From positions 1-64,000 of the forward strand of contig CACXYM010000006.1 of the NCBI GenBank assembly GCA_902771935.1: a stretch of 64,000 nucleotides of DNA. Direction: 5' to 3'. The notes beneath the pieces were generated by a model. It saw only the letters and a program-made list of their open reading frames with translations, did no database searches and was not told where the DNA came from. The DNA comes from an uncultured Bacteroidales bacterium. GTDB lineage: Bacteria; Bacteroidota; Bacteroidia; Bacteroidales; Paludibacteraceae. Of the stretch, positions 1 to 64,000 are shown in pieces. A program made the translations under genes and the position numbers. Every line of letters starts with the position of its first letter. Within the stretch, counting starts at the first letter, position 1.

Positions 1-272
1 CAAATCAACGTAGCGGTAACTAACTTTGCACCGGAAAGGATTGTATCAGATAAACGCGGATCTGCTGCGGACAAATGTATTCGTATAGAAACATATACTG
101 GCATAGCAGACAATTGCGGTATCGAGGGCGAAAAACAAAGCCCTCAAATGACAAGCATAAAGAAAAGAAAAAAATGGGGAGGGAGAAGGCTGCCATCACG
201 AATGGGTGGCGGCTATGCCCGTACTGATGTGTAGTAGTTGTGCCGGTAGCAGGCAGGAGGGAAAATAGCGAG

Positions 273-302
273 TCAGAACTGAACACTTGGAGGTCTGCCG
301 CC
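273..302. repeat. Hairpin repeat, copy 1 of 4
   Basis: Core CAGAACTGAACACTTGGAGG followed by TCTGCCGCC. The outer arms can pair weakly (CAGA with TCTG). The bases before it resemble those before copy 3: both read as a GCCGGTA block, a purine-rich run and AATAGCG. Confidence 0.7.
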
Positions 303-436
303 ATTTTCGCGCCGGTATTAGCATAAATGATAATCTATGCCAATACGCCTTCTACAGGAACAGCGTTCACATATCGGGCATGTGAGAAAGGAGCGGAGAC
401 GGAACAGCCGGGCGGCGGCGAGGCATGTTGAGGATA

Positions 437-463
437 GCAGAACTGAACACTTGGAGGTCTGCC
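437..463. repeat. Hairpin repeat, copy 2 of 4
   Basis: The loop is identical to copy 1. The arms are GCAGA and TCTGC, a perfect 5-bp stem. The core begins 164 bases after that of copy 1. Confidence 0.7.
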
Positions 464-570
464 CGAAAACACGCTGACCCAGAGCCCAGCCGTGGAGATA
501 GGCATGGGAGGAGAGCGCTCGTATTGCAAGAGGCGTATAGTTGCGCCGGTACTGGGTAGGTGCAAGAATA

Positions 571-604
571 GCGGTCAGAACTGAACACTTGGAAGTCTGC
601 CGCC
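571..604. repeat. Hairpin repeat, copy 3 of 4
   Basis: Arms GCGG-T-CAGA and TCTG-CCGC pair over eight bases with one bulged T. The loop differs from the others by one base (GGAAG for GGAGG). The core begins 138 bases after copy 2. Confidence 0.7.
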
Positions 605-733
605 ATTCTCAACCGGTTTCGTGCCTGGCGTTCAGGCAAAGAAAACCCAAAACTTGGGCAAATGCCTGCATAACGGGCGCGGTTTAGGAAGTGAAGGATG
701 TAACAGCAAAGTGGGGGGAGTGGCAAAGGCGAA

Positions 734-765
734 CGGTCAGAACTGAATACTTGGAGGTCTGACCG
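734..765. repeat. Hairpin repeat, copy 4 of 4
   Basis: Arms CGGTCAGA and TCTGACCG pair perfectly over 8 bp. The right arm reads GACC where the other copies read GCC, matching the changed left arm, which suggests the pairing itself is conserved. Core begins 162 bases after copy 3. Confidence 0.75.
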
Positions 766-1002
766 CGAGCCTTAACGACCAAAGCCTTGCCGTGGAGGAC
801 AAACGACCGTTGGGATGATAGCCTGCAGCAGCATGGCGCGGGAAAGCCGGACGCTCGCAGGGTGTATATGTCAGCCGGTACAGCAAAGGGCTGTAGTCAC
901 CCATCGGAGGTAGTTGCAGCCACCGGCAGGTAGAGTGAAGGGCGCAGCTGTTTAGTCAGGGCGAACAAACGTGACAGAAAGAGGCAGACCGTAGGTAGAT
1001 GA

Positions 1003-1039
1003 CAAAGAAAAACCGCCGACTCGTCACGAGCCAGCGGTT
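1003..1039 (-). terminator. Intrinsic terminator of the Big2 lipoprotein gene
   Basis: Bases 1011-1039 form a hairpin in which 12 of 14 positions pair (AACCGC with GCGGTT outside, CTCGT with ACGAG inside). On the minus strand it is followed by TTTTTCTTT. It lies about 20 bases after the stop codon of the lipoprotein gene. Confidence 0.75.
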
Positions 1040-1059
1040 CTTGAAGTTACAAAAAAATG

Positions 1060-2142
1060 TTATTGCCTATACCTATACGTAGTCTCAGTTGTGTATGAAT
1101 ATCCTGTGAAGTCGTAAACTGTCGTTTGTGTATAATCCCAATCATTATACCAAGTGAATGTACTATAGTATATATTTTCAGACTCAACTCCTTTGTTATT
1201 GCTATAAGTCCTATAAGTACACGATTTCCTACGTCCTCCCTCGAATTGATAAACATATTCGTTAAGTGAATATGTACCTTTTTCCAAATTTTCAGAGATT
1301 GTCACATGCCTCTTTGCAGTCCTATAATCAAATGACAAACCATTAAATTCAATTGTGTCCCTCATTAGATACCCATTCTCTCCATAATATATTCCATTCC
1401 CGTACCGGTATCCGGCCTCATATTTATAATGCCATTCCTGATTCTTCTCTCCAGCCACATATATAACAGACGAAATTTGACGATTACTAGCGTCATATTC
1501 ATACAAAAACTTAGAACCACTACTTCTTGATTCTTTAATATAAAGCCTTGCATCATCGAGGTAAATAGTCGTGTCTTTTGCACCTACAGAAGTACTTCCA
1601 TTATTGCAGTATGTACATACACCATACTGGTACAGTCCCGAATTGGTGTACTCCGTCTTTACAGTCATACCATCAACGCCGTACTGAGTGGTTGAAAGAA
1701 GGTATTTAGGGTCATCACCCCTTTCATATACAATCCTCATTACTACACCAGTATGCAAATCAATACCTTCTACATCAGAGTATGAGGTAATCAACTCAAC
1801 GCAATAAGCGGGTTTTTCTTCTACAGGGTCATCTCCTCCACCACTATCAGATGTCACAGTAACTTTACAAGTAGCCTTTTGATTATCTACGCTACTTGCG
1901 GTAATTGTGGCTACCCCCTCTTTGATACCTTGTACAAGGCCGGTGTTGCTAACACTTGCTACTGAATAATCAGAAGAAGTCCAAGTTACACTTACATTTG
2001 CAGATAATTGGATAGTTTCAGATACAGCGATTGAGACTTCAGACTTATTCAGTTTCAGTTTCTCACCTTGCGGCTCAACTTGAGGTTCTTTGCAAGCTGC
2101 CAGTCCGAGAACTGCGACAGCAAAAATTAAAAATTTCTTCAT
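1060..2142 (-). CDS. Big2-domain lipoprotein of unknown function
   Basis: A 360-residue predicted lipoprotein. The chosen start gives MKKFLIFAVAVLGLAACK, a classic signal peptide with a lipobox ending in LAAC, so the protein should be exported and anchored in a membrane, probably facing outward. Residues from about 30 to 100 form a bacterial Ig-like group 2 domain (pattern LNKSEVSIAV...VTWTSSD...VASVSNTGLVQGI..GVATITA). A GGGDDP linker follows. The last 240 residues are rich in Tyr, Thr and Ser and look like a beta-rich secreted domain that I do not recognise. An upstream in-frame ATG exists, but it would put six residues before the signal peptide. It stands alone with its own promoter and terminator. 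Confidence 0.8.
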   Translation of the reverse strand: MKKFLIFAVAVLGLAACKEPQVEPQGEKLKLNKSEVSIAVSETIQLSANVSVTWTSSDYSVASVSNTGLVQGIKEGVATITASSVDNQKATCKVTVTSDSGGGDDPVEEKPAYCVELITSYSDVEGIDLHTGVVMRIVYERGDDPKYLLSTTQYGVDGMTVKTEYTNSGLYQYGVCTYCNNGSTSVGAKDTTIYLDDARLYIKESRSSGSKFLYEYDASNRQISSVIYVAGEKNQEWHYKYEAGYRYGNGIYYGENGYLMRDTIEFNGLSFDYRTAKRHVTISENLEKGTYSLNEYVYQFEGGRRKSCTYRTYSNNKGVESENIYYSTFTWYNDWDYTQTTVYDFTGYSYTTETTYRYRQ

Positions 2143-2197
2143 ATTTTTATAGTTAATCATGTTCTTAATCTATAACCTTGCGCACGCAAATGCGGCG

Positions 2198-2228
2198 CAA
2201 AGTTACTATTTTTATTTCAATTATGCAA
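2198..2228 (-). promoter_or_regulatory. Bacteroidota promoter for the lipoprotein gene
   Basis: On the minus strand a -33 TTG (2226-2228) and a -7 TAACTTTG (2198-2205) are separated by exactly 20 bp. This TTG-N20-TAnnTTTG form recurs through the window. Confidence 0.8.
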
Positions 2229-2243
2229 ATATTCATTGCACAA

Positions 2244-2861
2244 TCAACAGAATTTAAGATTTTTTATTGGCTCTTTTAACATATTGAAAGAGACGAACTT
2301 ATCCAAATATGTATCATTAGCGATAATATTATCGTCTTTGCAAAAGAACAATACTGGAATTTTCTGCTTCTTTGCAATCATCTTCAGCAAATACATATTG
2401 GCCATAATAGCATATTCGAGCGAAGAAACCGCAAAGTCTGTTTTGATCAACGTGAGGTTGTCAACAACGATGACCTCAATGGCGTGTTTGTTGAGCAGAC
2501 AGATGCGTTGGATTGTGGCTTGTATAGAAGCGTAACTAAGTTCAGAGATGTCCTCTATCCAGATGGGGAGTTTTCCCATCTTATACAACATAAGGTGGCG
2601 GCGCTCAATATCGTCGAATTGAGCATCCGCATCGCACATTTGCCAATAGATATCAAATAGCATTTGGAACATCGTACGACGATCTTTCTCTAAAGAGAAA
2701 AGCAAGACACTATTGTCGCGCGTTGCCAGCCCCATTACCGTTTGGGCAATGAGGTTGGTGCGCCCTTCTTCGGCAGGGCTGCAGATGCAATATAGTTTGC
2801 CATCTTTCAGTCCACGTAAGCCTCTATCAATTTGTTCTATACCCGTTTCAAGTCCTTTCAT
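2244..2861 (-). CDS. DnaB-like RecA-fold protein with degenerate Walker A
   Basis: 205 residues matching only the C-terminal ATPase domain of replicative helicase DnaB. Matching elements in order: TGIEQIDRGL near the start, a P-loop at residues 28-36 reading SPAEEGRTN, FSLEKDR at 55-61 (DnaB FSLEM), IEDISELSYASIQATI at 102-117 (DnaB pattern of a short acidic strand then a helix), Walker B VIVVDN with Asp134, and a helix ending KKQKIPVLFF. The invariant Walker A lysine is arginine (R34), so ATP hydrolysis may be lost. The N-terminal DnaG-binding domain is absent. It overlaps the preceding gene by 4 bases (ATGA) and is the last gene of a three-gene operon. It may be a DnaB mimic or modifier instead of a working helicase; the homology is clear, the role is inference. 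Confidence 0.8.
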   Translation of the reverse strand: MKGLETGIEQIDRGLRGLKDGKLYCICSPAEEGRTNLIAQTVMGLATRDNSVLLFSLEKDRRTMFQMLFDIYWQMCDADAQFDDIERRHLMLYKMGKLPIWIEDISELSYASIQATIQRICLLNKHAIEVIVVDNLTLIKTDFAVSSLEYAIMANMYLLKMIAKKQKIPVLFFCKDDNIIANDTYLDKFVSFNMLKEPIKNLKFC

Positions 2862-3529
2862 GATAGATGGAATGGAATACCCTTTTTACTAAAATACATC
2901 GCCCCCATAACTCCGTTGGGTTGGAGCTTGAGCAAGAACTCAAGACGCAACTTGTAATCTTCTTTTTCGATAGAGGTACTTACTATCGTAGAAGTTGATA
3001 ACTGTGTCAGAGGTAGGTTGAGAATATATTTGGCTTTTATATAGCCAATCTCAAACCGCTTCTGCAAGCGAGCACATGCGTCTTGTGGATTTTGAGATTG
3101 TCGAATGAGCCGGATGACCTCCTCCAGGTTCTCAGCCGCGACTTGCTGGCCGTCTAATTCTTCAAGGTGGCGTTTGGCGGCGTTGATTTCCGCGTTAACA
3201 TGCCCCATCATATACCAAGCGGAGGTATGAAGCAAGCTTATATTGCGGAAGCAGATAGAATATTCATCCAAGGCTTCAAATTCCTCAGCCTCATCCTCCT
3301 CCATCTCTTTGAGATAAGAGTTGGGAAGAGAGGTGAAAGTTTGTTTGTACATCTCGATGTAATGCTGCAAGAAGGCGGCACGTTCTGGGCTGTCAGCTTG
3401 CGACACTTCTTGCTCAACACTTTCGATAGGACTAAAGCCGAAATTTTCCAAGAAGGAGATGTCTTTGTAATTTGGCATATTGATGATGGCTTGTCCATCT
3501 GTAGTGAAGTCTAATAAATTGGGGCTCAT
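2858..3529 (-). CDS. Protein with GyrA-type coiled-coil/C-gate segment
   Basis: 223 residues. Residues about 117-205 resemble the coiled-coil tip and C-gate of type IIA topoisomerase subunit A: AAKRHLEELDG, then EEVIRLIRQSQNPQDA at 136-151, a 'RLQKRFEIGYIKAKYIL' helix, and NLPLTQLS at 171-178. GyrA reads 'VIALIRASK..EA..GLM.RF.LSE.QAQAILDM.L..LT' in the same order. The catalytic tyrosine, the winged-helix domain and the beta-propeller of GyrA are all absent. Residues 1-100 are acidic and unrecognised. It sits between a nuclease gene (11 bases upstream) and a DnaB-like gene (4-base overlap). It could dimerise through the C-gate fold or bind gyrase or topoisomerase IV; that is inference. Confidence 0.7.
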   Translation of the reverse strand: MSPNLLDFTTDGQAIINMPNYKDISFLENFGFSPIESVEQEVSQADSPERAAFLQHYIEMYKQTFTSLPNSYLKEMEEDEAEEFEALDEYSICFRNISLLHTSAWYMMGHVNAEINAAKRHLEELDGQQVAAENLEEVIRLIRQSQNPQDACARLQKRFEIGYIKAKYILNLPLTQLSTSTIVSTSIEKEDYKLRLEFLLKLQPNGVMGAMYFSKKGIPFHLS

Positions 3530-3540
3530 AAGTGTATTAG

Positions 3541-5352
3541 TTATTTATTATCATTTGAATTACGCGGAAAGCGAGCGTCCATTACCTTTTGGAATGTCGC
3601 GGGGAAGTTCATCTTGAGCCACGAAGTGCGGAGGAAGAGGACGCAGCGTCCGTAACAATGCTCACGGTTGATAGTTATGCGTGTGCCATCCGCATATGGA
3701 CGATCGCCAAAGATGTGTATCATATCTTCGAACGAGGGATTATCAAGTCCGCGAAGTCGGTCCATATCACACCGACCGAAATAGGTGTATTGGAGCCAAT
3801 TGTCATCGCTCATGAAGAACCGAAGTAGTTCCGGGGAGTCGTAGGGGATAGCTGCGAAGTTGATGTCGATGCCAAGGTTAGCGATAGTCTGCTCGACGAT
3901 GTCCAAGATGTAATAATAGCGATACACAATCTTAGACGCCAGTTCGCCGTATTTCTCCTGCGTGTATTGGTCGGCAAAAGCAGTTCCGGGTTTGGATAGT
4001 TCGATGAATAAGTCCGGGAAGCTGGGGCGGTAGAACATACCTGCTTCGCTGAGGTTCGCGCCGAGGGGGTCGATGTCGGTTATACCGAGGCAGTAGGCCA
4101 CGACGCTGCCAGCGGTTCGGTTGCCTCCGGGAGAAGTACAGAAGCGGTTGCTATGCAGTTCGCGCATCAGATCCCACATGATGAGGAAACGGTCTGCCCA
4201 ATGACGAACGCGGATGGCTTTGAGTTCACGTTTGATGCGAGCGGCTACTTCGTCGGTGTAGTTGTTTTGGTAGCGCTTCTGTGCACCTTCCATGACGACA
4301 TCAATGAGATAGTGGTCAGCAGTGTCGTAGCCTTCCGGCAGCGCGAAATGCGGTTGCGGAGTGAGCACATAGCGATTGTCGAGATAGTCGGCCAACGGCT
4401 TCTGCATTTGGGACTGCACCTCTTTGAAGAGTTCGGGATAAGAGATGATGAAACGAGACAACAAAAGCGGTTCATCCATTTCCTTTTGCAGGTGCTCAAA
4501 GAGCAGTTCGCCGAGCAGATACGGATAGGACTTCTCCTCCGCATTGAGGTCACCGAAGAAGTCGTCCACCTTTTCAGGGCGGCAGTAGAGCAGATTGCTG
4601 AAGACGAACTCGGTGTGGGCACCGATTTTCTCCATTACTTCTGGCTCTATGAACGGGTTATTGGCTTTGAACCAAGCAAGTGCGTCGGCATCGTGCATAA
4701 CGTTGGTGATACCGATGAGGTGGCTGACATTCTGCTTGATGCCTGCAAAGTAGCCATTTTTCTGCTCGTTGTAACGAAGCGCCATCTTGATGAAGGACTG
4801 AATGTAGGGGTTGCCTTTGTAGTAGCAGGCATGCTTAAAACAAGCGTCCGCGAACTCTGCCTCTTGGTGGTGAGAGTGCTCGGTGAATTTGCTTTCGATG
4901 CAAAGCATAGCCGCGCAATCATCACTGATGAGCACGACGTCCATGTTGGACGGGTGATTGACTGGGCGCCCTTTGGTGGTCTTGGTGAAGATGGGGAACT
5001 TTACTTCGAAATAGACCTTGTCGTAGGTTGTGCCGTTGAGCGTGAGCGGGTGCTCCGGACTGATCCAATGGAAGAAATTGTACGCAAGCATGGACGATGA
5101 GAAGATAGAACGTGCGTGGGCAACGTGGAGCTTGCCGTTCTCATCGGTGTAGTCTTCGAGTTCGTGACCGTTTCCTGCGAGAAACATATCATGGAACTTG
5201 CCTTCGGTGAGGGCTTTGCGTCCGCCGACATAGACGTTCTCGGCGTAGGTGGCTAGGTGTGTGTCTGGGCGGTCTTCAAGAAAGAGGGGTACTTGACGGA
5301 GGTGGTTGGTTGACTCTTTGGTCGTGTTGGTGATTTTAATGTTGCGATTCAT
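3541..5352 (-). CDS. PD-(D/E)XK nuclease-like protein, long form
   Basis: 603 residues, unrelated to known metabolism but with a restriction-endonuclease-like core near the N-terminus: VYFEVKF around residue 116, SNMDVVL with Asp138, then LCIESKF with Glu153 and Lys155. The Asp-Xn-Glu-X-Lys layout is the PD-(D/E)XK signature. It shares this region, including SIFSSSMLAYNFFHW, with the 295-residue protein encoded at 5519-6406, so the two are paralogues. The C-terminal 400 residues are specific to this copy and unassigned. I recall a Bacteroidota family annotated as PGN_0703-type putative restriction endonuclease that may be the same; this is from memory. First gene of an operon with the GyrA-like and DnaB-like genes, behind an unusual promoter. 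Confidence 0.7.
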   Translation of the reverse strand: MNRNIKITNTTKESTNHLRQVPLFLEDRPDTHLATYAENVYVGGRKALTEGKFHDMFLAGNGHELEDYTDENGKLHVAHARSIFSSSMLAYNFFHWISPEHPLTLNGTTYDKVYFEVKFPIFTKTTKGRPVNHPSNMDVVLISDDCAAMLCIESKFTEHSHHQEAEFADACFKHACYYKGNPYIQSFIKMALRYNEQKNGYFAGIKQNVSHLIGITNVMHDADALAWFKANNPFIEPEVMEKIGAHTEFVFSNLLYCRPEKVDDFFGDLNAEEKSYPYLLGELLFEHLQKEMDEPLLLSRFIISYPELFKEVQSQMQKPLADYLDNRYVLTPQPHFALPEGYDTADHYLIDVVMEGAQKRYQNNYTDEVAARIKRELKAIRVRHWADRFLIMWDLMRELHSNRFCTSPGGNRTAGSVVAYCLGITDIDPLGANLSEAGMFYRPSFPDLFIELSKPGTAFADQYTQEKYGELASKIVYRYYYILDIVEQTIANLGIDINFAAIPYDSPELLRFFMSDDNWLQYTYFGRCDMDRLRGLDNPSFEDMIHIFGDRPYADGTRITINREHCYGRCVLFLRTSWLKMNFPATFQKVMDARFPRNSNDNK

Positions 5353-5380
5353 AACTTCAAAAATTTAAATATTATGAATC

Positions 5381-5420
5381 TATAATACGAAAGAGGGTTG
5401 TTATCGTTTTTGCTAATTTT
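5381..5420 (-). promoter_or_regulatory. Bipartite conserved promoter or operator, nuclease operon
   Basis: On the minus strand a 23-bp box (5398-5420, core GCAAAAACGATAACAA), a 6-bp gap and an 11-bp box TTCGTATTATA (5381-5391) precede the start codon by 28 bp. The same two boxes with the same gap and nearly the same distance occur at 7945-7984. There is no TAnnTTTG element here. Confidence 0.7.
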
Positions 5421-5434
5421 GCGTGCTGGACGAT

Positions 5435-5474
5435 ACAAAAAAGCCTCATATACAATAAGATACGAGGCTTTTAG
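5435..5474 (-). terminator. Intrinsic terminator after the short nuclease
   Basis: AAAAGCCTC and GAGGCTTTT form a perfect 9-bp stem with a 17-base loop. On the minus strand it is followed by a T-run, ending the regulator-nuclease operon just upstream of the next operon's promoter. Confidence 0.8.
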
Positions 5475-5518
5475 GGGTTCGGAGTGATGGAGAGAAAAAA
5501 TGCGATTTTATTGTTTTT

Positions 5519-6406
5519 TTAGCATTTTTCAGCAAAATTCATATATCGTCTCTCCAAAAATGCCTTTCTGTTTGTGTCCGAAATTTGGTTTCTCATCAGA
5601 CTCCATATTTGAGAATAGCTAAACCACATAGGACGAATAAAATAATCGGGCAGATCCTTTATGAACTCGTCGTACAAATTCTTATAGGCGTCATATTTTC
5701 TTTTTTCAGACTTATATTCAGTAGTATCCGGACAGAATATAGCGTTTGCAAATAATATATCAACTTTTCCCAAGTCTTCAATCTTCAGTTCACCGTTATG
5801 AGTATTAAACCAGTCACGAGCTTTTTTGTTTTCCAAAGCACCCAGCGCAACCAAATGACAGAACCCTTGCTTAACTCCACCATAGTAGTTCTTCTGTTGT
5901 TCTCTCATCTCGGAGTATAACCTCATCAGTTCTTTGGCTTTCTCATAGAAGGGAGAAGCAACATAATAGTTCTTTCCCATGTATGATTCCGATAGATCAA
6001 ATTTTTCCGAACTTGTGTATTCGAGGAATTTGGATTCGATAAAAAGCAGCACCCTACGACCATCCTTTATACCATCAAGTACAATATCCATGTTTGCGGG
6101 ATTGCTTCGACATTTCAATGTGCGAAGTTGAGTCTCAAAATATACCTTAGTATACTTGACGCCTTTCCAAACAAAAGGATGAGCCTCGTCTATCCACCCA
6201 AAGAAATTATAGCCCAACATAGAGGATGAATGAAGGGCTCTTGCTTTAGTTTGCAGTTCCTTCCCAGAACCGTGCTCAAACATCTTCCGATGCTCATCAA
6301 TCATATGATGACAATATACATTATCCAAATATGAGTTGACATATCCTTTATCGTCAACAATTCCTTCATTAAAGGCCTTGCGGAGAGCGGTTTTAAGATT
6401 GCTCAT
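5519..6406 (-). CDS. PD-(D/E)XK nuclease-like protein, short form
   Basis: 295 residues with the same core as its 603-residue paralogue: VYFETQL with Glu91, NPANMDIVL with Asp107, and LFIESKF with Glu124 and Lys126, giving a complete PD-(D/E)XK active-site set. A conserved ALHSSSMLGYNFFGW block precedes it (residues 57-71). The remainder is Lys/Tyr rich and unassigned. The start overlaps the end of the XRE regulator gene by 14 bases, so the two are translated together. It is followed by a terminator. Expected activity is DNA cleavage, possibly as a restriction-like or mobile-element nuclease; the substrate cannot be told from sequence. Confidence 0.7.
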   Translation of the reverse strand: MSNLKTALRKAFNEGIVDDKGYVNSYLDNVYCHHMIDEHRKMFEHGSGKELQTKARALHSSSMLGYNFFGWIDEAHPFVWKGVKYTKVYFETQLRTLKCRSNPANMDIVLDGIKDGRRVLLFIESKFLEYTSSEKFDLSESYMGKNYYVASPFYEKAKELMRLYSEMREQQKNYYGGVKQGFCHLVALGALENKKARDWFNTHNGELKIEDLGKVDILFANAIFCPDTTEYKSEKRKYDAYKNLYDEFIKDLPDYFIRPMWFSYSQIWSLMRNQISDTNRKAFLERRYMNFAEKC

Positions 6407-7028
6407 TTTCCAGATCTTTTATAAGTTGTTTAAAATATTTTGTTTCCTTTACGCGCTTAGCAGACCAGTTAAGCATGTAATAGTGCTCTTTGCGCACTTG
6501 TGCGACGAGCTGCTTTTCCAGTGCTTCCCGCTCTTTCTCGCGCGCAATCTCCGCGCGTTCTTCAATATTATTAGGTGTGGTTTCTGCGGGGATGCTTTCC
6601 AAACGGATGTCGAGTACATCGGCTATACGCACTAAAGTCTTATAAGTGGGCGAAGTCTGTCCGCTTTCGATATGACAATAATTGGGAGCAGCAATGCCCA
6701 CCATCATGGCCACGTCGCGTGCTTTTAGGCCTCGCTGAAGGCGCACCTGACGGATCAGTGCGCCGATGTTCTGACGGCTCTGCTCGTCGTCGAAATAGAG
6801 ACGCGGAGTGAATCCCTCTTTCTTGCACTGCTTAATGACAAAAGCAATGATGTCCAGTTTGTCGGCGGACTTATAGTCCTCATAGAACAGATGATCAAGG
6901 CGATTAGCCATCCATTCGTGGGTTATCTTGCCCTTTTCGGGGGGCAATTCCAACGAACAGAATAACTCGCCTTGCATCGTGTAGATACGGGCAATATTGC
7001 CATTCTCCAAAGTTACTTTAACTTCCAT
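6393..7028 (-). CDS. XRE-family regulator with large flanking domains
   Basis: 211 residues from the chosen start (MEVKVTLENG). Earlier in-frame ATGs would lie upstream of the promoter, so they are rejected. Residues about 90-145 hold an HTH_XRE domain: IGALIRQVRLQRGLKARDVA, then MMVGIAAPNYCHIESGQTSP and a closing RIADVLDI helix. The first 85 residues form a small alpha/beta domain of a type seen in Bacteroidota helix-turn-helix proteins; the C-terminal part is a charged helix. A palindrome covering its transcription start suggests it represses itself and the nuclease gene that overlaps its 3' end. The pair resembles a controller-protein plus nuclease arrangement. Confidence 0.8.
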   Translation of the reverse strand: MEVKVTLENGNIARIYTMQGELFCSLELPPEKGKITHEWMANRLDHLFYEDYKSADKLDIIAFVIKQCKKEGFTPRLYFDDEQSRQNIGALIRQVRLQRGLKARDVAMMVGIAAPNYCHIESGQTSPTYKTLVRIADVLDIRLESIPAETTPNNIEERAEIAREKEREALEKQLVAQVRKEHYYMLNWSAKRVKETKYFKQLIKDLENEQS

Positions 7029-7046
7029 GCGCCAAAAATTTGGCGC
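7029..7046. promoter_or_regulatory. Palindromic operator in the XRE-nuclease promoter
   Basis: GCGCCAAA (7029-7036) and TTTGGCGC (7039-7046) are perfect 8-bp inverted arms separated by 2 bp. It fills the gap between the -7 element and the ATG, covering the expected transcription start. Likely bound by the adjacent XRE regulator. Confidence 0.7.
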
Positions 7047-7076
7047 AAAGGTACACTTTTTTTCTGACATATGCAA
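7046..7076 (-). promoter_or_regulatory. Promoter of the XRE-nuclease operon
   Basis: -33 TTG (7074-7076), 20-bp spacer and -7 TACCTTTG (7046-7053) on the minus strand. The leader is only about 10-18 bases and is occupied by the palindrome. Confidence 0.8.
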
Positions 7077-7084
7077 GAAAAAAG

Positions 7085-7303
7085 TTAGGATTTCCGCTGA
7101 AACCACTCCAGTACCGTGTAATAAGCGGTCAAAATCCAATACTTCAAAAGCGGATGGTGGGAGCAGGTTCTGTGCGGATATTCCTCATCCGAAAGATACA
7201 TATCTGCCATACCCAAAGCCTTACCGACATTTTCATAGGTTCCGTAGACCACAAAGATGGTCTTTCTCTCCGGACCGTAATACAATTCACCTCGATAGAT
7301 CAT
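7085..7303 (-). CDS. Small hypothetical protein (72 aa)
   Basis: Unrecognised 72-residue protein with many aromatic residues (MIYRGELYYG at the start, YWILTAYYTVLEWF near the end). It overlaps the upstream SLOG gene by 4 bases (ATGA) and is the third gene of that operon; the coupling is the main argument that it is real. No signal peptide or clear membrane segment. Confidence 0.6.
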   Translation of the reverse strand: MIYRGELYYGPERKTIFVVYGTYENVGKALGMADMYLSDEEYPHRTCSHHPLLKYWILTAYYTVLEWFQRKS

Positions 7304-7647
7304 ATCTTAATTATGTTTACTCGTTTACCAGCCTTTTCCATTTTGCGAATCGAATCGTACGTACCTTTCGATTCTCCAGACGGGAAGGCAATCATCCGGT
7401 CTGCATCATCGACGATGAGCGTGTTCCGCATCAGCGGAGCCCTGCGACCATAAGTCTCATAGTCGGGGAGATGCTCAATCAACGGCAGGTTGTTATCTTC
7501 CGCATAGCGCTTAGCGTAGGCATCGATGCCCGCTGCGCCACCGGAAACAACCGCATCCACTTTGTAAAAGATCACTTGCCCAAGTTTTTCTTTAAATTGC
7601 TCGTACGAGATACTTGGATTTCTCGTACCGACGATAGCCAATTTCAT
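7300..7647 (-). CDS. SLOG-fold protein, DprA/YpsA-like
   Basis: 115 residues from MKLAIVGTRNP. The Rossmann-like SLOG motifs are clear: an N-terminal beta strand with GTRNPS, AVVSGGAAGIDAYAKRYA near residue 35, NLPLIEHLPD and a RRAPLMRNTLIVDDADRMIA stretch, then a GTYDSIRKMEKAGK helix. This is the DUF2493/YspA type of SLOG domain, related to nucleotide-binding or sensing proteins; several members are linked to phage conflict systems. The longer reading frame upstream overlaps the sigma-like gene and is rejected in favour of the ATGA overlap at 7644-7647. Middle gene of a three-gene operon. Confidence 0.8.
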   Translation of the reverse strand: MKLAIVGTRNPSISYEQFKEKLGQVIFYKVDAVVSGGAAGIDAYAKRYAEDNNLPLIEHLPDYETYGRRAPLMRNTLIVDDADRMIAFPSGESKGTYDSIRKMEKAGKRVNIIKI

Positions 7648-7916
7648 TGCAATCTCCTTTCCATAGCTTTCCGAACGAACCAAACGGCATAAGGGACAAA
7701 TTTGCAACCAGAGGCGGGGTCGTACTGACGCCAAGCTTCCAACAGTCCTTCCTCGCCGAACGGGATAAGTTCCTCCATCGGGAGCGTATTGCCGTTCTGT
7801 TTTTGACGGCGAGCGACAGACTCCACAAAAGGATGAAACTGCTGTTTGACTTGTTCTTCAGACAAATTTTTAACACCGGACTCAACGTCCGAAACTGATT
7901 TTAAAGTCTCTTTCAT
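7644..7916 (-). CDS. Sigma-70 region 2-only protein
   Basis: 90 residues. From about residue 24 to 88 it follows region 2 of sigma-70 factors: FHPFVESVARRQ, then LPMEELIPFGEEGLLEAWRQ, YDPASGCKFVPYAVWFVRKA and MERRLQ at the C-terminus. In full sigma factors this part binds the core polymerase clamp and melts the -10 element. Regions 3 and 4 are missing, since the protein stops straight after region 2. It leads an operon with the SLOG protein (4-base overlap) and uses the same unusual promoter as the nuclease operon. It may redirect or inhibit host polymerase, or be a partial sigma factor needing a partner; neither can be decided here. Confidence 0.75.
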   Translation of the reverse strand: MKETLKSVSDVESGVKNLSEEQVKQQFHPFVESVARRQKQNGNTLPMEELIPFGEEGLLEAWRQYDPASGCKFVPYAVWFVRKAMERRLQ

Positions 7917-7944
7917 ATCAATAAATTTTAGAACGCTATGTATA

Positions 7945-7984
7945 TATAATACGAATAATGTTTGTTATCGTTTTTGCTAATTTT
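7945..7984 (-). promoter_or_regulatory. Bipartite conserved promoter or operator, sigma-like operon
   Basis: Same layout as at 5381-5420: the 23-bp box at 7962-7984, a 6-bp gap, then TTCGTATTATA (minus strand) at 7945-7955, 28 bp before the start codon. The two sites agree at every base of both boxes. Confidence 0.7.
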
Positions 7985-8197
7985 TTGCCCGCGTTAGGGA
8001 TTGGAACGGGCAAACTTGGTACGAAGTGCGGAACTTGTGAACCCCTGCAAAGCCCGACCGACGTAGCTCTGGAGATGAGTGGATCTGCAGAACTATGCCG
8101 GGAACGCCCAAACCTTTATAGTCGGACAAAATACTACGACGACAGTCATACAACAGATAAGGATGCAAGACATCCGGAAGAGCCTGCGACCGGTCTG
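7985..8197. other. Intergenic region with hairpin, no clear gene
   Basis: TTTGCCCG (7984-7991) and CGGGCAAA (8007-8014) form a perfect 8-bp stem directly beside the promoter box. A 63-codon minus-strand frame (7977-8168) and a plus-strand frame cross the region, but neither has recognisable content. Composition is more GC-rich than the flanking genes. It could hold a small RNA. Confidence 0.4.
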
Positions 8198-8223
8198 AAA
8201 AAAAATGGAGGACTAAGCCTCCA
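8198..8223 (-). terminator. Strong intrinsic terminator
   Basis: TGGAGG and CCTCCA form a 6-bp stem, followed on the minus strand by eight T residues. It lies 4 bases after the stop codon of the 79-residue protein gene and ends that transcript. Confidence 0.85.
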
Positions 8224-8226
8224 AAT

Positions 8227-8466
8227 TCATTTCATGAGCGGGTTCGGATTGCGCTTTGTTTTGCCCTGTGCGCGGGCTGCAAGCTCCGTAAATACAAGGC
8301 AATTCAAGCCGTAAATTTTCCAGTACTGCTCGTTATCTCCGGCGAGCTGTAATGAAGTATAACCGGTGACAAACTCCATGTGTGACATGATGGTTTGACA
8401 GGAAGAGAGGATGGACTCCAGCTGCTCTTCTGTGCAGCGAACGAGAATTTGTTGAATAGGAATCAT
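8227..8466 (-). CDS. Small hypothetical protein (79 aa)
   Basis: Unrecognised. It starts MIPIQQILVRCTEEQLESIL and has a helical look with a basic C-terminus (QGKTKRNPNP). No signal peptide. It lies 11 bases after the upstream 8478-8759 gene on the same strand and is followed at once by a strong terminator, so it is the last gene of a small operon of three unknown proteins. Confidence 0.6.
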   Translation of the reverse strand: MIPIQQILVRCTEEQLESILSSCQTIMSHMEFVTGYTSLQLAGDNEQYWKIYGLNCLVFTELAARAQGKTKRNPNPLMK

Positions 8467-8477
8467 AGAAGTAATTG

Positions 8478-8759
8478 TTAAAAGTTATACTTATAGGCTT
8501 CAGCTCTCATAGCTTCGAATTCAGCCAGTGCTCTCGCATTCTTGCGCTCATGCGCCATCTCGCGCTCCAATTGAGCGTAGAGCCATGCGCCACGGCCGTA
8601 CATTAAATCCTTTTCAAGTTCCATTTGAGCTTCGAACTCTGCTCTGGAAATGGAGTAGCGGACCGTATTTGTTTCGCGCTTAACTTCTTTCTGCGTAAGA
8701 GAAACTTGCTCTTGAACGCACTCGAAATCAAAACTGAGTTGTGTAACTTGATTTTTCAT
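8478..8759 (-). CDS. Small hypothetical protein (93 aa)
   Basis: Charged helical protein beginning MKNQVTQLSFDFECVQEQ and rich in Glu, Arg and Ala (FEAQMELEKDL, AQLEREMAHERKNARALAEFEAM). Probably a long helix or coiled coil. A start ten codons earlier (8789) would lie inside an intergenic hairpin, so the internal ATG is preferred. Function unknown. Confidence 0.6.
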   Translation of the reverse strand: MKNQVTQLSFDFECVQEQVSLTQKEVKRETNTVRYSISRAEFEAQMELEKDLMYGRGAWLYAQLEREMAHERKNARALAEFEAMRAEAYKYNF

Positions 8760-8784
8760 AAAGCCATTCTTTTTAGAGGTGATT

Positions 8785-8810
8785 GCCACCCGCCATTTGA
8801 GGCGAGTGGC
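8785..8810. other. Intergenic hairpin
   Basis: GCCACCCGCC and GGCGAGTGGC pair at nine of ten positions with a 6-base loop. It sits between two minus-strand genes and lacks a minus-strand T-run, so it may be a processing or translational element instead of a terminator. Confidence 0.5.
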
Positions 8811-8819
8811 TTTCTACAT

Positions 8820-9206
8820 TTATGCTTGACAAACTGCTTGCGGTACGTAAAAGTGGGTGATGGGGAAGAAGGTGTATTGTTCACCTGTTTCTTTGTTCTG
8901 ACGGCTTACCGGCTTGCCCCAAGCAGGGAAACGAGTGAGGTTGTTATCGAATACTCTGTAGCCTTCACGTTCCCATTGCTCGCGGGTTTTCAAGATGGGG
9001 AGATTGTGCAGCTCTTTGTAATAGATGCAGAGGAGATTGTTAATGCGCTCTTCTGTGCCGTACTTCTCGCGGAGTTGCTTGCAGAGTGCTCGAAGCGACT
9101 GACGCTCTGTTAAGGGTTGTGCTACAGCATTGTTGTTCACTTCAACTGCCTGGTTGTTTTTCTTAGATGCTTTCATAACTGTACTGTTTTTTGAATTGTT
9201 TAACAT
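8820..9206 (-). CDS. Hypothetical protein (128 aa)
   Basis: Unrecognised protein. The first 35 residues are Asn/Lys-rich and probably disordered; an internal ATG 10 codons in (MKASKKNNQ, 9176) is an equally good start. Residues from about 35 contain a helical stretch (RQSLRALCKQLREKYG) and then an aromatic-rich part (REQWEREGYRVFDNNLTRFPAWGKPV, here given only as its key residues W, Y, F, W). First gene of the small-protein operon ending at 8227. No TAnnTTTG promoter was found just upstream. Confidence 0.55.
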   Translation of the reverse strand: MLNNSKNSTVMKASKKNNQAVEVNNNAVAQPLTERQSLRALCKQLREKYGTEERINNLLCIYYKELHNLPILKTREQWEREGYRVFDNNLTRFPAWGKPVSRQNKETGEQYTFFPITHFYVPQAVCQA

Positions 9207-9754
9207 ATTGTTTTGAGATTTGTTTCTTTTACAATGCTTTCAGAGTTGACGCCAGTGAAGTTCGACATTCCGTGAACAGCAAGACTTCCGAAAAATTTAC
9301 TACCTCTTGAGGCTGGAGAAATTTTAAGCAAGACTTTGCGCCGGAACATGTTTAGCCTTGCCATACGGAAAGAACCAACTACCTTTGCATTGCTAAAAGG
9401 AACGACATAAATCTCATAAGTGAACTATGCAGCGCAACCGATGAACGGTAGCACCGAGTACTACAAGCCCGTGGGAAAGGCACAGTAAGCATTGAATCTT
9501 CCTCCTATTACAAGCAGCACAAGACCATTAAACCTGCGAGGGAAACAAAGGCAAAAGGGTACGATACTCACCCGCTCGCCGAAATAAGCCATACAGTAAG
9601 AACAAGAAACATATTCCACAACTGCCACAACCAGTATTTACAAGGGAAAGCAGTAAGCAAGAATGTGGAAATGACCTCGATATTGTGGAAAACAGTAGAA
9701 AAGAAAGGCTATGAAAAAATCAACGCAACACAGATGACCTCTATTTCGACGCAA
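9207..9754. other. Intergenic region, possible gene remnant
   Basis: No annotated gene. A plus-strand promoter-like pair occurs at 9358-9387 (TTG, 19-bp spacer, TACCTTTG). Downstream, a plus-strand frame is open from 9452 to 9829 (125 codons) but has no ATG, GTG or TTG near its beginning, and a 15-codon frame starts at 9441. This could be a decayed gene or an RNA; I cannot assign it. Confidence 0.4.
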
Positions 9755-9970
9755 CGGATTCAACAGTTTCAACAGAAAGATAAGTTATTCATTTATAGGT
9801 ATTTATCTATTATACTATTTGTTGAATAGATATTATAAATGTTGTAGAATGTTGAAAATGGTTCTTACGGGCTGTTGCAGGGTGTTGAAAAATGTTGAAA
9901 GGGTGTTGAATGGTGTGGGCATGATAAAGTGCGCAAAATGAACGTGTTGCAGTTGTTGAAAGCGTTGAAC
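9755..9970. repeat. Iteron-like TGTTGAA cluster, possible origin
   Basis: TGTTGAA occurs six times in direct orientation (9820, 9850, 9883, 9893, 9904, 9954) and its complement TTCAACA twice (9759, 9768) within about 200 bp; near-matches with TGTTGCA or CGTTGAA lie between them. AT-rich DNA at 9781-9845 adjoins the cluster. Next to a primase-helicase gene this arrangement suggests a replication origin with iterons. Spacing is irregular, so the call is tentative. Confidence 0.45.
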
Positions 9971-10008
9971 GGCATTTCGCGACAAGTGAACCTTTCCGCA
10001 AAGACATG

Positions 10009-10037
10009 AAAAATGCCGCCCTTTGAGTGAGCGGCAT
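10009..10037 (-). terminator. Intrinsic terminator of the primase-helicase gene
   Basis: ATGCCGC (10013-10019) and GCGGCAT (10031-10037) form a perfect 7-bp stem, followed on the minus strand by TTTTT. It is 20 bases after the stop codon. Confidence 0.8.
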
Positions 10038-10056
10038 CGTAGTGGAGAAGCGGATG

Positions 10057-13000
10057 TTATTCATCCTCGTTGGTGAGACCATAGACCACATCGAGGTTGA
10101 CTCCGTACTGCTCGACAATCATATCATAATCGAAGCAATAGGCTTGATCGAGCACCGACTCCGTGGTGAGACCGGACTGCCCATCCGGGACACTGGATTG
10201 CGTGTAGCCCTGGATGACGTTCTTGAAACGGAACGAGCGTTTCTTACCGAGGTACGCAGGCGAGTGCTCCATATAGAACGGCAGTGAAGACTTAGCCAGC
10301 AGCGACTCGCCGATCTTCTTGCTATGCAGTTGATAGAGTTCAAAGACACGTTTATAACGCAAGTACAGGATTTTCTTGGGTTCGGCGAACTCTATTTGCG
10401 AGGAACTGCTGTCCACCTTGAGGTGCGAGACGGTTTCTATACGATAATCCGCCTGCATGCACAGATGGCCTTCGGTACGCAGAAAACTGATGATATCCCA
10501 AAGCGTAGCTACTTCGTTGTTACGCTTGGTTTCCTTATTCTGCTCCATGATGCCATCGACTGCAATCGAAAGCAAATCGGTATAGGTGAACGGCAAATCC
10601 AAACGGTTCTGCAGGCAATGGAATGCCGCCAAGACAGAAGCCCAGTTATTGGCAATACGATCCTCGACACCTTTGTTCTCAAGCGCCTTGCGCAAGTCCT
10701 CTTGCACTTGTTTATAGGAATGTGCGTACTCGGCTTCGAACAATGCACGGTTACGGAGAATGTCCATTGTCAGATGTGAGCATCCCATCTTTCGGAGCTC
10801 TTTGAGACGTTGGAACTTCATCTTGGATTCGGGTGTGAACTCGGATTTGTCGTAACGCAAGAAGATGAAACGTGAGAACAGGGCAATGTCGGCAGTAGCC
10901 ATCTCCTGCCCGGAGAGGATGATGCCGGAGTTAACGCGCGTCACCTCGCGTTTCTTGTCCTTGTCCATGTTCATGCGGTTACGACCGGTGCCATCCCAGA
11001 GACCTTTGAGAAACTCCCGTTTGTCGATGTCGATGGTGTTCTTGAACTCATCGATATGCACGAGGGCATTGGCACATTGCGCCACGGCATCTGCGAGCGC
11101 AGGAAGCGTGGAGTTCTGGATGTTCGGCGGCGTGTTCTCGATGATGAAGAACGACATGAGCGAGTGACCAAGTTCGGACTTACCGGAGCCTTTTGGACCA
11201 AACAGATTGAGGATGGGGAACGACTTGGTTTGCGCCGTGACGACGTCGCGAAACAAGGTAGCCAGCAGAAATGATAGTCCGACTTTGGCGTTGTCACCGA
11301 AAACGTCTATCAGTTGCTCTGCGTATGTGCGTAACGTGACCTTGCCTAATCCGTAGTGGACGAAGCTCCGCTCGAACTGATAGAGCGATTTCTGCTTCTC
11401 ATAGATCGAGGAGAATGCCGGCAGATAGAAGTTGCCTTGGTCACCCAAGCGCACGATACCGAAGTCGTCCACTTTATGCCACGTACGACCATCGAAGATG
11501 CCGTTGCCAAAAGCAAAGAAACCTTTGTCCTGCCAACCGAGTTGGGTGATGGGCTCCGCCGTTTCGGTAGCTTTGTATAGGAACTGCTTGAGGCGTGTCA
11601 ACTGTTCCTCTTTTGCCAACCAGATATAGTTGCCGATGGACTCTATCTTCTGCTTGAAACGGCTCAAACTGACCAGATCTTCCGCCTTGAACTCGATGAT
11701 ACGTTTCTCGTGATCCTCGTTCTCAATCTCAAAGAGACGGAGCGCATTGGATCCGCCATCTGATATATGGAATAGCGGACGAAGGAGGAAGTTGGACCAT
11801 TGGAGAATCTTGCCATTCGCACCGATGGAGATATACGCATTACCTCTGGTCTGAAAGCCGTATTTCTCGAAGAGGTCGAGGTAATGCGAGTTCTGATCGT
11901 TACAGCGAAGTGACTCCTCGCGACGGTTCTGTTGTGCCGCATGAATCGCCTTGCGCCACATGGACTTACCTTGGATGACATCGTGAAGCAGATTGATGTA
12001 CCGATCTACCTCATACTCACGCTCAAGGCGACCTAAAAGGAACGCCACTTTGTCCACAATCTCCGTGGGCGAGAGGCCTTGCGTCTGAATGAGCTTCTGG
12101 GCATACCAAACGGGGAAATCCTGCGTCTCAAGATCGTCGTAGAGCAGGCGCGATTTGCAGAACGAATCTGGATCCTGCTTACGACCTTCTTGACCTAACG
12201 GAATCTCCTTGACGCTCACGTCAAAACCGAGATTCCAGGCTTGGACAGCGGATTTCATGACCTTCTGAATGCCGGTTCCATACGGAGTGCCCACTTTCGG
12301 GCAGTCCGCATCGGGCATGAAGATCAGTTTGGTAGCATTCCGTTGCAGGACTTTGAACTGCTCATCCGTCCAATCCGAGCCCAACGAAGCGACCGCGTTG
12401 AGGATACCGATGGACTGCAGACGCAGCACATCAGGCGCACCTTCAACGAGGACAAAAGCGCCTTCTTTAGTGGCAGCATTGGCGGCTAATTCTATACCGA
12501 AAACAGACTGACTCTTCTGATAGATGAGGCTATTAGCAGAGTTGAGGTACTTGGGCGTTTTGTCGTCATCCGCCATCGTGCGTGCCGTGTAACCGATGAT
12601 GCGGTTGTAGCGGTCGCGGATGGGGATCATGATACGAGCACGGAAGAAATCATAGTCGCTACGATTCTTATCCGAGTGTGCAATGAGTCCCATCTGCTTG
12701 AGTAGTTCATCAGATAGGGCATGGCTCTTCGCATAAGTAATAAGACCATCCCACGAATCGTATGCGAAGCCTATACCGGCTTCTTCGACGAAGTCCTTGC
12801 CCCACCGATTGACGGCATAGTTGTAAGCTGCACGTGCATGGTCATCGGTATTATGAATATTGGCTACATAATATTTCTGCACATGGACGTAGGTGGCTTC
12901 CATCGCTTCGCGAAGTTTTGCCTCTTCCTGTTCCTCCGGTGTACGCTCACGCGTATCTTCTTCTATAGGAATATGGAATTTATTAGCTAAATGGCGCACG

Positions 13001-13245
13001 GCTTCCGGAAAGTCCAATCCTTCTTTCTTTTGGATGAAAGCAATAGCATCACCGCCTTCGCCGCATCCGAAACAATGCCATGTGTTCCGCGCGGGATTAA
13101 TATGGAGAGAGGGCGTTTTCTCATGGTGTAATGGGCAACAGCATTTAAGACTGCTGCCTGACGGATGCAAGGTAGTATAGTCAGAGACAACGTCTTTGAC
13201 CATCACCTGCATACGTACTGATTCTATGGTTCTATTGGATATCAT
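10057..13245 (-). CDS. Primase-helicase of a mobile replicon
   Basis: 1062 residues. Order of domains: CHC2 zinc finger (Cys37, His40, Cys58, Cys61 in CPLHHEKTPS...WHCFGCG), DnaG-like RNA-polymerase domain, Toprim near residues 265-340 (FVLVEGAPDVLRL and FMPDADCP), a long linker domain, then an AAA/SF3-like ATPase with Walker A FGPKGSGKSE near residue 683 and Walker B ALVHIDEFKN near 729. The Toprim DxD is replaced by DAD. DnaG primase-helicase fusions of this kind replicate phages, plasmids and satellites, while host chromosomes use separate DnaG and DnaB. It follows a small putative DNA-binding protein gene and is followed by a terminator and iteron-like repeats. Strong sign that the island can replicate or did so. 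Confidence 0.9.
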   Translation of the reverse strand: MISNRTIESVRMQVMVKDVVSDYTTLHPSGSSLKCCCPLHHEKTPSLHINPARNTWHCFGCGEGGDAIAFIQKKEGLDFPEAVRHLANKFHIPIEEDTRERTPEEQEEAKLREAMEATYVHVQKYYVANIHNTDDHARAAYNYAVNRWGKDFVEEAGIGFAYDSWDGLITYAKSHALSDELLKQMGLIAHSDKNRSDYDFFRARIMIPIRDRYNRIIGYTARTMADDDKTPKYLNSANSLIYQKSQSVFGIELAANAATKEGAFVLVEGAPDVLRLQSIGILNAVASLGSDWTDEQFKVLQRNATKLIFMPDADCPKVGTPYGTGIQKVMKSAVQAWNLGFDVSVKEIPLGQEGRKQDPDSFCKSRLLYDDLETQDFPVWYAQKLIQTQGLSPTEIVDKVAFLLGRLEREYEVDRYINLLHDVIQGKSMWRKAIHAAQQNRREESLRCNDQNSHYLDLFEKYGFQTRGNAYISIGANGKILQWSNFLLRPLFHISDGGSNALRLFEIENEDHEKRIIEFKAEDLVSLSRFKQKIESIGNYIWLAKEEQLTRLKQFLYKATETAEPITQLGWQDKGFFAFGNGIFDGRTWHKVDDFGIVRLGDQGNFYLPAFSSIYEKQKSLYQFERSFVHYGLGKVTLRTYAEQLIDVFGDNAKVGLSFLLATLFRDVVTAQTKSFPILNLFGPKGSGKSELGHSLMSFFIIENTPPNIQNSTLPALADAVAQCANALVHIDEFKNTIDIDKREFLKGLWDGTGRNRMNMDKDKKREVTRVNSGIILSGQEMATADIALFSRFIFLRYDKSEFTPESKMKFQRLKELRKMGCSHLTMDILRNRALFEAEYAHSYKQVQEDLRKALENKGVEDRIANNWASVLAAFHCLQNRLDLPFTYTDLLSIAVDGIMEQNKETKRNNEVATLWDIISFLRTEGHLCMQADYRIETVSHLKVDSSSSQIEFAEPKKILYLRYKRVFELYQLHSKKIGESLLAKSSLPFYMEHSPAYLGKKRSFRFKNVIQGYTQSSVPDGQSGLTTESVLDQAYCFDYDMIVEQYGVNLDVVYGLTNEDE

Positions 13246-13307
13246 GTTAAGTTAGGATATAAGGTTATTAAAAGAGAGTTGGAACGCGTCCAACTCATTA
13301 CCAATTA

Positions 13308-13550
13308 TTACTCCGCGATGTGGTATCTCTTGTAATAATTCTCCGCAAACCGCTCCTGACTACGATCTGCATAACGGAAACGTGCAAGGATGGTGTCGAT
13401 GACTTCATCCTCCAACTTGGTCAGGTTCTCGTGCTCGCACTTGTAATAAAAAGTGGAGTTACTCCATCCGGTGCGTTGCATCACCAGACGCTTGAAATTG
13501 CGACGGCGACTGCCGCACAATTGCTCGTAATAAGACTTAAAACTTTTCAT
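13308..13550 (-). CDS. Small putative helix-turn-helix protein (80 aa)
   Basis: Basic 80-residue protein. FKRLVMQRTGWSNSTFYYK looks like a helix-turn-helix, with a following helix DEVIDTILARF. Similar small proteins are common in Bacteroidota mobile elements, but I cannot name a family. It lies 62 bases upstream of the primase-helicase on the same strand, probably in one transcript, and faces away from the XRE repressor across a shared regulatory region with repeated CGTATTATA motifs. Confidence 0.55.
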   Translation of the reverse strand: MKSFKSYYEQLCGSRRRNFKRLVMQRTGWSNSTFYYKCEHENLTKLEDEVIDTILARFRYADRSQERFAENYYKRYHIAE

Positions 13551-13602
13551 AGTTATGTTTATTTATTGGTTTTGGTTAAAAAATGCAAAAATAATTCAAA
13601 AA

Positions 13603-13624
13603 TTGCGTATTATATTTGCGTATT
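13603..13624. promoter_or_regulatory. Direct-repeat operator, TTGCGTATT x2
   Basis: TTGCGTATTATA at 13603-13614 and TTGCGTATT at 13616-13624 are direct repeats 13 bp apart. The second overlaps the -33 TTG of the plus-strand promoter, a position suited to repression. Confidence 0.65.
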
Positions 13625-13646
13625 TGCAATTTTTGTTGTACTTTTG
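13616..13646 (+). promoter_or_regulatory. Promoter toward the XRE repressor gene
   Basis: TTG (13616-13618), 20-bp spacer and TACTTTTG (13639-13646). It would give a leader of about 120 bases that contains an inverted repeat. On the other strand TAATTTTG (13652-13659) may be the -7 element for the leftward genes, but without a good -33. Confidence 0.65.
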
Positions 13647-13699
13647 TGGTGCAAAATTAGTACATTTTATTGACAAATGACCTAAAAACTGCAAGAAAA

Positions 13700-13735
13700 G
13701 CGTATTATTATAGCATTTTAGTAATTATAATACGC
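13700..13735. promoter_or_regulatory. Inverted-repeat operator before the XRE repressor
   Basis: GCGTATTAT (13700-13708) and ATAATACGC (13727-13735) are perfect 9-bp inverted arms with an 18-bp spacer. The arms carry the same CGTATTAT motif found at 13603 and in the promoters at 5381 and 7945. Confidence 0.65.
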
Positions 13736-13772
13736 AAATGCGCACTATAATTACTTTTTAACTTCAAAATCT

Positions 13773-14348
13773 ATGTACGACGGAGATGTAATTAGGCTTT
13801 TATTAGCCAAACAAAAGAAGACCCAACGCGATTTGTCGTTGGCAGTAACTGGCAAGCCCAACAGCAGCTTGCATAACTTGTACAAGAACCCGACAGCTGC
13901 GACACTGGAAAAGATTGCAGACTTTTTCAATGTCACGACTGACTCCTTTTTTATTCGCGAGCGAAAGCCGATTGATTACGAAACGGAGAAAGATATGGAG
14001 AATGGCTATTTGAAGAAGCTGATCCAATACCAAGAGACAACCATCAATGCGGCACATTTATTGGACGATGCTAACAACTATATGCTTGAACAGTTAAAGC
14101 ATAGAGTAGCTGAATTGGAAAGCCGGCTCAAATACATACAGGCTCATCCGGAAGCCATCGCAGAGTTGCCACCTCTGCCGGAGTTCAACTTGATTGTTCC
14201 ATACGCACAAGGTGTGGGAGAGCCGACAGTATATACGAATCTGACTGCGGCGCAAAAGCGTCAGAATAAGATTCACAAAAAATACCAAAAGAAAGTTATC
14301 GAACCGCAGATCAAAGAGACCCTTGAGGATCTCGATAGTGAAAAATAG
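13773..14348 (+). CDS. XRE-family repressor-like protein
   Basis: 191 residues. Residues 1-60 form a HTH_XRE domain: IRLLLAKQKKTQRDLSLAV, then GKPNSSLHNLYKNPTAATLEKIADFFNV, the usual helix-turn-helix and closing helices. Residues about 75-120 form a coiled coil (QLKHRVAELESRLKYIQAH) likely used for dimerisation, and the C-terminus is basic. It reads away from the primase operon across a region packed with CGTATTATA sites and is the best candidate to bind them, including those before the nuclease and sigma-like operons. It shares a bidirectional terminator with the RloB gene. Confidence 0.8.
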   Translation: MYDGDVIRLLLAKQKKTQRDLSLAVTGKPNSSLHNLYKNPTAATLEKIADFFNVTTDSFFIRERKPIDYETEKDMENGYLKKLIQYQETTINAAHLLDDANNYMLEQLKHRVAELESRLKYIQAHPEAIAELPPLPEFNLIVPYAQGVGEPTVYTNLTAAQKRQNKIHKKYQKKVIEPQIKETLEDLDSEK

Positions 14349-14355
14349 AAAAAGA

Positions 14356-14386
14356 AAATGCAGGCTCAAAACCTGCATTTTTGCAT
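14356..14386. terminator. Bidirectional terminator between repressor and RloB
   Basis: AAATGCAGG and CCTGCATTT pair perfectly over 9 bp with a 7-base loop. T-rich sequence follows on the plus strand and, after the matching A-run, on the minus strand. It separates two converging genes. Confidence 0.8.
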
Positions 14387-14438
14387 TTTATTTGGGGTAA
14401 AGTGCTCCACTGAGGGGGTAAGTGCCAAGTATAAAGTA

Positions 14439-15029
14439 CTATTTTTTACTTTTATTTTCTAAAAGTTCTAATTTTTCAAAGAGTTGATACATCTGTGAAT
14501 AAGAGATTTCTGCTCCTTCATCATGCAGTTCAACGGACCGTTTGGCTAAGTTCAATGCTTTTTCAAGGTCACCATGCTGGGACAGAAATTCATAGAGCCT
14601 GATACGCTGAAAGTACTTCTTGGTTTTCTCGTATCCAGGCATGTACTTGCATAGCTCTTTTGCTACTGCTTCATAATCTGCATACTTCCGGTGCGAAGGT
14701 TTGGGCATAAAGTGCATTAGGAACCAATATTCAGTACACGGATCTGTCTCTATAAATGTTACCTTTTGAAAGATCCTTTGTTGTTTGGCTCTATGATAAG
14801 CTTGCTTCTCTGAAGGATGCGTATTCAATCTATCCATGTCTAATAGACAGATAATCTCATCATACCCCTCGGTGACACATTGTCTCGCTTCTGCAAGTAA
14901 ATGCTTTATATCCGAGTGCTGCGGAATAGAAGGACGCATTTTAAATGGATAATGACCAACTATACGTAGAGAGTCAATATAAAACCATTCAGTTATTCCT
15001 TCGCCAAAGATTGCGATACTCTTTTTCAT
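14439..15029 (-). CDS. rloB: RloB-like Toprim-family protein
   Basis: 196 residues in the RloB family. Key motifs: IAIFGEGITEWFYIDSL (the Toprim glutamate), ICLLDMDRLNTH (acidic pair) and IETDPCTEYWFLMHF, a hallmark of RloB. Such Toprim-like proteins act as nucleases, often as the toxic half of a defence pair with an AAA ATPase. Its start overlaps the RloA gene by 4 bases (ATGA), so the two are coupled. Together they resemble RloAB, OLD-like and PARIS-type anti-phage systems. The full active-site set appears present. Confidence 0.8.
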   Translation of the reverse strand: MKKSIAIFGEGITEWFYIDSLRIVGHYPFKMRPSIPQHSDIKHLLAEARQCVTEGYDEIICLLDMDRLNTHPSEKQAYHRAKQQRIFQKVTFIETDPCTEYWFLMHFMPKPSHRKYADYEAVAKELCKYMPGYEKTKKYFQRIRLYEFLSQHGDLEKALNLAKRSVELHDEGAEISYSQMYQLFEKLELLENKSKK

Positions 15030-16240
15030 TGCATGTCCTCCGTTGACTCGTCCAGATATATCGCTCCTGTAAATGGCAGTTTGACCAATTTACCTTGACG
15101 ATACGCGTTATATGGCGATATGTTTTTGTGTAAACTAAGGTCTGAGAGGCGAACCAATTCCGTTTCGGCCTCTTCGTTCTTATCCGTAAACCAGATAGTA
15201 TCACGGCGAACAAAATCTTCATTCAGCAAATTGATGTCATGCGTAGCTATCAATAATTGCGATGTGCCAGTATTATTTGCAAGATATACACGCAGGAAAT
15301 AGGATAGCAACTCGTAATGCAAACTCGTCTCTATCTCGTCAATGATAATGAATTGATTGTCTTGCACGAGATACTTCATAATGGCTGCAATGTCCATGAA
15401 GCGCAAAGTACCATGTGATTCCAATTCTTCCGGCAAAGTACCTATACCATTTAGCGTCTCATGCGAAAAGATAATAGAAGATGCATCTGAGGAAAGGTGG
15501 AATTCGTTGATGTTGAAATCTGATTTCTGCAGGAATTGGATGATAAACTGTTTGAGTTTACCATCCTTATCGTTCTTCAGCTCCTTATGGAGGAAAAACG
15601 ACAAATCAATGGATGGCCTTAATACTTCAGAGAAATTACTATCAATCCACGTATAAACCGTATTTAAGCGAGTGCTGACTACATTCGACTTACCAAAGGC
15701 TGCTATCACAGAGCAGTTGTTAAGGGTGTTTCCGGCAACGAAATTTTGTTCGCGACGAGACAAACCAAGATTCTTACCAAACTCCACTTGAGTACTATCC
15801 GTTTCCGGATTATATTTGCGTTCGAAAAGCATGGTGGGACGCACTGATGAATAAACCATCAGTTTCTCCTCCAGAATACGCTCATTGTTGAATAGTAGAT
15901 TCAGGTTGTACTTCTCACCTTCGAGATAAAAATTCATCTGCATCCGAGTCGGCTCGTTCTTACTATGGTCATCTAATAAGAATGGAACCACATCAATCTC
16001 CTCGGTTTTACTTTGAGGATAATGAAGCAAAGTATGAACAAAGGTCTCAAAAGCATTGAGGACTTTTGTTTTACCAGACGCATTGGCACCGTAAACAACG
16101 CCCATTTTCAAAAGGCGTACGCCAGGCTTAACCTCTACGGTGTATTCTTCTAATAACCCTTTATCCGTTGTGGGCACAAAACTAAGCGTTTGCTGCGAAC
16201 GGATGGAATAGTAATTCTCTACTGAAAAATCAGCTACCAT
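15026..16240 (-). CDS. rloA: RloA-like AAA ATPase
   Basis: 404 residues from MVADFSVENYYSIRSQQTL; the upstream ATG at 16294 overlaps the promoter and is rejected. It has an ABC/SMC-like ATPase of the AAA_15/AAA_21 type: an N-terminal strand then VVYGANASGKTKVLNAF (Walker A), and FIIIDEIETSLHYELL (Walker B) with LLIATHDINLL (switch His) later. In RloA, OLD and AriA proteins such an ATPase senses infection and controls a partner nuclease. It has its own promoter and overlaps the rloB gene by 4 bases. Confidence 0.85.
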   Translation of the reverse strand: MVADFSVENYYSIRSQQTLSFVPTTDKGLLEEYTVEVKPGVRLLKMGVVYGANASGKTKVLNAFETFVHTLLHYPQSKTEEIDVVPFLLDDHSKNEPTRMQMNFYLEGEKYNLNLLFNNERILEEKLMVYSSVRPTMLFERKYNPETDSTQVEFGKNLGLSRREQNFVAGNTLNNCSVIAAFGKSNVVSTRLNTVYTWIDSNFSEVLRPSIDLSFFLHKELKNDKDGKLKQFIIQFLQKSDFNINEFHLSSDASSIIFSHETLNGIGTLPEELESHGTLRFMDIAAIMKYLVQDNQFIIIDEIETSLHYELLSYFLRVYLANNTGTSQLLIATHDINLLNEDFVRRDTIWFTDKNEEAETELVRLSDLSLHKNISPYNAYRQGKLVKLPFTGAIYLDESTEDMQ

Positions 16241-16263
16241 AGTTGTAAATCTTAAATTTGCTG

Positions 16264-16294
16264 CAAAATTACAAATAAAAATTGAATTATACAA
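16264..16294 (-). promoter_or_regulatory. Promoter of rloAB
   Basis: On the minus strand TTG (16292-16294), a 20-bp spacer and TAATTTTG (16264-16271), 24 bases before the ATG. Confidence 0.8.
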
Positions 16295-16597
16295 ATTTTA
16301 TTTTAGTTTTTCGTAATTTTCCTACGTTTTTCTGTGTTATAAACATAAATTTTATTATTTAGTCAATCGAAACACTCATTGTTTTATACCAGCGGGGTAT
16401 CAGTTCGTTGTTATATACCTTTGAATAAAATTGCGCGCATAGCTGGCACGCACATACGCACCTGCGCACACGAGATTTTGAGCTTTCCGAGAAGATGGTA
16501 TAAACGGGATTAGGGGAATTTATATGATTCTTAAACTCAAAAAAGTGCTCGATTTTAAGAAAAATCGTACAAATTTAGCATTTTTTTGCCAAAAAAT
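16295..16597. other. Intergenic region with no gene
   Basis: AT-rich DNA between the rloAB promoter and the next promoter. A short block rich in CGCACA/GCGC around 16430-16465 is the only local feature. I see no gene. Confidence 0.5.
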
Positions 16598-16628
16598 TTG
16601 CATAATTCAAAAAAAAGCAGTACCTTTG
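16598..16628 (+). promoter_or_regulatory. tRNA-type promoter for a non-coding RNA
   Basis: TTG (16598-16600), 20-bp spacer and TACCTTTG (16621-16628). The stretch TTCAAAAAAAAGCAGTAC shared with the tRNA-Leu promoter at 28811-28828 suggests the same class of strong stable-RNA promoter. Confidence 0.8.
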
Positions 16629-16633
16629 CACTC

Positions 16634-16817
16634 GCTTTTGAAAAGAAGAAAAAACTGCCCGAAATCGGCACAAGCCGTCCTAAGGTAGAATGGTATTTGA
16701 AATTGCTAACCAACTGATTGTAAATCAGGAAGAAAGTCAATAGTGAGACTCCACTTTTTCGCGAGTTCGAGTCTCGTCCGCACCGCAGAAAAAGAAGCTT
16801 AAGGGCTTCTTTTTTTG
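16634..16817 (+). ncRNA. Candidate non-coding RNA with tRNA-like parts
   Basis: About 180 nt between a strong promoter and an intrinsic terminator with no plausible protein. It contains a small CGGC-ACAA-GCCG hairpin, a CTGA-TTGTAAA-TCAG arm that looks like a tRNA-Tyr anticodon arm, and GCGAG-TTCGAGT-CTCGT, a good T-arm, followed by CCGCACC. I could not find a 5' strand for the acceptor stem (GGTGCGG), and the segment between the two arms is too long for a normal variable arm. It may be a decayed or rearranged tRNA, or another stable RNA such as a 6S-type RNA. Confidence 0.5.
16789..16817 (+). terminator. Intrinsic terminator of the candidate RNA
   Basis: AAAAAGAAGC and GCTTCTTTTT form a perfect 10-bp stem with a 6-base loop followed by further T residues. 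Confidence 0.85.
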
Positions 16818-16825
16818 TGCGACGG

Positions 16826-16883
16826 ACTCAAACTTCGCGAGTTCTCCGCCACGCAGAAAGTCCACAGAAATGTGGATTTTTTT
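16826..16883 (+). repeat. Partial repeat of the RNA 3' end plus second terminator
   Basis: CTTCGCGAGTTC followed by TCCGCCACGCAGAAAG (16833-16860) echoes 16755-16790. It is followed by TCCACA-GAAA-TGTGGA and seven T residues (16861-16883), a second strong terminator. This looks like a duplicated tRNA-like 3' end. Confidence 0.55.
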
Positions 16884-16954
16884 GTGCTATTATGTAAGGA
16901 AAAATTAGGAATACAGAGGCTTTGTACTATGATAAGAAACCGATAACAACAGGT

Positions 16955-16998
16955 TAATCACCTTATAATCACCTTTTAATCACCTTATAATCACCTTT
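16955..16998. repeat. 11-bp tandem repeat, four units
   Basis: TAATCACCTTA and TAATCACCTTT alternate, four units of 11 bp without any other difference. The period is close to one DNA helical turn. Confidence 0.9.
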
Positions 16999-17027
16999 TG
17001 TTACCGGGTGTTTGACTGGATTGGAAG

Positions 17028-17219
17028 TGAGGGGTGAAAGGATAGAGGTGAAGGGTTAGAGGTTAAGGGCGAAGGGTGACGGGTTAGGGGTGAAAGGTTA
17101 AGGGCGAAAGGTTAAGGGTTTAGGGCGAAGGGTGACGGGTTAGAGGTGAAGGGGAGAAAGGTTAAGGGCGAAAGGCGAAAGGTTAGAGGTGAAGGGGCGA
17201 AAGGTTATGGGTGGAGGGA
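17028..17219. repeat. Degenerate heptanucleotide array
   Basis: About 26 units of 7 bp following the pattern RGGYKAR, for example GGGTGAA, GGGTTAG, AGGTTAA and GGGCGAA, strongly strand-biased (purines and G on the plus strand). Two units are 8 bp. It fills the space before the AraC gene promoter. Confidence 0.85.
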
Positions 17220-17275
17220 AAAGTAGTGGGAAAATGCAGGAATTGGGGGAATTATGTATTTTTTTTCATATTATT

Positions 17276-17306
17276 TTGCACAAATGCAAAAAAAGTTGTA
17301 TCTTTG
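17276..17306 (+). promoter_or_regulatory. Promoter of the AraC-family gene
   Basis: TTG (17276-17278), 20-bp spacer, TATCTTTG (17299-17306). The leader is about 70 bases. Confidence 0.8.
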
Positions 17307-17381
17307 CGGGCTATTTGTAGCGTAGCTAAAAAGTAAGGCATATAAATGAGCCCGTCAATGGTTTTACCAAACCTATAGTAG

Positions 17382-18242
17382 ATGCAATTTGAAATCATTC
17401 AACCAACTGCGGCTTTGCGGCCATATATCACAAGGTATGTGTTTGTCCGCGCCGAGGGATCGATAGATACGATGGTTCCTCCAGCGGATGATCCGCGTTT
17501 CGTGAATGGCAAGCATGTACAGCCCTTATTGCCGAACTACGGCAGTTTGGTTTTCATGAGGAATGTGTTGACGGATTTCGATGGTGTGCAGTCGGATGGT
17601 CTAACATTGCTCGGCGCCAACCAGAAGACGATTGGTCTGACGACCTTGAAGGGTTGGTTCGAAGGCATGTTACTGGATTTTGAGCCTGGAGGGATGTATG
17701 CGTTGCTACGAATTGACCTGCATCGGTTAGCGGGAAAAGTTTTGACTGCAAAAGCATATGGTGACGAGGGTTTGTTACAATTGGACGATATTTTTAAGCA
17801 AGTGGAAAACTCATCGGAGATAGCTCAATTGATAGATGCTTTTTTCTTGGGTCACCTGCCGCATAAAGAAGATGTCCGTTACGCACGATTGAGAAGAGTG
17901 ATTGCGGCATGTGATGCGGCGAAGGGTAATATCTCTGCGGCAGAAATGGCTTCTGTCGCTTGCCTTGGAGAACGTCAGTTTTTGCGTGTTTTCAAGACTT
18001 ATGTGGGTATTCCGCCTAAACAGTTTATTCGTTTGCGCCGTTTTCATCGAACGATTCAGCAGATGCAACAAATTGCGCACACGGGTAGCGCCATAGACCT
18101 GCTATCTATAGCGTTGACGCATGGGTATTACGACTTAAGCCATATGGCGTTGGAGTTTCAGCAGATGGGATGTGTGTCTCCAAGCCATTTCCGCGCGCTC
18201 GGTATCCCGTTAAGTGATGATTTTTCTGTCTTTTTCGCATAG
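17382..18242 (+). CDS. AraC-family transcriptional regulator
   Basis: 286 residues. The C-terminal 110 residues carry the two AraC helix-turn-helix motifs: NISAAEMASVACLGERQFLRVFK and, after GIPPKQFIRLRRFHRT, LLSIALTHGYYDLSHMALEFQ with SPSHFRALG. The N-terminal part (LRPYITRYVFV..., GMLLDFEPGGMYALL) matches the sensing domain common in Bacteroidota AraC proteins of the DUF6597 type. It lies 81 bases upstream of, and in the same direction as, the outer-membrane receptor gene, which it may regulate. Confidence 0.85.
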   Translation: MQFEIIQPTAALRPYITRYVFVRAEGSIDTMVPPADDPRFVNGKHVQPLLPNYGSLVFMRNVLTDFDGVQSDGLTLLGANQKTIGLTTLKGWFEGMLLDFEPGGMYALLRIDLHRLAGKVLTAKAYGDEGLLQLDDIFKQVENSSEIAQLIDAFFLGHLPHKEDVRYARLRRVIAACDAAKGNISAAEMASVACLGERQFLRVFKTYVGIPPKQFIRLRRFHRTIQQMQQIAHTGSAIDLLSIALTHGYYDLSHMALEFQQMGCVSPSHFRALGIPLSDDFSVFFA

Positions 18243-18290
18243 AAACAATACAATGTCCGTTTTTTCATATATCAAATCGAGAAAAAGCAG

Positions 18291-18298
18291 TACTTTTG
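18291..18298 (+). promoter_or_regulatory. -7 element before the receptor gene
   Basis: TACTTTTG 25 bases before the start codon. No TTG lies at the usual distance, so it may need an activator such as the upstream AraC protein. Confidence 0.5.
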
Positions 18299-18323
18299 CG
18301 CCGGATTTTTTAAAAAAAACATT

Positions 18324-20792
18324 ATGAAAAAGACAGTTTTGTTTGTATTATTGCTGCACTTTGCCTGCTCGATTTCAGCAGAGACGATCAAGGGTAGAGT
18401 GACAGACGGAAACGGTGCTCCGATGCAGTTTGTGACGATATCGGTAATGGACAAGGATTCGGTATTGTTGACGGGTGCGATTACGGATGATGATGGACGG
18501 TATGCGATTGAGGATTTAGAATTAAAGCGTAATGAATTGATACTTCAGGCTTCTTATGTCGGCTATGAGACGGCCTTCGGCGGACCGGATTTTGTATTGC
18601 ACGAAGAGACGGAGCGATTAAAGGAAGTGGAAGTCAAGGCGAAGAAGCCTCTGATAGAGCGGCAGATGGATAAGTTGGTGGTAAATGTGAGTGCATCGCC
18701 ATTGTCTGCGGGTAGTAACGGCAACGATATTTTGCGTCGTGCTCCCGGTGTTCGGATTGATAAGGATGGAAACATTACCGTTAACGGCAAATCGGTTGAG
18801 ATATATGTGGACGGGAAGCCGTCGTACATGAGTGGTCAGCAACTGAAGGCGATGTTAGATGGAACAGACGGCAATATGATAGAAAAGATAGAGATTATAT
18901 CCAATCCGTCTGCTAAGTATGATGCGAGCGGGCAAGGTGGGATTATCAATATCAAGATGAAGCGTAATATGATGAAAGGCCTCAACGGTATGCTTTCAGC
19001 TGCGTATGGTGGAATGTATTTTGGTGATGTGAAGCGTTGGCTCCAGATGGATATGGTTTCGCTCAACCTCAATTACCGCGGCGAAAAGACATATACATTT
19101 GGTCAGTTGACGCAAGTGTTTGCGCAAAACGATATGGACTTTATCTCGTACCGCAAGACTCCGAATGTGGAAAATTATTCCAATTCGGGCTACAATACGA
19201 ATTTTCAGTATTATATGATGAAGGTTGGTAATGACTGGTATATAGACTCTGTGAATACGTTAGGTTTTATTCTGCAAGTCCCATATATGGATATTCGACA
19301 GAAGATAATCGACGGTCGCAATTATGCGTACACCGTTCAAGGTAATGATACGGCGTGGAGTTATACTGAGTCCAGCAATCTACTGCAAGCTCCTCAGCAC
19401 ACAGCGAACCTCAACTTTACGCACACTTTTAGCGAGTCGTTGGAACGCGAAGTGACAGTTAATGTGGATTATAACCGCTATAACAACAAGAGCAAGAACC
19501 TTCAGGTGACGGACTATGTGAATGTAAATACATTGGGACTGGATATTAAGAGTCAACAGATAGTTGATATATATAGTGCGAAGTTGGATTTTCAAACCAA
19601 GTTCTGGCAGACCGGTATGATAGAGTGCGGCATTAAGTACGCTCTTTCATCGACGACCAACAGCATGACGACAGACTCGCTATTGAATGGCAAGTCGATA
19701 AGCCTTACGCCTTCTGATTTCCGTTACGATGAACATGTGGCTGCGGCGTATATATCTGTTGGCAAGCAATTTGGCGAGCATTGGTCGGTTAAGTTAGGAT
19801 TGCGCGGCGAATATACCTTTAGTCATGGTAACTGGCTTAGTGCTGATTCAGTAACCAATCGGTCGTATTTTAATCCGTTCCCGACGGCATATATTGGATA
19901 CAGCTCTTCTCCTTTGGGCAAGATAAAGCAACCGATATCCGTGAGCGCGAGTTATACTCGCCGTATCAAGCGGCCTAATTACTGGATGCTTAATCCGTTT
20001 GTTACGTACGTGGATGCCTATAGTTCGCAGTCTGGTAATACGGAATTGACGCCTGAATTTAATAACGATGTGGAAGTGCATTTTTCTTGGACGCAATACT
20101 TGAATGTGACGTTCAATTTTGCGCATACTCAGGATATGTTTTCCCGTCGGACAATTGTTATGCCGGATGGTCGCGGTTTTTCGTACTGGAGCAATTTCGG
20201 CACATGCACGACGCATGGTGGCAACCTGTCGCTGACGGAATTGCCATTGGTTCCTAAGTACGTGAGTGATGATAAAGGGAATAAGTCGCTGCAGGGCGCT
20301 TGGCTTGCTTTGACGGTGAATGCCGGATGGTTACATTTCATCAACAAGTCTTATGAAAAAACGCCTGAAGGTAACCCTGTATTGGAGTCAAGAAGCCATT
20401 ATGGTTATGCGGGTGGCACATTGTCAGCATATCTTCCCAAAGACTGGATTATGACTGTTGACGGCAACTGGTCATCCCCGATGACAACAGGTTATGACCG
20501 TCAAGGAAGTATGTATTTTTTGAGTTTTGGCGTGCGGAAGACCTGGATGGCTAAAGGTCTTATCTTTAACTTAAATGTACAAGACTTGGCCCGTTCGATG
20601 TCCTTCCATACGACGAGTGTGGGATTACCAGAAGGCTACGAGAGTTGGTATAAAAATACAGTGCGCCAACAACGCGTGGTATTGTCTGTTGCGTGGATGT
20701 TTGGTCAGTTCCAGCAACATAAGAACCGCAAAGTCGGTAACATGGACGAGCTGAATCGTCTTGGTGGCGGCGGTGGTGTACAAGCACAATAA
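18324..20792 (+). CDS. Outer-membrane beta-barrel receptor (TonB-type)
   Basis: 822 residues with a signal peptide (MKKTVLFVLLLHFACSISA). Residues about 20-100 form a carboxypeptidase-regulatory-like beta domain (IKGRVTDGNGAPMQFVTISV), 120-215 a TonB plug (ILRRAPGVRIDKDGNITVNG, IEKIEIISNPSAKYDASGQGGIINI), and the rest an outer-membrane barrel of the OMP_b-brl_3 kind. Such proteins import or bind large ligands; the ligand is unknown. No SusD partner is present. The stop is followed 2 bases later by the permease start, so it leads a long operon. Confidence 0.85.
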   Translation: MKKTVLFVLLLHFACSISAETIKGRVTDGNGAPMQFVTISVMDKDSVLLTGAITDDDGRYAIEDLELKRNELILQASYVGYETAFGGPDFVLHEETERLKEVEVKAKKPLIERQMDKLVVNVSASPLSAGSNGNDILRRAPGVRIDKDGNITVNGKSVEIYVDGKPSYMSGQQLKAMLDGTDGNMIEKIEIISNPSAKYDASGQGGIINIKMKRNMMKGLNGMLSAAYGGMYFGDVKRWLQMDMVSLNLNYRGEKTYTFGQLTQVFAQNDMDFISYRKTPNVENYSNSGYNTNFQYYMMKVGNDWYIDSVNTLGFILQVPYMDIRQKIIDGRNYAYTVQGNDTAWSYTESSNLLQAPQHTANLNFTHTFSESLEREVTVNVDYNRYNNKSKNLQVTDYVNVNTLGLDIKSQQIVDIYSAKLDFQTKFWQTGMIECGIKYALSSTTNSMTTDSLLNGKSISLTPSDFRYDEHVAAAYISVGKQFGEHWSVKLGLRGEYTFSHGNWLSADSVTNRSYFNPFPTAYIGYSSSPLGKIKQPISVSASYTRRIKRPNYWMLNPFVTYVDAYSSQSGNTELTPEFNNDVEVHFSWTQYLNVTFNFAHTQDMFSRRTIVMPDGRGFSYWSNFGTCTTHGGNLSLTELPLVPKYVSDDKGNKSLQGAWLALTVNAGWLHFINKSYEKTPEGNPVLESRSHYGYAGGTLSAYLPKDWIMTVDGNWSSPMTTGYDRQGSMYFLSFGVRKTWMAKGLIFNLNVQDLARSMSFHTTSVGLPEGYESWYKNTVRQQRVVLSVAWMFGQFQQHKNRKVGNMDELNRLGGGGGVQAQ

Positions 20793-20794
20793 GT

Positions 20795-21535
20795 ATGAAA
20801 TTATTAGCAAACATAGGAGAGTATTTTCTGCTGATGGGCCGTGTGTTCCGTCGGCCAGACCGCTGGCGTATGTTTCGTCGTCAGTTGGTGTTTGAATTAG
20901 ATAAGCAAGGTCTGCAATCTATCCTTATCACGTTGATAGTCAGCGTGTTCATGGGAGCGATTATGACGATGCAGACGAAGTTGAATACGAGCAATCCGCT
21001 ACTGCCTATCTATACGACGGGTTTGGTAACGCGCGACTGTATCCTGCTGGAGTTCTCGAGTACGATTTTGTGCTTGCTGTTGGCCGGCAAAGTAGGTAGT
21101 AATATTGCCTCAGAGATAGGCACTATGCGTATCACGGAACAGATTGATGCGATGGAGATAATGGGTGTGAACAGCGCCAATTATCTTATTCTTCCGAAAG
21201 TGATAGCGTTTATGGTGATGATGCCTCTGCTGGTGACGATATCAATGGCGATCGGTTTGCTTGGCGGATATATTATCAGTTCTGTGACGGATATCATGAC
21301 CGCCAGCGAGTACCTGATAGGTATCCAGTATGCATTTGTGCCGTTCTATGTGTGGTATTCGTTTATTAAGACGGTTGTTTTCGCCTTTGTGATAGCCAGC
21401 ATGTCGAGTTACTACGGCTATTACGCTTATGGAGGCGCATTGGAAGTGGGTAAAGCCAGTACGAAAGCGGTGGTGAATTCAAGTATTGTGATACTTTTGC
21501 TGGACGTAGTATTAACTAATTTGATGCTGAACTGA
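20795..21535 (+). CDS. mlaE: MlaE-type ABC permease
   Basis: 246 residues with several membrane helices (LQSILITLIVSVFMGAIMTMQ, FSSTILCLLLAGKVGSNIASEIGTM, VIAFMVMMPLLVTISMAIG). The pattern GSNIASEIGTMRITEQIDAMEIMGVN is diagnostic for the MlaE/YrbE family. In the Mla system this permease moves phospholipids between inner membrane and periplasmic carriers. It starts 2 bases after the receptor stop and overlaps the ATPase gene by one base. The MlaD carrier is not in this window. Confidence 0.9.
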   Translation: MKLLANIGEYFLLMGRVFRRPDRWRMFRRQLVFELDKQGLQSILITLIVSVFMGAIMTMQTKLNTSNPLLPIYTTGLVTRDCILLEFSSTILCLLLAGKVGSNIASEIGTMRITEQIDAMEIMGVNSANYLILPKVIAFMVMMPLLVTISMAIGLLGGYIISSVTDIMTASEYLIGIQYAFVPFYVWYSFIKTVVFAFVIASMSSYYGYYAYGGALEVGKASTKAVVNSSIVILLLDVVLTNLMLN

Positions 21536-22314
21536 TGATACAAGTTAGGAATATAGTTAAGAGTTTCGAAGGCGTGACGGTGCTGAATGATATCAGCGCA
21601 GACTTTCGTGATGGCGAAGTGAACATGATCATTGGTCAGTCAGGTTCAGGAAAGACAGTGCTGATGAAGACGATGCTGGGTTTGTTCCCTGTGGATAGCG
21701 GTCAGTTGATAATTGATACGGCTAATGGCGAACAGCGCGATGTGTCTAAGTTGGGCGAAAAAGAGATGCGCACGTATCATCGTGGAGTAGGGACATTGTT
21801 CCAAGGTGCGGCATTGTTTGACTCTCAAACTGTGCTTGAAAATGTAATGTTTCCGCTGGAAATGTTCTCTCAGATGGACGAGGATGCCATGCGTGAACGG
21901 GCACTTTTCTGTCTGCGAAGGGTGAATATGCCGGAACATACGTTTAATCTGATGCCGAGTGAGATTAGTGGTGGTCAGCAGAAGCGTGTGGCTATTGCCC
22001 GTGCGATTGTACTCAATCCGAAGTATTTGTTCTGCGACGAGCCTAACTCAGGCTTGGATCCTAAGACCAGTTTGATTATTGACAAGTTGATTCAAGACAT
22101 CACGCGTGAATATAATATCTGCACCATAGTGAACAGCCATGACATGAACTCCATTATGGAAATAGGCGATAATATTATTTTCCTCAAGAACGGAATCAAG
22201 GAGTGGCAAGGCTCTCGGCACGATATTTGTAGAAGTGATAATGAAGCGCTGAACGATTTTGTGTTTGCGAGTGAATTATTCAAAAAGATTAGGAATGTAG
22301 AGAATGAAAAATAG
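21535..22314 (+). CDS. mlaF: MlaF-type ABC ATPase
   Basis: 259 residues with Walker A IGQSGSGKTVLMK, Q-loop FQGAALFDSQTV, signature EISGGQQKRVAIARAI, Walker B YLFCDEPNSGLDP and switch NSHDMNS. The FQ.GALFDS Q-loop with Walker B DEP.SGLDP is typical of MlaF. Partner of the adjacent permease. It shares TGATG with the permease gene and overlaps the protease gene by 11 bases. Confidence 0.9.
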   Translation: MIQVRNIVKSFEGVTVLNDISADFRDGEVNMIIGQSGSGKTVLMKTMLGLFPVDSGQLIIDTANGEQRDVSKLGEKEMRTYHRGVGTLFQGAALFDSQTVLENVMFPLEMFSQMDEDAMRERALFCLRRVNMPEHTFNLMPSEISGGQQKRVAIARAIVLNPKYLFCDEPNSGLDPKTSLIIDKLIQDITREYNICTIVNSHDMNSIMEIGDNIIFLKNGIKEWQGSRHDICRSDNEALNDFVFASELFKKIRNVENEK

Positions 22315-23911
22315 GTTTATAGTACTGACAATATTGGTGTGTGCGGTGAGCAGTTTATTAGCTGTTCCGGCGTATCGTGGTCCGATTACGCACAAACAGT
22401 CGGATGGTACTGAACTTGTAGTTTATCATCATGGTGATGAGAAATTCAGTTATTTCACGAATGAGGCGGGTCAGTGGTTGCAAGCTGATGAAAAGGGTGA
22501 TTATCTTATTGTTCCAGCGCTGACGGATGAGGAGATTGCCTTGCGTCGTGCTGAAAGCATGTATTCACAAATCGCTTCGCGTCGTGCTATTAATCAAACG
22601 GGTATAGACCGCTTACTCTCTCCGCGAGGACCGATTATTTTAGTAAATTTTCAAGATTCCACGTTCACAAGCACCAACGCACAAATGAACGAATGGGCAA
22701 ATGGAGAGAACTACACCTATAATGGCGCTACGGGCTCTATTCATCAGTATTTTTATGATGTCTCATATGGCGAATACGACCTAAAACTGGATGTCTTCGG
22801 CCCAGTCACAGTGAGCAAGAATAGCTCATATTATGGTGGAGATTATAATGAGACTTACAGGGATACTTGTGCAGCCGATCTCGTGGTAGAAGCCTGTCAA
22901 CAAGCGATTGCTGCCGGAGCGGATTTCAGTCAGTATGACTATGATAATGATGGATATGTTGACTGGGTGGTTATTCTCTATGCAGGCATGGGCCAAGCGG
23001 ATGGTGGCGCATCAGAATCAATATGGCCTCATCAATATGACCTACACTACTATGGCAAAGCCTTCAAGCTCAACGGTAAGACGATTGACCACTACTGTAT
23101 GCTTTGCGAACTAAACGGCCAAACCGGAGAACGAGCAGGTATTGGTACTTTTGTGCATGAATTTAGTCATATTATGGGTTTGCCGGATTTGTATGAAACA
23201 ACGGGACAAGGCGATTGGAAAACCAGTGGAAAGTGGGATGTTATGGATTACGGACCTTACAACAATGACGCCAATACTCCACCTGCATATTCGGCCTATG
23301 AGAGATGGTTTATGGGGTGGCTTTCGCCTACTTTAGTCAATGAGCCTATGACAGCTACTCTTTTGGATATCAATACAGCCCGGTCTGCCGCCTATATGAC
23401 TGAATGGGGTAATTCAATTTCTAATATTTTACGGCCGTCGCCCAACGTGTTTTATGTGTTTGAGAATAGGCAGACAGAAGGTTGGGATGCCTATCTTCCA
23501 GGACACGGAATGCTGATTACCAGGATCTACTATAAATACAACTGGTGGAAGGGTAATTCGGTCAATAATACTTCAACGAATCTGGGTGTGGATATTATAG
23601 AGGCAGATGGCAGCGCACCAAAATATAGCAGGTTGAACAGAGACAATGGTTATTTTGGAAAATTGACCGACGCTTTTCCTGCCGGTGCGAATACGTTCAC
23701 TGATGTTGCAGCATATAAGTTGACCAATATCACTGAGGAGAATAAAAAGATTACCTTCGATGTCAATGGTGGCGGCGAACCTACTATCCTGGAAGCCATC
23801 AACCACATCAAGGTACAAAAAGAAAGCAATATCAAGTGGTTGCGCAATGGTATGTTAATCATTCAACATGGCAACAAATTATATGATATTAATGGTAAAC
23901 GAATCGAGTAA
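22304..23911 (+). CDS. Secreted M6-family metalloprotease
   Basis: 535 residues with signal peptide (MKNRFIVLTILVCAVSSLLA). The zinc site is FVHEFSHIMGLPDLY, an HExxHxxGxxD motif of immune-inhibitor-A-type M6 proteases; GPIILVNFQDSTF and GEYDLKLDVFGPV precede it as usual for this group. The C-terminus ends LRNGMLIIQHGNKLYDINGKRIE (here 23 residues; key pattern NGxLxI...YxxxGxxI), a tail shared with other secreted proteins in the window. Overlaps mlaF by 11 bases and shares TAATG with the exonuclease gene, an unusual place for a protease. Confidence 0.85.
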   Translation: MKNRFIVLTILVCAVSSLLAVPAYRGPITHKQSDGTELVVYHHGDEKFSYFTNEAGQWLQADEKGDYLIVPALTDEEIALRRAESMYSQIASRRAINQTGIDRLLSPRGPIILVNFQDSTFTSTNAQMNEWANGENYTYNGATGSIHQYFYDVSYGEYDLKLDVFGPVTVSKNSSYYGGDYNETYRDTCAADLVVEACQQAIAAGADFSQYDYDNDGYVDWVVILYAGMGQADGGASESIWPHQYDLHYYGKAFKLNGKTIDHYCMLCELNGQTGERAGIGTFVHEFSHIMGLPDLYETTGQGDWKTSGKWDVMDYGPYNNDANTPPAYSAYERWFMGWLSPTLVNEPMTATLLDINTARSAAYMTEWGNSISNILRPSPNVFYVFENRQTEGWDAYLPGHGMLITRIYYKYNWWKGNSVNNTSTNLGVDIIEADGSAPKYSRLNRDNGYFGKLTDAFPAGANTFTDVAAYKLTNITEENKKITFDVNGGGEPTILEAINHIKVQKESNIKWLRNGMLIIQHGNKLYDINGKRIE

Positions 23912-24672
23912 TGAAAATTATTTCTTATAACGTCAACGGCATCCGTAGTGCTATCAACAAAGGCCTGCTGGAATGGTTGCGTCAAGAAGATCCGGACGTG
24001 TTTTGCGTCCAAGAGAGCAAAGCGCAACCCGAGCAGATTGATGTAATTGGAATGCAAGAATTAGGATATCATAGTTATATTCACTCTGCAGAGAAAAAAG
24101 GCTACTCCGGCGTATGTATTTTCTCGAAAGAAGAGCCTGACAAAGTGGTCGCCGGTATGGGAATACCGCGTTATGACAGCGAGGGTCGTGTTCTAAGAGC
24201 TGATTTTGGTGACATAACTATCGTATGTGTTTATGTTCCCAGCGGCACGACAGGCGATATCCGACAAACGGTAAAAATGAATTTCCTTGAGGATTTTCTG
24301 GTTTGGGTTAATGAGTTACGTAAAGAACGCCCTAATGTAGTCATTTGCGGCGACTATAACATTTGTCACAAACCTATTGATATTAACCATCCCGAACGTC
24401 AAGTAGGTGTGAGTGGTTTCTTGCCCGAAGAGCGCGAATGGATGGATCGTTGGGAGGCATCCGGATTAGTAGATACGTTTCGTATGTTCGACCCATCGCC
24501 TGAAAAATACAGTTGGTGGAGTTATCGTGCCGGCGCAAGAGCCAACAATGCGGGATGGCGCATAGACTACCACTGGGTCTCTGAACCGCTTAAGAAACGC
24601 GTGTATAACGCAAAAATATATAATGAGGTCGTGCACAGCGACCATTGTCCCGTAGGCTTATGGATAAATTAA
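23911..24672 (+). CDS. xth: Exodeoxyribonuclease III
   Basis: 253 residues of the ExoIII/AP endonuclease family: [79 protein letters not shown] and the closing [10 protein letters not shown]. All catalytic positions (N, E, Y, D, N, D, H) are visible. It repairs abasic sites in the cytoplasm. One-base overlap with the protease gene and 13-base overlap with lptB. Confidence 0.95.
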
Positions 24673-25412
24673 GAACAGAACACCTCTACAAGAAATACGG
24701 CAAGCGAACAGTCGTTAATGATGTGAGCATTCATCTAGAGCAAGGTGAGATTGTCGGATTGCTCGGGCCGAACGGCGCCGGTAAAACGACCACCTTCTAT
24801 ATGACCGTTGGTCTTATAACGGCCAATAGCGGCAAGATATTCCTCAATGACATAGATATTACTGGACTGCCTATGTACAAGCGTGCGCAGATGGGAATAG
24901 GTTACCTGCCGCAAGAAGCAAGTGTATTCCGTAAGTTATCCGTCGAAGATAATATCCGTGCGGTGTTAGAAATGACCAAGTTTTCCAAAGAGTATCAGGA
25001 AGAAAAAGTGGAGCAACTCATTCAGGAATTTAACCTTAACCATGTTCGCAAGAACTTAGGTGACAGACTTAGTGGTGGTGAAAGACGTCGTACAGAGATA
25101 GCTCGTTGTTTGGCTATTGAGCCTAAATTTGTGATGCTTGACGAACCGTTTGCAGGTGTAGACCCGATTGCTGTGCAAGAGATTCAAGATGTGGTATGGC
25201 GGCTCAAAAGCAAGAATATTGGAATTCTTATTACAGACCATAATGTGGATGAGACACTTATGATAACCGACCGTGCTTATTTGCTTTTTGAGGGTAAGAT
25301 TCTCTTCCACGGTACGCCCGAAGAGTTGGCGGCTAATCCGATTGTGCGGAAAAACTACCTTGGTCGTGACTTTGAGCTCAAGAAAAAAACACATACTACT
25401 GATGAAGAGTAA
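24660..25412 (+). CDS. lptB: LPS export ABC ATPase LptB
   Basis: 250 residues. Walker [22 protein letters not shown]-loop [19 protein letters not shown], signature [17 protein letters not shown], Walker [17 protein letters not shown], switch [10 protein letters not shown]. The GYLPQE.S.F..L.V.DN pattern is that of LptB. It drives lipopolysaccharide transport from the inner membrane. The start at MDKLRTEH is preferred over one five codons earlier. It overlaps the next gene by 11 bases. Confidence 0.95.
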
Positions 25413-26100
25413 ACTCTACGTGATAATGCCTGTCAAGGATGCAATCGAGACCACGGAACAAGCTGTACGTGCTATTATTGCCGGTGGTCACACGCTCACT
25501 ATTTATGACGATAACTCCACGGCGGAGAATGCTGCTCGATTAGATGCTTTGCATGAAGAATTGGGTATTGATGTGGTGCATATAGGTCAACTGATTGATC
25601 ATCCGTCGCCTAATTATCGCTGGGTGCTGATTGACGCGCAGCAACATTGCCTTCAAAACGATCAACATCTTGCTATTGTTGAGAGCGATGTTATAGTTCA
25701 GCCCGACACGTTAGACCATCTCGCGCAGGCCGTGCAACCGCAGACAGGTATGGTTGCTTCCGTCACGCATAATGACCGAAATGAAGTCAATTTTCCTTAC
25801 GAGTATGCGCGCAGGGAGAAGCAAGACAGACCATGCAATAAACGGTTCTCCTTCTGCTGCACACTTCTCACGAACGCTTTTCTGCATGCATATGACTTCA
25901 ACCAACTTGATCCGACGAAGAATTGGTACGATGTGCACATCAGTCACATGTCCCGTAAGATGGGCTTCGAGAATATTCTGCAAGTAACTAATCCAGTGCT
26001 TCACAAACCACATTCCAGTAGACCTTGGAAACAACTAAAATATACTAATCCGCTCCTATATTATTGGCGCAAAATTACCCAACGCAAAGATAAAATATGA
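25402..26100 (+). CDS. Family 2-type glycosyltransferase
   Basis: 232 residues from [20 protein letters not shown]. It has a GT-A fold start ([24 protein letters not shown]) and [17 protein letters not shown] in the place of the metal-binding DxD motif. No membrane segment. It lies between lptB and a second glycosyltransferase with overlaps on both sides, so it probably acts in surface-glycan or LPS assembly. Confidence 0.8.
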
Positions 26101-27509
26101 AGCCTCTTGTGTCCGTAATAATGCCTGCGTATAATGCGTCTGAATGGTTGGAAGAAGCTCTAACTTCGGTCGTCGCGTCTGTTTATCGGCCTATTGAGGT
26201 TATTGTAATGGATGACGGCAGCAAGGATGATACTTTGCTCAAAGCACAAACTTTTGCGCAAAAACATAAAGAGGTAGCGGTCTATACACAGCCCAACAGT
26301 GGCGCATCCGCAGCGCGCAATCATGCTATTCGTTTAAGTCATGGCACTTATATTCTGCCTGTCGATGCTGATAATATTATTGATCCGCTGTATATATCAG
26401 AGGCTGTTGATGTACTTGAACAACAGCCAAACGTCAAGGTGGTCAGTTGTAGGGCAGATTTCTTTGGTGAGAGAACCGGTGAGTGGAAGTTCCCCGCTTT
26501 TAGTAAGCGACTCCTTGCGCGTAAGAATATGATTGACACATGCGCCATGTATCGGCGTGCCGACTACGACCTTACGACAGGTTATATGGAGCATTGTATT
26601 GCTCGTGAAGACTGGGACTTTTGGTTGTCTATTTTTGAGCATGGCGGCGACTTTGTTCGTCTGCCTGATATACGTCTTCATTACCGCGTTCGAGAAGGAT
26701 CTAAACGCATTACTGACCGGCAGCTTAAACGTCAGGTGGTGGATGCCGTCAATGCAAGGCATTCCGGTTATATGCAGCAATACCTTGGTGGTCCGCTGCA
26801 TTACCATCGGTCGTGGTCGCGGTTCTTCAATTTTTTCCGCAGCGTTAAGCAAGTAGGTGAGTTTAATCAATGGACAGAAGGCGATATCATCTATAATAAG
26901 CGTAACACGCTTCGCGTAGTCGGTAATAAGGTTGTTAAACATTTTGCTATACCTTCCATCTGGCGAGGAATCATCTATGGTCTTTTTTCCAAGTCTAAAG
27001 CGCGTCGCAGTTACGAATATGCGTTACGAATGAACGATTTAACGCCCGCGCCAATAGCTTATCGTGAAGTGCGCGTCTGCGGTGTCCTGCGTGAGAGTGC
27101 CTACGTGTGCACATTGTCTCAAGCTCGTTACACTTTCAACGACCTAATTGGTAATCCGTCATTCCCTAATCGCCAGGCCATTCTGCAATCTATCGGGCAA
27201 TTTACTGCCACCTTACATCAGCAGGGCATTTGGCACCATGATTATTCCGGAGGTAATATACTTTTCAATGAGGAAGGCTCCATTGTTCAAGTCATTGACC
27301 TTAATCGTATTCGTTTCTGTAAGCATTTGTCTCGTGAGCGACGTTTGCTCAATTTTGAGCGTCTGAATATTGACCGCGAGGCTTTGCGTACAATGGTCTC
27401 TGCTTACGCAAAAGCAATGAATGAGGATGCAGATTATGATTGCCAATATGTTATTTCCCACCGTTGGCACAAACATGTAAAACAATCCATAACACATTTA
27501 GATGACTAA
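26097..27509 (+). CDS. Glycosyltransferase-kinase fusion for LPS
   Basis: 470 residues. Residues 1-230 are a family 2 glycosyltransferase (PLVSVIMPAYNASEWLEEAL, VIVMDDGSKDDT, GASAARNHAIRLSHGTYILPVDADN). Residues about 260-450 form a small kinase-like domain of the lipopolysaccharide (Kdo/WaaP) kinase type: VVGNKVVKHF as the lysine region, IWHHDYSGGNILF as the catalytic loop (HxDxxxxN) and VIDLNRIRF as the DFG-like site. It would add a sugar and phosphorylate the LPS core. Overlaps neighbours by 4 and 8 bases. Confidence 0.8.
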   Translation: MKPLVSVIMPAYNASEWLEEALTSVVASVYRPIEVIVMDDGSKDDTLLKAQTFAQKHKEVAVYTQPNSGASAARNHAIRLSHGTYILPVDADNIIDPLYISEAVDVLEQQPNVKVVSCRADFFGERTGEWKFPAFSKRLLARKNMIDTCAMYRRADYDLTTGYMEHCIAREDWDFWLSIFEHGGDFVRLPDIRLHYRVREGSKRITDRQLKRQVVDAVNARHSGYMQQYLGGPLHYHRSWSRFFNFFRSVKQVGEFNQWTEGDIIYNKRNTLRVVGNKVVKHFAIPSIWRGIIYGLFSKSKARRSYEYALRMNDLTPAPIAYREVRVCGVLRESAYVCTLSQARYTFNDLIGNPSFPNRQAILQSIGQFTATLHQQGIWHHDYSGGNILFNEEGSIVQVIDLNRIRFCKHLSRERRLLNFERLNIDREALRTMVSAYAKAMNEDADYDCQYVISHRWHKHVKQSITHLDD

Positions 27510-28773
27510 GTTCGAGCAATATCAGTCTGTTATGGGACGTATTAATTACGTTCTCTTCCTTATCGCAGTGGCAGCTTTGCCGTTTCCACAAATAGTTTTG
27601 CGCTATACACTTGTTGCATGGCTTGTTGCATGGGTACTTGAACTCCGCTTTCTTAAGAAGCCATCTTTTAACCGTACATACTACTTCCTGCCCTTTGTTC
27701 TCTTTGCGCTCTGGTATGCCTGGCGAGCACTTACAGGTTTATGGTCTCCTGACCACCGTGCATGGAGCTTTATGATGGAGCGTTATATGACTTTTTCGCT
27801 CATATTGCCGGTTGGTATATGGGGAGTTAATGAATACTATAATTGGCGTGCTGTAGGCAAGGTATTAGCAATCAGTTGCGCTGTGTCTGTGGCCTATTAT
27901 ATCATTTTCGTTACAGCCTTATATATGCATCCGGAGTGGGTACAACACTTTGGTTACAAAGATTGGTTCTTTCAATGCCAAGATTGGTTTGATTGTTTCA
28001 TGCGCAATAGTTCGTATATTAAGCATCGCCTGTTCTGGTGTACCACGCAGTTACTCGGTGTTATTGCTGCCTTCCAGGTGTGGTCTGACAATTCACAATG
28101 CCCCAATCGTAAATCACAAATCATAAAATGGTTATTGGCCATTATCATGCTTTCTGCTATTCCGCTTACGGGTTCACGGCAGATGATCCTTACAGCGGCT
28201 GCTGTGATGATTATTGCGCTTATTACGAGGCTTCCGAAGCGGCATCGTTGGATCTACGCATCGGGAGTGATTGTGGTTGGCATAGCTGTCGGAGTAAGCG
28301 TTTTGTTCAACCACCCACGCATGAAAGAGATGTTGGCTGGTGATGTCACTATTGAGCAACTCACTTTAAAAGAACCTCGTGTTGCTATTTGGCAGCAGGC
28401 ACTCAGTTCGCCGAAGGATTATTTTTGGACAGGACTTGGTGGTGGACAATCAGTCAAATATCTCGAGGCTAAATACAATACGCACTACATGGAGTATTAT
28501 AGTCTAATGCATTACCACGCACATAACCAGTATCTTGAGGAATTGATGGAACTTGGTATATTCGGTATGCTGCTCTTTATATTAGCGTGGATATCTATTA
28601 TTGTTTGCTCTAAAGGAATAGGACGACAGACCGCTATCTATTTCGTTGCTATCTCTATGTTGAATATGCTCACCGATTGCATGTGGGGTAAATTCGACGG
28701 TATTGCCATTTGGGCTATAGCAATGATGTTCATTCTCATTCAATCAAAAAGCACCGAAATAGAAAGAAAATAG
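27502..28773 (+). CDS. O-antigen ligase/polymerase family protein
   Basis: 423 residues with about ten hydrophobic helices and a large loop containing REPRVAIWQQALSSPKDYFWTGLGGG and HYHAHNQYLEELMELGIFGM, the features of the Wzy_C/WaaL family (loop with a conserved His near HNQYLE). It joins or polymerises O-antigen at the inner membrane. Last gene of the long operon starting at 18324. An internal degenerate heptanucleotide run occurs at 28091-28125. Confidence 0.85.
   Translation: MTKFEQYQSVMGRINYVLFLIAVAALPFPQIVLRYTLVAWLVAWVLELRFLKKPSFNRTYYFLPFVLFALWYAWRALTGLWSPDHRAWSFMMERYMTFSLILPVGIWGVNEYYNWRAVGKVLAISCAVSVAYYIIFVTALYMHPEWVQHFGYKDWFFQCQDWFDCFMRNSSYIKHRLFWCTTQLLGVIAAFQVWSDNSQCPNRKSQIIKWLLAIIMLSAIPLTGSRQMILTAAAVMIIALITRLPKRHRWIYASGVIVVGIAVGVSVLFNHPRMKEMLAGDVTIEQLTLKEPRVAIWQQALSSPKDYFWTGLGGGQSVKYLEAKYNTHYMEYYSLMHYHAHNQYLEELMELGIFGMLLFILAWISIIVCSKGIGRQTAIYFVAISMLNMLTDCMWGKFDGIAIWAIAMMFILIQSKSTEIERK
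28091..28125. repeat. Degenerate heptads inside the O-antigen gene
   Basis: ATTCACA, ATGCCCC, AATCGTA, AATCACA and AATCATA in register, five 7-bp units in a non-membrane loop of the protein. Confidence 0.5.
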
Positions 28774-28802
28774 TGCTTTTTTACGTTTTTTTGCAGAAAA
28801 AT

Positions 28803-28833
28803 TTGGTCAGTTCAAAAAAAAGCAGTACTTTTG
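28803..28833 (+). promoter_or_regulatory. Promoter of tRNA-Leu
   Basis: TTG (28803-28805), 20-bp spacer, TACTTTTG (28826-28833), about 22 bases before the mature tRNA. Confidence 0.85.
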
Positions 28834-28855
28834 CAGCCGCTTTGCGAAAAAGTAA

Positions 28856-28937
28856 GCCCAGATGGCGGAATCGGTAGACGCGCTGGTCTCAAACACCAGT
28901 GGAGCAATCCGTGCCGGTTCGACCCCGGCTCTGGGTA
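28856..28937 (+). tRNA. tRNA-Leu (anticodon CAA)
   Basis: 82 bases. Acceptor GCCCAGA with TCTGGGT plus discriminator A, anticodon arm CTGGT-CTCAAAC-ACCAG giving CAA, and a T-arm around GGTTCGACCCC. It has the long variable arm of class II tRNAs. CCA is not encoded. rpsU follows on the same strand and could be in the same transcript. Confidence 0.95.
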
Positions 28938-28988
28938 CTTAACTTAAAGGTCATGCGGGAGACTTAAACATCCGCTATCAGCTCAGAA

Positions 28989-29003
28989 CAGGCTAACTGC
29001 CTG
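28989..29003 (+). promoter_or_regulatory. Hairpin in the rpsU leader
   Basis: CAGGC and GCCTG pair around TAACT, 12 bases upstream of the S21 ribosome-binding site. The 93-base gap from tRNA-Leu has no other gene. Confidence 0.5.
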
Positions 29004-29014
29004 GAGAGTTAAAC

Positions 29015-29022
29015 AAAGGAGG
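29015..29022 (+). promoter_or_regulatory. Strong Shine-Dalgarno of rpsU
   Basis: AAAGGAGG eight bases before the ATG at 29031, a full match to the anti-Shine-Dalgarno. Most other genes in this window lack one. In Bacteroidia, S21 is known to help hide the anti-Shine-Dalgarno, so this site fits autogenous control. Confidence 0.85.
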
Positions 29023-29030
29023 TGTATGCA

Positions 29031-29225
29031 ATGATCGTAGTACCAGTAAAAGAAGGTGAGAACATCGAGCGTGCGATTAAGAAATTCAAACGCAAATTCG
29101 ACAAAACAGGCGTTATCAAAGAACTCCGTCGTCGTCAACAATTCGACAAACCGAGCGAAATTAAGCGCGTGAAGATGCAACATGCGAAATATGTTCAACA
29201 GTTGCATGCCCACGACGATATGTAA
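29031..29225 (+). CDS. rpsU: 30S ribosomal protein bS21
   Basis: 64 residues beginning MIVVPVKEGENIERAIKKFK, with the basic FDKTGVIKELRRRQQFDKPS segment typical of S21. It is part of the small subunit near the 3' end of 16S rRNA. The start is fixed by the Shine-Dalgarno, excluding an ATG three codons earlier. It converges on the secreted protein gene at 29233 with 7 bases between stops. Confidence 0.95.
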   Translation: MIVVPVKEGENIERAIKKFKRKFDKTGVIKELRRRQQFDKPSEIKRVKMQHAKYVQQLHAHDDM

Positions 29226-29232
29226 TCTTTGA

Positions 29233-30288
29233 TTACTCTACTTGCTGGCCGACAGCATTGAAGAGCTGTCCGTGATGCAGGATTAGGAATTGGCCGTTAC
29301 GCAATATTTTTATTGTTTGACGGCTTTTTTCGTCCTGTTGCGGCAGGATTGTTGCCATTGGAATAGGAGCGGGATTCTCTTTGAAATAGACGTTTAGTTC
29401 GTAACAACGGAATTGCTTTGGGCAAGAGAGTGTTACGCTCTTGTTATTGACATCGGTTATCACCAATGCAGGCCAACCTTCCATCTCGTAGTCAGGATTA
29501 GTAAGAAAAGTGATAGTGCCATGGTCGCATGTGGCATTAAAGGCCTTGCGTACATAGCCGGATATAGCAATGCCTTTGATATTCTGCGAGGCGGTAAAGG
29601 TAATAGTGTTATCTTGGTTGCAATTGAAATACGCAAAAGTCGTGTCCGTCGCTTTTATAATCGAACCTTGATCGCAATGGACCAAGATATTATTTTCAAT
29701 AAACGCGTACTCTTTCTTCAGTATTGTCGTGTCCGGCACACCTACAACTGTCGGCTCTGGATAATCATAATTGCTCACTAAATCCGCTTCCGTAGGTAGT
29801 GGTTTCTCTTCTGGAGTTGCCGGAATTAATGCTTCACCATCAACCACCAGACTATAAATCTGACGTTGCTTGCCGTCCTTTAATGTGAAGACAATACTGG
29901 TTTCGTTACCAGTCCATCTGTCAACCTTCCAATCCGTTATATCGGTAGATGTACCGCCGGAAATCAATGTCCCATTATTGGCTTCGAGTTTGGTGTACTC
30001 CTTTTTAGAACCTGCCATTGCGAAGACCATCTTAATATCCTTTAGTGCCGATGTTGATGTCAACGTTATCGTATTGCCAACATACAACCGCATCTCGGGA
30101 TGATACTGCTCTAAATAATATTCGTTAGAAAACCTAGGAGCGTTACTTCCGCTACCTTGACCTATCGTCACTGTAATTCCATCTTTCTTTTGGGTCAACT
30201 CGTGAGAGTCGGCATTATATAGAAACGCTGTCTCTGCCATCGAACCAATGGCTACGCAGAGGGCTGCTAAAAATAGAATCTTTTTCAT
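29233..30288 (-). CDS. Secreted protein with short C-terminal sorting-like tail
   Basis: 351 residues with signal peptide (MKKILFLAALCVAIGSMAET). The body holds two similar beta-rich segments about ligand-like or adhesin character (ITLTSTSALKDIKMVFAMAG; ITFTASQNIKGIAISGYV). It ends ILRNGQFLILHHGQLFNAVG then QQVE, the same tail pattern as four other proteins here. Six bases after the 667-residue secreted protein gene, so cotranscribed. Specific function unknown. Confidence 0.75.
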   Translation of the reverse strand: MKKILFLAALCVAIGSMAETAFLYNADSHELTQKKDGITVTIGQGSGSNAPRFSNEYYLEQYHPEMRLYVGNTITLTSTSALKDIKMVFAMAGSKKEYTKLEANNGTLISGGTSTDITDWKVDRWTGNETSIVFTLKDGKQRQIYSLVVDGEALIPATPEEKPLPTEADLVSNYDYPEPTVVGVPDTTILKKEYAFIENNILVHCDQGSIIKATDTTFAYFNCNQDNTITFTASQNIKGIAISGYVRKAFNATCDHGTITFLTNPDYEMEGWPALVITDVNNKSVTLSCPKQFRCYELNVYFKENPAPIPMATILPQQDEKSRQTIKILRNGQFLILHHGQLFNAVGQQVE

Positions 30289-30294
30289 GTTTGC

Positions 30295-32298
30295 TTATTT
30301 AATTGTTTGTCCACTGATGTGATAGATATGTCCATCGTGACGGATGAGCACATTAGCTCCCTCCACGTACTTTGACTGAAGGTTCGTCTTAGTGTCAATG
30401 TATGGTGTAGAATTACTTGTAGGATCAGGATTAGAATCGTTTTGTTGTCTGACTACCCACAATTGCACTTCATCCCAACTAATCATCACTATGGCGTCGA
30501 GCGTGTCACAATGACCTTCCGCTACGCCTGTGTTAAACGCATCTACTACCGGCAGCGGATTATCACCTGCTAAGTGACCATCAGTGATAGTCACATCTAT
30601 CAGCCGCACAAACCGGCATACGTCCATCATATCCAGGGGTAATGTTGCATTTTCGGGTACAGCTGCGTCACCGGTTTTTACACTCCACTGCGCGGTGGGT
30701 GCTAATTCCGGCACTTTGAAATAATCTTGATAGCGGCCGCATACGCCTGTAAGTTTGGCACCGGACTTAAGATCTTTTCCGTAGAGATTGCCATTATCCC
30801 AAATAAGCATACTACCCGTTTCGTCGCGAATGAAAACGTACTTGTTGTATTTCTTAGTCACCTCTACTTCATTGAGATAAACCATCGTATAATCGGGTTG
30901 TTTAATAACATCGGCGATACTCATTAGGTTGGCCACCGTCAGCATAACCGCTGTCTGTTCTATCACTTCGCCACTTTGGAGCACAAGGGTGTCAATGTAC
31001 TTTCCTGGAGCCGTAGCGTTATAGGTAATGTTTAGGTTATCGCCATCGCGGTCGAGAACAGACGTGCCGAGACTGAAGACCTCGCCATGCTTGAGAGATA
31101 CTTGAATATCCTGTGTCAGTTTGTTGGCATTAACTACGATAGTCTTACTTCCTGTCACTGCCGCATCTTCTAGAATCGCTGTGCCGAAGTTAACTATTGG
31201 TGCTGCAATAGCGGGATCCTCAATACCAATAGCAGGTGTGAGGCGATAAATAGCTACTGCTGTTTGATTTTCTTCCGGATAACAGCCGAAGAGTGTTGGG
31301 GTATTGGTGGAGTTGTATTGCAAGTATTTACCTTTGCTATTGCCTAAATTCATGATTGTTGCAGCGCCATCTGCTGCAATCGTGATATCCCAATAGCCAT
31401 AATCGCCATAGGTTTTCTCGTCCACGAGGGATGTCCATAGCGCAAGGCGGTTCTTCGTTTGACCACCACTGGCTACCAGATACGCTAATTCGTATCGAAG
31501 TTCATCCTGTATATAGAAGCATGATTTGCCTTTGTTTGTGGCTGTGCGCAGCGTATAGATAGCTTCGTCATTAGCCGCTACTGACGTACGGTCCGCATTG
31601 TATTGGCCGTTGATGGCATGAATGTTATTTTGTGACACATACTCATCGAAATATCCCATGATTTTGTTTACACCATCTTTGTGTACTCCGATGATGATTT
31701 GGTCGGAGTCTTGGAGTTGTGATATGTTGGTTACCAACTGATAGGTATCCATCGTAAAGGGGTTGGAACCGCCTTCTTCGGCGCGGATAGTGATGGAGTT
31801 GATGTTGATAGCGTTCTCAGTGCACTTTACCCAAAAGCGTATATTACCTGTCTGCGGTGTGGTTAAACGGAGTACACTGTCGCGCAGATAGACACCGCTT
31901 CCGCTGGTGGAGGGCTTGGTGATAACGAGCGAGTCTGCCGGATTAGTGCCTATTTGGTAATAGAATACTCCTTTGCCTTTGGAGGAATTCTGACAGAAAT
32001 TGAGAGTTAATTGTCTTACGTTCGTGAAGGACTTGATAGAAGTCGCGCCGGCGCCGGAAGTGCTGGTCTTAACGCTGACACCAATACTGTATATCCGTCC
32101 TTGCGCATCGGGACCGGAGCCCTTCATGTATTCGGAAGCTTCTTGGTCGCAGCTCCAGCCGTCGGTTACGCCGTCGCACTGTTCAGAGCCTACTTTGGCA
32201 GCCCAGTTCTTGCTGGTAAAGGTATAAGTAGTAATACCGGCCTGTGTAGTAAGACTAAAGATGGCTACAAGAGCCATAAGGTAGAATCGTTTTTGCAT
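30295..32298 (-). CDS. Secreted multi-domain protein with OB-like domain
   Basis: 667 residues from MQKRFYLMALVAIFSLTTQA (signal peptide); an ATG 13 codons earlier would overlap the LptE gene. The C-terminal half contains MSIADVIKQPDYTMVYLNEV, YVFIRDETGSMLIWDN and YQDYFKVPELAP, the pattern of OB-fold domains found in Bacteroidota secreted nucleases and DUF6359 proteins. It ends with VLIRHDGHIYHISGQTIK, the shared tail. Unknown function. Confidence 0.75.
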   Translation of the reverse strand: MQKRFYLMALVAIFSLTTQAGITTYTFTSKNWAAKVGSEQCDGVTDGWSCDQEASEYMKGSGPDAQGRIYSIGVSVKTSTSGAGATSIKSFTNVRQLTLNFCQNSSKGKGVFYYQIGTNPADSLVITKPSTSGSGVYLRDSVLRLTTPQTGNIRFWVKCTENAININSITIRAEEGGSNPFTMDTYQLVTNISQLQDSDQIIIGVHKDGVNKIMGYFDEYVSQNNIHAINGQYNADRTSVAANDEAIYTLRTATNKGKSCFYIQDELRYELAYLVASGGQTKNRLALWTSLVDEKTYGDYGYWDITIAADGAATIMNLGNSKGKYLQYNSTNTPTLFGCYPEENQTAVAIYRLTPAIGIEDPAIAAPIVNFGTAILEDAAVTGSKTIVVNANKLTQDIQVSLKHGEVFSLGTSVLDRDGDNLNITYNATAPGKYIDTLVLQSGEVIEQTAVMLTVANLMSIADVIKQPDYTMVYLNEVEVTKKYNKYVFIRDETGSMLIWDNGNLYGKDLKSGAKLTGVCGRYQDYFKVPELAPTAQWSVKTGDAAVPENATLPLDMMDVCRFVRLIDVTITDGHLAGDNPLPVVDAFNTGVAEGHCDTLDAIVMISWDEVQLWVVRQQNDSNPDPTSNSTPYIDTKTNLQSKYVEGANVLIRHDGHIYHISGQTIK

Positions 32299-32330
32299 GG
32301 TATAGTTGTTATTGGTTATCGTCGTAGTAA

Positions 32331-32843
32331 TCACCATTTAGCAACGGTATCGTTGTAGATACTCTCTGCTATTTCGGTAATCATGGTTTGGCAAAGTTCG
32401 TCTTGTACATCCGTCAGTAACCTAGACGAGTCGAAGGTTTGGTAGGCCGAATAGGTCTTCTCGAATGAATCTTCTGGTGCTACATTATTGATAAATCGTA
32501 CGCGGACGGTAAGTGTCAATTTCGTTTCAGCCGAGTAACTATCTGCTGCAGAAATAGACATTGGGGTTAGTGTATAACCTATTATTTCGCCTTCCAGTTC
32601 TAAGTCTCCACCTTTGCGCAGGACTTGCAGGCGTGTTTGTCGTTGATATAGGTCGCGTATGCCTTCGCTAAGGTTATTGCTCAGCGGAGGATGCACAAGA
32701 GCCGCATTATTTGGGAAATCGGCTACGGAAATGGAGTGCGTGGTGGAATAGTCGATACTAGCGCCATTGAACTTATACGAAATGGCGCATCCCTGCAGCA
32801 TAAGGGTGATGCTTATGAGTAATATGTATCGCCAACCTTTCAT
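32331..32843 (-). CDS. lptE: LptE-like outer-membrane lipoprotein
   Basis: 170 residues with a lipobox signal (MKGWRYILLISITLMLQGCA) and the Bacteroidota LptE pattern: YKFNGASIDYSTTHSISV, FPNNAALVHPPLS, GIRDLYQRQTRL, LELEGEIIGYTLTPMSIS. LptE plugs LptD to insert LPS into the outer membrane. It overlaps the sigma-54-type regulator gene by 4 bases. Confidence 0.9.
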   Translation of the reverse strand: MKGWRYILLISITLMLQGCAISYKFNGASIDYSTTHSISVADFPNNAALVHPPLSNNLSEGIRDLYQRQTRLQVLRKGGDLELEGEIIGYTLTPMSISAADSYSAETKLTLTVRVRFINNVAPEDSFEKTYSAYQTFDSSRLLTDVQDELCQTMITEIAESIYNDTVAKW

Positions 32844-33988
32844 TCAATATTATACTCTTTGATTTTACGGTAGAGTGTCCGTTCGGAGATGCCTAAAGCT
32901 GCTGCGGCTGCCTTGCGATTGCCCGCATTTTTTTCCAGCGCACGACGGATGGAATCTTTCTCAAGTTGTTCGATATTTGTCGGCTCGTCGTGAATCTCCT
33001 CTACGGTTTGATACTCTTCTTGGTTAATGGGAGCAGAGCTTGGAGTCGTCTGATTCGCCAGTAAACCGTTCAACTGCTGTCGCATTTCGGTCATATCCCG
33101 CTTCATGTCGAACAGCACTTTATACAAGATTTCTCGCTCGTTGATAAAGGAGTCGTTCGTTTGTTGTGGCCGTGCTAATTGAATTGACTGTTGCATTTCA
33201 TTCTGCGGCAGATACTGACGAAGTGTATCGGCAGTGATATCATGATTAGTCTCCATGATGCTCACTTGCTCCGCTACGTTTTTTAGCTGGCGGATATTAC
33301 CATTCCAGTAGTAATTCTGCAAGAGCCGATTGGCCTCTTCGTTGAGACGAACCGGTGGCATTTTATATTTTTCTGCAAAGTCTACAGAGAACTTTCTGAA
33401 TAGTAATGGGATATCTTCTTTTCGGTCACGCAGAGCCGGCACTTTAATCTCCACCGTGTTAAGACGATAATACAAATCCTCGCGAAAACGTCCTTCTGAA
33501 ATAGCTTTAGGTATATCCAAGTTAGTCGCTGCTACTACGCGCACATTCGTCTTCTGCACTTGACTTGACCCCATCCGAATGAATTCACCCGTTTCCAGAA
33601 CACGCAGCAGACGCACTTGTGTGGACATGGGCAATTCTCCTACTTCATCCAGGAATAGCGTGCCGCCATTTGCTATCTCAAAATAACCTCTGCGCTCGGT
33701 CTTTGCATCTGTATAAGCTCCTTTCTCATGACCAAAAAGTTCGCTGTCTATTGTCCCTTCTGGAATAGCGCCGCAGTTAACGGCGAAATATGGGCCGTGT
33801 TTACGCGACGAATAGGCATGAATAATCTGCGGAAAATGTTCCTTTCCGACTCCGGATTCGCCCGTAATCAGTACCGTCAAATCTGTTTTAGCAACTTGAA
33901 CAGCTATCTCAATAGCACGATTGAGGGAAGGATTACCACCGATGATACTGAATCGTTGTTTTATCGCCTGTATCTCTTGATTCGTCAT
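32840..33988 (-). CDS. Sigma-54-type AAA+ transcriptional activator
   Basis: 382 residues from MTNQEIQAIKQRFSIIGGNP. Walker A ITGESGVGKEHF, then ELFGHEKGAYTDA, Walker B GGTLFLDEVGELP, arginine-finger region FREDLYYRLNTVEI and a C-terminal Fis-type HTH (NRKAAAAALGISERTLYRKI). There is no receiver or sensor domain. The sigma-54 contact loop reads GAYTDA in place of GAFTGA, and the P-loop has HF where L is usual, so sigma-54 activation may be altered. It lies directly upstream of lptE and secreted-protein genes. Confidence 0.85.
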   Translation of the reverse strand: MTNQEIQAIKQRFSIIGGNPSLNRAIEIAVQVAKTDLTVLITGESGVGKEHFPQIIHAYSSRKHGPYFAVNCGAIPEGTIDSELFGHEKGAYTDAKTERRGYFEIANGGTLFLDEVGELPMSTQVRLLRVLETGEFIRMGSSQVQKTNVRVVAATNLDIPKAISEGRFREDLYYRLNTVEIKVPALRDRKEDIPLLFRKFSVDFAEKYKMPPVRLNEEANRLLQNYYWNGNIRQLKNVAEQVSIMETNHDITADTLRQYLPQNEMQQSIQLARPQQTNDSFINEREILYKVLFDMKRDMTEMRQQLNGLLANQTTPSSAPINQEEYQTVEEIHDEPTNIEQLEKDSIRRALEKNAGNRKAAAAALGISERTLYRKIKEYNIE

Positions 33989-34007
33989 TTCTGCGCAATT
34001 ATTTGCG

Positions 34008-34038
34008 CAAAAGTACTGCTTTTTTCTCACATGTGCAA
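34008..34038 (-). promoter_or_regulatory. Promoter of the activator-lptE operon
   Basis: Minus strand TTG (34036-34038), 20-bp spacer, TACTTTTG (34008-34015). The start codon is 20 bases downstream. Confidence 0.8.
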
Positions 34039-34075
34039 ATATTTGGAGAAAAATAATAAAAAAATACGCCATAAT

Positions 34076-34106
34076 TTGTGTATATGCCGAAAAAGCAGTA
34101 TCTTTG
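34076..34106 (+). promoter_or_regulatory. Promoter of the Wzz-like gene
   Basis: TTG (34076-34078), 20-bp spacer, TATCTTTG (34099-34106), 17 bases before the ATG. Divergent from the activator promoter. Confidence 0.8.
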
Positions 34107-34123
34107 CGCCAAAATCGATAATT

Positions 34124-35158
34124 ATGAAAACGAAGAACGAAGAGACATTTGACCTTGCAGCATTTGGCTGCTTATTGAAACGTAAGTGGTATTGGTTTAT
34201 CATTTCGTTTGTAATATGCACTATTGCATTCGCAGTTTTGTACCTAACAACCCCCAAGACGTACAAAATTGAAGCGTCTCTTCAACTCCGCCCTGAGGAA
34301 GATGCCGTTTTGATGCCTGGAACAGGCTTCGTACAAACGACAAGTCAGGACATGGAGGCCGGTGACGAAAAAGCGGTTATCATCTCGTGGGACGTGATTA
34401 ACAAAGCCATTGCAGAAAAGGATTTGAACGTTGTTTACCTCAAAAAACATTTCTTGCGCTGGGAAGAAAAAAGTGCTTCACAGAGTGACCTGCATGCAAC
34501 ATGGACTAAAGAAGCCCTTGCTAACTTGCGCTTTCCTCTCAACATAGCTGTATCCGTTAAAGACGATGCTGTCCTTATTCAGACAAAATGCGGTTGGGAA
34601 AAAGCAAAATACACAATAGTATCTTTAGCTGAACCTTGGACTTCGCCCGAGGGCTTTACCATTTCTGCACGCAAAGAACTAAAACCTGGAGATCAATATC
34701 GTGTCATTATTTCTTCTGTTGGTTTTGCTGCTAATCGTTTCTATGATGATTTTAGAACCGATTACCCTAAGCGCTCCAAACATATCGTTGATATCTTTGC
34801 TACCACGAAATATCCGAACAATACGATTGCGATTATTTTCAAACAAATTGAAGTGTACAACCGCGTGACAATAGCGCGTAGACAAGAACTCGCTAAACAA
34901 GCAGTAACTGCCATAGAAAGTCGCATTGCAGAAACGCCGAATAGCGAACTCAAACTGTTGCTGATGCAACGTCGCGATGAAAAAATAATGGCTGCAGAGT
35001 CAACCGTTTTACCTGCTGTTATCATTTCCAGTCCGCATGTGACCTTAGAAACTGTATATCCAAGCTTGGAAATCTTAGCTATTTTTGCTTTTGTGCTTGG
35101 TATCGGATTACCTTTGATTGTGTTATACTTTCTTTTTGTTATTCGCTCGCAGAAATGA
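34124..35158 (+). CDS. Wzz-type chain-length determinant protein
   Basis: 344 residues with one membrane helix near the start (WYWFIISFVICTIAFAVLYL) and one at the end (LEILAIFAFVLGIGLPLIVLYFL), a long periplasmic helical middle, and LTTPKTYKIEASLQLRPEED after the first helix. This topology is that of polysaccharide copolymerases controlling O-antigen length. The start is set by the promoter; the longer open frame upstream is rejected. It shares ATGA with topB. Confidence 0.8.
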   Translation: MKTKNEETFDLAAFGCLLKRKWYWFIISFVICTIAFAVLYLTTPKTYKIEASLQLRPEEDAVLMPGTGFVQTTSQDMEAGDEKAVIISWDVINKAIAEKDLNVVYLKKHFLRWEEKSASQSDLHATWTKEALANLRFPLNIAVSVKDDAVLIQTKCGWEKAKYTIVSLAEPWTSPEGFTISARKELKPGDQYRVIISSVGFAANRFYDDFRTDYPKRSKHIVDIFATTKYPNNTIAIIFKQIEVYNRVTIARRQELAKQAVTAIESRIAETPNSELKLLLMQRRDEKIMAAESTVLPAVIISSPHVTLETVYPSLEILAIFAFVLGIGLPLIVLYFLFVIRSQK

Positions 35159-37056
35159 CCGTTTGCGTAGCCGAAAAACCTTCTGTAGGGCAATATATTG
35201 CTAAGGTGCTTGGTGCTAACACTAAGCACGATGGCTATTTTGAAGGTAACGGTTATCAAGTAACATGGACTTTTGGCCATCTTTGTGCACTTCTTGATCC
35301 TAACGAGTACAACGACCAGTGGAAAGCGTGGACGCTGTCCTCTTTGCCTATGATTCCTGCGCGATTTGGAATCAAGGTAACTGATGATAAAGGTGTACAG
35401 AAACAATTCAATATCATCAAATCGCTGATAGAACAGGCCGATGAGGTTATCAATTGCGGTGATGCCGGCCAGGAAGGAGAACTCATTCAACGGTGGGTTT
35501 ATCAGAAAGCCGGATGCAAGTGTCCAGTCAAGCGCCTTTGGGTCAGTTCCCTTACGGAAGAAGCTATCGCTGAAGGATTCCGTGCGCTCAAGGATCAATC
35601 GCATTACCAGCATCTCTATGAAGCCGGACTAATGCGAGCTATTGGTGACTGGTTGCTTGGCATGAACGCTACACGGGCCTACACCCTTCGCTATGCCAAA
35701 GGTGTAGGGAAAGACCGGCAGATATTGTCCATTGGACGTGTACAAACACCCACTCTTGCGCTTGTCGTCAAACGCCAAGCTGAGATAGAAAACTTTGTAC
35801 CACGTACCTATTGGGAACTCAAAACCAAGTATCGTAACACACTTTTCTCTGCTCAGCTGCCTGCTGAAGAAGATGAATATGCTATCAATACGCTAGAGTA
35901 TGGACAACAATTGGTTGATTCTATCAAAGACGAACCATTGACCATTACCTCCGTTGTTAAAAAGAAAGGTAACGAATACGCTCCGCGACTCTTCGATTTG
36001 ACATCGCTGCAAGTGGAGTGTAACAAGAAATTCTCATTCTCTGCGGACCAGACGCTCAAACTGATACAATCGCTTTACGAGAAGCGTATAACCACGTACC
36101 CACGTGTGGATACGACGTTTCTTAGCGAGGATATTTATCCTAAAGTGCCCGCAACGCTTAATGGTATAAAAGATTATTTTCCGCAAGTTGCACCATTGAT
36201 TGGTGTGAAGTTGCCTAAGTCGAAGAAAGTATTTGATAACAAAAAAGTAACGGACCACCATGCAATTATCCCTACGGGTCAGCGGCCTGACAACTTAACT
36301 GAAGACGAGCGCAAAGTGTTCAATTTGGTTGCGTTACGCTTCATTGCTGCTTTCTATCCTGATTGCGAAATATCAACGACCACCGTTCTTGCTAAATCCG
36401 GCGAGATAGATTTTAAAGTGACTGGTAAAGAAATACTCAAACCCGGTTGGCGTGTTGTCTTTGGTGACAACAATGTTTCCGAAGACGAGAATAGCGACGA
36501 ACAGAAGACTTTACCCACCTTCACCGAAGGAGAGAGTGGATCTCATGTGCCGGAACTGCAAGAGAAAACGACACAGCCTCCGAAATTTTACACAGAGGCT
36601 ACCTTACTTCGGGCGATGGAAACTGCAGGCAAAACCGTTGATAATGACGAATTACGCGATGCACTCAAGGAGAACGGAATAGGTCGTCCTTCCACTCGTG
36701 CTGCCATCATAGAGAAATTATATCAACGCAAATACATTGTTCTAAAGGGCAAGTCCATTCATGCGACACCTATAGGTATCGATCTTATACACACTATTAT
36801 CTCACCCCTGCTAAAGTCGGCTGAACTGACAGGATTATGGGAAAAGAAACTGCGTGAGATAGAGCGCGGCGAATATACTGCTCAGCAGTTCCTCGAAGAG
36901 CTTAAAACAATGACGACAGAGGTGGTGTATGAAGTGAAGTCCAATAAGGCAGGTATGCTTTGTCCAGTTTGCAGGCAAGGTACGGTTATTCGTGGTAATA
37001 CTCGCTATGGATGCTCGCGTTGGAAAGAAGGATGCACTTACGCAGAACCATTCTAA
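35155..37056 (+). CDS. topB: DNA topoisomerase III
   Basis: 633 residues of the type IA topoisomerase family. Toprim at the start (TVCVAEKPSVGQYIAKVLGA with INCGDAGQEGELIQRW) and catalytic Tyr in RITTYPRVDTTFLSEDIYP. C-terminal Zn-finger-like CPVCRQGTVIRGNTRYGCSR. It relaxes and decatenates DNA. Overlaps the Wzz gene by 4 bases and converges on tcdA with a 4-base overlap of stops. Confidence 0.95.
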   Translation: MTVCVAEKPSVGQYIAKVLGANTKHDGYFEGNGYQVTWTFGHLCALLDPNEYNDQWKAWTLSSLPMIPARFGIKVTDDKGVQKQFNIIKSLIEQADEVINCGDAGQEGELIQRWVYQKAGCKCPVKRLWVSSLTEEAIAEGFRALKDQSHYQHLYEAGLMRAIGDWLLGMNATRAYTLRYAKGVGKDRQILSIGRVQTPTLALVVKRQAEIENFVPRTYWELKTKYRNTLFSAQLPAEEDEYAINTLEYGQQLVDSIKDEPLTITSVVKKKGNEYAPRLFDLTSLQVECNKKFSFSADQTLKLIQSLYEKRITTYPRVDTTFLSEDIYPKVPATLNGIKDYFPQVAPLIGVKLPKSKKVFDNKKVTDHHAIIPTGQRPDNLTEDERKVFNLVALRFIAAFYPDCEISTTTVLAKSGEIDFKVTGKEILKPGWRVVFGDNNVSEDENSDEQKTLPTFTEGESGSHVPELQEKTTQPPKFYTEATLLRAMETAGKTVDNDELRDALKENGIGRPSTRAAIIEKLYQRKYIVLKGKSIHATPIGIDLIHTIISPLLKSAELTGLWEKKLREIERGEYTAQQFLEELKTMTTEVVYEVKSNKAGMLCPVCRQGTVIRGNTRYGCSRWKEGCTYAEPF

Positions 37057-37730
37057 GCATTTAGAATATCTTTGATAACCAAGTCTGCCAGCGTCATTCC
37101 GAATACACCAACGATTGGCGCAATGGTACCGCGTTCTGCACTTAACTCCGGCGACCAGACACACAAGAACTTCTTATTTGGAAAACAACTTTCCTGTTTC
37201 ATTTTTGTGCGTAAAGCCCGAGCTAGCGGGCACCCTTCCACTTTGCGGAACTCACTTACCCGGATAGCATTCGTATCAATTTTTCTGCCTGCACCCATCG
37301 ATGAAAAAACGGTTGCAGTAGATTCCGTTGCACGATTAAGCAGTAATACCTTGTCAGTTACGCTGTCAATAGCATCAATTATGTAGTCGTATTGGTTGAA
37401 GTCGAATTGTGTATCCGTAGCGTATCCATAGCGTATCCCTTGCGCAATGATATCTGCCTCCGGGTTAATTTGCAGGAGCCTTTTTCGCAATTCGTCGACC
37501 TTAAGTTGTCCGATATTTTCTCTCGTTGCTACAACCTGCCGGTTGATGTTGCTGGGATTAACCACATCGAAGTCTACTATAGTTAGATGCATGAGGCCTG
37601 TGCGGATGAGTGCTTCCGCACACCAACCGCCAACACCTCCTGCGCCGAAGATAATTACACGTGCTTTTTGCAGTTTCTCAAAGGTTCCCTGCCCGAGAGC
37701 TTGTATTGTTCTATCAAAGTAACTTTCCAT
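37053..37730 (-). CDS. tcdA: tRNA threonylcarbamoyladenosine dehydratase
   Basis: 225 residues, ThiF/E1-like fold: VIIFGAGGVGGWCAEALIRTGL nucleotide site, VDFDVVNPSNINRQVVAT, YIIDAIDSVTDKV. The near-N-terminal Arg and the NxNRQ motif match TcdA (CsdL), which cyclises t6A in tRNA. It overlaps the FAD dehydrogenase gene by 17 bases. Confidence 0.85.
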   Translation of the reverse strand: MESYFDRTIQALGQGTFEKLQKARVIIFGAGGVGGWCAEALIRTGLMHLTIVDFDVVNPSNINRQVVATRENIGQLKVDELRKRLLQINPEADIIAQGIRYGYATDTQFDFNQYDYIIDAIDSVTDKVLLLNRATESTATVFSSMGAGRKIDTNAIRVSEFRKVEGCPLARALRTKMKQESCFPNKKFLCVWSPELSAERGTIAPIVGVFGMTLADLVIKDILNA

Positions 37731-39183
37731 ATCGCTCTGCTATTTTAAGTGCTGCATTGATACCATCCAAAGCGGATGAAGTTATACCGCCTGCATATCC
37801 TGCTCCTTCTCCACAAGGATAAAGCCATTCGTGAGAAACGGACTGCATTGTTGCTGTATTCCTCACAATGCGTATTGGCGAACTGCTGCGGCTCTCCACA
37901 CCAACGACTACTGCATCGTTAGTGAGAAAGCCCTTGTATTTCCGGTCGAAATCCCTAAACCCTTGACGTAAGGATGAACCAATTGGATCTGGCAACCATT
38001 CGTCTAATCGTGAAGAAACCAGTCCCGGTAAGTAGGAGCAATCTGGCAACGAGGCAGAGCATCGTCCTTCTACAAAGTCTTTCATTCGTTGCGCAGGAGC
38101 CTGAGCGTTCGGACCGCCGTGCTGTTTTGCCAAGTGCTCTATATATTCCTGATAATCTAATGCTTCGATGGCAGAACCGGTTGGATGTAATTCCACTACC
38201 ATACCAGAATTGGCAAAAGGAGAATTACGATGCGATGCGGACATCCCATTAACGACGCAACCATCAACATCACTACCTGCCGGCACAATATGTCCGCCCG
38301 GGCACATACAAAAACTATATACACCGCGACCGTTAACCTGCGTTACAAGTGAGTAGGAGGCGTTGCCAAGCAAGTTGACTACCGATTGCGGCTGATTGTG
38401 GTAAAAGAGCTTATTAATCAAAGCTTGCGGATGTTCCGCACGTACCCCTAAGGCAAAACCTTTGGCTTCCATCGCGACACCTGTTGCGGCTAACATGCGA
38501 TACGTATCGTGTGCTGAATGGCCTATGGCGAGGATAGTGGGGCAGGGATCTCTAAACTCTAAACTCTCAACTCTAAACTCGAAGTGTATCTCTCCGCCAT
38601 GAGCAAGGATACACTCTCGCATGTTCTGGATAATACGTGGCAATTTATCGCTTCCTATGTGCGCGTGAGCTTCGTAAAGGACATTGTCTGCCGCGCCAAA
38701 GTGGTGGAACAGTTCCATCACTCGTTGCATATTACCGCGTTTCTTGCTACGTGAAAAGAGTTTGCCATCAGAGAATGTACCGGCACCGCCTTCGCCGAAA
38801 CAATAGTTCGATTCGGGGTTAAATACCTCGTTGCGATTGAGTAACGCGATATCACGCTTACGCTCGCTCACTTGTTTTCCACGCTCAAAGATAATTGGTT
38901 TTATCCCATGCTCTAACAAGTTCAGTGCGGCAAATAATCCTGCCGGTCCTGCGCCGATGATATGCACCACTGGCGATTCAGTTGAAACCTGTTTGAAGTG
39001 TGGCTCATTGTACCGCGGTAGGGGCGCATCTATCGGAATATATCGTCCTTCGTCATCCGCAAGTAGCGTAAGGTTGACTTTGATGTCTCGTTGTCTGGCA
39101 TCAATAGAGCGACGCACCACTCGGTACGTCGCCTCTAATTGTTTTGCCTCTACAGGCGATGTCGTTACAACGATATTCTGCAC
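37714..39183 (-). CDS. FAD-dependent dehydrogenase (COG2509-like)
   Basis: 489 residues. FAD-binding VVHIIGAGPAGLFAALNLLEHG near residue 72, then NYCFGEGGAGTFSDGKLFSR, a typical motif of this uncharacterised dehydrogenase family, and LYPCGEGAGYAGGITSSA near the C-terminus. Substrate unknown. A run of five 7-bp units (38550-38584) lies in the coding sequence between FEFRVESLEFR. Three bases after recA on the same strand. Confidence 0.8.
   Translation of the reverse strand: MQNIVVTTSPVEAKQLEATYRVVRRSIDARQRDIKVNLTLLADDEGRYIPIDAPLPRYNEPHFKQVSTESPVVHIIGAGPAGLFAALNLLEHGIKPIIFERGKQVSERKRDIALLNRNEVFNPESNYCFGEGGAGTFSDGKLFSRSKKRGNMQRVMELFHHFGAADNVLYEAHAHIGSDKLPRIIQNMRECILAHGGEIHFEFRVESLEFRDPCPTILAIGHSAHDTYRMLAATGVAMEAKGFALGVRAEHPQALINKLFYHNQPQSVVNLLGNASYSLVTQVNGRGVYSFCMCPGGHIVPAGSDVDGCVVNGMSASHRNSPFANSGMVVELHPTGSAIEALDYQEYIEHLAKQHGGPNAQAPAQRMKDFVEGRCSASLPDCSYLPGLVSSRLDEWLPDPIGSSLRQGFRDFDRKYKGFLTNDAVVVGVESRSSSPIRIVRNTATMQSVSHEWLYPCGEGAGYAGGITSSALDGINAALKIAERYGKLL
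38550..38584. repeat. Heptanucleotide run inside the FAD dehydrogenase gene
   Basis: CTCTAAA, CTCTAAA, CTCTCAA, CTCTAAA, CTCGAAG: five units of 7 bp. Because 7 is not a multiple of 3, gain or loss of one unit would shift the frame. Confidence 0.75.
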
Positions 39184-39186
39184 AGG

Positions 39187-40200
39187 TTATTTCTTTAGTG
39201 CCTCAAACACTTTGGCTTCAATTTCTTCTGCTAAATCCGGATTATCGCGGAGTACGTTTTTCGCTGCGTCGCGTCCTTGTGCAAGTTTGTTGCCCTCGTA
39301 GCTATAGAACGAACCGGACTTCGTGATGATGCCGTTTTCTGTACCTAGGTCAATAAGTTCGCCCACTTTTGAGATTCCTTCATTGAACATAAGATCAAAC
39401 TCGGCTTTGCGGAATGGAGGAGCCACTTTGTTCTTAATCACTTTCACGCGCACTTGGTTACCGATGATGTTGTCACCGTCCTTGATTTGTCCAATCTTAC
39501 GGATATCCAGACGGACTGATGCATAGAACTTAAGTGCGTTACCGCCTGGTGTTGTCTCAGGGTTACCGAACATAACACCAATCTTCTCACGCAGTTGGTT
39601 GATGAAGATACAAGTCGTTTGCGTCTTGTTGATAGTGGCGGTCAGTTTGCGGAGTGCTTGAGACATCAAGCGTGCTTGCAGGCCGACTTTATTATCACCC
39701 ATATCGCCTTCGATCTCTGCTTTCGGAGTCAGTGCTGCAACAGAGTCGATAACTATTAAATCCACGGCAGCAGAACGAATCAGTTCGTCTGCGATATCAA
39801 GCGCTTGTTCACCGCTATCCGGTTGCGCAATAAGCAGATTGTCCGTGTCCACGCCTAATTTTTCTGCATAGAAACGGTCAAAAGCATGCTCAGCATCAAT
39901 GATGGCTGCAATGCCGCCTTGTTTCTGTGTCTCTGCCATCGCATGAATAGCGAGTGTGGTCTTACCGCTAGACTCCGGGCCATATATCTCAATCACACGG
40001 CCACGCGGATAACCGCCAACACCGAGAGCCACGTTCAATCCCACCGAACCGGTGGGAATAACGGCAACATCTTCTACTTTCTCTTCACCCAGACGCATAA
40101 TGGCACCTTTGCCAAAGTCTTTGTCAATCTTTGCCATCGCGTTCTGTAACGCTTTCAGCTTCTCTGCTGACGGTTGTTTTCTTTCTTCTGCCATAGTCAT
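39187..40200 (-). CDS. recA: Recombinase RecA
   Basis: 337 residues: [14 protein letters not shown] Walker [13 protein letters not shown] Walker [40 protein letters not shown]2 region. Complete. An alternative start two codons inside (MAEERKQ, 40194) is equally possible. A -7 element TACTTTTG lies at 40215-40222, without a clear -33, overlapping nothing else. Confidence 0.97.
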
Positions 40201-40214
40201 TTTATTTTAGTGCA

Positions 40215-40222
40215 CAAAAGTA
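40215..40222 (-). promoter_or_regulatory. -7 element of recA
   Basis: TACTTTTG on the minus strand 15 bases before the ATG; no TTG at the normal distance. Confidence 0.5.
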
Positions 40223-40240
40223 CATTTCACCGGGAAGCTG

Positions 40241-41371
40241 TTATTTAACTTCTTGTCCGGCTACGTTGTATGTTTTGTCGTCACGGATGATATAGAGTTG
40301 GCCGTCACGAACAACTTTCTGTACGTTAGATTTCTTGCTTGTCGGCACATTGTCGATGCCTGTCCAGTCTTTCATTCTCAGGTGCAGGGTAGCAATACTG
40401 TCTGTTTCGGGTCTAACCTCAAGGAAAGTATAGGTGTAGTTACCGGATTTGGTGAGTTTGCGACCATTCCATTCGTACTCTTCGATGGTATTGTCTTCTA
40501 CGGTCTCTTCGCCTTTCACGGTTGTGCAACCATAGTTGTAGTTTTCAATGAGACGAACGTTGGCTCCTTCAGCGCGGGAGCAATCTTTCACTTCAGGTGC
40601 AGTGCCCAGAGTAACGCCTTTTGCTGTTTGAGCGGTACTACCGGAAGTGCTGGTCCAGTAGAATCCATCAGCCAAGTTTGTCCATGTCGTTCCTGAGCGA
40701 CGTCCGCCGGACGGAAGGAAGATAGCACCACAAGCCTCAAGGATCGTCCACTGTGTGAGTGAAAACTTGTTATCCGTATAATCGGTAGCATTCGTGTTGA
40801 TTTTCAAATCCAACGGAGTGGACCAGTTGTCAGGAAGTAGGATAAGACCTTTCGGGCTACCACCGATAGTAATAGTAGCTAAGGCACGTAGTTTTGCAGC
40901 ATTAGGACGTTTGTTTAACACATAGTCCCACTCGGCAGCGGTTGGGCAGTAGAATGAAGCTACAGCATCGCCGGTGATTATATTGTGTACCCCCCAATCG
41001 TATTCCGTATAGTTTGGGTCGTTGATAATGTTAACGTCTACTCCTACTTCAGATGCGTATTTGGAAGCGTCCTCGCTTGTTTCATAAGGATATAAACCTT
41101 TGTATTTACTTGTTCCCCATCCAAAGAGGTCCCAAGTGCAAGCTGTACATGTACTAGATATGCCCTCGTTATTATTCTTGAGCGCTTCGTATTGCGAGCT
41201 TAGAATATTGAACGCTTTGTTAGAGCCACTATAGGACAAGTTACCTTTCGCAAACTTAGCGTACTCGTTGTTAGCAACTTGGAATTTACCATGGCGCACG
41301 TTTGTCGCACCTGCATAAAGATTAGCGATACCCATAAGGAGTATTAAACCTAAAGATAAAGTTTTTTTCAT
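40241..41371 (-). CDS. Secreted FISUMP-like protein
   Basis: 376 residues with signal peptide (MKKTLSLGLILLMGIANLYA). The middle (CTWDLFGWGT, DWGVHNIITGDA, FYCPTAAEWDYVLNKRP, ACGAIFLPSGGRRSGTTW, GFYWTSTSGS) matches the paralogous FISUMP/DUF1566-like lectin fold. It ends VVRDGQLYIIRDDKTYNVAG then QEVK, the shared tail. It has its own promoter. Confidence 0.8.
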   Translation of the reverse strand: MKKTLSLGLILLMGIANLYAGATNVRHGKFQVANNEYAKFAKGNLSYSGSNKAFNILSSQYEALKNNNEGISSTCTACTWDLFGWGTSKYKGLYPYETSEDASKYASEVGVDVNIINDPNYTEYDWGVHNIITGDAVASFYCPTAAEWDYVLNKRPNAAKLRALATITIGGSPKGLILLPDNWSTPLDLKINTNATDYTDNKFSLTQWTILEACGAIFLPSGGRRSGTTWTNLADGFYWTSTSGSTAQTAKGVTLGTAPEVKDCSRAEGANVRLIENYNYGCTTVKGEETVEDNTIEEYEWNGRKLTKSGNYTYTFLEVRPETDSIATLHLRMKDWTGIDNVPTSKKSNVQKVVRDGQLYIIRDDKTYNVAGQEVK

Positions 41372-41462
41372 GAGTTAGTTTTAGCAGTTATATCCCATCG
41401 CTTCGTCGGTTTAAAATTAAAGTACAAAATGCTAATTGTTAATAGTATCAAAATTCCAGCCG

Positions 41463-41493
41463 CAAAGATACAACAATTTTTGTATATATGCAA
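41463..41493 (-). promoter_or_regulatory. Promoter of the FISUMP-like gene
   Basis: Minus strand TTG (41491-41493), 20-bp spacer, TATCTTTG (41463-41470). The leader is about 90 bases. Confidence 0.8.
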
Positions 41494-41522
41494 ATAAAAT
41501 GTCACATTTTATGTGTTTTTTG

Positions 41523-42281
41523 TTATTTTAGTCGGAAAAGTGTTTTTGCGTTAGCGGTTGTGACGGCGTCTATGTGCTCAAACGTAGTTTGATAGACTTG
41601 CGCGAGAACGTCAGCGACATACTTCATCCAGCGGCTTTCGTTTCGTTGTCCGCGATAAGGAACAGGTGCCATATAAGGCGCGTCTGTTTCAAGTAAGAGT
41701 CGCTCTAACGGAATACCTGTCAAGTTGTCGCGCAGTTTGCAGTTCTTAAACGTAATTACGCCGCCGATTCCGAGATACAAGCCCATCTTAATAATCTCTT
41801 TGGCGGTTTCGTTACTGCCACTATAACAATGCATTACGCCTCTTAGACCGGGAAACTCGCGGAGGATATTCAAACAGTCCTCAGTAGCATCGCGGCTATG
41901 AATCATGACGGGCAAGTCTCGCTCGATAGCCCATCCTAATTGTATCCGTAGCGCTTCTTGTTGTTCCGCCTTAAAAGTCGTATCAAAATGATAGTCCAGC
42001 CCAATCTCGCCAATTGCAATATAATGATTATTGATTAAGGAGCGATGAATATCTTCGAGTTGCTCCTTCCAATCGGCTCCTACGTTTTCCGGATGCAAAC
42101 CGATTCCGGGGAAGAGGTAGTCCGGATATTGTTGGCACACATCCAAAACGGGCTGAATTGTAGCCGCATCCACACCGGGCACTAAAATCGCTTCTACGCC
42201 TTCAACTTGTTGTTGCGCAATAAACTCATTCAATCCCTCTGCATACTGCGGATCGTCTATATGTGCGTGGGTATCAATCAT
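41523..42281 (-). CDS. tatD: TatD-family hydrolase
   Basis: 252 residues. Metal ligands in MIDTHAHIDDPQY, GIGLHPE, AIGEIGLDYHFD, MIHSRDATED, GVMHCYSGS and LLLETDAPYMAP. TatD proteins are metal-dependent DNases or phosphoesterases. It overlaps queA by 8 bases. Confidence 0.93.
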   Translation of the reverse strand: MIDTHAHIDDPQYAEGLNEFIAQQQVEGVEAILVPGVDAATIQPVLDVCQQYPDYLFPGIGLHPENVGADWKEQLEDIHRSLINNHYIAIGEIGLDYHFDTTFKAEQQEALRIQLGWAIERDLPVMIHSRDATEDCLNILREFPGLRGVMHCYSGSNETAKEIIKMGLYLGIGGVITFKNCKLRDNLTGIPLERLLLETDAPYMAPVPYRGQRNESRWMKYVADVLAQVYQTTFEHIDAVTTANAKTLFRLK

Positions 42282-43437
42282 GACGTGTCAATATACTACT
42301 GTCGCCATAACTCAAGAAACGAAAATCATGGCTTAGGGCATAGTCATAAATCTTCTTCCAATCCTCGCCGACAAACGCGCTGACAAGCAACAAGAGTGTC
42401 GATTTGGGCTGATGGAAATTCGTTATCAGTTGGTCTACCACGTGAAACGCATAGCCCGGTTTAATCATAATCTGCGTCTCTGCGTGCAAAGTGTCCTGTT
42501 GGGTTTGATCAAGATAAGACAAAATATTGCGCAGCGCCTCTTCCGTCGAAATAGCATAATCTTGCTCATACGGCGCAAACTGCGCAACACTCAGTTTTTT
42601 TGTCGCACCAATAAAATAGAGCGACTCCAGCGTTCGCATACTCGTTGTTCCGACAGCCACGATATGTCCCAGATTAGCTAATACGTCCTCAATCGCTTTT
42701 CGCGGCACAGCTATTATCTCTGTGTGCATCGTGTGCTTGTTCGCATCCTCGGTCTTGACGGGTTGGAATGTCCCGGCGCCGACATGTAATGTCAGTTCCG
42801 TCGTTTGAATACCGCGTTGGCGCAAATCGTCTAATACTTTCTCCGTAAAGTGCAATCCCGCTGTTGGAGCAGCAACAGAACCTTTGATTTTGCTGTAAAC
42901 GGTTTGATACGTTGTCTTGTCGCTTTCTTCGGTCGGACGGTTCAAATAGGGTGGAATAGGCAGTTCACCTTGAGCGTCTAACAACTGCGCAAAACTCATA
43001 CTCGCATCATCCCAACTGAACCGCACTTCGTGCGTGTTGCCTGTCGTCGAAATCTTTTCGGCATGCAAAACGCCATTACTCAACACGCCCGACTTCCACT
43101 TCTTCAGGTTGCCAATCATGCACTTCCACGTACAACCGCTTGTCGAAGAAAGTGCCAACTGATAATCTCTTGGAGCAAGCGGCTCCAAGCAGAAAATCTC
43201 TATCCTTGCCCCGCTATCTTTATGAAAAACCAAGCGCGCAGGTATCACGCGAGTATTATTATACACAAGGAGCGAACCTGCTGCGATGTAATCCCCAACA
43301 CGATAAAACACGTCCTCACTCACCTTGCCATCCTTATAAACCAGCAACTTCGAGTGATCACGCTCTGCCAGCGGATACTTCGCTATCCGCTCATCGGTTA
43401 ACGGATAATCATATTCGCTTATTAATATCTCTTCCAT
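42274..43437 (-). CDS. queA: S-adenosylmethionine:tRNA ribosyltransferase-isomerase QueA
   Basis: 387 residues from MEEILISEYDYPLTDERIAK. Matching blocks: LLVYNNTRVIPARL, PPYLNRPTEESDKTTYQTVY, GSVAAPTAGLHFTEKV, THHVGAGTF-like LHVGAGTFQPVK, and LLLVSAFVGEDWKKIYDYA. It makes epoxyqueuosine in tRNA. A longer frame extends 40 codons upstream through an 11-bp repeat array; the internal start agrees with family length. Confidence 0.93.
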   Translation of the reverse strand: MEEILISEYDYPLTDERIAKYPLAERDHSKLLVYKDGKVSEDVFYRVGDYIAAGSLLVYNNTRVIPARLVFHKDSGARIEIFCLEPLAPRDYQLALSSTSGCTWKCMIGNLKKWKSGVLSNGVLHAEKISTTGNTHEVRFSWDDASMSFAQLLDAQGELPIPPYLNRPTEESDKTTYQTVYSKIKGSVAAPTAGLHFTEKVLDDLRQRGIQTTELTLHVGAGTFQPVKTEDANKHTMHTEIIAVPRKAIEDVLANLGHIVAVGTTSMRTLESLYFIGATKKLSVAQFAPYEQDYAISTEEALRNILSYLDQTQQDTLHAETQIMIKPGYAFHVVDQLITNFHQPKSTLLLLVSAFVGEDWKKIYDYALSHDFRFLSYGDSSILTRHD

Positions 43438-44728
43438 AGCTCTTCCTCCGCGTTTCCTCCTGTTGCCTTCCCGTTGCCTTCGGTTTCCGATAGGTTCCTG
43501 ATAGGTTTCTGATAGGTTTCTGATTGGTTCCTGATAGGTTCTCACTCCTGACTCCACTATGACGTGAACCTGACTTCTTCACGAATTCCTTTCTCTCTCC
43601 GGAGAATAACTCGTACTTATTGAACCAGCACTCCAATTCGCCGTTCAGCAACTTTATCCGTTTGCTCGGCTTGAGCCCGATACACTTGAGCGCATCCTCA
43701 TTCGATGATATCACCCAAGCCGTAGAGCCTGTAAACTGATGTTTGAAGGTTGTTCCCATATCGCCGTAAAGCCGCATCACATCTTTGTCTTGTGCGAGAC
43801 GTTCGCCATACGGCGGATTAACCATCACTAAAGCCGGTTTTTGCTCTTCGCGTTTTATCTCCTGTAAACGAATTTGCTTGACGTCAATGCACCGTTGCTG
43901 TCCGGCAGACTTAACATTCTTTAGTGCTTGTTGCACAGCATAGAACGATGCATCGGAACCATAGATATGATGAGTAAACGGACGCTCTGATGAATCGTCG
44001 TTATAAATGTCTTCGAACAAATCCTTGTCAAAGTCTGCCCATTTCTCAAAGGCGAAACTCTTTCGGAATATACCCGGCGCAATATTCTGTGCGATTAATG
44101 CTGCCTCAATAAGGAGTGTGCCCGAACCGCACATCGGGTCGTAGAAATCCGTTTCGCCTTTCCAGCCTGCCATAAGGAGCATTCCTGCTGCAAGTGCCTC
44201 ATTGATAGGCGCTTCGGTATTTGCTACACGATAACCGCGTTTATGCAAACTTTCGCCGGAACTGTCTAATGATAAAGTTACCGTCTCATTCGCAATATGG
44301 ACGTTGAGATACAAATCCGGATTGGACAATTTTACGTTCGGACGTTTACCTTCGCGCTCGTTCCACCAATCGACGATCGCATCTTTCACACGATAAGTCA
44401 CATAGCGCGAGTGCCGAAACGTTTCCGAATAAACAGTTGCGTCTATCTGAAATCCGGTCTGAAGTGTCATATATTTCGCCCAGTCGAGTTGCTTGACGTT
44501 TTCATACACTTCGTCGGCATCCTTTGCTTTGAACGTCAGAATCGGCACTAACACGCGCGAAGCGGTGCGCAGAAATAAATTTGCCGTATAAAGAAGGCGC
44601 TTGTCTCCCGTAAAGGACACAGCGCGCCGTTCTAATTGCACATTATTTGCACCTAATTCGACTAATTCTCCTGCCAATACTTCCTCCAATCCTTTGAAGG
44701 TTTTGGCTATCATCTTAAATTCTTGCAT
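43409..44728 (-). CDS. RNA methyltransferase (THUMP-UPF0020, RlmL-like)
   Basis: 439 residues. THUMP region near the start (AKTFKGLEEVLAGELVELGA), then a methyltransferase domain with FYDPMCGSGTLLIEAALIA and VMVNPPYGERL, the NPPY motif of 23S rRNA guanine-N2 methyltransferases. The last 50 residues are a tail outside the normal family fold, encoded by an 11-bp repeat array and containing NLSGTNQKPIRNLSGTYRKP. The gene overlaps queA by 29 bases. Confidence 0.85.
   Translation of the reverse strand: MQEFKMIAKTFKGLEEVLAGELVELGANNVQLERRAVSFTGDKRLLYTANLFLRTASRVLVPILTFKAKDADEVYENVKQLDWAKYMTLQTGFQIDATVYSETFRHSRYVTYRVKDAIVDWWNEREGKRPNVKLSNPDLYLNVHIANETVTLSLDSSGESLHKRGYRVANTEAPINEALAAGMLLMAGWKGETDFYDPMCGSGTLLIEAALIAQNIAPGIFRKSFAFEKWADFDKDLFEDIYNDDSSERPFTHHIYGSDASFYAVQQALKNVKSAGQQRCIDVKQIRLQEIKREEQKPALVMVNPPYGERLAQDKDVMRLYGDMGTTFKHQFTGSTAWVISSNEDALKCIGLKPSKRIKLLNGELECWFNKYELFSGERKEFVKKSGSRHSGVRSENLSGTNQKPIRNLSGTYRKPKATGRQQEETRRKSYGRDINKRI
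43487..43541. repeat. 11-bp tandem repeat, five units
   Basis: CCGATAGGTTC, CTGATAGGTTT twice, CTGATTGGTTC and CTGATAGGTTC. It encodes an 11-residue repeat in the methyltransferase tail and lies 50 bases upstream of the queA start. Confidence 0.9.
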
Positions 44729-44730
44729 GC

Positions 44731-45360
44731 TTAATCATTCGCTTTTTGGAAGCTGCGCTTCTTGCCGGAGTTGGCCTCTTTATAAACCATCTCCGTGTAG
44801 AAGAGTTTGGTAATCGTATATGGCCGTGGAATGAGTTGTCCCTTGTTATCTGCTGTAGCTAATTCCAGCACTTTCGAGCCACGTTTTTTCCACATGAACC
44901 AACCGTTACCATATTTCTGTAAGTCTGCTTCGGTCACATCTTCTGCCTCGTCCCATTCGTAACCCCAGTAATATCCGTCTTCGGCTTCTTCGTCCGTATA
45001 GACACGAAACCATTGTTCATTCTCCAGACTCTGCCATTTGCCGAGTAGCATCTCATCTTCATCCGTCAGTCCGTCTTGTTCTTCTTCTCCGGCGAAATAG
45101 ACCAACTCATTGGTCATCATGTCGTCCTTTTTCTCCATCACTTGCGGCTCGATGGTATCTATCTTCACCGGCTTTGGTGTTTGAGGCTTCTTCGGCTCAA
45201 TGGTAATCACCGGCGGCGTCTCCGGTTCGTCAATTGGCTCTTCGATACCCATATACTGCTTTGCCAATGCCACTATCTCAGGGCCGTAGAAATAGTATGC
45301 CGCATATCCGGCAGCGCCCACGAGTAAAAGAATGACTATGGTCCAAATGGCTTTTTTCAT
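44731..45360 (-). CDS. Membrane-anchored acidic protein of unknown function
   Basis: 209 residues from MKKAIWTIVILLLVGAAGYA, an N-terminal membrane helix. A Pro/Thr/Lys-rich linker (ETPPVITIEPKKPQTPKPVK) and a Glu/Asp-rich domain (DEEAEDGYYWGYEWDEAED) follow. Unknown. One base after the transglutaminase-like gene, so cotranscribed. Confidence 0.7.
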   Translation of the reverse strand: MKKAIWTIVILLLVGAAGYAAYYFYGPEIVALAKQYMGIEEPIDEPETPPVITIEPKKPQTPKPVKIDTIEPQVMEKKDDMMTNELVYFAGEEEQDGLTDEDEMLLGKWQSLENEQWFRVYTDEEAEDGYYWGYEWDEAEDVTEADLQKYGNGWFMWKKRGSKVLELATADNKGQLIPRPYTITKLFYTEMVYKEANSGKKRSFQKAND

Positions 45361-45361
45361 A

Positions 45362-46975
45362 TTACTTGAGAGCAATCACTTTGGCTTTTTGGTTATCCAT
45401 TCCCGGCATCGTACGTCCAACACCCGCGTTAATATACGTCGGGTCGCAAACAACATAGTCTTTGCCTTTGTATGTCAAGTAGTCGCCTTTGACGGGTTGC
45501 GTGAAATGAACAGCCGTAGCGAGGTGACCGGGATAATAAAGCAGTACTACATCCAAACCAAGAATATCGCGCACGAGGCGTGAGAAGAGGATTGAACGGT
45601 CCTCACAGTCGCAAGCCGGATAATAGAGTGTCTCTTCCGCAAAGAAGACGCGGTCATGTCCCCAAACCTTATCGTCATATTCATACTTGAATGCAGTCTG
45701 CACCCAATTCAGGATAGCACCTACAGCCTCTTTCTCGCCTAACTTATCGGTGGTGGCTTTCAGTTGCGGATAGAGTGATTGTTTAATCTCCGGAGAGAGT
45801 GGGGTATTGGCGTACACAGCCCATTTGGTTGTGCCGTCACCACCGATACAAGCTTCAGGATATTTGTCGAAGAAGCTGATATCGTTCTTGTTCACTTTAC
45901 TCTTAGCCGTTACACCGCGTTTGGAAGTGAGTGTACGTTCGTCCGAAGCCAAGTTAGCCAGTTTTTGCGGTTGTGCAATCTGCATGGACATGGTCTTCTC
46001 GTTCTCGAACGGTGCGTTGCATACTTTCAGTCCTTTCACTTTGCCGGCAATAGCATAGAACTTAATACCGTCGATGGTAAAGAAAGAACGATTATAGAGG
46101 TCGTACTGGCTTGCTACCAACAAGTACAGTTGTTTCTCCGAAGCACCGAGACGAACGCGGTAACCTGATTGCGTGAGAAGAAAGTCTTGCATAAAGACCG
46201 CTTCGTTCGTTTGGCCATACTGTTTCTCGGTCACTTGTTGTAGCAGATCCACATATGCCCAATCGCAGAGTTGGTATTTCTTGCGCGCATCGAGTGCATC
46301 CTTGAGTGTGACATTGTATGCATCGCCGGACAACTCTTTCCACGCGTCGGAAAGTGCATCTTCGTTCAGGCTTTTGAGCTTGAACTTATCCGGTTCCGGG
46401 AATTTGATTTTAATCACGGTGCCATAGTACTTGAGTGAAATCGTCGAAGTAGGATCATCTGTTGGTTCTATGGTCGGTATAATCGGATCGGGAGCCGGAG
46501 TCGGTTTGGGTAGTACGATTACTACCGGTTGTACGGCAATCGGTTTGGACTGGATTTGATCTTGTTTGCCTTCTAACTTAGCCAACGGATCAACTTTAAC
46601 CAATGGCTCTTCTTTTTTCGCCGTATCTTTCTTTACTGCCACATCGTTTTTGTCGTCCTTTGGTTTCTTGACATCCGGTTGTGGTTTCTCTTCGGGAGCA
46701 GATTCCTGTTCCGGCTCTTTATAAACCACCGGTGGCACCACTTTCTCTTTTACCGGCTCAACGGCTGGTTGCGCTTCCATAGGCTCCCACGCATGCTTCA
46801 TGAAGTCCGCATACTCGTCGTTGACTTTCTTACGGAACTCGTCGAAAGCTTTTTGTTGTTCGGACTTGTACTGTTTGTACTCAGCACGTTGTTGTTTTCT
46901 GTACTCTTCAAAGGACTGCGCATAGCACATCCCGAATGCGAAGAGTAATAATACCGGTAAAAGTAGTTTTTTCAT
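45362..46975 (-). CDS. Secreted transglutaminase-like protein
   Basis: 537 residues with signal peptide (MKKLLLPVLLLFAFGMCYAQ). A helical region (FEEYRKQQRAEYKQYKSEQQ) is followed by a Pro/Glu/Lys-rich linker, then a C-terminal domain with ILNWVQTAFKYEYDD, YYPACDCEDRSILFSRLVRD and PGHLATAVHF: Cys, His and Asp of a transglutaminase-like fold. It may cleave or cross-link periplasmic or outer-membrane proteins. Confidence 0.75.
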   Translation of the reverse strand: MKKLLLPVLLLFAFGMCYAQSFEEYRKQQRAEYKQYKSEQQKAFDEFRKKVNDEYADFMKHAWEPMEAQPAVEPVKEKVVPPVVYKEPEQESAPEEKPQPDVKKPKDDKNDVAVKKDTAKKEEPLVKVDPLAKLEGKQDQIQSKPIAVQPVVIVLPKPTPAPDPIIPTIEPTDDPTSTISLKYYGTVIKIKFPEPDKFKLKSLNEDALSDAWKELSGDAYNVTLKDALDARKKYQLCDWAYVDLLQQVTEKQYGQTNEAVFMQDFLLTQSGYRVRLGASEKQLYLLVASQYDLYNRSFFTIDGIKFYAIAGKVKGLKVCNAPFENEKTMSMQIAQPQKLANLASDERTLTSKRGVTAKSKVNKNDISFFDKYPEACIGGDGTTKWAVYANTPLSPEIKQSLYPQLKATTDKLGEKEAVGAILNWVQTAFKYEYDDKVWGHDRVFFAEETLYYPACDCEDRSILFSRLVRDILGLDVVLLYYPGHLATAVHFTQPVKGDYLTYKGKDYVVCDPTYINAGVGRTMPGMDNQKAKVIALK

Positions 46976-46987
46976 TGTGGTGTTATT

Positions 46988-48346
46988 TTATTTAACTAAT
47001 CGACCTGTTACGTCGTAAATATGTTCTCCACGTAAGATGTATAACATGCCGTGGTACATAATTTTGCGTGCAGTCTCATCGTATTGAACGTTCTGTTGTG
47101 TTGCTTGTTCGATAGCGGTATGCGGTCCTTCGGCTGACGGAGTTACTTGGTCTTGGTCGATATCGCTATCGCAAGAAGAGTCGGAAGCGATTGCTTTGAC
47201 GGAAGTAGTGTACGTCAGGTTGTTAACCAGTCCGGAGATGACGCATGTGCAGATACCGCCGGAAGTCGTGACAGCGCCGATAATCGGTTCGTCCAGACAT
47301 TCAGTAGTAAATCCTTTGCAGTTGCTAATGGTTACGCTATAAGAAGCGGCTCCATCGATGGCTGTCCAAGAGAGTGAGATTTGTTCGTCTCCTGCGATAG
47401 CTGTAACGTTCGGAGTAGCGAGTTTGGTGCATCCACCACCGCCACCGATTTTGAACACTTGTCCCGCATTTGCACCCCAGATATACTCTGCTAATTCAGG
47501 ATAGTCGATAAAGGGGTTACGGTTACCTTGAATAGATTGTACTGCGTTATTACGGTCGGTCTCTTTGCGTGAAACAGGGTCTAAGCGATGCCACTTCAAA
47601 AGTAGCGCCACGCTGTAGTCTGTTAATCCGAAGTGTCCTGAAGCGGTAAAGTCGTCGTTAAACATTCGTTCTCCGTTAGTCTCTTGAGTGAAGCTATAGG
47701 TTTGATTATTATAGTTGCACCAAGCCAAGACCATGTAGAAATAGGTACGTGCGAAGTCGCCTTTGAACTCATCGTTCGGCTCAAATACGGTACCTCCTGT
47801 AAATCCTTCCAAAGTAGATGTTCCAAGTCGTCCTCTCCCTACGTTAGAACCATTAGAAAGGGTAGTGCCTCCTGTGCATTCTCCAAAAGGATAGTTACTG
47901 CGTTGGTTATTAACGTATCCGTCGGTAGGGTACATATGATATAAGTCTGTACCGGGACCAACCCCCGGTTTATTACCTACGCCGAACCAGCTTTTAGGTA
48001 ACGAGTGTTCGCGGTTGTAGCAATCCCCCACGTCAGAGTAGTTGCCACATTGTTTAGAACCGCAGGTCCAAAGGACATTTGAATAGGGGTCCCACAGTTT
48101 GCCAGCTTTGTCCGTGGAGTCTGCAGGATATATATCCGTTGTGCAGAAGTCCGTCCAAAGGTTAGTATAAGTGCGTCCGCTATAGTTTTTGCGGGCTGTG
48201 GTAGTTACCGCATTGACCAAATTGATACCGGACAGGTTTTCTAAATTGGAATAGTATGTAGGCAGTTGGTCTGCCGGAGTCACATCTTTCGCCCAGATAT
48301 TTATTGTTACGAGTGCTGCAAGGAGCACGATAATCATTTTCTTCAT
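46988..48346 (-). CDS. Secreted endonuclease I-family nuclease
   Basis: 452 residues with signal peptide. The motif NREHSLPKSWFG is the beta-beta-alpha metal site of EndA/NucM nucleases; YHMYPTDGYVNNQRSNYPFG and ARTYFYMVLAW support this. A C-terminal fibronectin III-like domain (ISLSWTAIDGAASYSVTISN) and the tail KIMYHGMLYILRGEHIYDVTG with RLVK follow. Extracellular DNA degradation is expected. Confidence 0.9.
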   Translation of the reverse strand: MKKMIIVLLAALVTINIWAKDVTPADQLPTYYSNLENLSGINLVNAVTTTARKNYSGRTYTNLWTDFCTTDIYPADSTDKAGKLWDPYSNVLWTCGSKQCGNYSDVGDCYNREHSLPKSWFGVGNKPGVGPGTDLYHMYPTDGYVNNQRSNYPFGECTGGTTLSNGSNVGRGRLGTSTLEGFTGGTVFEPNDEFKGDFARTYFYMVLAWCNYNNQTYSFTQETNGERMFNDDFTASGHFGLTDYSVALLLKWHRLDPVSRKETDRNNAVQSIQGNRNPFIDYPELAEYIWGANAGQVFKIGGGGGCTKLATPNVTAIAGDEQISLSWTAIDGAASYSVTISNCKGFTTECLDEPIIGAVTTSGGICTCVISGLVNNLTYTTSVKAIASDSSCDSDIDQDQVTPSAEGPHTAIEQATQQNVQYDETARKIMYHGMLYILRGEHIYDVTGRLVK

Positions 48347-48389
48347 AATGTTACAATTTAAAAAATAAACAATTCATGTTCCTTATTAA

Positions 48390-51300
48390 TTATTTATATA
48401 CGGCATAGTAATCTGCATCCGCATTTACAGCACCTCCGGCAGAGATAATTGCAGGAGCAGTAGCACCTGTATAGTGCTCGGTGGTAGTCCATCCATAGAA
48501 TGCTTTTCCTGCGTTAGCAGCAGGAGTAGCGGGTAAGACTAATGGGTCTCCTTCGTTATATGTTACCACCTTATTTCCATCGCAAGCGTGCCAAGTAACG
48601 GTGTAGGTATTGACAACCGGCAGTTCGTTAACGGTGATGTTATAGGAAGCGGTTTTCGTTACCTCGTTTTCGGTGTAGCTGACGGTTACTTGTTTTGTTC
48701 CGGCTGTAGTCATGTCAGGAGCGGTAACGGTTGCTGTTACGTTTTTGCTATCGCAGTTGGAGTAAGCAGCTGTTACGACGAGTCCTGTTGAGTTGAACGC
48801 GTCGCCAACGGTGAAGGTTGTTTGTACACCTTCTGTATTGAGTGTTATTCCGGTCAGTGCGCACGGAACTATCTCCTCACAGGAGAGTGTATAGTTGCTG
48901 TACGTTGTGGTAGAACTTGCTGTAACCTTATACAGTTGGATTGCGTAGTAGCTTGTTCCTGCTGATTTACCTGTATAACAAGCAAATCGTGGATTTGATA
49001 CGTTCCACCAAATGACACGTGTAGCATCGGATGCATTAGCGATCGTTGCATTGCCGTTGCTGATAGAGACAGTCCAAGACGTGTTGGCGTTCTTAGTCGT
49101 AGCTGTATTCAAGCTGTTCCCGCTTGACCAGTTAACGTAATTGTTACCGTTCTTGAATGCGAAAGTACCTGTACTGCTGCCGGCTTCGACATCAAAGACC
49201 ATTGTTCCAGCCGGAGTCGTTTCGTATTCCGTTCCAACGCCAAAGACTGTAGATGTGGAAGAGAATTCCGTCAGTTCTTTGGAAGCTCCTTCGCAGACGA
49301 AGACAACTTTGTCACCAGCTGCGATAGACGTTGCTTTAGTAGGAGTGCTGCTACCTCCGGTAGTAGTGCTCTTGGTAGCAAATACGGCGTAGTATGTAGC
49401 GTTAGCGTTTACGTTGCCGCTTGCAGTTGTGAACAAATCTTCGGGCTCTCCACTAATAGAGCTATTGGCAGTCCAACCGACGAATACTTGAGTCTCTGAG
49501 CAGTCGGAAGGAGTAGTAGGCAGAATGAGCGCTTCGCCTTCAGTATATTGAACAGGAGTACCGGGAACACCGTTAACGCTCCATGTCACATTATACTTAA
49601 CGGGCTCAGTAACAGATATTTGGTAAGTAGCGGTTATAGTCACGTTATTCTCAGTGTAAGAAACCGTTACTGTTTTATTACCTGCAGCAGTAAGATCGGG
49701 GGTAGTTACACTCGTCGGCGTAACAGTTTTGTCAGAACAGTTGCTATAGGCAGCTGTTACTACCAATCCTGTTGAATTAAAGGTCTCGCCGACAGTAAAA
49801 GTTTTTTTCACATTGTCGGTATTGAGTGAAATAGCAGTCAAGACGCAAGGCTCGACAGTTCCGCAGTTTAATGAATAGTCTTTATAGGATGCGCCGCTAC
49901 CGATTTTATATAATTGCACAGCATTTTGTCCGCTTGTATAGCAAGCAAAACGAGGATTTGAACTATTCCAACGAATAGAACGTGTTTCGTCAGAGCTATT
50001 TTTAATAACTGCATCACCACTTGAGATGGTAATGTTCCAAGACGAATTATCCGTAAGCGATCCTGTCGTGGCCAAACTATTACCACTTGTCCAACTGAGG
50101 TAATTGCTACCATTCATTAGGGCGAAGGTGCCGGTTGTCTTACCTTGAACTACGTCAAGTGGGAAAACACCGGTAGGAGTATCTGTATAATCCTGACCAA
50201 GTCCATATTTAGTAGAGGTAGAGGATATACCGCTTAGCTCTTTTGAATCGGTTTCATAGACAAGGATTACCTTATCTCCCACAGCAATAGAAGAAGCTTT
50301 TTCAATAGATGTTCCACCAGTTTCCGATTTGGTAGCAAAGACTGCGTAATAGGTAGCATCGGCTTCAATGATATCGCCTTCCTTAACATATGTTGGCGCT
50401 GTTGTAGCACTTTCATAGTTTTCCGTTGCAGTCCAACCAACAAACACTTTGCCATTGTCGCATGCGGTTGGAGAGGATGTAGGCAAACTTATTACGCCGG
50501 CGGAAGCAACGGTTGTAGCAAATTCAGAACCCTTTGCCATCCATGTAACGTTTCTATCTTCTCCAGGAGGCATAATACCTACAATTACGTCTTGCTCTAA
50601 ACTATATGAACCATTTCCTCCTCCAGAACCAGGATCAGTAGTCTCCAATGCATCTATGTCGTAATAGCCGTCGCACCAGTTTGTCCAACCGAAATTGAAA
50701 TGGAAATAGTTTGCATTATCGTAACCATCACAAACGAAACTATGCCCATAACCAGATTCCGGATCACTAGGGTCTTCGTAACCAACACCGGCATACATAA
50801 TCGGGCGTTTGGCATCAAGTTCTGCTTTCAACATAGCAATCCACTCCGCCTTCGTCCAACTTTTCATTCCTGTGCTGCTATCCCCATCTCTGTAATACCC
50901 CGTTACAGTTTCAGAATTGTAACCAAAAAATTGTGTGAGTGCTTTCTCTGCACACATTATTCCTTGGTTTGACCAATAACCATTATAGTCAATCGTCCAC
51001 GCAGCACTACCACCTTCATCTGCTGTGCCATATTGCATATCGCAAGCAATTCCACAATGATACATCAGCGTTGCGACAGCTGTCTTTTGAGCAGAAGTAG
51101 CACCGCTACCATATGTGTTGAGCATATTTGCCCACTCATAGGTAGTACTGCCAAAGTTTGCCGAAGCACTTGTGTAGTATTTGTCGGTATGTGAACCGGT
51201 ACCTTTCTTTGGCCATTGCCAGTAATTCATGACTTGTGCCATGGCGGTAGCCACACAACCCGTGTAACATTGGGATCCACTTTTGGTAGGGCAGAAATTC

Positions 51301-51800
51301 CAGAATGGTGCATCTTGATCCCAACCGGTCTTAATCAATGGTGATACAACCGGTGTTGCAGTTTTAACAATCGGACTTTGACGCAATTTTTCCCATTCTT
51401 GTTTGATGGACTCACTTGCTTCTACGCCATCAGCTGCGGCACGTTTAATTTGTCTGTCATAACCGCCAAGCCACACTTTCAGGTTCATAGGCTGGTTGTC
51501 TGTGCGGAATTGGCCTGTTGTTGAATAAGCCAAAATCGGGTGCGCAATGTCGTTTGCGGCAACCATTACCCAGCCTTCGCCGTTGGCATTTTCATACACA
51601 TAGTACTGGTTTTCTTCTGCCGAAGCAGCTTTTTTGAGCACCATTTCAGTCGGAACAGCTTTCTTAACGCCGGTTTGAACAGCAGGGGCACTCATGAAGT
51701 TTTTTGCTACGAGCGCTGCATCTGCTTGGGACACACGCTCCGCGAAGATTGTCGTAACTGTAAGTAACAGCGAAACGGCTAATAGAAGTAATTTTCTCAT
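48390..51800 (-). CDS. Secreted C10-family peptidase with repeated domains
   Basis: 1136 residues with signal peptide (MRKLLLLAVSLLLTVTTIFA). An N-terminal inhibitor-type propeptide (VSQADAALVAKNFM) precedes a streptopain-like C10 domain: catalytic Cys in CYTGCVATAMAQVMNYWQWP and His in SGYGHSFVCDGYDNANYFHF. Two copies of a Big-type repeat (FTVGETFNSTGLVVTAAYSN and FTVGDAFNSTGLVVTAAYSN) and three InlB/GW-like segments ending DATYYAVFA or DADYYAVYK follow. A cysteine protease of gut Bacteroidales type. Confidence 0.85.
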   Translation of the reverse strand: MRKLLLLAVSLLLTVTTIFAERVSQADAALVAKNFMSAPAVQTGVKKAVPTEMVLKKAASAEENQYYVYENANGEGWVMVAANDIAHPILAYSTTGQFRTDNQPMNLKVWLGGYDRQIKRAAADGVEASESIKQEWEKLRQSPIVKTATPVVSPLIKTGWDQDAPFWNFCPTKSGSQCYTGCVATAMAQVMNYWQWPKKGTGSHTDKYYTSASANFGSTTYEWANMLNTYGSGATSAQKTAVATLMYHCGIACDMQYGTADEGGSAAWTIDYNGYWSNQGIMCAEKALTQFFGYNSETVTGYYRDGDSSTGMKSWTKAEWIAMLKAELDAKRPIMYAGVGYEDPSDPESGYGHSFVCDGYDNANYFHFNFGWTNWCDGYYDIDALETTDPGSGGGNGSYSLEQDVIVGIMPPGEDRNVTWMAKGSEFATTVASAGVISLPTSSPTACDNGKVFVGWTATENYESATTAPTYVKEGDIIEADATYYAVFATKSETGGTSIEKASSIAVGDKVILVYETDSKELSGISSTSTKYGLGQDYTDTPTGVFPLDVVQGKTTGTFALMNGSNYLSWTSGNSLATTGSLTDNSSWNITISSGDAVIKNSSDETRSIRWNSSNPRFACYTSGQNAVQLYKIGSGASYKDYSLNCGTVEPCVLTAISLNTDNVKKTFTVGETFNSTGLVVTAAYSNCSDKTVTPTSVTTPDLTAAGNKTVTVSYTENNVTITATYQISVTEPVKYNVTWSVNGVPGTPVQYTEGEALILPTTPSDCSETQVFVGWTANSSISGEPEDLFTTASGNVNANATYYAVFATKSTTTGGSSTPTKATSIAAGDKVVFVCEGASKELTEFSSTSTVFGVGTEYETTPAGTMVFDVEAGSSTGTFAFKNGNNYVNWSSGNSLNTATTKNANTSWTVSISNGNATIANASDATRVIWWNVSNPRFACYTGKSAGTSYYAIQLYKVTASSTTTYSNYTLSCEEIVPCALTGITLNTEGVQTTFTVGDAFNSTGLVVTAAYSNCDSKNVTATVTAPDMTTAGTKQVTVSYTENEVTKTASYNITVNELPVVNTYTVTWHACDGNKVVTYNEGDPLVLPATPAANAGKAFYGWTTTEHYTGATAPAIISAGGAVNADADYYAVYK

Positions 51801-51860
51801 GATATTAATTTATTTTAAAGTTAGTTAATGTATATTAAGGGTTAATAATATTCAAGCGTG

Positions 51861-51891
51861 CAAAGGTACAGCTTTTTTTCCACATGCGCAA
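51861..51891 (-). promoter_or_regulatory. Promoter of the C10 peptidase gene
   Basis: Minus strand TTG (51889-51891), 20-bp spacer, TACCTTTG (51861-51868). Leader about 55 bases. Confidence 0.8.
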
Positions 51892-52063
51892 ATTTTTTCA
51901 CAAAAAAACGCGAAACTATGTTGTAAAACATAGAATATGCGTAAAGCGTAGCCTTGGAAAAGGGTGGGAGTATTTTGAAAGGATTTTTAGAGTATTCTTA
52001 GATCCCGTAATGGTCAGGCTTGACCTCCGATTTACCGCCGTTTGAATTTCGGTCGATTTTCAT

Positions 52064-52118
52064 TCGACCGTCGTGCGACCGTCGTTCGACCGTCGTTCGA
52101 CCGTCGTTCGACCTTCGG
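52064..52118. repeat. 11-bp tandem repeat, five units
   Basis: TCGACCGTCGT, GCGACCGTCGT, TCGACCGTCGT twice and TCGACCTTCGG. A third unrelated 11-bp array. Confidence 0.9.
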
Positions 52119-52200
52119 GAACAGAAGGATAAAAAGTGGGAGGAAAATGAAAGAAAAGTGAAAGGAAAATGATGAGGGGACATGAAAAAAGGAATAGGGA

Positions 52201-52275
52201 AATGAAGGAATGATGAAATGAGAGAGTGAGAGAATTAGGGAGTTAGAAAGTTAGAGAATTAGAGAGTGGGAAAAT
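52201..52275. repeat. Low-complexity purine run with heptad-like units
   Basis: Units such as GAGAATTAG, GGAGTTAG and AAAGTTAG in a loose 7-9 bp rhythm. No gene. Confidence 0.5.
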
Positions 52276-52278
52276 TAT

Positions 52279-52442
52279 CAGGGCTGATGCCCTGGTAATG
52301 CAGACAGCCAGAAGGCCATGCGGATAGCGTATATACCCTTCGGGGTAACGGCTCCCCTGCCGACGCGTTTTTGCGCACCCTTTCGCAAAAAAGCGACCCC
52401 GAAAGTGGTATATACTGACTCTCTAACGAGAGGCTGTCTGGA
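52279..52442. other. Nested inverted-repeat element, MITE or structured RNA
   Basis: Four nested pairings: CAGACAGCC (52301) with GGCTGTCTG (52432), GTATATACC (52329) with GGTATATAC (52407), CGGGGT (52341) with ACCCCG (52396), TTTTTGCG (52368) with CGCAAAAA (52384). CAGGGC-TGAT-GCCCTG at 52279-52294 adds an outer hairpin. The two halves look like inverted copies. It may be a MITE-like element or an RNA ending at the downstream terminator. Confidence 0.6.
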
Positions 52443-52486
52443 GCGAGCGAAGGTCATCGAACGGGCTGAGCGAGTCTGATAAAAGG

Positions 52487-52519
52487 AAAAGTGCAGGATT
52501 GAAGAGTCCTGCACTTTTT
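52487..52519. terminator. Strong bidirectional terminator
   Basis: AAAAGTGCAGGA and TCCTGCACTTTT form a perfect 12-bp stem with an 8-base loop; T residues follow on either strand. It ends the minus-strand gene pair and could end a plus-strand RNA from the nested repeat. Confidence 0.85.
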
Positions 52520-52542
52520 CTATCACTAATGTCTAATCTTTC

Positions 52543-53280
52543 TTAGAAGTTCATTGCAACGCCTACGCCGTTAGCACCAGAGGTGATGCCGAAGGTAATA
52601 GGAGTCGTGAACGCTTGCTGTCTTGCAGCGCAATTGTCGTTGTACACATTGTGCGAATTGTACTTCTTGATACCACCGACGATTAAGCAAGGAACAGAAG
52701 CGGTTGTTAAAATAGAACCACTGGCGAGGAGAACTGCACCTGGAATCCACATTTCTTCAGCTCTTTCTGAAACGCCTATGGTATAAAATACGCTACCGGT
52801 AATCAAAGTACCCATACCTACACCGAAGAGAGCCCAACCTTGTTTCCACAAGAGGCTACCTTTCTGATAGCTCTCCCATGCTACTTGGCAGTTTTGTTTG
52901 ATGAAATCAAAATACTGGTCTTCGGTCATGCGTTGGTCGCCCATGTAGTAAAAATCATCATTTTTGGTGATTGGCAGGCCATTGAAAGCGGGTTGATTGC
53001 TGTAACCTGCGTTGTTGTAACTCTGTTGTGCAGGAGCTTGTTGCGGTTGATCAAAAACCTTTACCGTACCATTATTATAAATAATGGTGTTAATCTCAGC
53101 AGAAGTGAGTACGAAAGTCGGGCCTTCGAGATTGTCAGCCTCTTTGTACTTGATTTCCGAGCTGGATACTTCTAAGATTTTAGCCTCAATACGACGAGCA
53201 TCGCGGGTAACGATGATGTCAGCGGCGAAGAGGTTGAATGCTGTGAGCAGAGCAACCATCAAAGTCAGAACTTTTTTCAT
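52543..53280 (-). CDS. Small secreted/membrane protein, tandem duplicate
   Basis: 245 residues with signal peptide (MKKVLTLMVALLTAFNLFA). Residues 21-80 are almost identical to those of the next gene (IIVTRDARRIEAKILEVSSS, EINTIIY.NGTVKV). A hydrophobic segment and a Gly-rich C-terminus (SGANGVGVAMNF) follow. Unknown function. In one operon with its paralogue, 32 bases apart. Confidence 0.7.
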   Translation of the reverse strand: MKKVLTLMVALLTAFNLFAADIIVTRDARRIEAKILEVSSSEIKYKEADNLEGPTFVLTSAEINTIIYNNGTVKVFDQPQQAPAQQSYNNAGYSNQPAFNGLPITKNDDFYYMGDQRMTEDQYFDFIKQNCQVAWESYQKGSLLWKQGWALFGVGMGTLITGSVFYTIGVSERAEEMWIPGAVLLASGSILTTASVPCLIVGGIKKYNSHNVYNDNCAARQQAFTTPITFGITSGANGVGVAMNF

Positions 53281-53312
53281 AACAGTTAAATTTATTATTT
53301 GGGTTAATTAGT

Positions 53313-54086
53313 TTAGAAGTTGAGAGCAACGCCGATACCATTACCACCGACGGTGAGACTCAATGTCAGCGGAGTAGCTTTAGCCTGCTGCCTTGCTGCG
53401 CAATGTTCGTTATAGGTCTCGTGAGAGTTGTTACGCTTAATACCACCAACGATCAAGCAAGGAACAGAAGCTGTCCAGATAGCTGCACCGGAAACGGCAA
53501 AGACAACACCAGGAACATAGCATGTCCAATAGACGCTGCTATTACTTGCATAATTATAATTGCCATTAACAGCAATTGCTACACCAGCTAAAATAACACC
53601 GCAAGTGGTCAGCGTAGCACCCGAAGCAAAGAGTTTCCAACCGGTATTCCAGAGATTTGTTCCTGTTTCATATTGCTCCCAAGCTGCTGGGCAGTTCTGC
53701 TTAACGAAAGTGAGATATTGTTCCTCACTCATCCGCATATCACCCATGTAGTAATAGTCATCGCGTTTATCAATAGGCAGACCGGCAACTGCTGCAGTGC
53801 TACCACCAGCATTGTTGCTAACTTGTTGCTGCTGAGCAGGTTGTTGAGCCGGTTGGTCGTAAACCTTTACCGTACCATTCGAATAAATAATGGTGTTGAT
53901 TTCAGCAGAAGTCAGCACAAACGTCGGGCCTTCCAGATTGTCAGCCTCTTTGTACTTAATCTCGCTGCTGGATACTTCCAGAATCTTTGCCTCAATACGA
54001 CGTGCATCGCGCGTAACAATGATGTCTTGGGCGAAGAGGTTGAATGCGGCGAGCAGAGCAACCGTCAGAATCAGAATTTTCTTCAT
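53313..54086 (-). CDS. Small secreted/membrane protein, tandem duplicate
   Basis: 257 residues from MKKILILTVALLAAFNLFAQ; an upstream ATG overlaps the promoter. Same layout as the downstream gene: conserved N-terminal domain, Gln-rich spacer, YYMGDMRMSEEQYLTFVKQN block, hydrophobic helices and a Gly-rich end. Unknown. Confidence 0.75.
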   Translation of the reverse strand: MKKILILTVALLAAFNLFAQDIIVTRDARRIEAKILEVSSSEIKYKEADNLEGPTFVLTSAEINTIIYSNGTVKVYDQPAQQPAQQQQVSNNAGGSTAAVAGLPIDKRDDYYYMGDMRMSEEQYLTFVKQNCPAAWEQYETGTNLWNTGWKLFASGATLTTCGVILAGVAIAVNGNYNYASNSSVYWTCYVPGVVFAVSGAAIWTASVPCLIVGGIKRNNSHETYNEHCAARQQAKATPLTLSLTVGGNGIGVALNF

Positions 54087-54124
54087 AACAGTTATTTTTA
54101 ATTGGTTATTGTTGTTTTCGGCTG

Positions 54125-54155
54125 CAAAGATACTATATTTTTTTATATTATACAA
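54125..54155 (-). promoter_or_regulatory. Promoter of the duplicated gene pair
   Basis: Minus strand TTG (54153-54155), 20-bp spacer, TATCTTTG (54125-54132). Confidence 0.8.
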
Positions 54156-54163
54156 ATTTTATA

Positions 54164-56281
54164 TTATTTTTTTGTTATTTTTCGTTCAGAAAGGGCAATA
54201 TACCACCGATAAAGGATGGGCGGGATGGTTGTGGCCATGATGAGTGTGATGGTCATGCCGATGAGCGTCACGGCGCCGAGAGAGTGCATTGCGGGATGTT
54301 GTGCGAAGACGAGAATGCCGATGCCAATGAGCATAATGGCAGCCGAAAGGATAATAGATTGGCGGTATTGCGGCAGAATAGACTTGCCGGTGCGATGCTC
54401 ATAAACCAAGCCTTCGACAATGAAGATGGTGTAATCGTCTCCTTGTCCGAAAATGAATGTAGCGAGGATGATATTAACGATATTAAACTGAATACCAAGC
54501 AGTTGCATGATAGCAAAAATCCAAATCCAGCTGAGCGCCATGGGAACAAAAGCAATGAGTGCGAGCCAGAAACTGCGGAAACTGAGGATAAGGAAGATGA
54601 AGACAATCAGGCTGCAGCAGAGACCGATATAATCGAAGTCGTCGCTTAAACGTTGTGCAAGGTTGTCGAATCTGAAATTCGATATAGGTAATTTGTAATT
54701 TGTAATTTGATTATAAAACGGAGTAAAAGCTTCGGGTGTAAAGCCGACGGCTTCGGCCTCGGTTTGTATGCGTTCGATGACGCTATCAGCGCTATGGGTG
54801 CTCCAATAGTCATTCCAGCGTGAAGCATCCCCTTGCGGCACATTGAACGACGCCATATCCTCTCGCTGCTGGTCGGTCATATAGTTGATATGGCTGAGGT
54901 TGGAGTCGAATAGAGGTGAATGGTTCGAATTGAATGGCAAAAGAAGATAAATGCCGACGATCAGCGTCAAAGCCAAAATAATGGTTGGATATTTTTTTAG
55001 CGCCATACTACGTACGGCATATACCCACTTGGCAACCGCCCGTCCCATCGGGCGCCACACTCCGCGCCCCCTGCGCGGAAGCATCGTTGCTACGGGGTAC
55101 ACGCCGTTCCCAATGGAGGCGCTAAAGAAATATTCCGTGGACATGAGATGCGGAAGGACGAAGATGCAGAAGAGGATAGTACCTATGAGCATGGATGCTG
55201 CAAAAATGCCCAAATGTCGCAGTGCAGCAGCCTGGAGAGGAACTAAGGCAAGGAAGGCGCCAACGGTGGTGATATTACCGACAACAAGCGGCGAAAGCAC
55301 TTCGTTTAATGTTTGTCGGACTGATGTTGTATATCGCTGATGCACAAGCAGATGCAGTGGATAGTTGACGGCAATTCCGATTAGCACACTACCGATACCG
55401 ATAACGACTGCGCTCACTATCGGAGTGATTAGTCTAAGTATAGCCATTCCAGTTAGCCATCCGAAGCTGACAGCCAGCAAAATGAGGAATATGTCTCGGC
55501 GTCGCGGAAAAGCATATGCTAAGAGCGCGATGATGAAGACCAGCGAGAATGCAATACAAAGGAGGGTGTCGGTTTTTATACGATGCGCGTTACCTACGGC
55601 TATCACAGGGGCGCCGATTAGACGAATGTCTAAATAGGGGAATTGCGATTGGACAATGGAGATTTGTTCGTTCAGTGAATCAATCAGTGCCGCATTATGC
55701 TTCGTCTCGGTTGCGCCGTAAGGGCTGTCGAGAAAAGCATAGGAGCGATTATTAGTCGAAAGTTGAAAGTCGAAAGTTGAAAGCGGAATGAGGGCTAAAG
55801 GATCGTGCTGAATGGCGGTGGCGATTACACCTGAACCGGGAGTAGAGAGAATCATTTTGTCCCGTTCCAGCGCTGTACGAATAGCCTCACGGGTAAAGAG
55901 TGAATCCAATCGATTGTATGTTGAGTCCGGAATAAGCGTTGGCATCATGGCATAGAGAGAGGAGAGTTGAGAGTCGAAAGTCGAAAGTCGAAAGTCGAAA
56001 GCGGAAAGTTGCTCTTCTATCTCATACAGGGCGTCGGTTCGCATGTCTTCATCGTCGCCTTCGACGATAAGGACTATTTGTGCAGCGGACTGTTGGTTCT
56101 GAAATGCCTCAAGCGATGCACGCTCTTCCTCTGTGACTGGCAGAAAATCCATAATGTCCTCGTCGTAACGCAAGGACACAGAAAGACCTACCAGTACTAC
56201 AAGTACTATGGTAACACTTATTCCCAACCAGCGGTGATGCGTGGTGAAAAAATCATATATTCGCAGGAGCCACTCTTTCAT
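54164..56281 (-). CDS. MMPL-family exporter
   Basis: 705 residues with about ten membrane helices in two halves (for example LCIAFSLVFIIALLAYAFP; MALSWIWIFAIMQLLGIQFN; FGQGDDYTIFIVEGLVYEH). GQGDDYTIF is the MMPL/RND-type proton-site motif. Ends the operon and overlaps the ligase gene by 29 bases. It should move the cluster's lipid product across the inner membrane. Its periplasmic loop contains heptad-repeat-coded segments (RLSTFDSQLSS, PLSTFDFQLST). Confidence 0.85.
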   Translation of the reverse strand: MKEWLLRIYDFFTTHHRWLGISVTIVLVVLVGLSVSLRYDEDIMDFLPVTEEERASLEAFQNQQSAAQIVLIVEGDDEDMRTDALYEIEEQLSAFDFRLSTFDSQLSSLYAMMPTLIPDSTYNRLDSLFTREAIRTALERDKMILSTPGSGVIATAIQHDPLALIPLSTFDFQLSTNNRSYAFLDSPYGATETKHNAALIDSLNEQISIVQSQFPYLDIRLIGAPVIAVGNAHRIKTDTLLCIAFSLVFIIALLAYAFPRRRDIFLILLAVSFGWLTGMAILRLITPIVSAVVIGIGSVLIGIAVNYPLHLLVHQRYTTSVRQTLNEVLSPLVVGNITTVGAFLALVPLQAAALRHLGIFAASMLIGTILFCIFVLPHLMSTEYFFSASIGNGVYPVATMLPRRGRGVWRPMGRAVAKWVYAVRSMALKKYPTIILALTLIVGIYLLLPFNSNHSPLFDSNLSHINYMTDQQREDMASFNVPQGDASRWNDYWSTHSADSVIERIQTEAEAVGFTPEAFTPFYNQITNYKLPISNFRFDNLAQRLSDDFDYIGLCCSLIVFIFLILSFRSFWLALIAFVPMALSWIWIFAIMQLLGIQFNIVNIILATFIFGQGDDYTIFIVEGLVYEHRTGKSILPQYRQSIILSAAIMLIGIGILVFAQHPAMHSLGAVTLIGMTITLIMATTIPPILYRWYIALSERKITKK
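54688..54708. repeat. Heptads GTAATTT inside the MMPL gene
   Basis: Three perfect units of 7 bp. Confidence 0.75.
55754..55788. repeat. Heptads AGTYGAA inside the MMPL gene
   Basis: AGTCGAA, AGTTGAA, AGTCGAA, AGTTGAA, AGCGGAA: five units of 7 bp. Confidence 0.8.
55964..56012. repeat. Heptads RAGTCGA inside the MMPL gene
   Basis: GAGTTGA, GAGTCGA, AAGTCGA three times, AAGCGGA, AAGTTGC: seven units of 7 bp. Confidence 0.8.
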
Positions 56282-57563
56282 CGATGAACTTAACAGGTTT
56301 GCGGCTTTGCGCAGGGAAATTAATATGCTGAATCACGTCAGCAGGCAAGATTTCCACTTCCGGTGCGACGCGCAGCCGGCTGCGGAAATGGTCTTTGAGT
56401 TGCTTGATAGCCTCATCCGGCTGTAGGCTTGTATTACGCAGACTGATACGCGCAATCACTTCATCTGTACCGGTGTCAGACGGACGCACAACGACGACGT
56501 AATTGCCGACGAACGGGGTGTTATCCAACACGTCGTTAATAGCAGGCGGATAGATAGTTGTTCCTTTGAGCTTAATCATATTATGCTTACGTCCTATGAG
56601 CGGCGTGAGTCGGTAACTATTTCTACCACAGGCACATGGCTCCACTACTTTGGCTGCGATATCACCCGTGCGGAAGCGTAACAGCGGCATTCCTTCGACA
56701 CCAAGAGTTGTCACTACCACTTCGCCCGGCTGACCGTCCGCAACAGGCTTATCGTCTTCACCGATAATCTCTACGATAATCAGTTCTGGGTGCACGTGTC
56801 CGCCGCATCCATGTTCGCACTCGGAGAAGGTAGCTGACATCTCAGTAGAAGAGTAGGTGGCATATAGTTCCACTTCCGGCCACTTTTCGTGAATACGTTG
56901 TCCGAGCAGGTTGAGTTGGAAATGTTGGTCGCGTAATCCTTCGCCGATACCGATGATTTTGCGAATAGACGAGTGGCGATAGTCGATGTTATGCTGCTCG
57001 GCGTATTCAACCAGTCGCAAAATAAAGGATGGCACGCACATGATGGCTGTCGGGTGGAGACGCTGGATTGTGTCCCATTGCAGTTCAGGAATACCGTTTC
57101 CGACGCGGATGATGCTGGCTCCCATGTCTCGAATTCCCATCCAATACGCGAGTCCCGCCATAAAGCGTTTGTCGATGGTGGTCATGAGTTGGAGGATATC
57201 ACCCTTGTGCAATCCGGCGCAAGCGAACGATTTATGCTCGTTGTAAGCGAGTCGTTGTAAGTCGGCTTCTGTGCAACCGAAAACAACGGGGTCTCCCAAT
57301 GTGCCGGATGTTGTGATATAGTCGATAATATCTTCCTTCGGAACGCAACGGAAGTCATCGTTAAACTTCTGCAAGTCAGCCTTTTCGGTAAACGGGACAT
57401 GCTGAAGATCCTCTATTGTTTGGATAGATGACGGGTCAATATTATGCTCAGCAAACATGCGCTGATAGAACGGAGAATGCTTCGCTAAATATGCGATTTG
57501 CGTGCGCAGTTTTTCCTCTTGAAATGCGCGAATACGCTCTACTGATTCAAATTCGATATCCAT
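56253..57563 (-). CDS. AMP-forming ligase (phenylacetate-CoA ligase-like)
   Basis: 436 residues from MDIEFESVERIRAFQEEKLR. Adenylation motifs: ITTSGTLGDPVVFG (P-loop), YATYSSTEMSATFSECEHGCG, RFRTGDIAAKV and IGRKHNMIKLKGTTIYPPAI. Family of small adenylate-forming enzymes that activate aryl acids, which fits priming of an aryl polyene. Overlaps MMPL by 29 bases and the hydrolase by 25 bases. Confidence 0.85.
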   Translation of the reverse strand: MDIEFESVERIRAFQEEKLRTQIAYLAKHSPFYQRMFAEHNIDPSSIQTIEDLQHVPFTEKADLQKFNDDFRCVPKEDIIDYITTSGTLGDPVVFGCTEADLQRLAYNEHKSFACAGLHKGDILQLMTTIDKRFMAGLAYWMGIRDMGASIIRVGNGIPELQWDTIQRLHPTAIMCVPSFILRLVEYAEQHNIDYRHSSIRKIIGIGEGLRDQHFQLNLLGQRIHEKWPEVELYATYSSTEMSATFSECEHGCGGHVHPELIIVEIIGEDDKPVADGQPGEVVVTTLGVEGMPLLRFRTGDIAAKVVEPCACGRNSYRLTPLIGRKHNMIKLKGTTIYPPAINDVLDNTPFVGNYVVVVRPSDTGTDEVIARISLRNTSLQPDEAIKQLKDHFRSRLRVAPEVEILPADVIQHINFPAQSRKPVKFIDERVAPANI

Positions 57564-58357
57564 TGTATAAATTCCTTTTTCCATTGATGGCACTCGTCTG
57601 TGCCTTTGATCTCTGATGCCCCAAATCCGTGTCCTCCGGTTTGGTACTGAATATAACGATGTGAGATGTTATGTGCAGTGAGTGCTGAGTCTAACAACTC
57701 GGAGTTCTGATACTTAACAATAGGGTCATCCACGCAATTAACCAGAAAAACCGGTGGACAATCGTCGGGTATATGTTGTTCGATTGAGAGAGAGTCGCGC
57801 AACGGTTTGTTCCACTGTCTCCAAACGCCTAATGCCCCTCGTCGCGACCGACGATGGGCATACCGTTCGTCCGACATCGTTACCACCGGATAAATAGGGC
57901 AGAGGAAAGTCGGCTTATACTCGGTTCGGTTATGGGTGTAAGACATCATTGTTAGGTGTCCTCCTGCGGAGAATCCCATTACGCCTACACGCGCGCGGCT
58001 AATAGATAAGGAGTCTGCCAAGTTATACACTTCTTTCAATGCATTCTCTACATCTGTCAGCATCTTAGGATATTTATTACCAATACCCAGTACGCGATAA
58101 CCGAACATATAGGCAGACACGTTTGCCACATGATATTTAAGCACAAAAGCATTGATTCCTTGCGATTGCAACCACTCCGCTACACCAATACCTTCCACCT
58201 TCATGTCTAACCACGAATAACTGCCGCCCGGACAGACAATAACAGCCGTGTGCGTATTGTTCGCGCTGTCTGCCAAGTAAGGTGTAAGGCGTGGTTTGGC
58301 TGCAAAGAGCGAGAAAACCGCGAGCCAAAAACATGTGATTAGTTGTAGTCTTCGCAT
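57539..58357 (-). CDS. Secreted alpha/beta hydrolase (esterase-like)
   Basis: 272 residues with signal peptide (MRRLQLITCFWLAVFSLFAA). Oxyanion strand VIVCPGGSYSWLD, nucleophile GFSAGGHLTM, acid CVDDPIVKYQ and GGHGFG with the catalytic His. Esterase/lipase fold acting in the periplasm or at the surface. Its end overlaps the AMP-ligase start and its start overlaps the end of the fusion gene. Confidence 0.8.
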   Translation of the reverse strand: MRRLQLITCFWLAVFSLFAAKPRLTPYLADSANNTHTAVIVCPGGSYSWLDMKVEGIGVAEWLQSQGINAFVLKYHVANVSAYMFGYRVLGIGNKYPKMLTDVENALKEVYNLADSLSISRARVGVMGFSAGGHLTMMSYTHNRTEYKPTFLCPIYPVVTMSDERYAHRRSRRGALGVWRQWNKPLRDSLSIEQHIPDDCPPVFLVNCVDDPIVKYQNSELLDSALTAHNISHRYIQYQTGGHGFGASEIKGTDECHQWKKEFIQWISNLNQ

Positions 58358-60846
58358 AGTGCTTGAACGGTTTGCAGTGCGGTCATTGCTACGCCGCAGA
58401 GACCATGTAAGAAGATATTTTGACCTGTGAGATAAAAGCCCTGGATGCGCGTGCGCACTGAGCCAACGGATTCCGACATGCCAAACATAGCACCTTCGGG
58501 CGAGAGATAATCGTCGCGGAAAGTGAGGGAGGTCGAACTGAATACGGAAGTAATCTGTTCGCGGATATTAGGATAGATTGTTTCTATAAGCGATATAACT
58601 GCTTGCTCATGTTGTTTCTTAAAGCAGTCATAGTCTTCGTAACGAACCTGTCTATTTTCTTTCCATTCGGGTTTAAGGTCGTTATAATCCAGTGGCATCA
58701 CTGTTTCAATCGTGCGGGCGAATTGTTGTCCCACTTCGCTGCATGGTGTCATAATGAGCAGTTGGTGCTTGGGCAGATAATGCGTCACTTCGTCGTAAGG
58801 CAGGGTGTCCGGTTTGAGTGTGATATAGGTTTTGAACGAACCGATTGTTTCAGGCGAAGCAAGAATACGTTTGCTAGCTATAGGCCTACAAAACGGAATC
58901 TGCGAGATGGATAGTAACTGCTTCGGATGCAGACTACTGATGACTTGGTCAAAGTATAGCGAATATTGCGGTGTCTTGACCACAAACTTCTTACCTTCCA
59001 TTGTCAGTTGTTCTGCTTTTTGGCTCAACAAAACACGTCCGCCATGACGAGTGATATATAGAACTAATTTGTCGGCTAATTTCTGGCTGCCTCCTACAAA
59101 GCGATAGACTTCATTCTTTGTTTGCTGCCACTCTTCTTCTCCTATGAGCAAATTGGGAATGTTGTCCAGGGTTGTCGGAATGATATCCGGTGTGATTTCC
59201 AATTCGTTGAGAATCTGTGTCACTGCGCCACTTGGACCTAAGCCCGACAGAATATGCATACCTGTGTTCCATGTTTCTCCGTCGCGTTCGTACGAATAGA
59301 GTCCGCCTCCATAGACAGGCAGTTGCTCAAAGATGGTTACCTCAAAACCTTGTTTGGCCAAGAGAGCGCCGCTGAAGAGTCCACCGACACCGGCACCAAG
59401 AATAGCTACCTTCTGTCTATTTGAGTGCAGCAGAGCAGAATAATGTAACTCGAGCGACTTGGTGCGACGTTTGAATCCTTGTCCGAACGAGTTATCGCTA
59501 ACCGGTACCTCAGGCAGAATATGCACCTTCACTTGATTGGGTTTGAGTGCAAACTGTTTGCGGCTTATGTAATCGCATAGTCCTTCCACAAAAATAGGCT
59601 GAATGGGTAAGTTGAACTGCTCGGCGTAGAATGCTGCTCCGCGATGGAAACGGCCTATTTCACCAGTGGTCGTGCGAGTTCCTTCCGGGAAGAGCATAAT
59701 CGAATATCCCTCTTCGGTCACGCGTTTCATGAGTATTTCTTTTGCTGCATCGTCCATTGACATCGGGAAACAATCTAATCTACGAGCAACCGTATGGAAA
59801 ATAGGGTTGTACCAGATGTAGTCCTTTACCATCACCACTATCTTGGATGTGAGGGAGAGCAGAACCATGATGTCGATATGCGATTGATGGTTGCAGATTA
59901 TTACTGACGGATGGTCGTCCAAGTGAATGTTATATGGATTATCGATGGTATAGTGCAAGCCTGCCAGTAAGCGGCAATAATGTTTCGCCAGACGTTGCAT
60001 CTGCTTGTGATATCGAGCTCGACTCTTTGGGGTCTCGCCGCTAAAAAGGAAGAATAGCAGCGTGTACGGACTAACGAGTAACAACATCGTCAGTCCAAAA
60101 TATCCAAAGCAGAGCACCGTGCGCCAGTACATGTTGATGTATCCAAACAGTAATGCTCCAAGACACAGGAAACAGTTGAGAATACTAATACGAGTGAAGT
60201 CTTTGCCAGGACGGAAATGACTTACACGCTCTTCTTGCGGCGGATAGTAAACTCGAATGGGTACTGGGATGAGTTGCACATTATGCCAAGCCGCAAAAAC
60301 AAGCAGTTCCAGTTCTGCCTCATATCGGCTGGTAAGAATATTAAGTCCGTATAGTTTATGCAACGGATAGATACGCATTCCGGTCTGTGTGTCCGGCAGA
60401 TTGATAGTTGTCTGCAAGCGGAACCAGAAATTGGAGAACTTGTTGGCGAACTTGCTTTTGCCGGACATGTTGGCATCGGTGAACTGTCTGCTGCCTACGA
60501 TTAGTGCTCCCGGATGGGCATCTAAGGCCTTGAGGAGCAATGGAATATCTTCGGGGTAATGTTGTCCGTCTGCGTCAAGTGTTAGTGCGTAATCAAAGCC
60601 CATCTCCAGCGCTTTCTTAAAGCCTGATTTAAGAGCCTTGCCTTTGCCTCTGTTGCATGAATGAGTCACAACGATAACAGGAAACTCAAGTGCTTCAAGT
60701 TGCGCAAGTGTATCGTCTGTACAACCATCGTTGACGACGATGATATCGCGCATCTGTTGATGGACGCGACGCACGACATCGGCGATGGTTTTCCCATTGT
60801 TATACGTTGGGATGAGCGCACAAATATGTTGCTGTGAATTGCGCAT
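58339..60846 (-). CDS. Glycosyltransferase-acyltransferase-oxidoreductase fusion
   Basis: 835 residues. Residues 1-240: GT2 (CALIPTYNNGKTIADVV, LDADGQHYPED). About 230-285: membrane helices. About 300-470: acyltransferase with NHQSHIDIMVLL and MLFPEGTRTTTGE (HxxxxD and EGTR motifs). From about 480: NAD(P)/FAD domain starting KVAILGAGVGGLFSGALLAK, phytoene-desaturase-like, ending TGQNIFLHGLCGVAMTALQT. The first two parts are often fused in aryl-polyene clusters; the third is usually separate. Confidence 0.85.
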   Translation of the reverse strand: MRNSQQHICALIPTYNNGKTIADVVRRVHQQMRDIIVVNDGCTDDTLAQLEALEFPVIVVTHSCNRGKGKALKSGFKKALEMGFDYALTLDADGQHYPEDIPLLLKALDAHPGALIVGSRQFTDANMSGKSKFANKFSNFWFRLQTTINLPDTQTGMRIYPLHKLYGLNILTSRYEAELELLVFAAWHNVQLIPVPIRVYYPPQEERVSHFRPGKDFTRISILNCFLCLGALLFGYINMYWRTVLCFGYFGLTMLLLVSPYTLLFFLFSGETPKSRARYHKQMQRLAKHYCRLLAGLHYTIDNPYNIHLDDHPSVIICNHQSHIDIMVLLSLTSKIVVMVKDYIWYNPIFHTVARRLDCFPMSMDDAAKEILMKRVTEEGYSIMLFPEGTRTTTGEIGRFHRGAAFYAEQFNLPIQPIFVEGLCDYISRKQFALKPNQVKVHILPEVPVSDNSFGQGFKRRTKSLELHYSALLHSNRQKVAILGAGVGGLFSGALLAKQGFEVTIFEQLPVYGGGLYSYERDGETWNTGMHILSGLGPSGAVTQILNELEITPDIIPTTLDNIPNLLIGEEEWQQTKNEVYRFVGGSQKLADKLVLYITRHGGRVLLSQKAEQLTMEGKKFVVKTPQYSLYFDQVISSLHPKQLLSISQIPFCRPIASKRILASPETIGSFKTYITLKPDTLPYDEVTHYLPKHQLLIMTPCSEVGQQFARTIETVMPLDYNDLKPEWKENRQVRYEDYDCFKKQHEQAVISLIETIYPNIREQITSVFSSTSLTFRDDYLSPEGAMFGMSESVGSVRTRIQGFYLTGQNIFLHGLCGVAMTALQTVQALCEDYN

Positions 60847-61156
60847 GAGGGTTATCTAAGTGTGTTATTACTACAGAACATTTATTGTTCTCAAGTGGCG
60901 TAAAATGAAACGCTATCGGCATATCCGGTGTAACAATCTGCCGAAACTTCAAGTTGTGTAAAGTAGTCCATCGTACAGGTTGCTGCAGGTGCTGGGAGAG
61001 CAATTCTTCCGCTATCTGAACAAGGCACGCACCGGGTACAACCGGATTGCCTGGAAAATGTCCTGCGAAGATGGAGTGACTTGTGTTGAAGTCAATGTAG
61101 TATTTGCCAGCTTCGTCTACAGACGTGATGTGATATAAACTATTTAGTAACGACAT
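60800..61156 (-). CDS. Hotdog-fold hydroxyacyl-ACP dehydratase
   Basis: 118 residues from MSLLNSLYHITSVDEAGKYY. HSIFAGHFPGNPVVPGACLVQIAEELL gives the FabA/FabZ hotdog motif with catalytic His and the GACL segment. Dehydrates 3-hydroxyacyl-ACP during chain growth. Overlaps both neighbours; the upstream open frame is rejected because it lies in the LolA gene. Confidence 0.85.
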   Translation of the reverse strand: MSLLNSLYHITSVDEAGKYYIDFNTSHSIFAGHFPGNPVVPGACLVQIAEELLSQHLQQPVRWTTLHNLKFRQIVTPDMPIAFHFTPLENNKCSVVITHLDNPHAQFTATYLCAHPNV

Positions 61157-61544
61157 TCTTAAATTCAATAATAGTGGTGTCACCATTCTTCTCCACCAGT
61201 TCCACCCGTTGAGCGACACGTGACTTTTCATCCATGACTATATTGACTGATTTGAACAATCTTTTGCTCTCTTTTTCCAGTTTGGCATCTTCTACGCCTT
61301 CTCCCGCCACGGAAGCCATAATCATACGCAGCAGGTTCTGTATCTGTGGATTGACATTGGACTCTTGGCCGTTGATCTCCCAAACGATAGCATTTGGTTT
61401 AGTGTACTGCCACTTCATGTAATCAGGAGCACGATACACCATATGTCCTTGCGACACCTGCGGCTCTTTCATCATAGCTACGTGCTTGGTTTGCGTGAAA
61501 TCAGCTGTGAGGGACAATATGGTGGAGATGATAAATGCTAACAT
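61140..61544 (-). CDS. LolA-like outer-membrane carrier
   Basis: 134 residues with a short signal (MLAFIISTILSLTADFTQTK). ADFTQTKHVAMMKEPQVSQG, APDYMKWQYTKPNAIVWEIN and the following pattern match LolA-like carriers that move lipid products of aryl-polyene clusters through the periplasm. Shares ends with its neighbours. Confidence 0.8.
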   Translation of the reverse strand: MLAFIISTILSLTADFTQTKHVAMMKEPQVSQGHMVYRAPDYMKWQYTKPNAIVWEINGQESNVNPQIQNLLRMIMASVAGEGVEDAKLEKESKRLFKSVNIVMDEKSRVAQRVELVEKNGDTTIIEFKNVVTK

Positions 61545-63253
61545 GTCAAAAAATACGCTTTAGCGATATTGGTTGTGCGGTCATTAATCAGTTGCAGTAC
61601 GTTGTCCCATGCTTCCACTTGTTCGTCAAACTCCAGCACTAACGCATTATGTATCATGCCCAGATTCATCTGCGCTTCCACGTCGGTAATGGCGCATTGG
61701 AGTGACTGCTTGCCTTGCGAGTAAGTGGAGTTATATCCATGATTTCCCGTCAAAATAGCAATCAATGAGGCGATCGTGTTGTGCGTGGATTGCATAAACG
61801 GGGTGGGTTTGAGTTGTTGCTCGTCGGTTTCCACCATATCCTGTAAGAAACGCATAGACTGCAACATGCAACCCCATTGGGATGCGCAAATGATAGCGTC
61901 CGGTTGCGGAATACCTACTTCGTTCAAAGCCTTTTTTGCTGCGGCTACTATTCTGCGCATTTGCGGCGTCATGCGTCGGGCTTCGGCAGGAGAAACATAT
62001 TGGCTGATATCCGTATCGTCTATTTGGTCAATAGTTACCTTGACTTGTACGGGCGAATAGTTGGCTTCGGACAAGTCGACCGCTGTATCGGAGAGAATCA
62101 ATGACGACTCGTTGCCTCCAAAACCGAATGCATTGCATAGGATATGATGCAAATTGCTTTGAATAGTATGCGTTGTAGGGATAACTAATCCTTCTTCCGT
62201 CTTGTTCCAGTGCAAGTTGGCGGGAACTAAATGATGTTGCATTGCCAACAAGCAGATAACCGTTTCCAGTCCGCCACTTGCAGAAGTGGTATGTCCTGTA
62301 AAGGCTTTTGTGCTGCTGATAAAAGGCAGTGAGTCGCCAAACAAACGCTTTAATGCAGCCGACTCGCTCAAGTCATTATTCGGCGTAGCCGTACCATGGG
62401 CATTTACATAATCAATATCGTTTGGTTGTAAATGGGCCATCTCTAAAGCTTTGCTCATCGCCAGATACGCACCTTCTCCGTTCTCGGACGAGGCGGTTTG
62501 ATGAAAAGCATCGCATGTATTGGCATAGCCAGCAATATAACCCAGAATAGTGGCACCGCGTTGTATAGCCGCTTTCTCATCTTCTATAACGATATATCCA
62601 GCTCCTTCGCCAAGGTTCAGTCCGTGGCGGTCAGCATCAAACGGGCGGCATGGCTTCGAATCTAAAATCATCAAGGTGTTAAAACCATTGAAATGGAATA
62701 GGCTGAGGCTCTCACTGCCGCCTACCAGCGCCTGTTTCGCTTGACCGGTTCGTAGCAGGTTTGCACCCAATATAATCGAGTTGAGTGCAGAAGAACAAGC
62801 TGTAGACGGTGTGCCGATAAAACCAAACTCGCCCAAATGTTTAGCAATCGCGTTTGTGGATTCTCCAGCTTCGTGCAATCTGATATTTTCCGTCGCTTTG
62901 CCTTCTTTATAATCTGCCCAGTGTTGTTCTGTCAAATCCATTCCGCCGACTGTGGTGCCGGAAATAAAGGCCGTAGCCTTAGAAGGTCGCAGACTGGCCA
63001 TTGTCAGTGCCTCTCTTGCTGCCATTAAACCGAGTAGGGACGTTCGAGGCATAGGTTCATTGCCCAAACTTAATTGTTGACGCAACTCCTCGTTGCTGCA
63101 AGGCACTTCGCCCACAGGCAAGTCAGTGTGCGCACTGCCCAGATAGCGCATCGCACCAATTCCAGAACGCTCTTTAAGCAAAGCGTCCAGTGTCTGGGTG
63201 CAGTTCAAACCGATTGCACTAACAGCTCCTATTCCGGTGATAGCTATTCTCAC
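61538..63253 (-). CDS. Ketosynthase fused to a chain-length-factor-like domain
   Basis: 571 residues. Residues about 1-395: ketosynthase with STACSSALNSIILGANLLR (Cys), VNAHGTATPNNDLSE (His) and STKAFTGHTTSASGGLE (Lys and His). Residues about 400-571: a second ketosynthase-like domain (PQMRRIVAAAKKALNEVGIP, FMQSTHNTIASLIAILTGNHG) of the ketoacyl-synt_2 type lacking the Cys-His-His set. The arrangement resembles a KS-CLF pair in one polypeptide. Confidence 0.85.
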   Translation of the reverse strand: MRIAITGIGAVSAIGLNCTQTLDALLKERSGIGAMRYLGSAHTDLPVGEVPCSNEELRQQLSLGNEPMPRTSLLGLMAAREALTMASLRPSKATAFISGTTVGGMDLTEQHWADYKEGKATENIRLHEAGESTNAIAKHLGEFGFIGTPSTACSSALNSIILGANLLRTGQAKQALVGGSESLSLFHFNGFNTLMILDSKPCRPFDADRHGLNLGEGAGYIVIEDEKAAIQRGATILGYIAGYANTCDAFHQTASSENGEGAYLAMSKALEMAHLQPNDIDYVNAHGTATPNNDLSESAALKRLFGDSLPFISSTKAFTGHTTSASGGLETVICLLAMQHHLVPANLHWNKTEEGLVIPTTHTIQSNLHHILCNAFGFGGNESSLILSDTAVDLSEANYSPVQVKVTIDQIDDTDISQYVSPAEARRMTPQMRRIVAAAKKALNEVGIPQPDAIICASQWGCMLQSMRFLQDMVETDEQQLKPTPFMQSTHNTIASLIAILTGNHGYNSTYSQGKQSLQCAITDVEAQMNLGMIHNALVLEFDEQVEAWDNVLQLINDRTTNIAKAYFLTC

Positions 63254-63507
63254 TTCGTGCGGTTCTTTTGAATATATTCAGCCATTGAGCGTACAGAACG
63301 GAAAACTTCTTTACCCGATTTAGGGTCTGCCAGTTTAATGCCGTACTCGCGGTCCAACAGCATAATCAGTTCCAAGGCGTCAATAGAGTCTAAGCCCAAT
63401 CCTTCGCCGAACAAAGGTGCGTTGGCATCGATATCGGCCGGCGTCATGTCCTCGAAGTTGAGCGCTTCGATAATCTGTTGTTTAAGTTGTTCGATTAATT
63501 CTTCCAT
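63250..63507 (-). CDS. Acyl carrier protein
   Basis: 85 residues. The phosphopantetheine site is GLDSIDALELIMLLDREYGI. Carries the growing chain. Overlaps both neighbours by 4 and 13 bases. Confidence 0.93.
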   Translation of the reverse strand: MEELIEQLKQQIIEALNFEDMTPADIDANAPLFGEGLGLDSIDALELIMLLDREYGIKLADPKSGKEVFRSVRSMAEYIQKNRTK

Positions 63508-64000
63508 ATAATTTGTAGTTTTGCGTAAAAGCTATTTGCATTATTGCACTCGCACCATCCAACTATTGCAGAGTTCAACTCCGAGTGCTCAGCGTTCAAT
63601 GTTGTTTCAATAATTGGCGTCAGTTGTTCGGGCTTGTCCAATACATAAAACGCAGTTTCTGCTAAGTATTTGTTTCGGATGGCAATCTCGCCCGTTACGA
63701 TATTCGGCAGCGTATAGACAAACAGTGCCGGACTCGGATAATAGTTACCTTCCGATATGGTTTCTAAGTAATCTGTGTCGTTCTTAATACTTGCGCTACG
63801 ATTAGCCAATATCACAGCTCGGTCCTCTGTCGGTACAAATCGCGTTGCTCCTTCTGCTTTAAGCAATAATTCTGCCGCAATAAATCCCAACCGACTCAGC
63901 GTATCCAACTTGAAGAACTTTGGGTAGTCATTCGCATACTGACGATAGAGCTCGATGAGCATCTTCTCTCCCGTTTCAGTTTGCGTAAGCGTTTGACCAT
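63495..64000 (-). CDS. Ketosynthase-like protein, 5' end beyond window
   Basis: At least 168 residues; the frame remains open to the window edge upstream of the ATG at 63962. IDYPKFFKLDTLSRLGFIAA-like DYPKFFKLDTLSRLGFIAAE is typical of the small ketosynthase-like proteins next to ACP in Bacteroidota aryl-polyene clusters. No full active site seen in the visible part. Partial. Confidence 0.7.
   Translation of the reverse strand, partial: GQTLTQTETGEKMLIELYRQYANDYPKFFKLDTLSRLGFIAAELLLKAEGATRFVPTEDRAVILANRSASIKNDTDYLETISEGNYYPSPALFVYTLPNIVTGEIAIRNKYLAETAFYVLDKPEQLTPIIETTLNAEHSELNSAIVGWCECNNANSFYAKLQIIWKN

Follow-up and report, generated by a model that had tools for sequence, protein, structure and literature searches.

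A minus-strand operon of an uncultured Bacteroidales bacterium joining a predicted nuclease to DnaE, GyrA and DnaB copies, possible baits of a modular anti-phage system

The A-B-C operon

The locus lies within a stretch of 64,000 nucleotides (positions 1-64,000, hereafter the window) of contig CACXYM010000006.1 from an uncultured Bacteroidales bacterium of the Paludibacteraceae (GCA_902771935.1). Three ORFs on the minus strand, gene A (3541-5352, 603 aa), gene B (2858-3529, 223 aa) and gene C (2244-2861, 205 aa), follow one another with a gap of 11 bases between A and B and an overlap of 4 bases between B and C. An earlier note on this DNA had claimed three coupled genes for a PD-(D/E)XK-type nuclease, a GyrA coiled-coil/C-gate segment only and a DnaB ATPase domain with the Walker A Lys replaced by Arg, and these claims were borne out.

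The nuclease half of A (4363-5265, minus strand, about residues 30-330) matched the REase-ARP family (PF22558) of PD-(D/E)XK nucleases in Pfam at E 5.5e-9 over residues 63-173. A further nuclease of this family, gene D (5519-6406, minus strand, 295 aa), stands alone nearby, and both scored above the curated cut-off of 27 (36.5 bits for A, 33.5 for D), as did neighboring genes in the related loci L040, L042, L053 and L114. The catalytic D...E-x-K was kept in A: among 24 aligned rows D138 was invariant, and E153 and K155 were each present in at least 90%; in L047, T and C replace the catalytic E and K. A is a likely DNA-cutting enzyme. A begins with a leader of about 20 aa (5293-5352, minus strand) that was of low confidence in the model (pLDDT <50 at residues 1-28); similar leaders open nuclease-like (L045), GyrA-like (L113, L114) and DnaE-like (L118) genes in related loci.

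The other half of A (3544-4362, minus strand, about residues 331-603) resembles DnaE, with a DNA_pol3_alpha match in Pfam (E 1.5e-20, residues 348-472). It corresponds to a compact Pol III alpha core, aligned to host DnaE 277-471, 614-691 and 793-846, whose fold is retained overall in the structure model. Of the three catalytic residues of DnaE, D401, D403 and D555 (E. coli numbering; these letters, and R462 of GyrA, were confirmed in E. coli K-12 sequences), the first is D in the window, the second is F and the third is deleted. D403 and D555 are missing, and polymerase activity is not expected of A. This part of A had been overlooked in the earlier note.

The GyrA C-gate segment of B (2858-3529, minus strand) spans residues 89-206, aligned to host GyrA 359-493. 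The Pfam match to DNA_topoisoIV (E 2.2e-7) was slightly under the cut-off (30.6 vs 31 bits), and an NCBIfam topoisomerase match (E 5.2e-10) and a profile-profile comparison with three GyrA sequences (hhalign, 96.8% probability, E 2.3e-10, 118 columns) confirmed, at the level of sequence, that B is a GyrA C-gate segment. The domain with the active-site Tyr is absent from B, the alignment beginning at host residue 359 and the host RYT motif at 143. Structure prediction, which the earlier note had proposed as a check, was run usefully on A alone, where the DnaE fold held; the model of B (pLDDT 44) was too poor for a fold search, so the identity of B rests on its sequence. B spans about the GyrA14 fragment. 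The position of E. coli GyrA R462, a residue linked to CcdB binding, is Pro in 6/6 aligned B proteins, that of the window included, which disfavors B as a decoy for a CcdB-type gyrase poison.

Gene C (2244-2861, minus strand) matched DnaB_C (Pfam E 1.1e-17, residues 3-173). It consists of the C-terminal RecA-type domain, stopping before the later part of that domain, and the DnaB N-terminal domain is absent from it. Its Walker A reads EEGRT, as compared with AMGKT in the host DnaB and QERT in the relative L038, and the Walker A Lys is thus missing in both the window (GKT to GRT) and L038 (ERT). The A protein of L038 ends in a degenerate DnaB C domain and, after it, a DnaB N domain; this C part scored 21.8 bits, under the Pfam cut-off of 27.

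Regulator, sigma cassette and neighborhood

Beyond D lies gene E (6393-7028, minus strand), an XRE/HTH_3 regulator whose start was set from relatives (ORF listed to 7139). It is followed by a cassette of minus-strand genes for a 72-aa protein of no recognized family (7085-7303), a SLOG-type protein with DNA_processg_A / YAcAr matches (7300-7647, start chosen by eye, ORF listed to 7734) and a 90-aa sigma-70 region 2 fragment (7644-7916). The fragment is 36% identical to a complete sigma-70 factor encoded in this genome and matches region 2 only, as compared with regions 1.2, 2, 3 and 4 for the host factor. No Pfam family was matched by the 72-aa protein or by a 94-aa protein.

An operator/promoter-like element lies upstream of A-B-C (5385-5416, minus strand), with a second copy upstream of the sigma/SLOG cassette (7949-7980, minus strand); this pair was the only repeat of at least 40 bases in window positions 1-10200. 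A search of 178 genus genomes found 13 sites in 7 of them, every one within these loci (reversed control, 0). AbiL defence genes lie at 14439-16294. The related loci carry their own XRE or WYL regulator beside PD-(D/E)XK-type nuclease genes, and BrxR-family WYL regulators are tied to defence loci (PMC9122601).

Related loci

Among the 31 loci, which searches from A and B had retrieved, so that co-occurrence counts are not population rates, and which were called with a panel whose seeds included copies from these loci, a DnaE copy was present in 21, a GyrA-type segment in 14, a DnaB copy in 3 and a sigma copy in 8 (including G125, called by the panel with Pfam silent, G090, split into two ORFs, and L071, slightly under the Pfam cut-off at 23.5 vs 24). 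The earlier note had looked to joint conservation of the three genes elsewhere; the exact A-B-C trio was confined to three loci (G000, G177 and G037), and what recurred was the pairing of nuclease and DnaE copy (21/31), to which a GyrA-type segment may or may not be added, a nuclease-type gene being present in every DnaE-copy locus. The two are fused in a single chain in the window and in G177, G037, G186, G153, G107, G057 and G125. Ten of the 31 loci have a related nuclease and no recognized copy, one of these being cut by a contig end. The profile of A over 393 genomes of the order was dominated by ordinary DnaE and, among the matches listed, recovered one nuclease outside the window, in the already known G317.

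At least one of D401, D403 and D555 was lost in 15/17 audited DnaE copies (the audit omitted L071 and the near-copies L037, L041, L045 and L048), and all three were retained in L114 and L074. Nuclease genes thus share these loci with conserved copies, most of them catalytically broken, of DnaE, the GyrA C-gate, DnaB and sigma-70 region 2.

Such copies could take the place of the real subunit in a working host or phage machine (replisome, gyrase or RNA polymerase), stall it and deliver the nuclease to the fork, which requires no phage inhibitor. We consider this docking or poisoning unlikely, if deserving of some weight. Each copy corresponds to the core of a subunit that works at forks or promoters, and the breakage of ATPase and polymerase residues resembles that of dominant negatives; in principle C could be taken into a DnaB ring, and B could form part of a C-gate dimer. 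However, the alignable part of the DnaE copies ends at about host residue 834-856 (not counting additional tails in L038 and L042), and they hence lack the C-terminal part, which binds clamp and tau; their deep divergence from the host proteins also makes mixed assemblies uncertain.

A full B protein was present in 8/31 loci, and in 6 of the 14 GyrA-type loci (G062, G170, G072, G066, G155 and G146) the segment is only about 50 aa within a fusion, matching B at 40-48% over about 44-58 aa. For these short segments Pfam reported FtsK_gamma alone, under cut-off (E 3.9e-5 to 0.03); by BLAST, four matched GyrA at 0.0008-0.004 and FtsK at 0.018, and those of G155 and G146 matched FtsK only, at 0.06-0.07. 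We tallied all six as GyrA-type, an unsure assignment as they are equally FtsK-gamma-like. An 83-aa ORF of L069 appeared GyrA-like by eye (BLAST 0.022 to E. coli GyrA, no Pfam match) and stands outside the panel count.

These segments bear on the further idea that the inactive parts of polymerase, helicase and sigma factor act as DNA-binding domains and guide the nuclease to phage DNA in primer-template, single-stranded or melted form, which we regard as improbable. DnaE palm and fingers, the DnaB ATPase domain and sigma region 2 contact DNA in the parent proteins, the DnaE part of A keeps its overall fold in the model, and the short segment of the L044-type fusions is weakly like the DNA-binding FtsK gamma (E 3.9e-5, under cut-off). 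The GyrA C-gate, carried as a full B protein, is by contrast not a main DNA-binding part, and B and C in the window are chains separate from the nuclease.

Selection and origin of the copies

Between the window and L038, dN/dS was 0.07 for B, 0.14 for the DnaE part of A, 0.18 for its nuclease part and 0.25 for C, and it was 0.07-0.32 in every computable pair except one. Five pairs of the DnaE part of A, taken out of frame, and those in which dS was saturated are not among the computable ones.

For identity, tree and AU analyses, L003, L023, L026 and L029 were removed as duplicates or not DnaE. The DnaE copies were 29-49% identical to host-genus DnaE. In the tree, in which bootstrap was unsettled and the A group, L053 and L071 had long branches, the copy of L074 (Kiritimatiellae) was sister to the DnaE of its own genome (100/100; 64% over 313 residues) and nine other copies clustered with host-genus DnaE (92/94). 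A single clade of 16 copies was rejected (AU test, p 0.0026), and the A group and the nine-copy group as one capture gave p 0.3, in tests that omitted L071 and L053 and used groups chosen after the first tree was inspected. These comparisons indicated that the DnaE copies derive from cellular genes captured at least twice; a single capture may underlie both the A group and the nine-copy group.

The loci might instead be remnants of a phage, plasmid or satellite replication module, with the nucleases as cargo and the fragments as decaying genes, which seems to us very unlikely. A DnaG-type primase (10057-13245, 1062 aa), with a similar ORF upstream in G037, would fit such a module, as would the closeness of DnaE, nuclease and sigma genes in two named phages. 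The low dN/dS argues against decaying genes, and one dedicated element precedes the cassettes. Moreover, the copies sit apart from the DnaE of the two named phages, the only named ones in the tree, no close relatives of A or B were confirmed in viral contigs, and no phage or plasmid place covered 80% of A. The element was likewise not found in viral contigs, and a phage origin of the copies is disfavored by these viral-contig searches and by the tree, with the reservation that several unverified 'Bacteriophage sp.' records have a DnaE grouping with cellular DnaE.

Proposed role of the copies

We tentatively favor, at a probability of roughly 0.4, a modular anti-phage nuclease system with the copies of replication and transcription proteins as baits. 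The earlier note had read the operon as a nuclease with mimics, a reading strengthened here by the DnaE and sigma-70 copies, their recurrence and the mostly broken catalysis of the DnaE copies; we infer that the copies act as decoys or baits. Each would retain surfaces of DnaE, GyrA, DnaB or sigma factor to which phage proteins for shut-off or hijacking attach on the genuine protein. Binding of a phage protein to the bait would release or switch on the linked nuclease, which would cut phage or cell DNA and so terminate infection. Another set of baits would serve against other phages, and this would account for the way in which baits, nucleases and fusions are shuffled.

In favor of baits we counted the nuclease-DnaE fusion chains, the 31-locus counts, the tree and AU results, the 15/17 broken DnaE copies, the low dN/dS, the confinement of the element to these loci, and the nearby AbiL genes and defence-tied BrxR-family WYL regulators. 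Against them we counted the ten related-nuclease loci with no recognized copy, the Pro at the R462 position, the short segments that are equally FtsK-gamma-like, the intact Asp triads of L114 and L074, the possible single capture behind the A group and the nine-copy group, the lack of PADLOC matches for A, B and D, the query-based collection of the loci, and the low identity of the copies to host-genus DnaE, by which surfaces may differ.

In plant integrated-decoy immune receptors, an immune protein has repeatedly acquired, as a fused part, the copy of a host protein that is under attack. A bacterial form of such immunity, in which nucleases with changeable dead host-protein copies, repeatedly captured and under a dedicated regulon, would be tripped by the attacking phage, is possible, if still more doubtful; the plant systems have other receptors and effectors and offer an analogy only. 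If the baits are real, this would be an immune logic guarding essential replication and transcription proteins through copies, comparable to the plant decoys, and the bait-binding partners would provide a handle on phage takeover proteins. Even if the copies serve in docking or in reading DNA, no system known to us would account for cellular DnaE having been captured and disabled next to nucleases more than once.

Comparison with known systems

Shedu (SduA), to our knowledge without replication-protein copies, resembles the nuclease here in the common nuclease fold only. The REase-ARP family is common to A and D; its name and description include none of DnaE, GyrA and DnaB, and the name was not found in the literature searched. 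A, B and D matched no model in PADLOC-DB 2.0.0, and C matched only Csx1 (E 0.024).

In PARIS (AriA-AriB) and Ronin, binding of a phage counter-defence protein to a defence protein releases or activates an effector, and PARIS has been termed a decoy of a phage decoy (review PMC12409349). If the copies are baits, the likeness would be one of bait-type triggering; PARIS and Ronin differ in sensing anti-restriction proteins and in their effectors, and the passages of that review on them mention no DnaE, GyrA, DnaB or sigma copies. Among the titles and abstracts searched, in literature weak on subscription papers, we found no description of a nuclease system with such copies. Phage DnaE-type polymerases are sequence relatives of the DnaE copies and differ in length, those of the two named phages having about 1030 aa, and in their separate tree branch.

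Conservation and Lost Catalysis of the Hub-Protein Copies

Conserved and mostly catalysis-broken copies of hub proteins are joined to nuclease genes by fusion, operon or a shared DNA element. In the window these are gene A (3541–5352, minus strand; a PD-(D/E)XK nuclease half and a DnaE-like half), gene B (2858–3529, minus strand; a GyrA C-gate copy) and gene C (2244–2861, minus strand; a DnaB C-terminal domain copy). The host DnaE, GyrA and DnaB are encoded elsewhere, with identities of 37% to the DnaE part of A, 30% to B and 21% to C.

Between the window and its relative in genome G037 (locus L038), dN/dS was 0.07 for B, 0.14 for the DnaE part of A, 0.18 for the nuclease part of A and 0.25 for C. 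The remaining computable pairs gave 0.12–0.32, with the exception of one C pair of 99% identity whose value of 0.51 rests on almost no changes. These low ratios indicated that the proteins are maintained, although enzymatic residues have been lost: in A (E. coli numbering) D401 is present, residue 403 is F and 555 is missing, at least one of D401, D403 and D555 was lost in 15 of the 17 audited DnaE copies, and the Walker A motif of C reads GRT instead of GKT. Judged by sequence, the set is neither chance nor decay.

The copies may be baits for phage takeover proteins, and binding of such a protein to its bait would free the nuclease. PARIS and Ronin offer parallels to this logic, as far as excerpts of PMC12409349 describe them. 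That the copies instead dock onto or poison the replisome is a less likely alternative, and that they read DNA structure is less probable still. No print description of a system of nuclease plus copies was found in the open-licence library searched.

Modular Make-Up of the Loci

The A, nuclease-profile, B-profile and contig searches yielded a panel of 31 loci. DnaE copies were present in 21/31, DnaB copies in 3/31, GyrA-type segments in 14/31 (not counting the 840 aa encoded by an ordinary gyrA in G399) and sigma-70 region 2 in 8/31, a count in which G125 comes from the panel alone and L071 falls slightly below the Pfam cut-off. The sigma copy of G090 lies in two ORFs (L051, 6418–6679). Complete B proteins occur in eight of the 14 GyrA-type loci (G000, the window's own genome, and G177, G037, G153, G107a, G090, G007 and G002). 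The other six have B-matching segments of ~50 aa for which Pfam gave only sub-threshold FtsK_gamma; by BLAST, four lean weakly to GyrA and two match FtsK only. In L044 (9615–11012) and L046 (4452–7097), the ~50-aa segment preceding DnaE resembles B and also has weak similarity to the FtsK gamma domain. Ten of the 31 loci had a related nuclease and no recognised copy (G011, G102, where the contig end cuts the locus, G317, G399, G207, L067, L069, L070, L072 and L073). Directly upstream of the A-type nuclease in L069 is an 83-aa ORF (58–309), GyrA-like by eye with weak BLAST support only.

The modules are variously arranged. Nuclease and DnaE form one chain in the window. In G062, G170, G072 and G066 the nuclease is followed by a stop and a GyrA-type segment-DnaE fusion, and in G155 by a segment-PHP-DnaE protein of 881 aa; G146 has a similar fusion with the nuclease domain absent. 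B precedes a DnaE copy in G153, G107a, G090 and G007, and an 816-aa PHP-DnaE in G002. The 818-aa protein of G037 (L038, 8861–11317) comprises nuclease, DnaE, a degenerate DnaB C domain (below cut-off) and a DnaB N domain (E = 1.4e-21); these DnaB pieces end A in swapped order, C before N. G125 has a nuclease-DnaE-sigma tail chain, and L071, from a Bacteroidaceae MAG, has sigma and DnaE fragments. In L115 (1288–4134) the leader stretch of A is fused directly to a GyrA-type segment and PHP-DnaE; the nuclease domain, a separate gene in L046, is missing.

This leader, of ~20 residues like MRKIKITN..ESTNHLQKV, starts the A proteins of the window and of several loci. A similar one starts a nuclease-like gene (L045), GyrA-like genes (L113, L114) and a DnaE-like gene (L118). 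In the model of A its pLDDT is <50. The leader could serve as a docking tag or could be left over from recombination at the 5' end.

Origin of the DnaE Copies

In a DnaE tree of 42 rows, nine copies grouped with host-genus DnaE (support 92/94). Seven, including that of window A, stood apart with weak placement; the L074 copy was sister to the DnaE, a partial sequence, from the same Kiritimatiellae genome (100/100; 64% over 313 residues), and the L071 copy was unplaced. A single clade of 16 copies was rejected (p = 0.0026), whereas a clade of the A group plus the nine copies was not (p = 0.3); this supports two or more captures from cellular DnaE, in a tree with unsettled bootstrap and some long branches and for groups chosen after it was seen. 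The copies align to host residue 834–856 at most, loose L038 and L042 tails aside, L071 being too short to judge. All three Asp residues are retained in L114 and L074, which suggests that a captured copy is at first a complete polymerase core and is inactivated afterwards.

Regulators and a Shared DNA Element

Nuclease sets with hub-protein copies have their own regulators. Relatives of the XRE regulator E (6393–7028, minus strand) were present in eight of the 31 loci, and a WYL protein adjoined the set in eight, excluding weak matches in G177 and L072 at distances of >5 kb; Pfam confirmed WYL in all seven scanned. Common to the XRE loci, upstream of cassettes, is an element of TTAGCAAAAACGATAAC, a short gap and TTCGTAT, with window copies at 5385–5416 and 7949–7980. 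As a pattern in 178 genus genomes it gave 13 sites in seven genomes, all within loci of this set, and the reversed control gave none. G002, the eighth XRE locus, has two close variants. Among six WYL loci scanned (L048 and L071 were outside the scan), five had no site and L042 had one unrelated two-mismatch site. The element links the cassette of sigma-70 and SLOG-type genes (7085–7916, minus strand) to A-B-C, and we infer that E binds it. In four XRE loci, a 91–94-aa protein of unknown family is encoded at a comparable place in the cassette (L118, 1920–2204; L113, 10304–10588; L114, 7766–8041; L051, 8625–8909).

Neighboring Genes

Further REase-ARP proteins adjoin the sets, one slightly below cut-off, as do DUF6946 proteins, a putative restriction endonuclease family according to an excerpt of PMC10584680. 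An additional neighbor type in L045 and G177 was assigned as nuclease from a motif by eye only. The A-type nucleases of L047 (5522–6352) and L048 (512–1342) have a shortened N end, and that of L047 is without active-site E and K. In the window, an AbiLii/AbiLi pair (RloB + AAA_21; 14439–16294), a known defense system, lies ~9 kb from A. A 1062-aa DnaG-type primase (10057–13245; zinc ribbon, DNAG_N, Toprim) may mark a mobile element; in G037 a similar ORF (L038, 1096–4290) is located upstream of the nuclease set.

Distribution of Relatives

A search of 399 genomes with A yielded eight nuclease-DnaE proteins, the window's own included (G000, G177, G037, G186, G153, G107, G057 and G125), and several proteins matching only in the nuclease part. 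The nuclease and B profiles matched in 20 and 8 of 358 family genomes, respectively. The genome-contig scan gave 21 loci, uncultured or MAG, labelled Bacteroidales, Paludibacteraceae, Bacteroidaceae, Prevotellaceae, Bacteroidetes or Kiritimatiellae, with a gut site named for nine; the sequences analysed are MAG contigs. A search of viral contigs, able to find close relatives only, confirmed none for A, and no plasmid or phage sequence covered 80% of A. Four unverified "Bacteriophage sp." records from human feces (L119, L121, L123, L124), whose DnaE groups with cellular DnaE, may be bacterial contigs.

Window positions 903–6329 and L037 (from G177) share DNA that is 94% identical, yet the protein of D, a stand-alone nuclease gene (5519–6406, minus strand), is only 60% identical and a lipoprotein (1060–2160) is 100% identical; these segments thus seem to have been exchanged recently.
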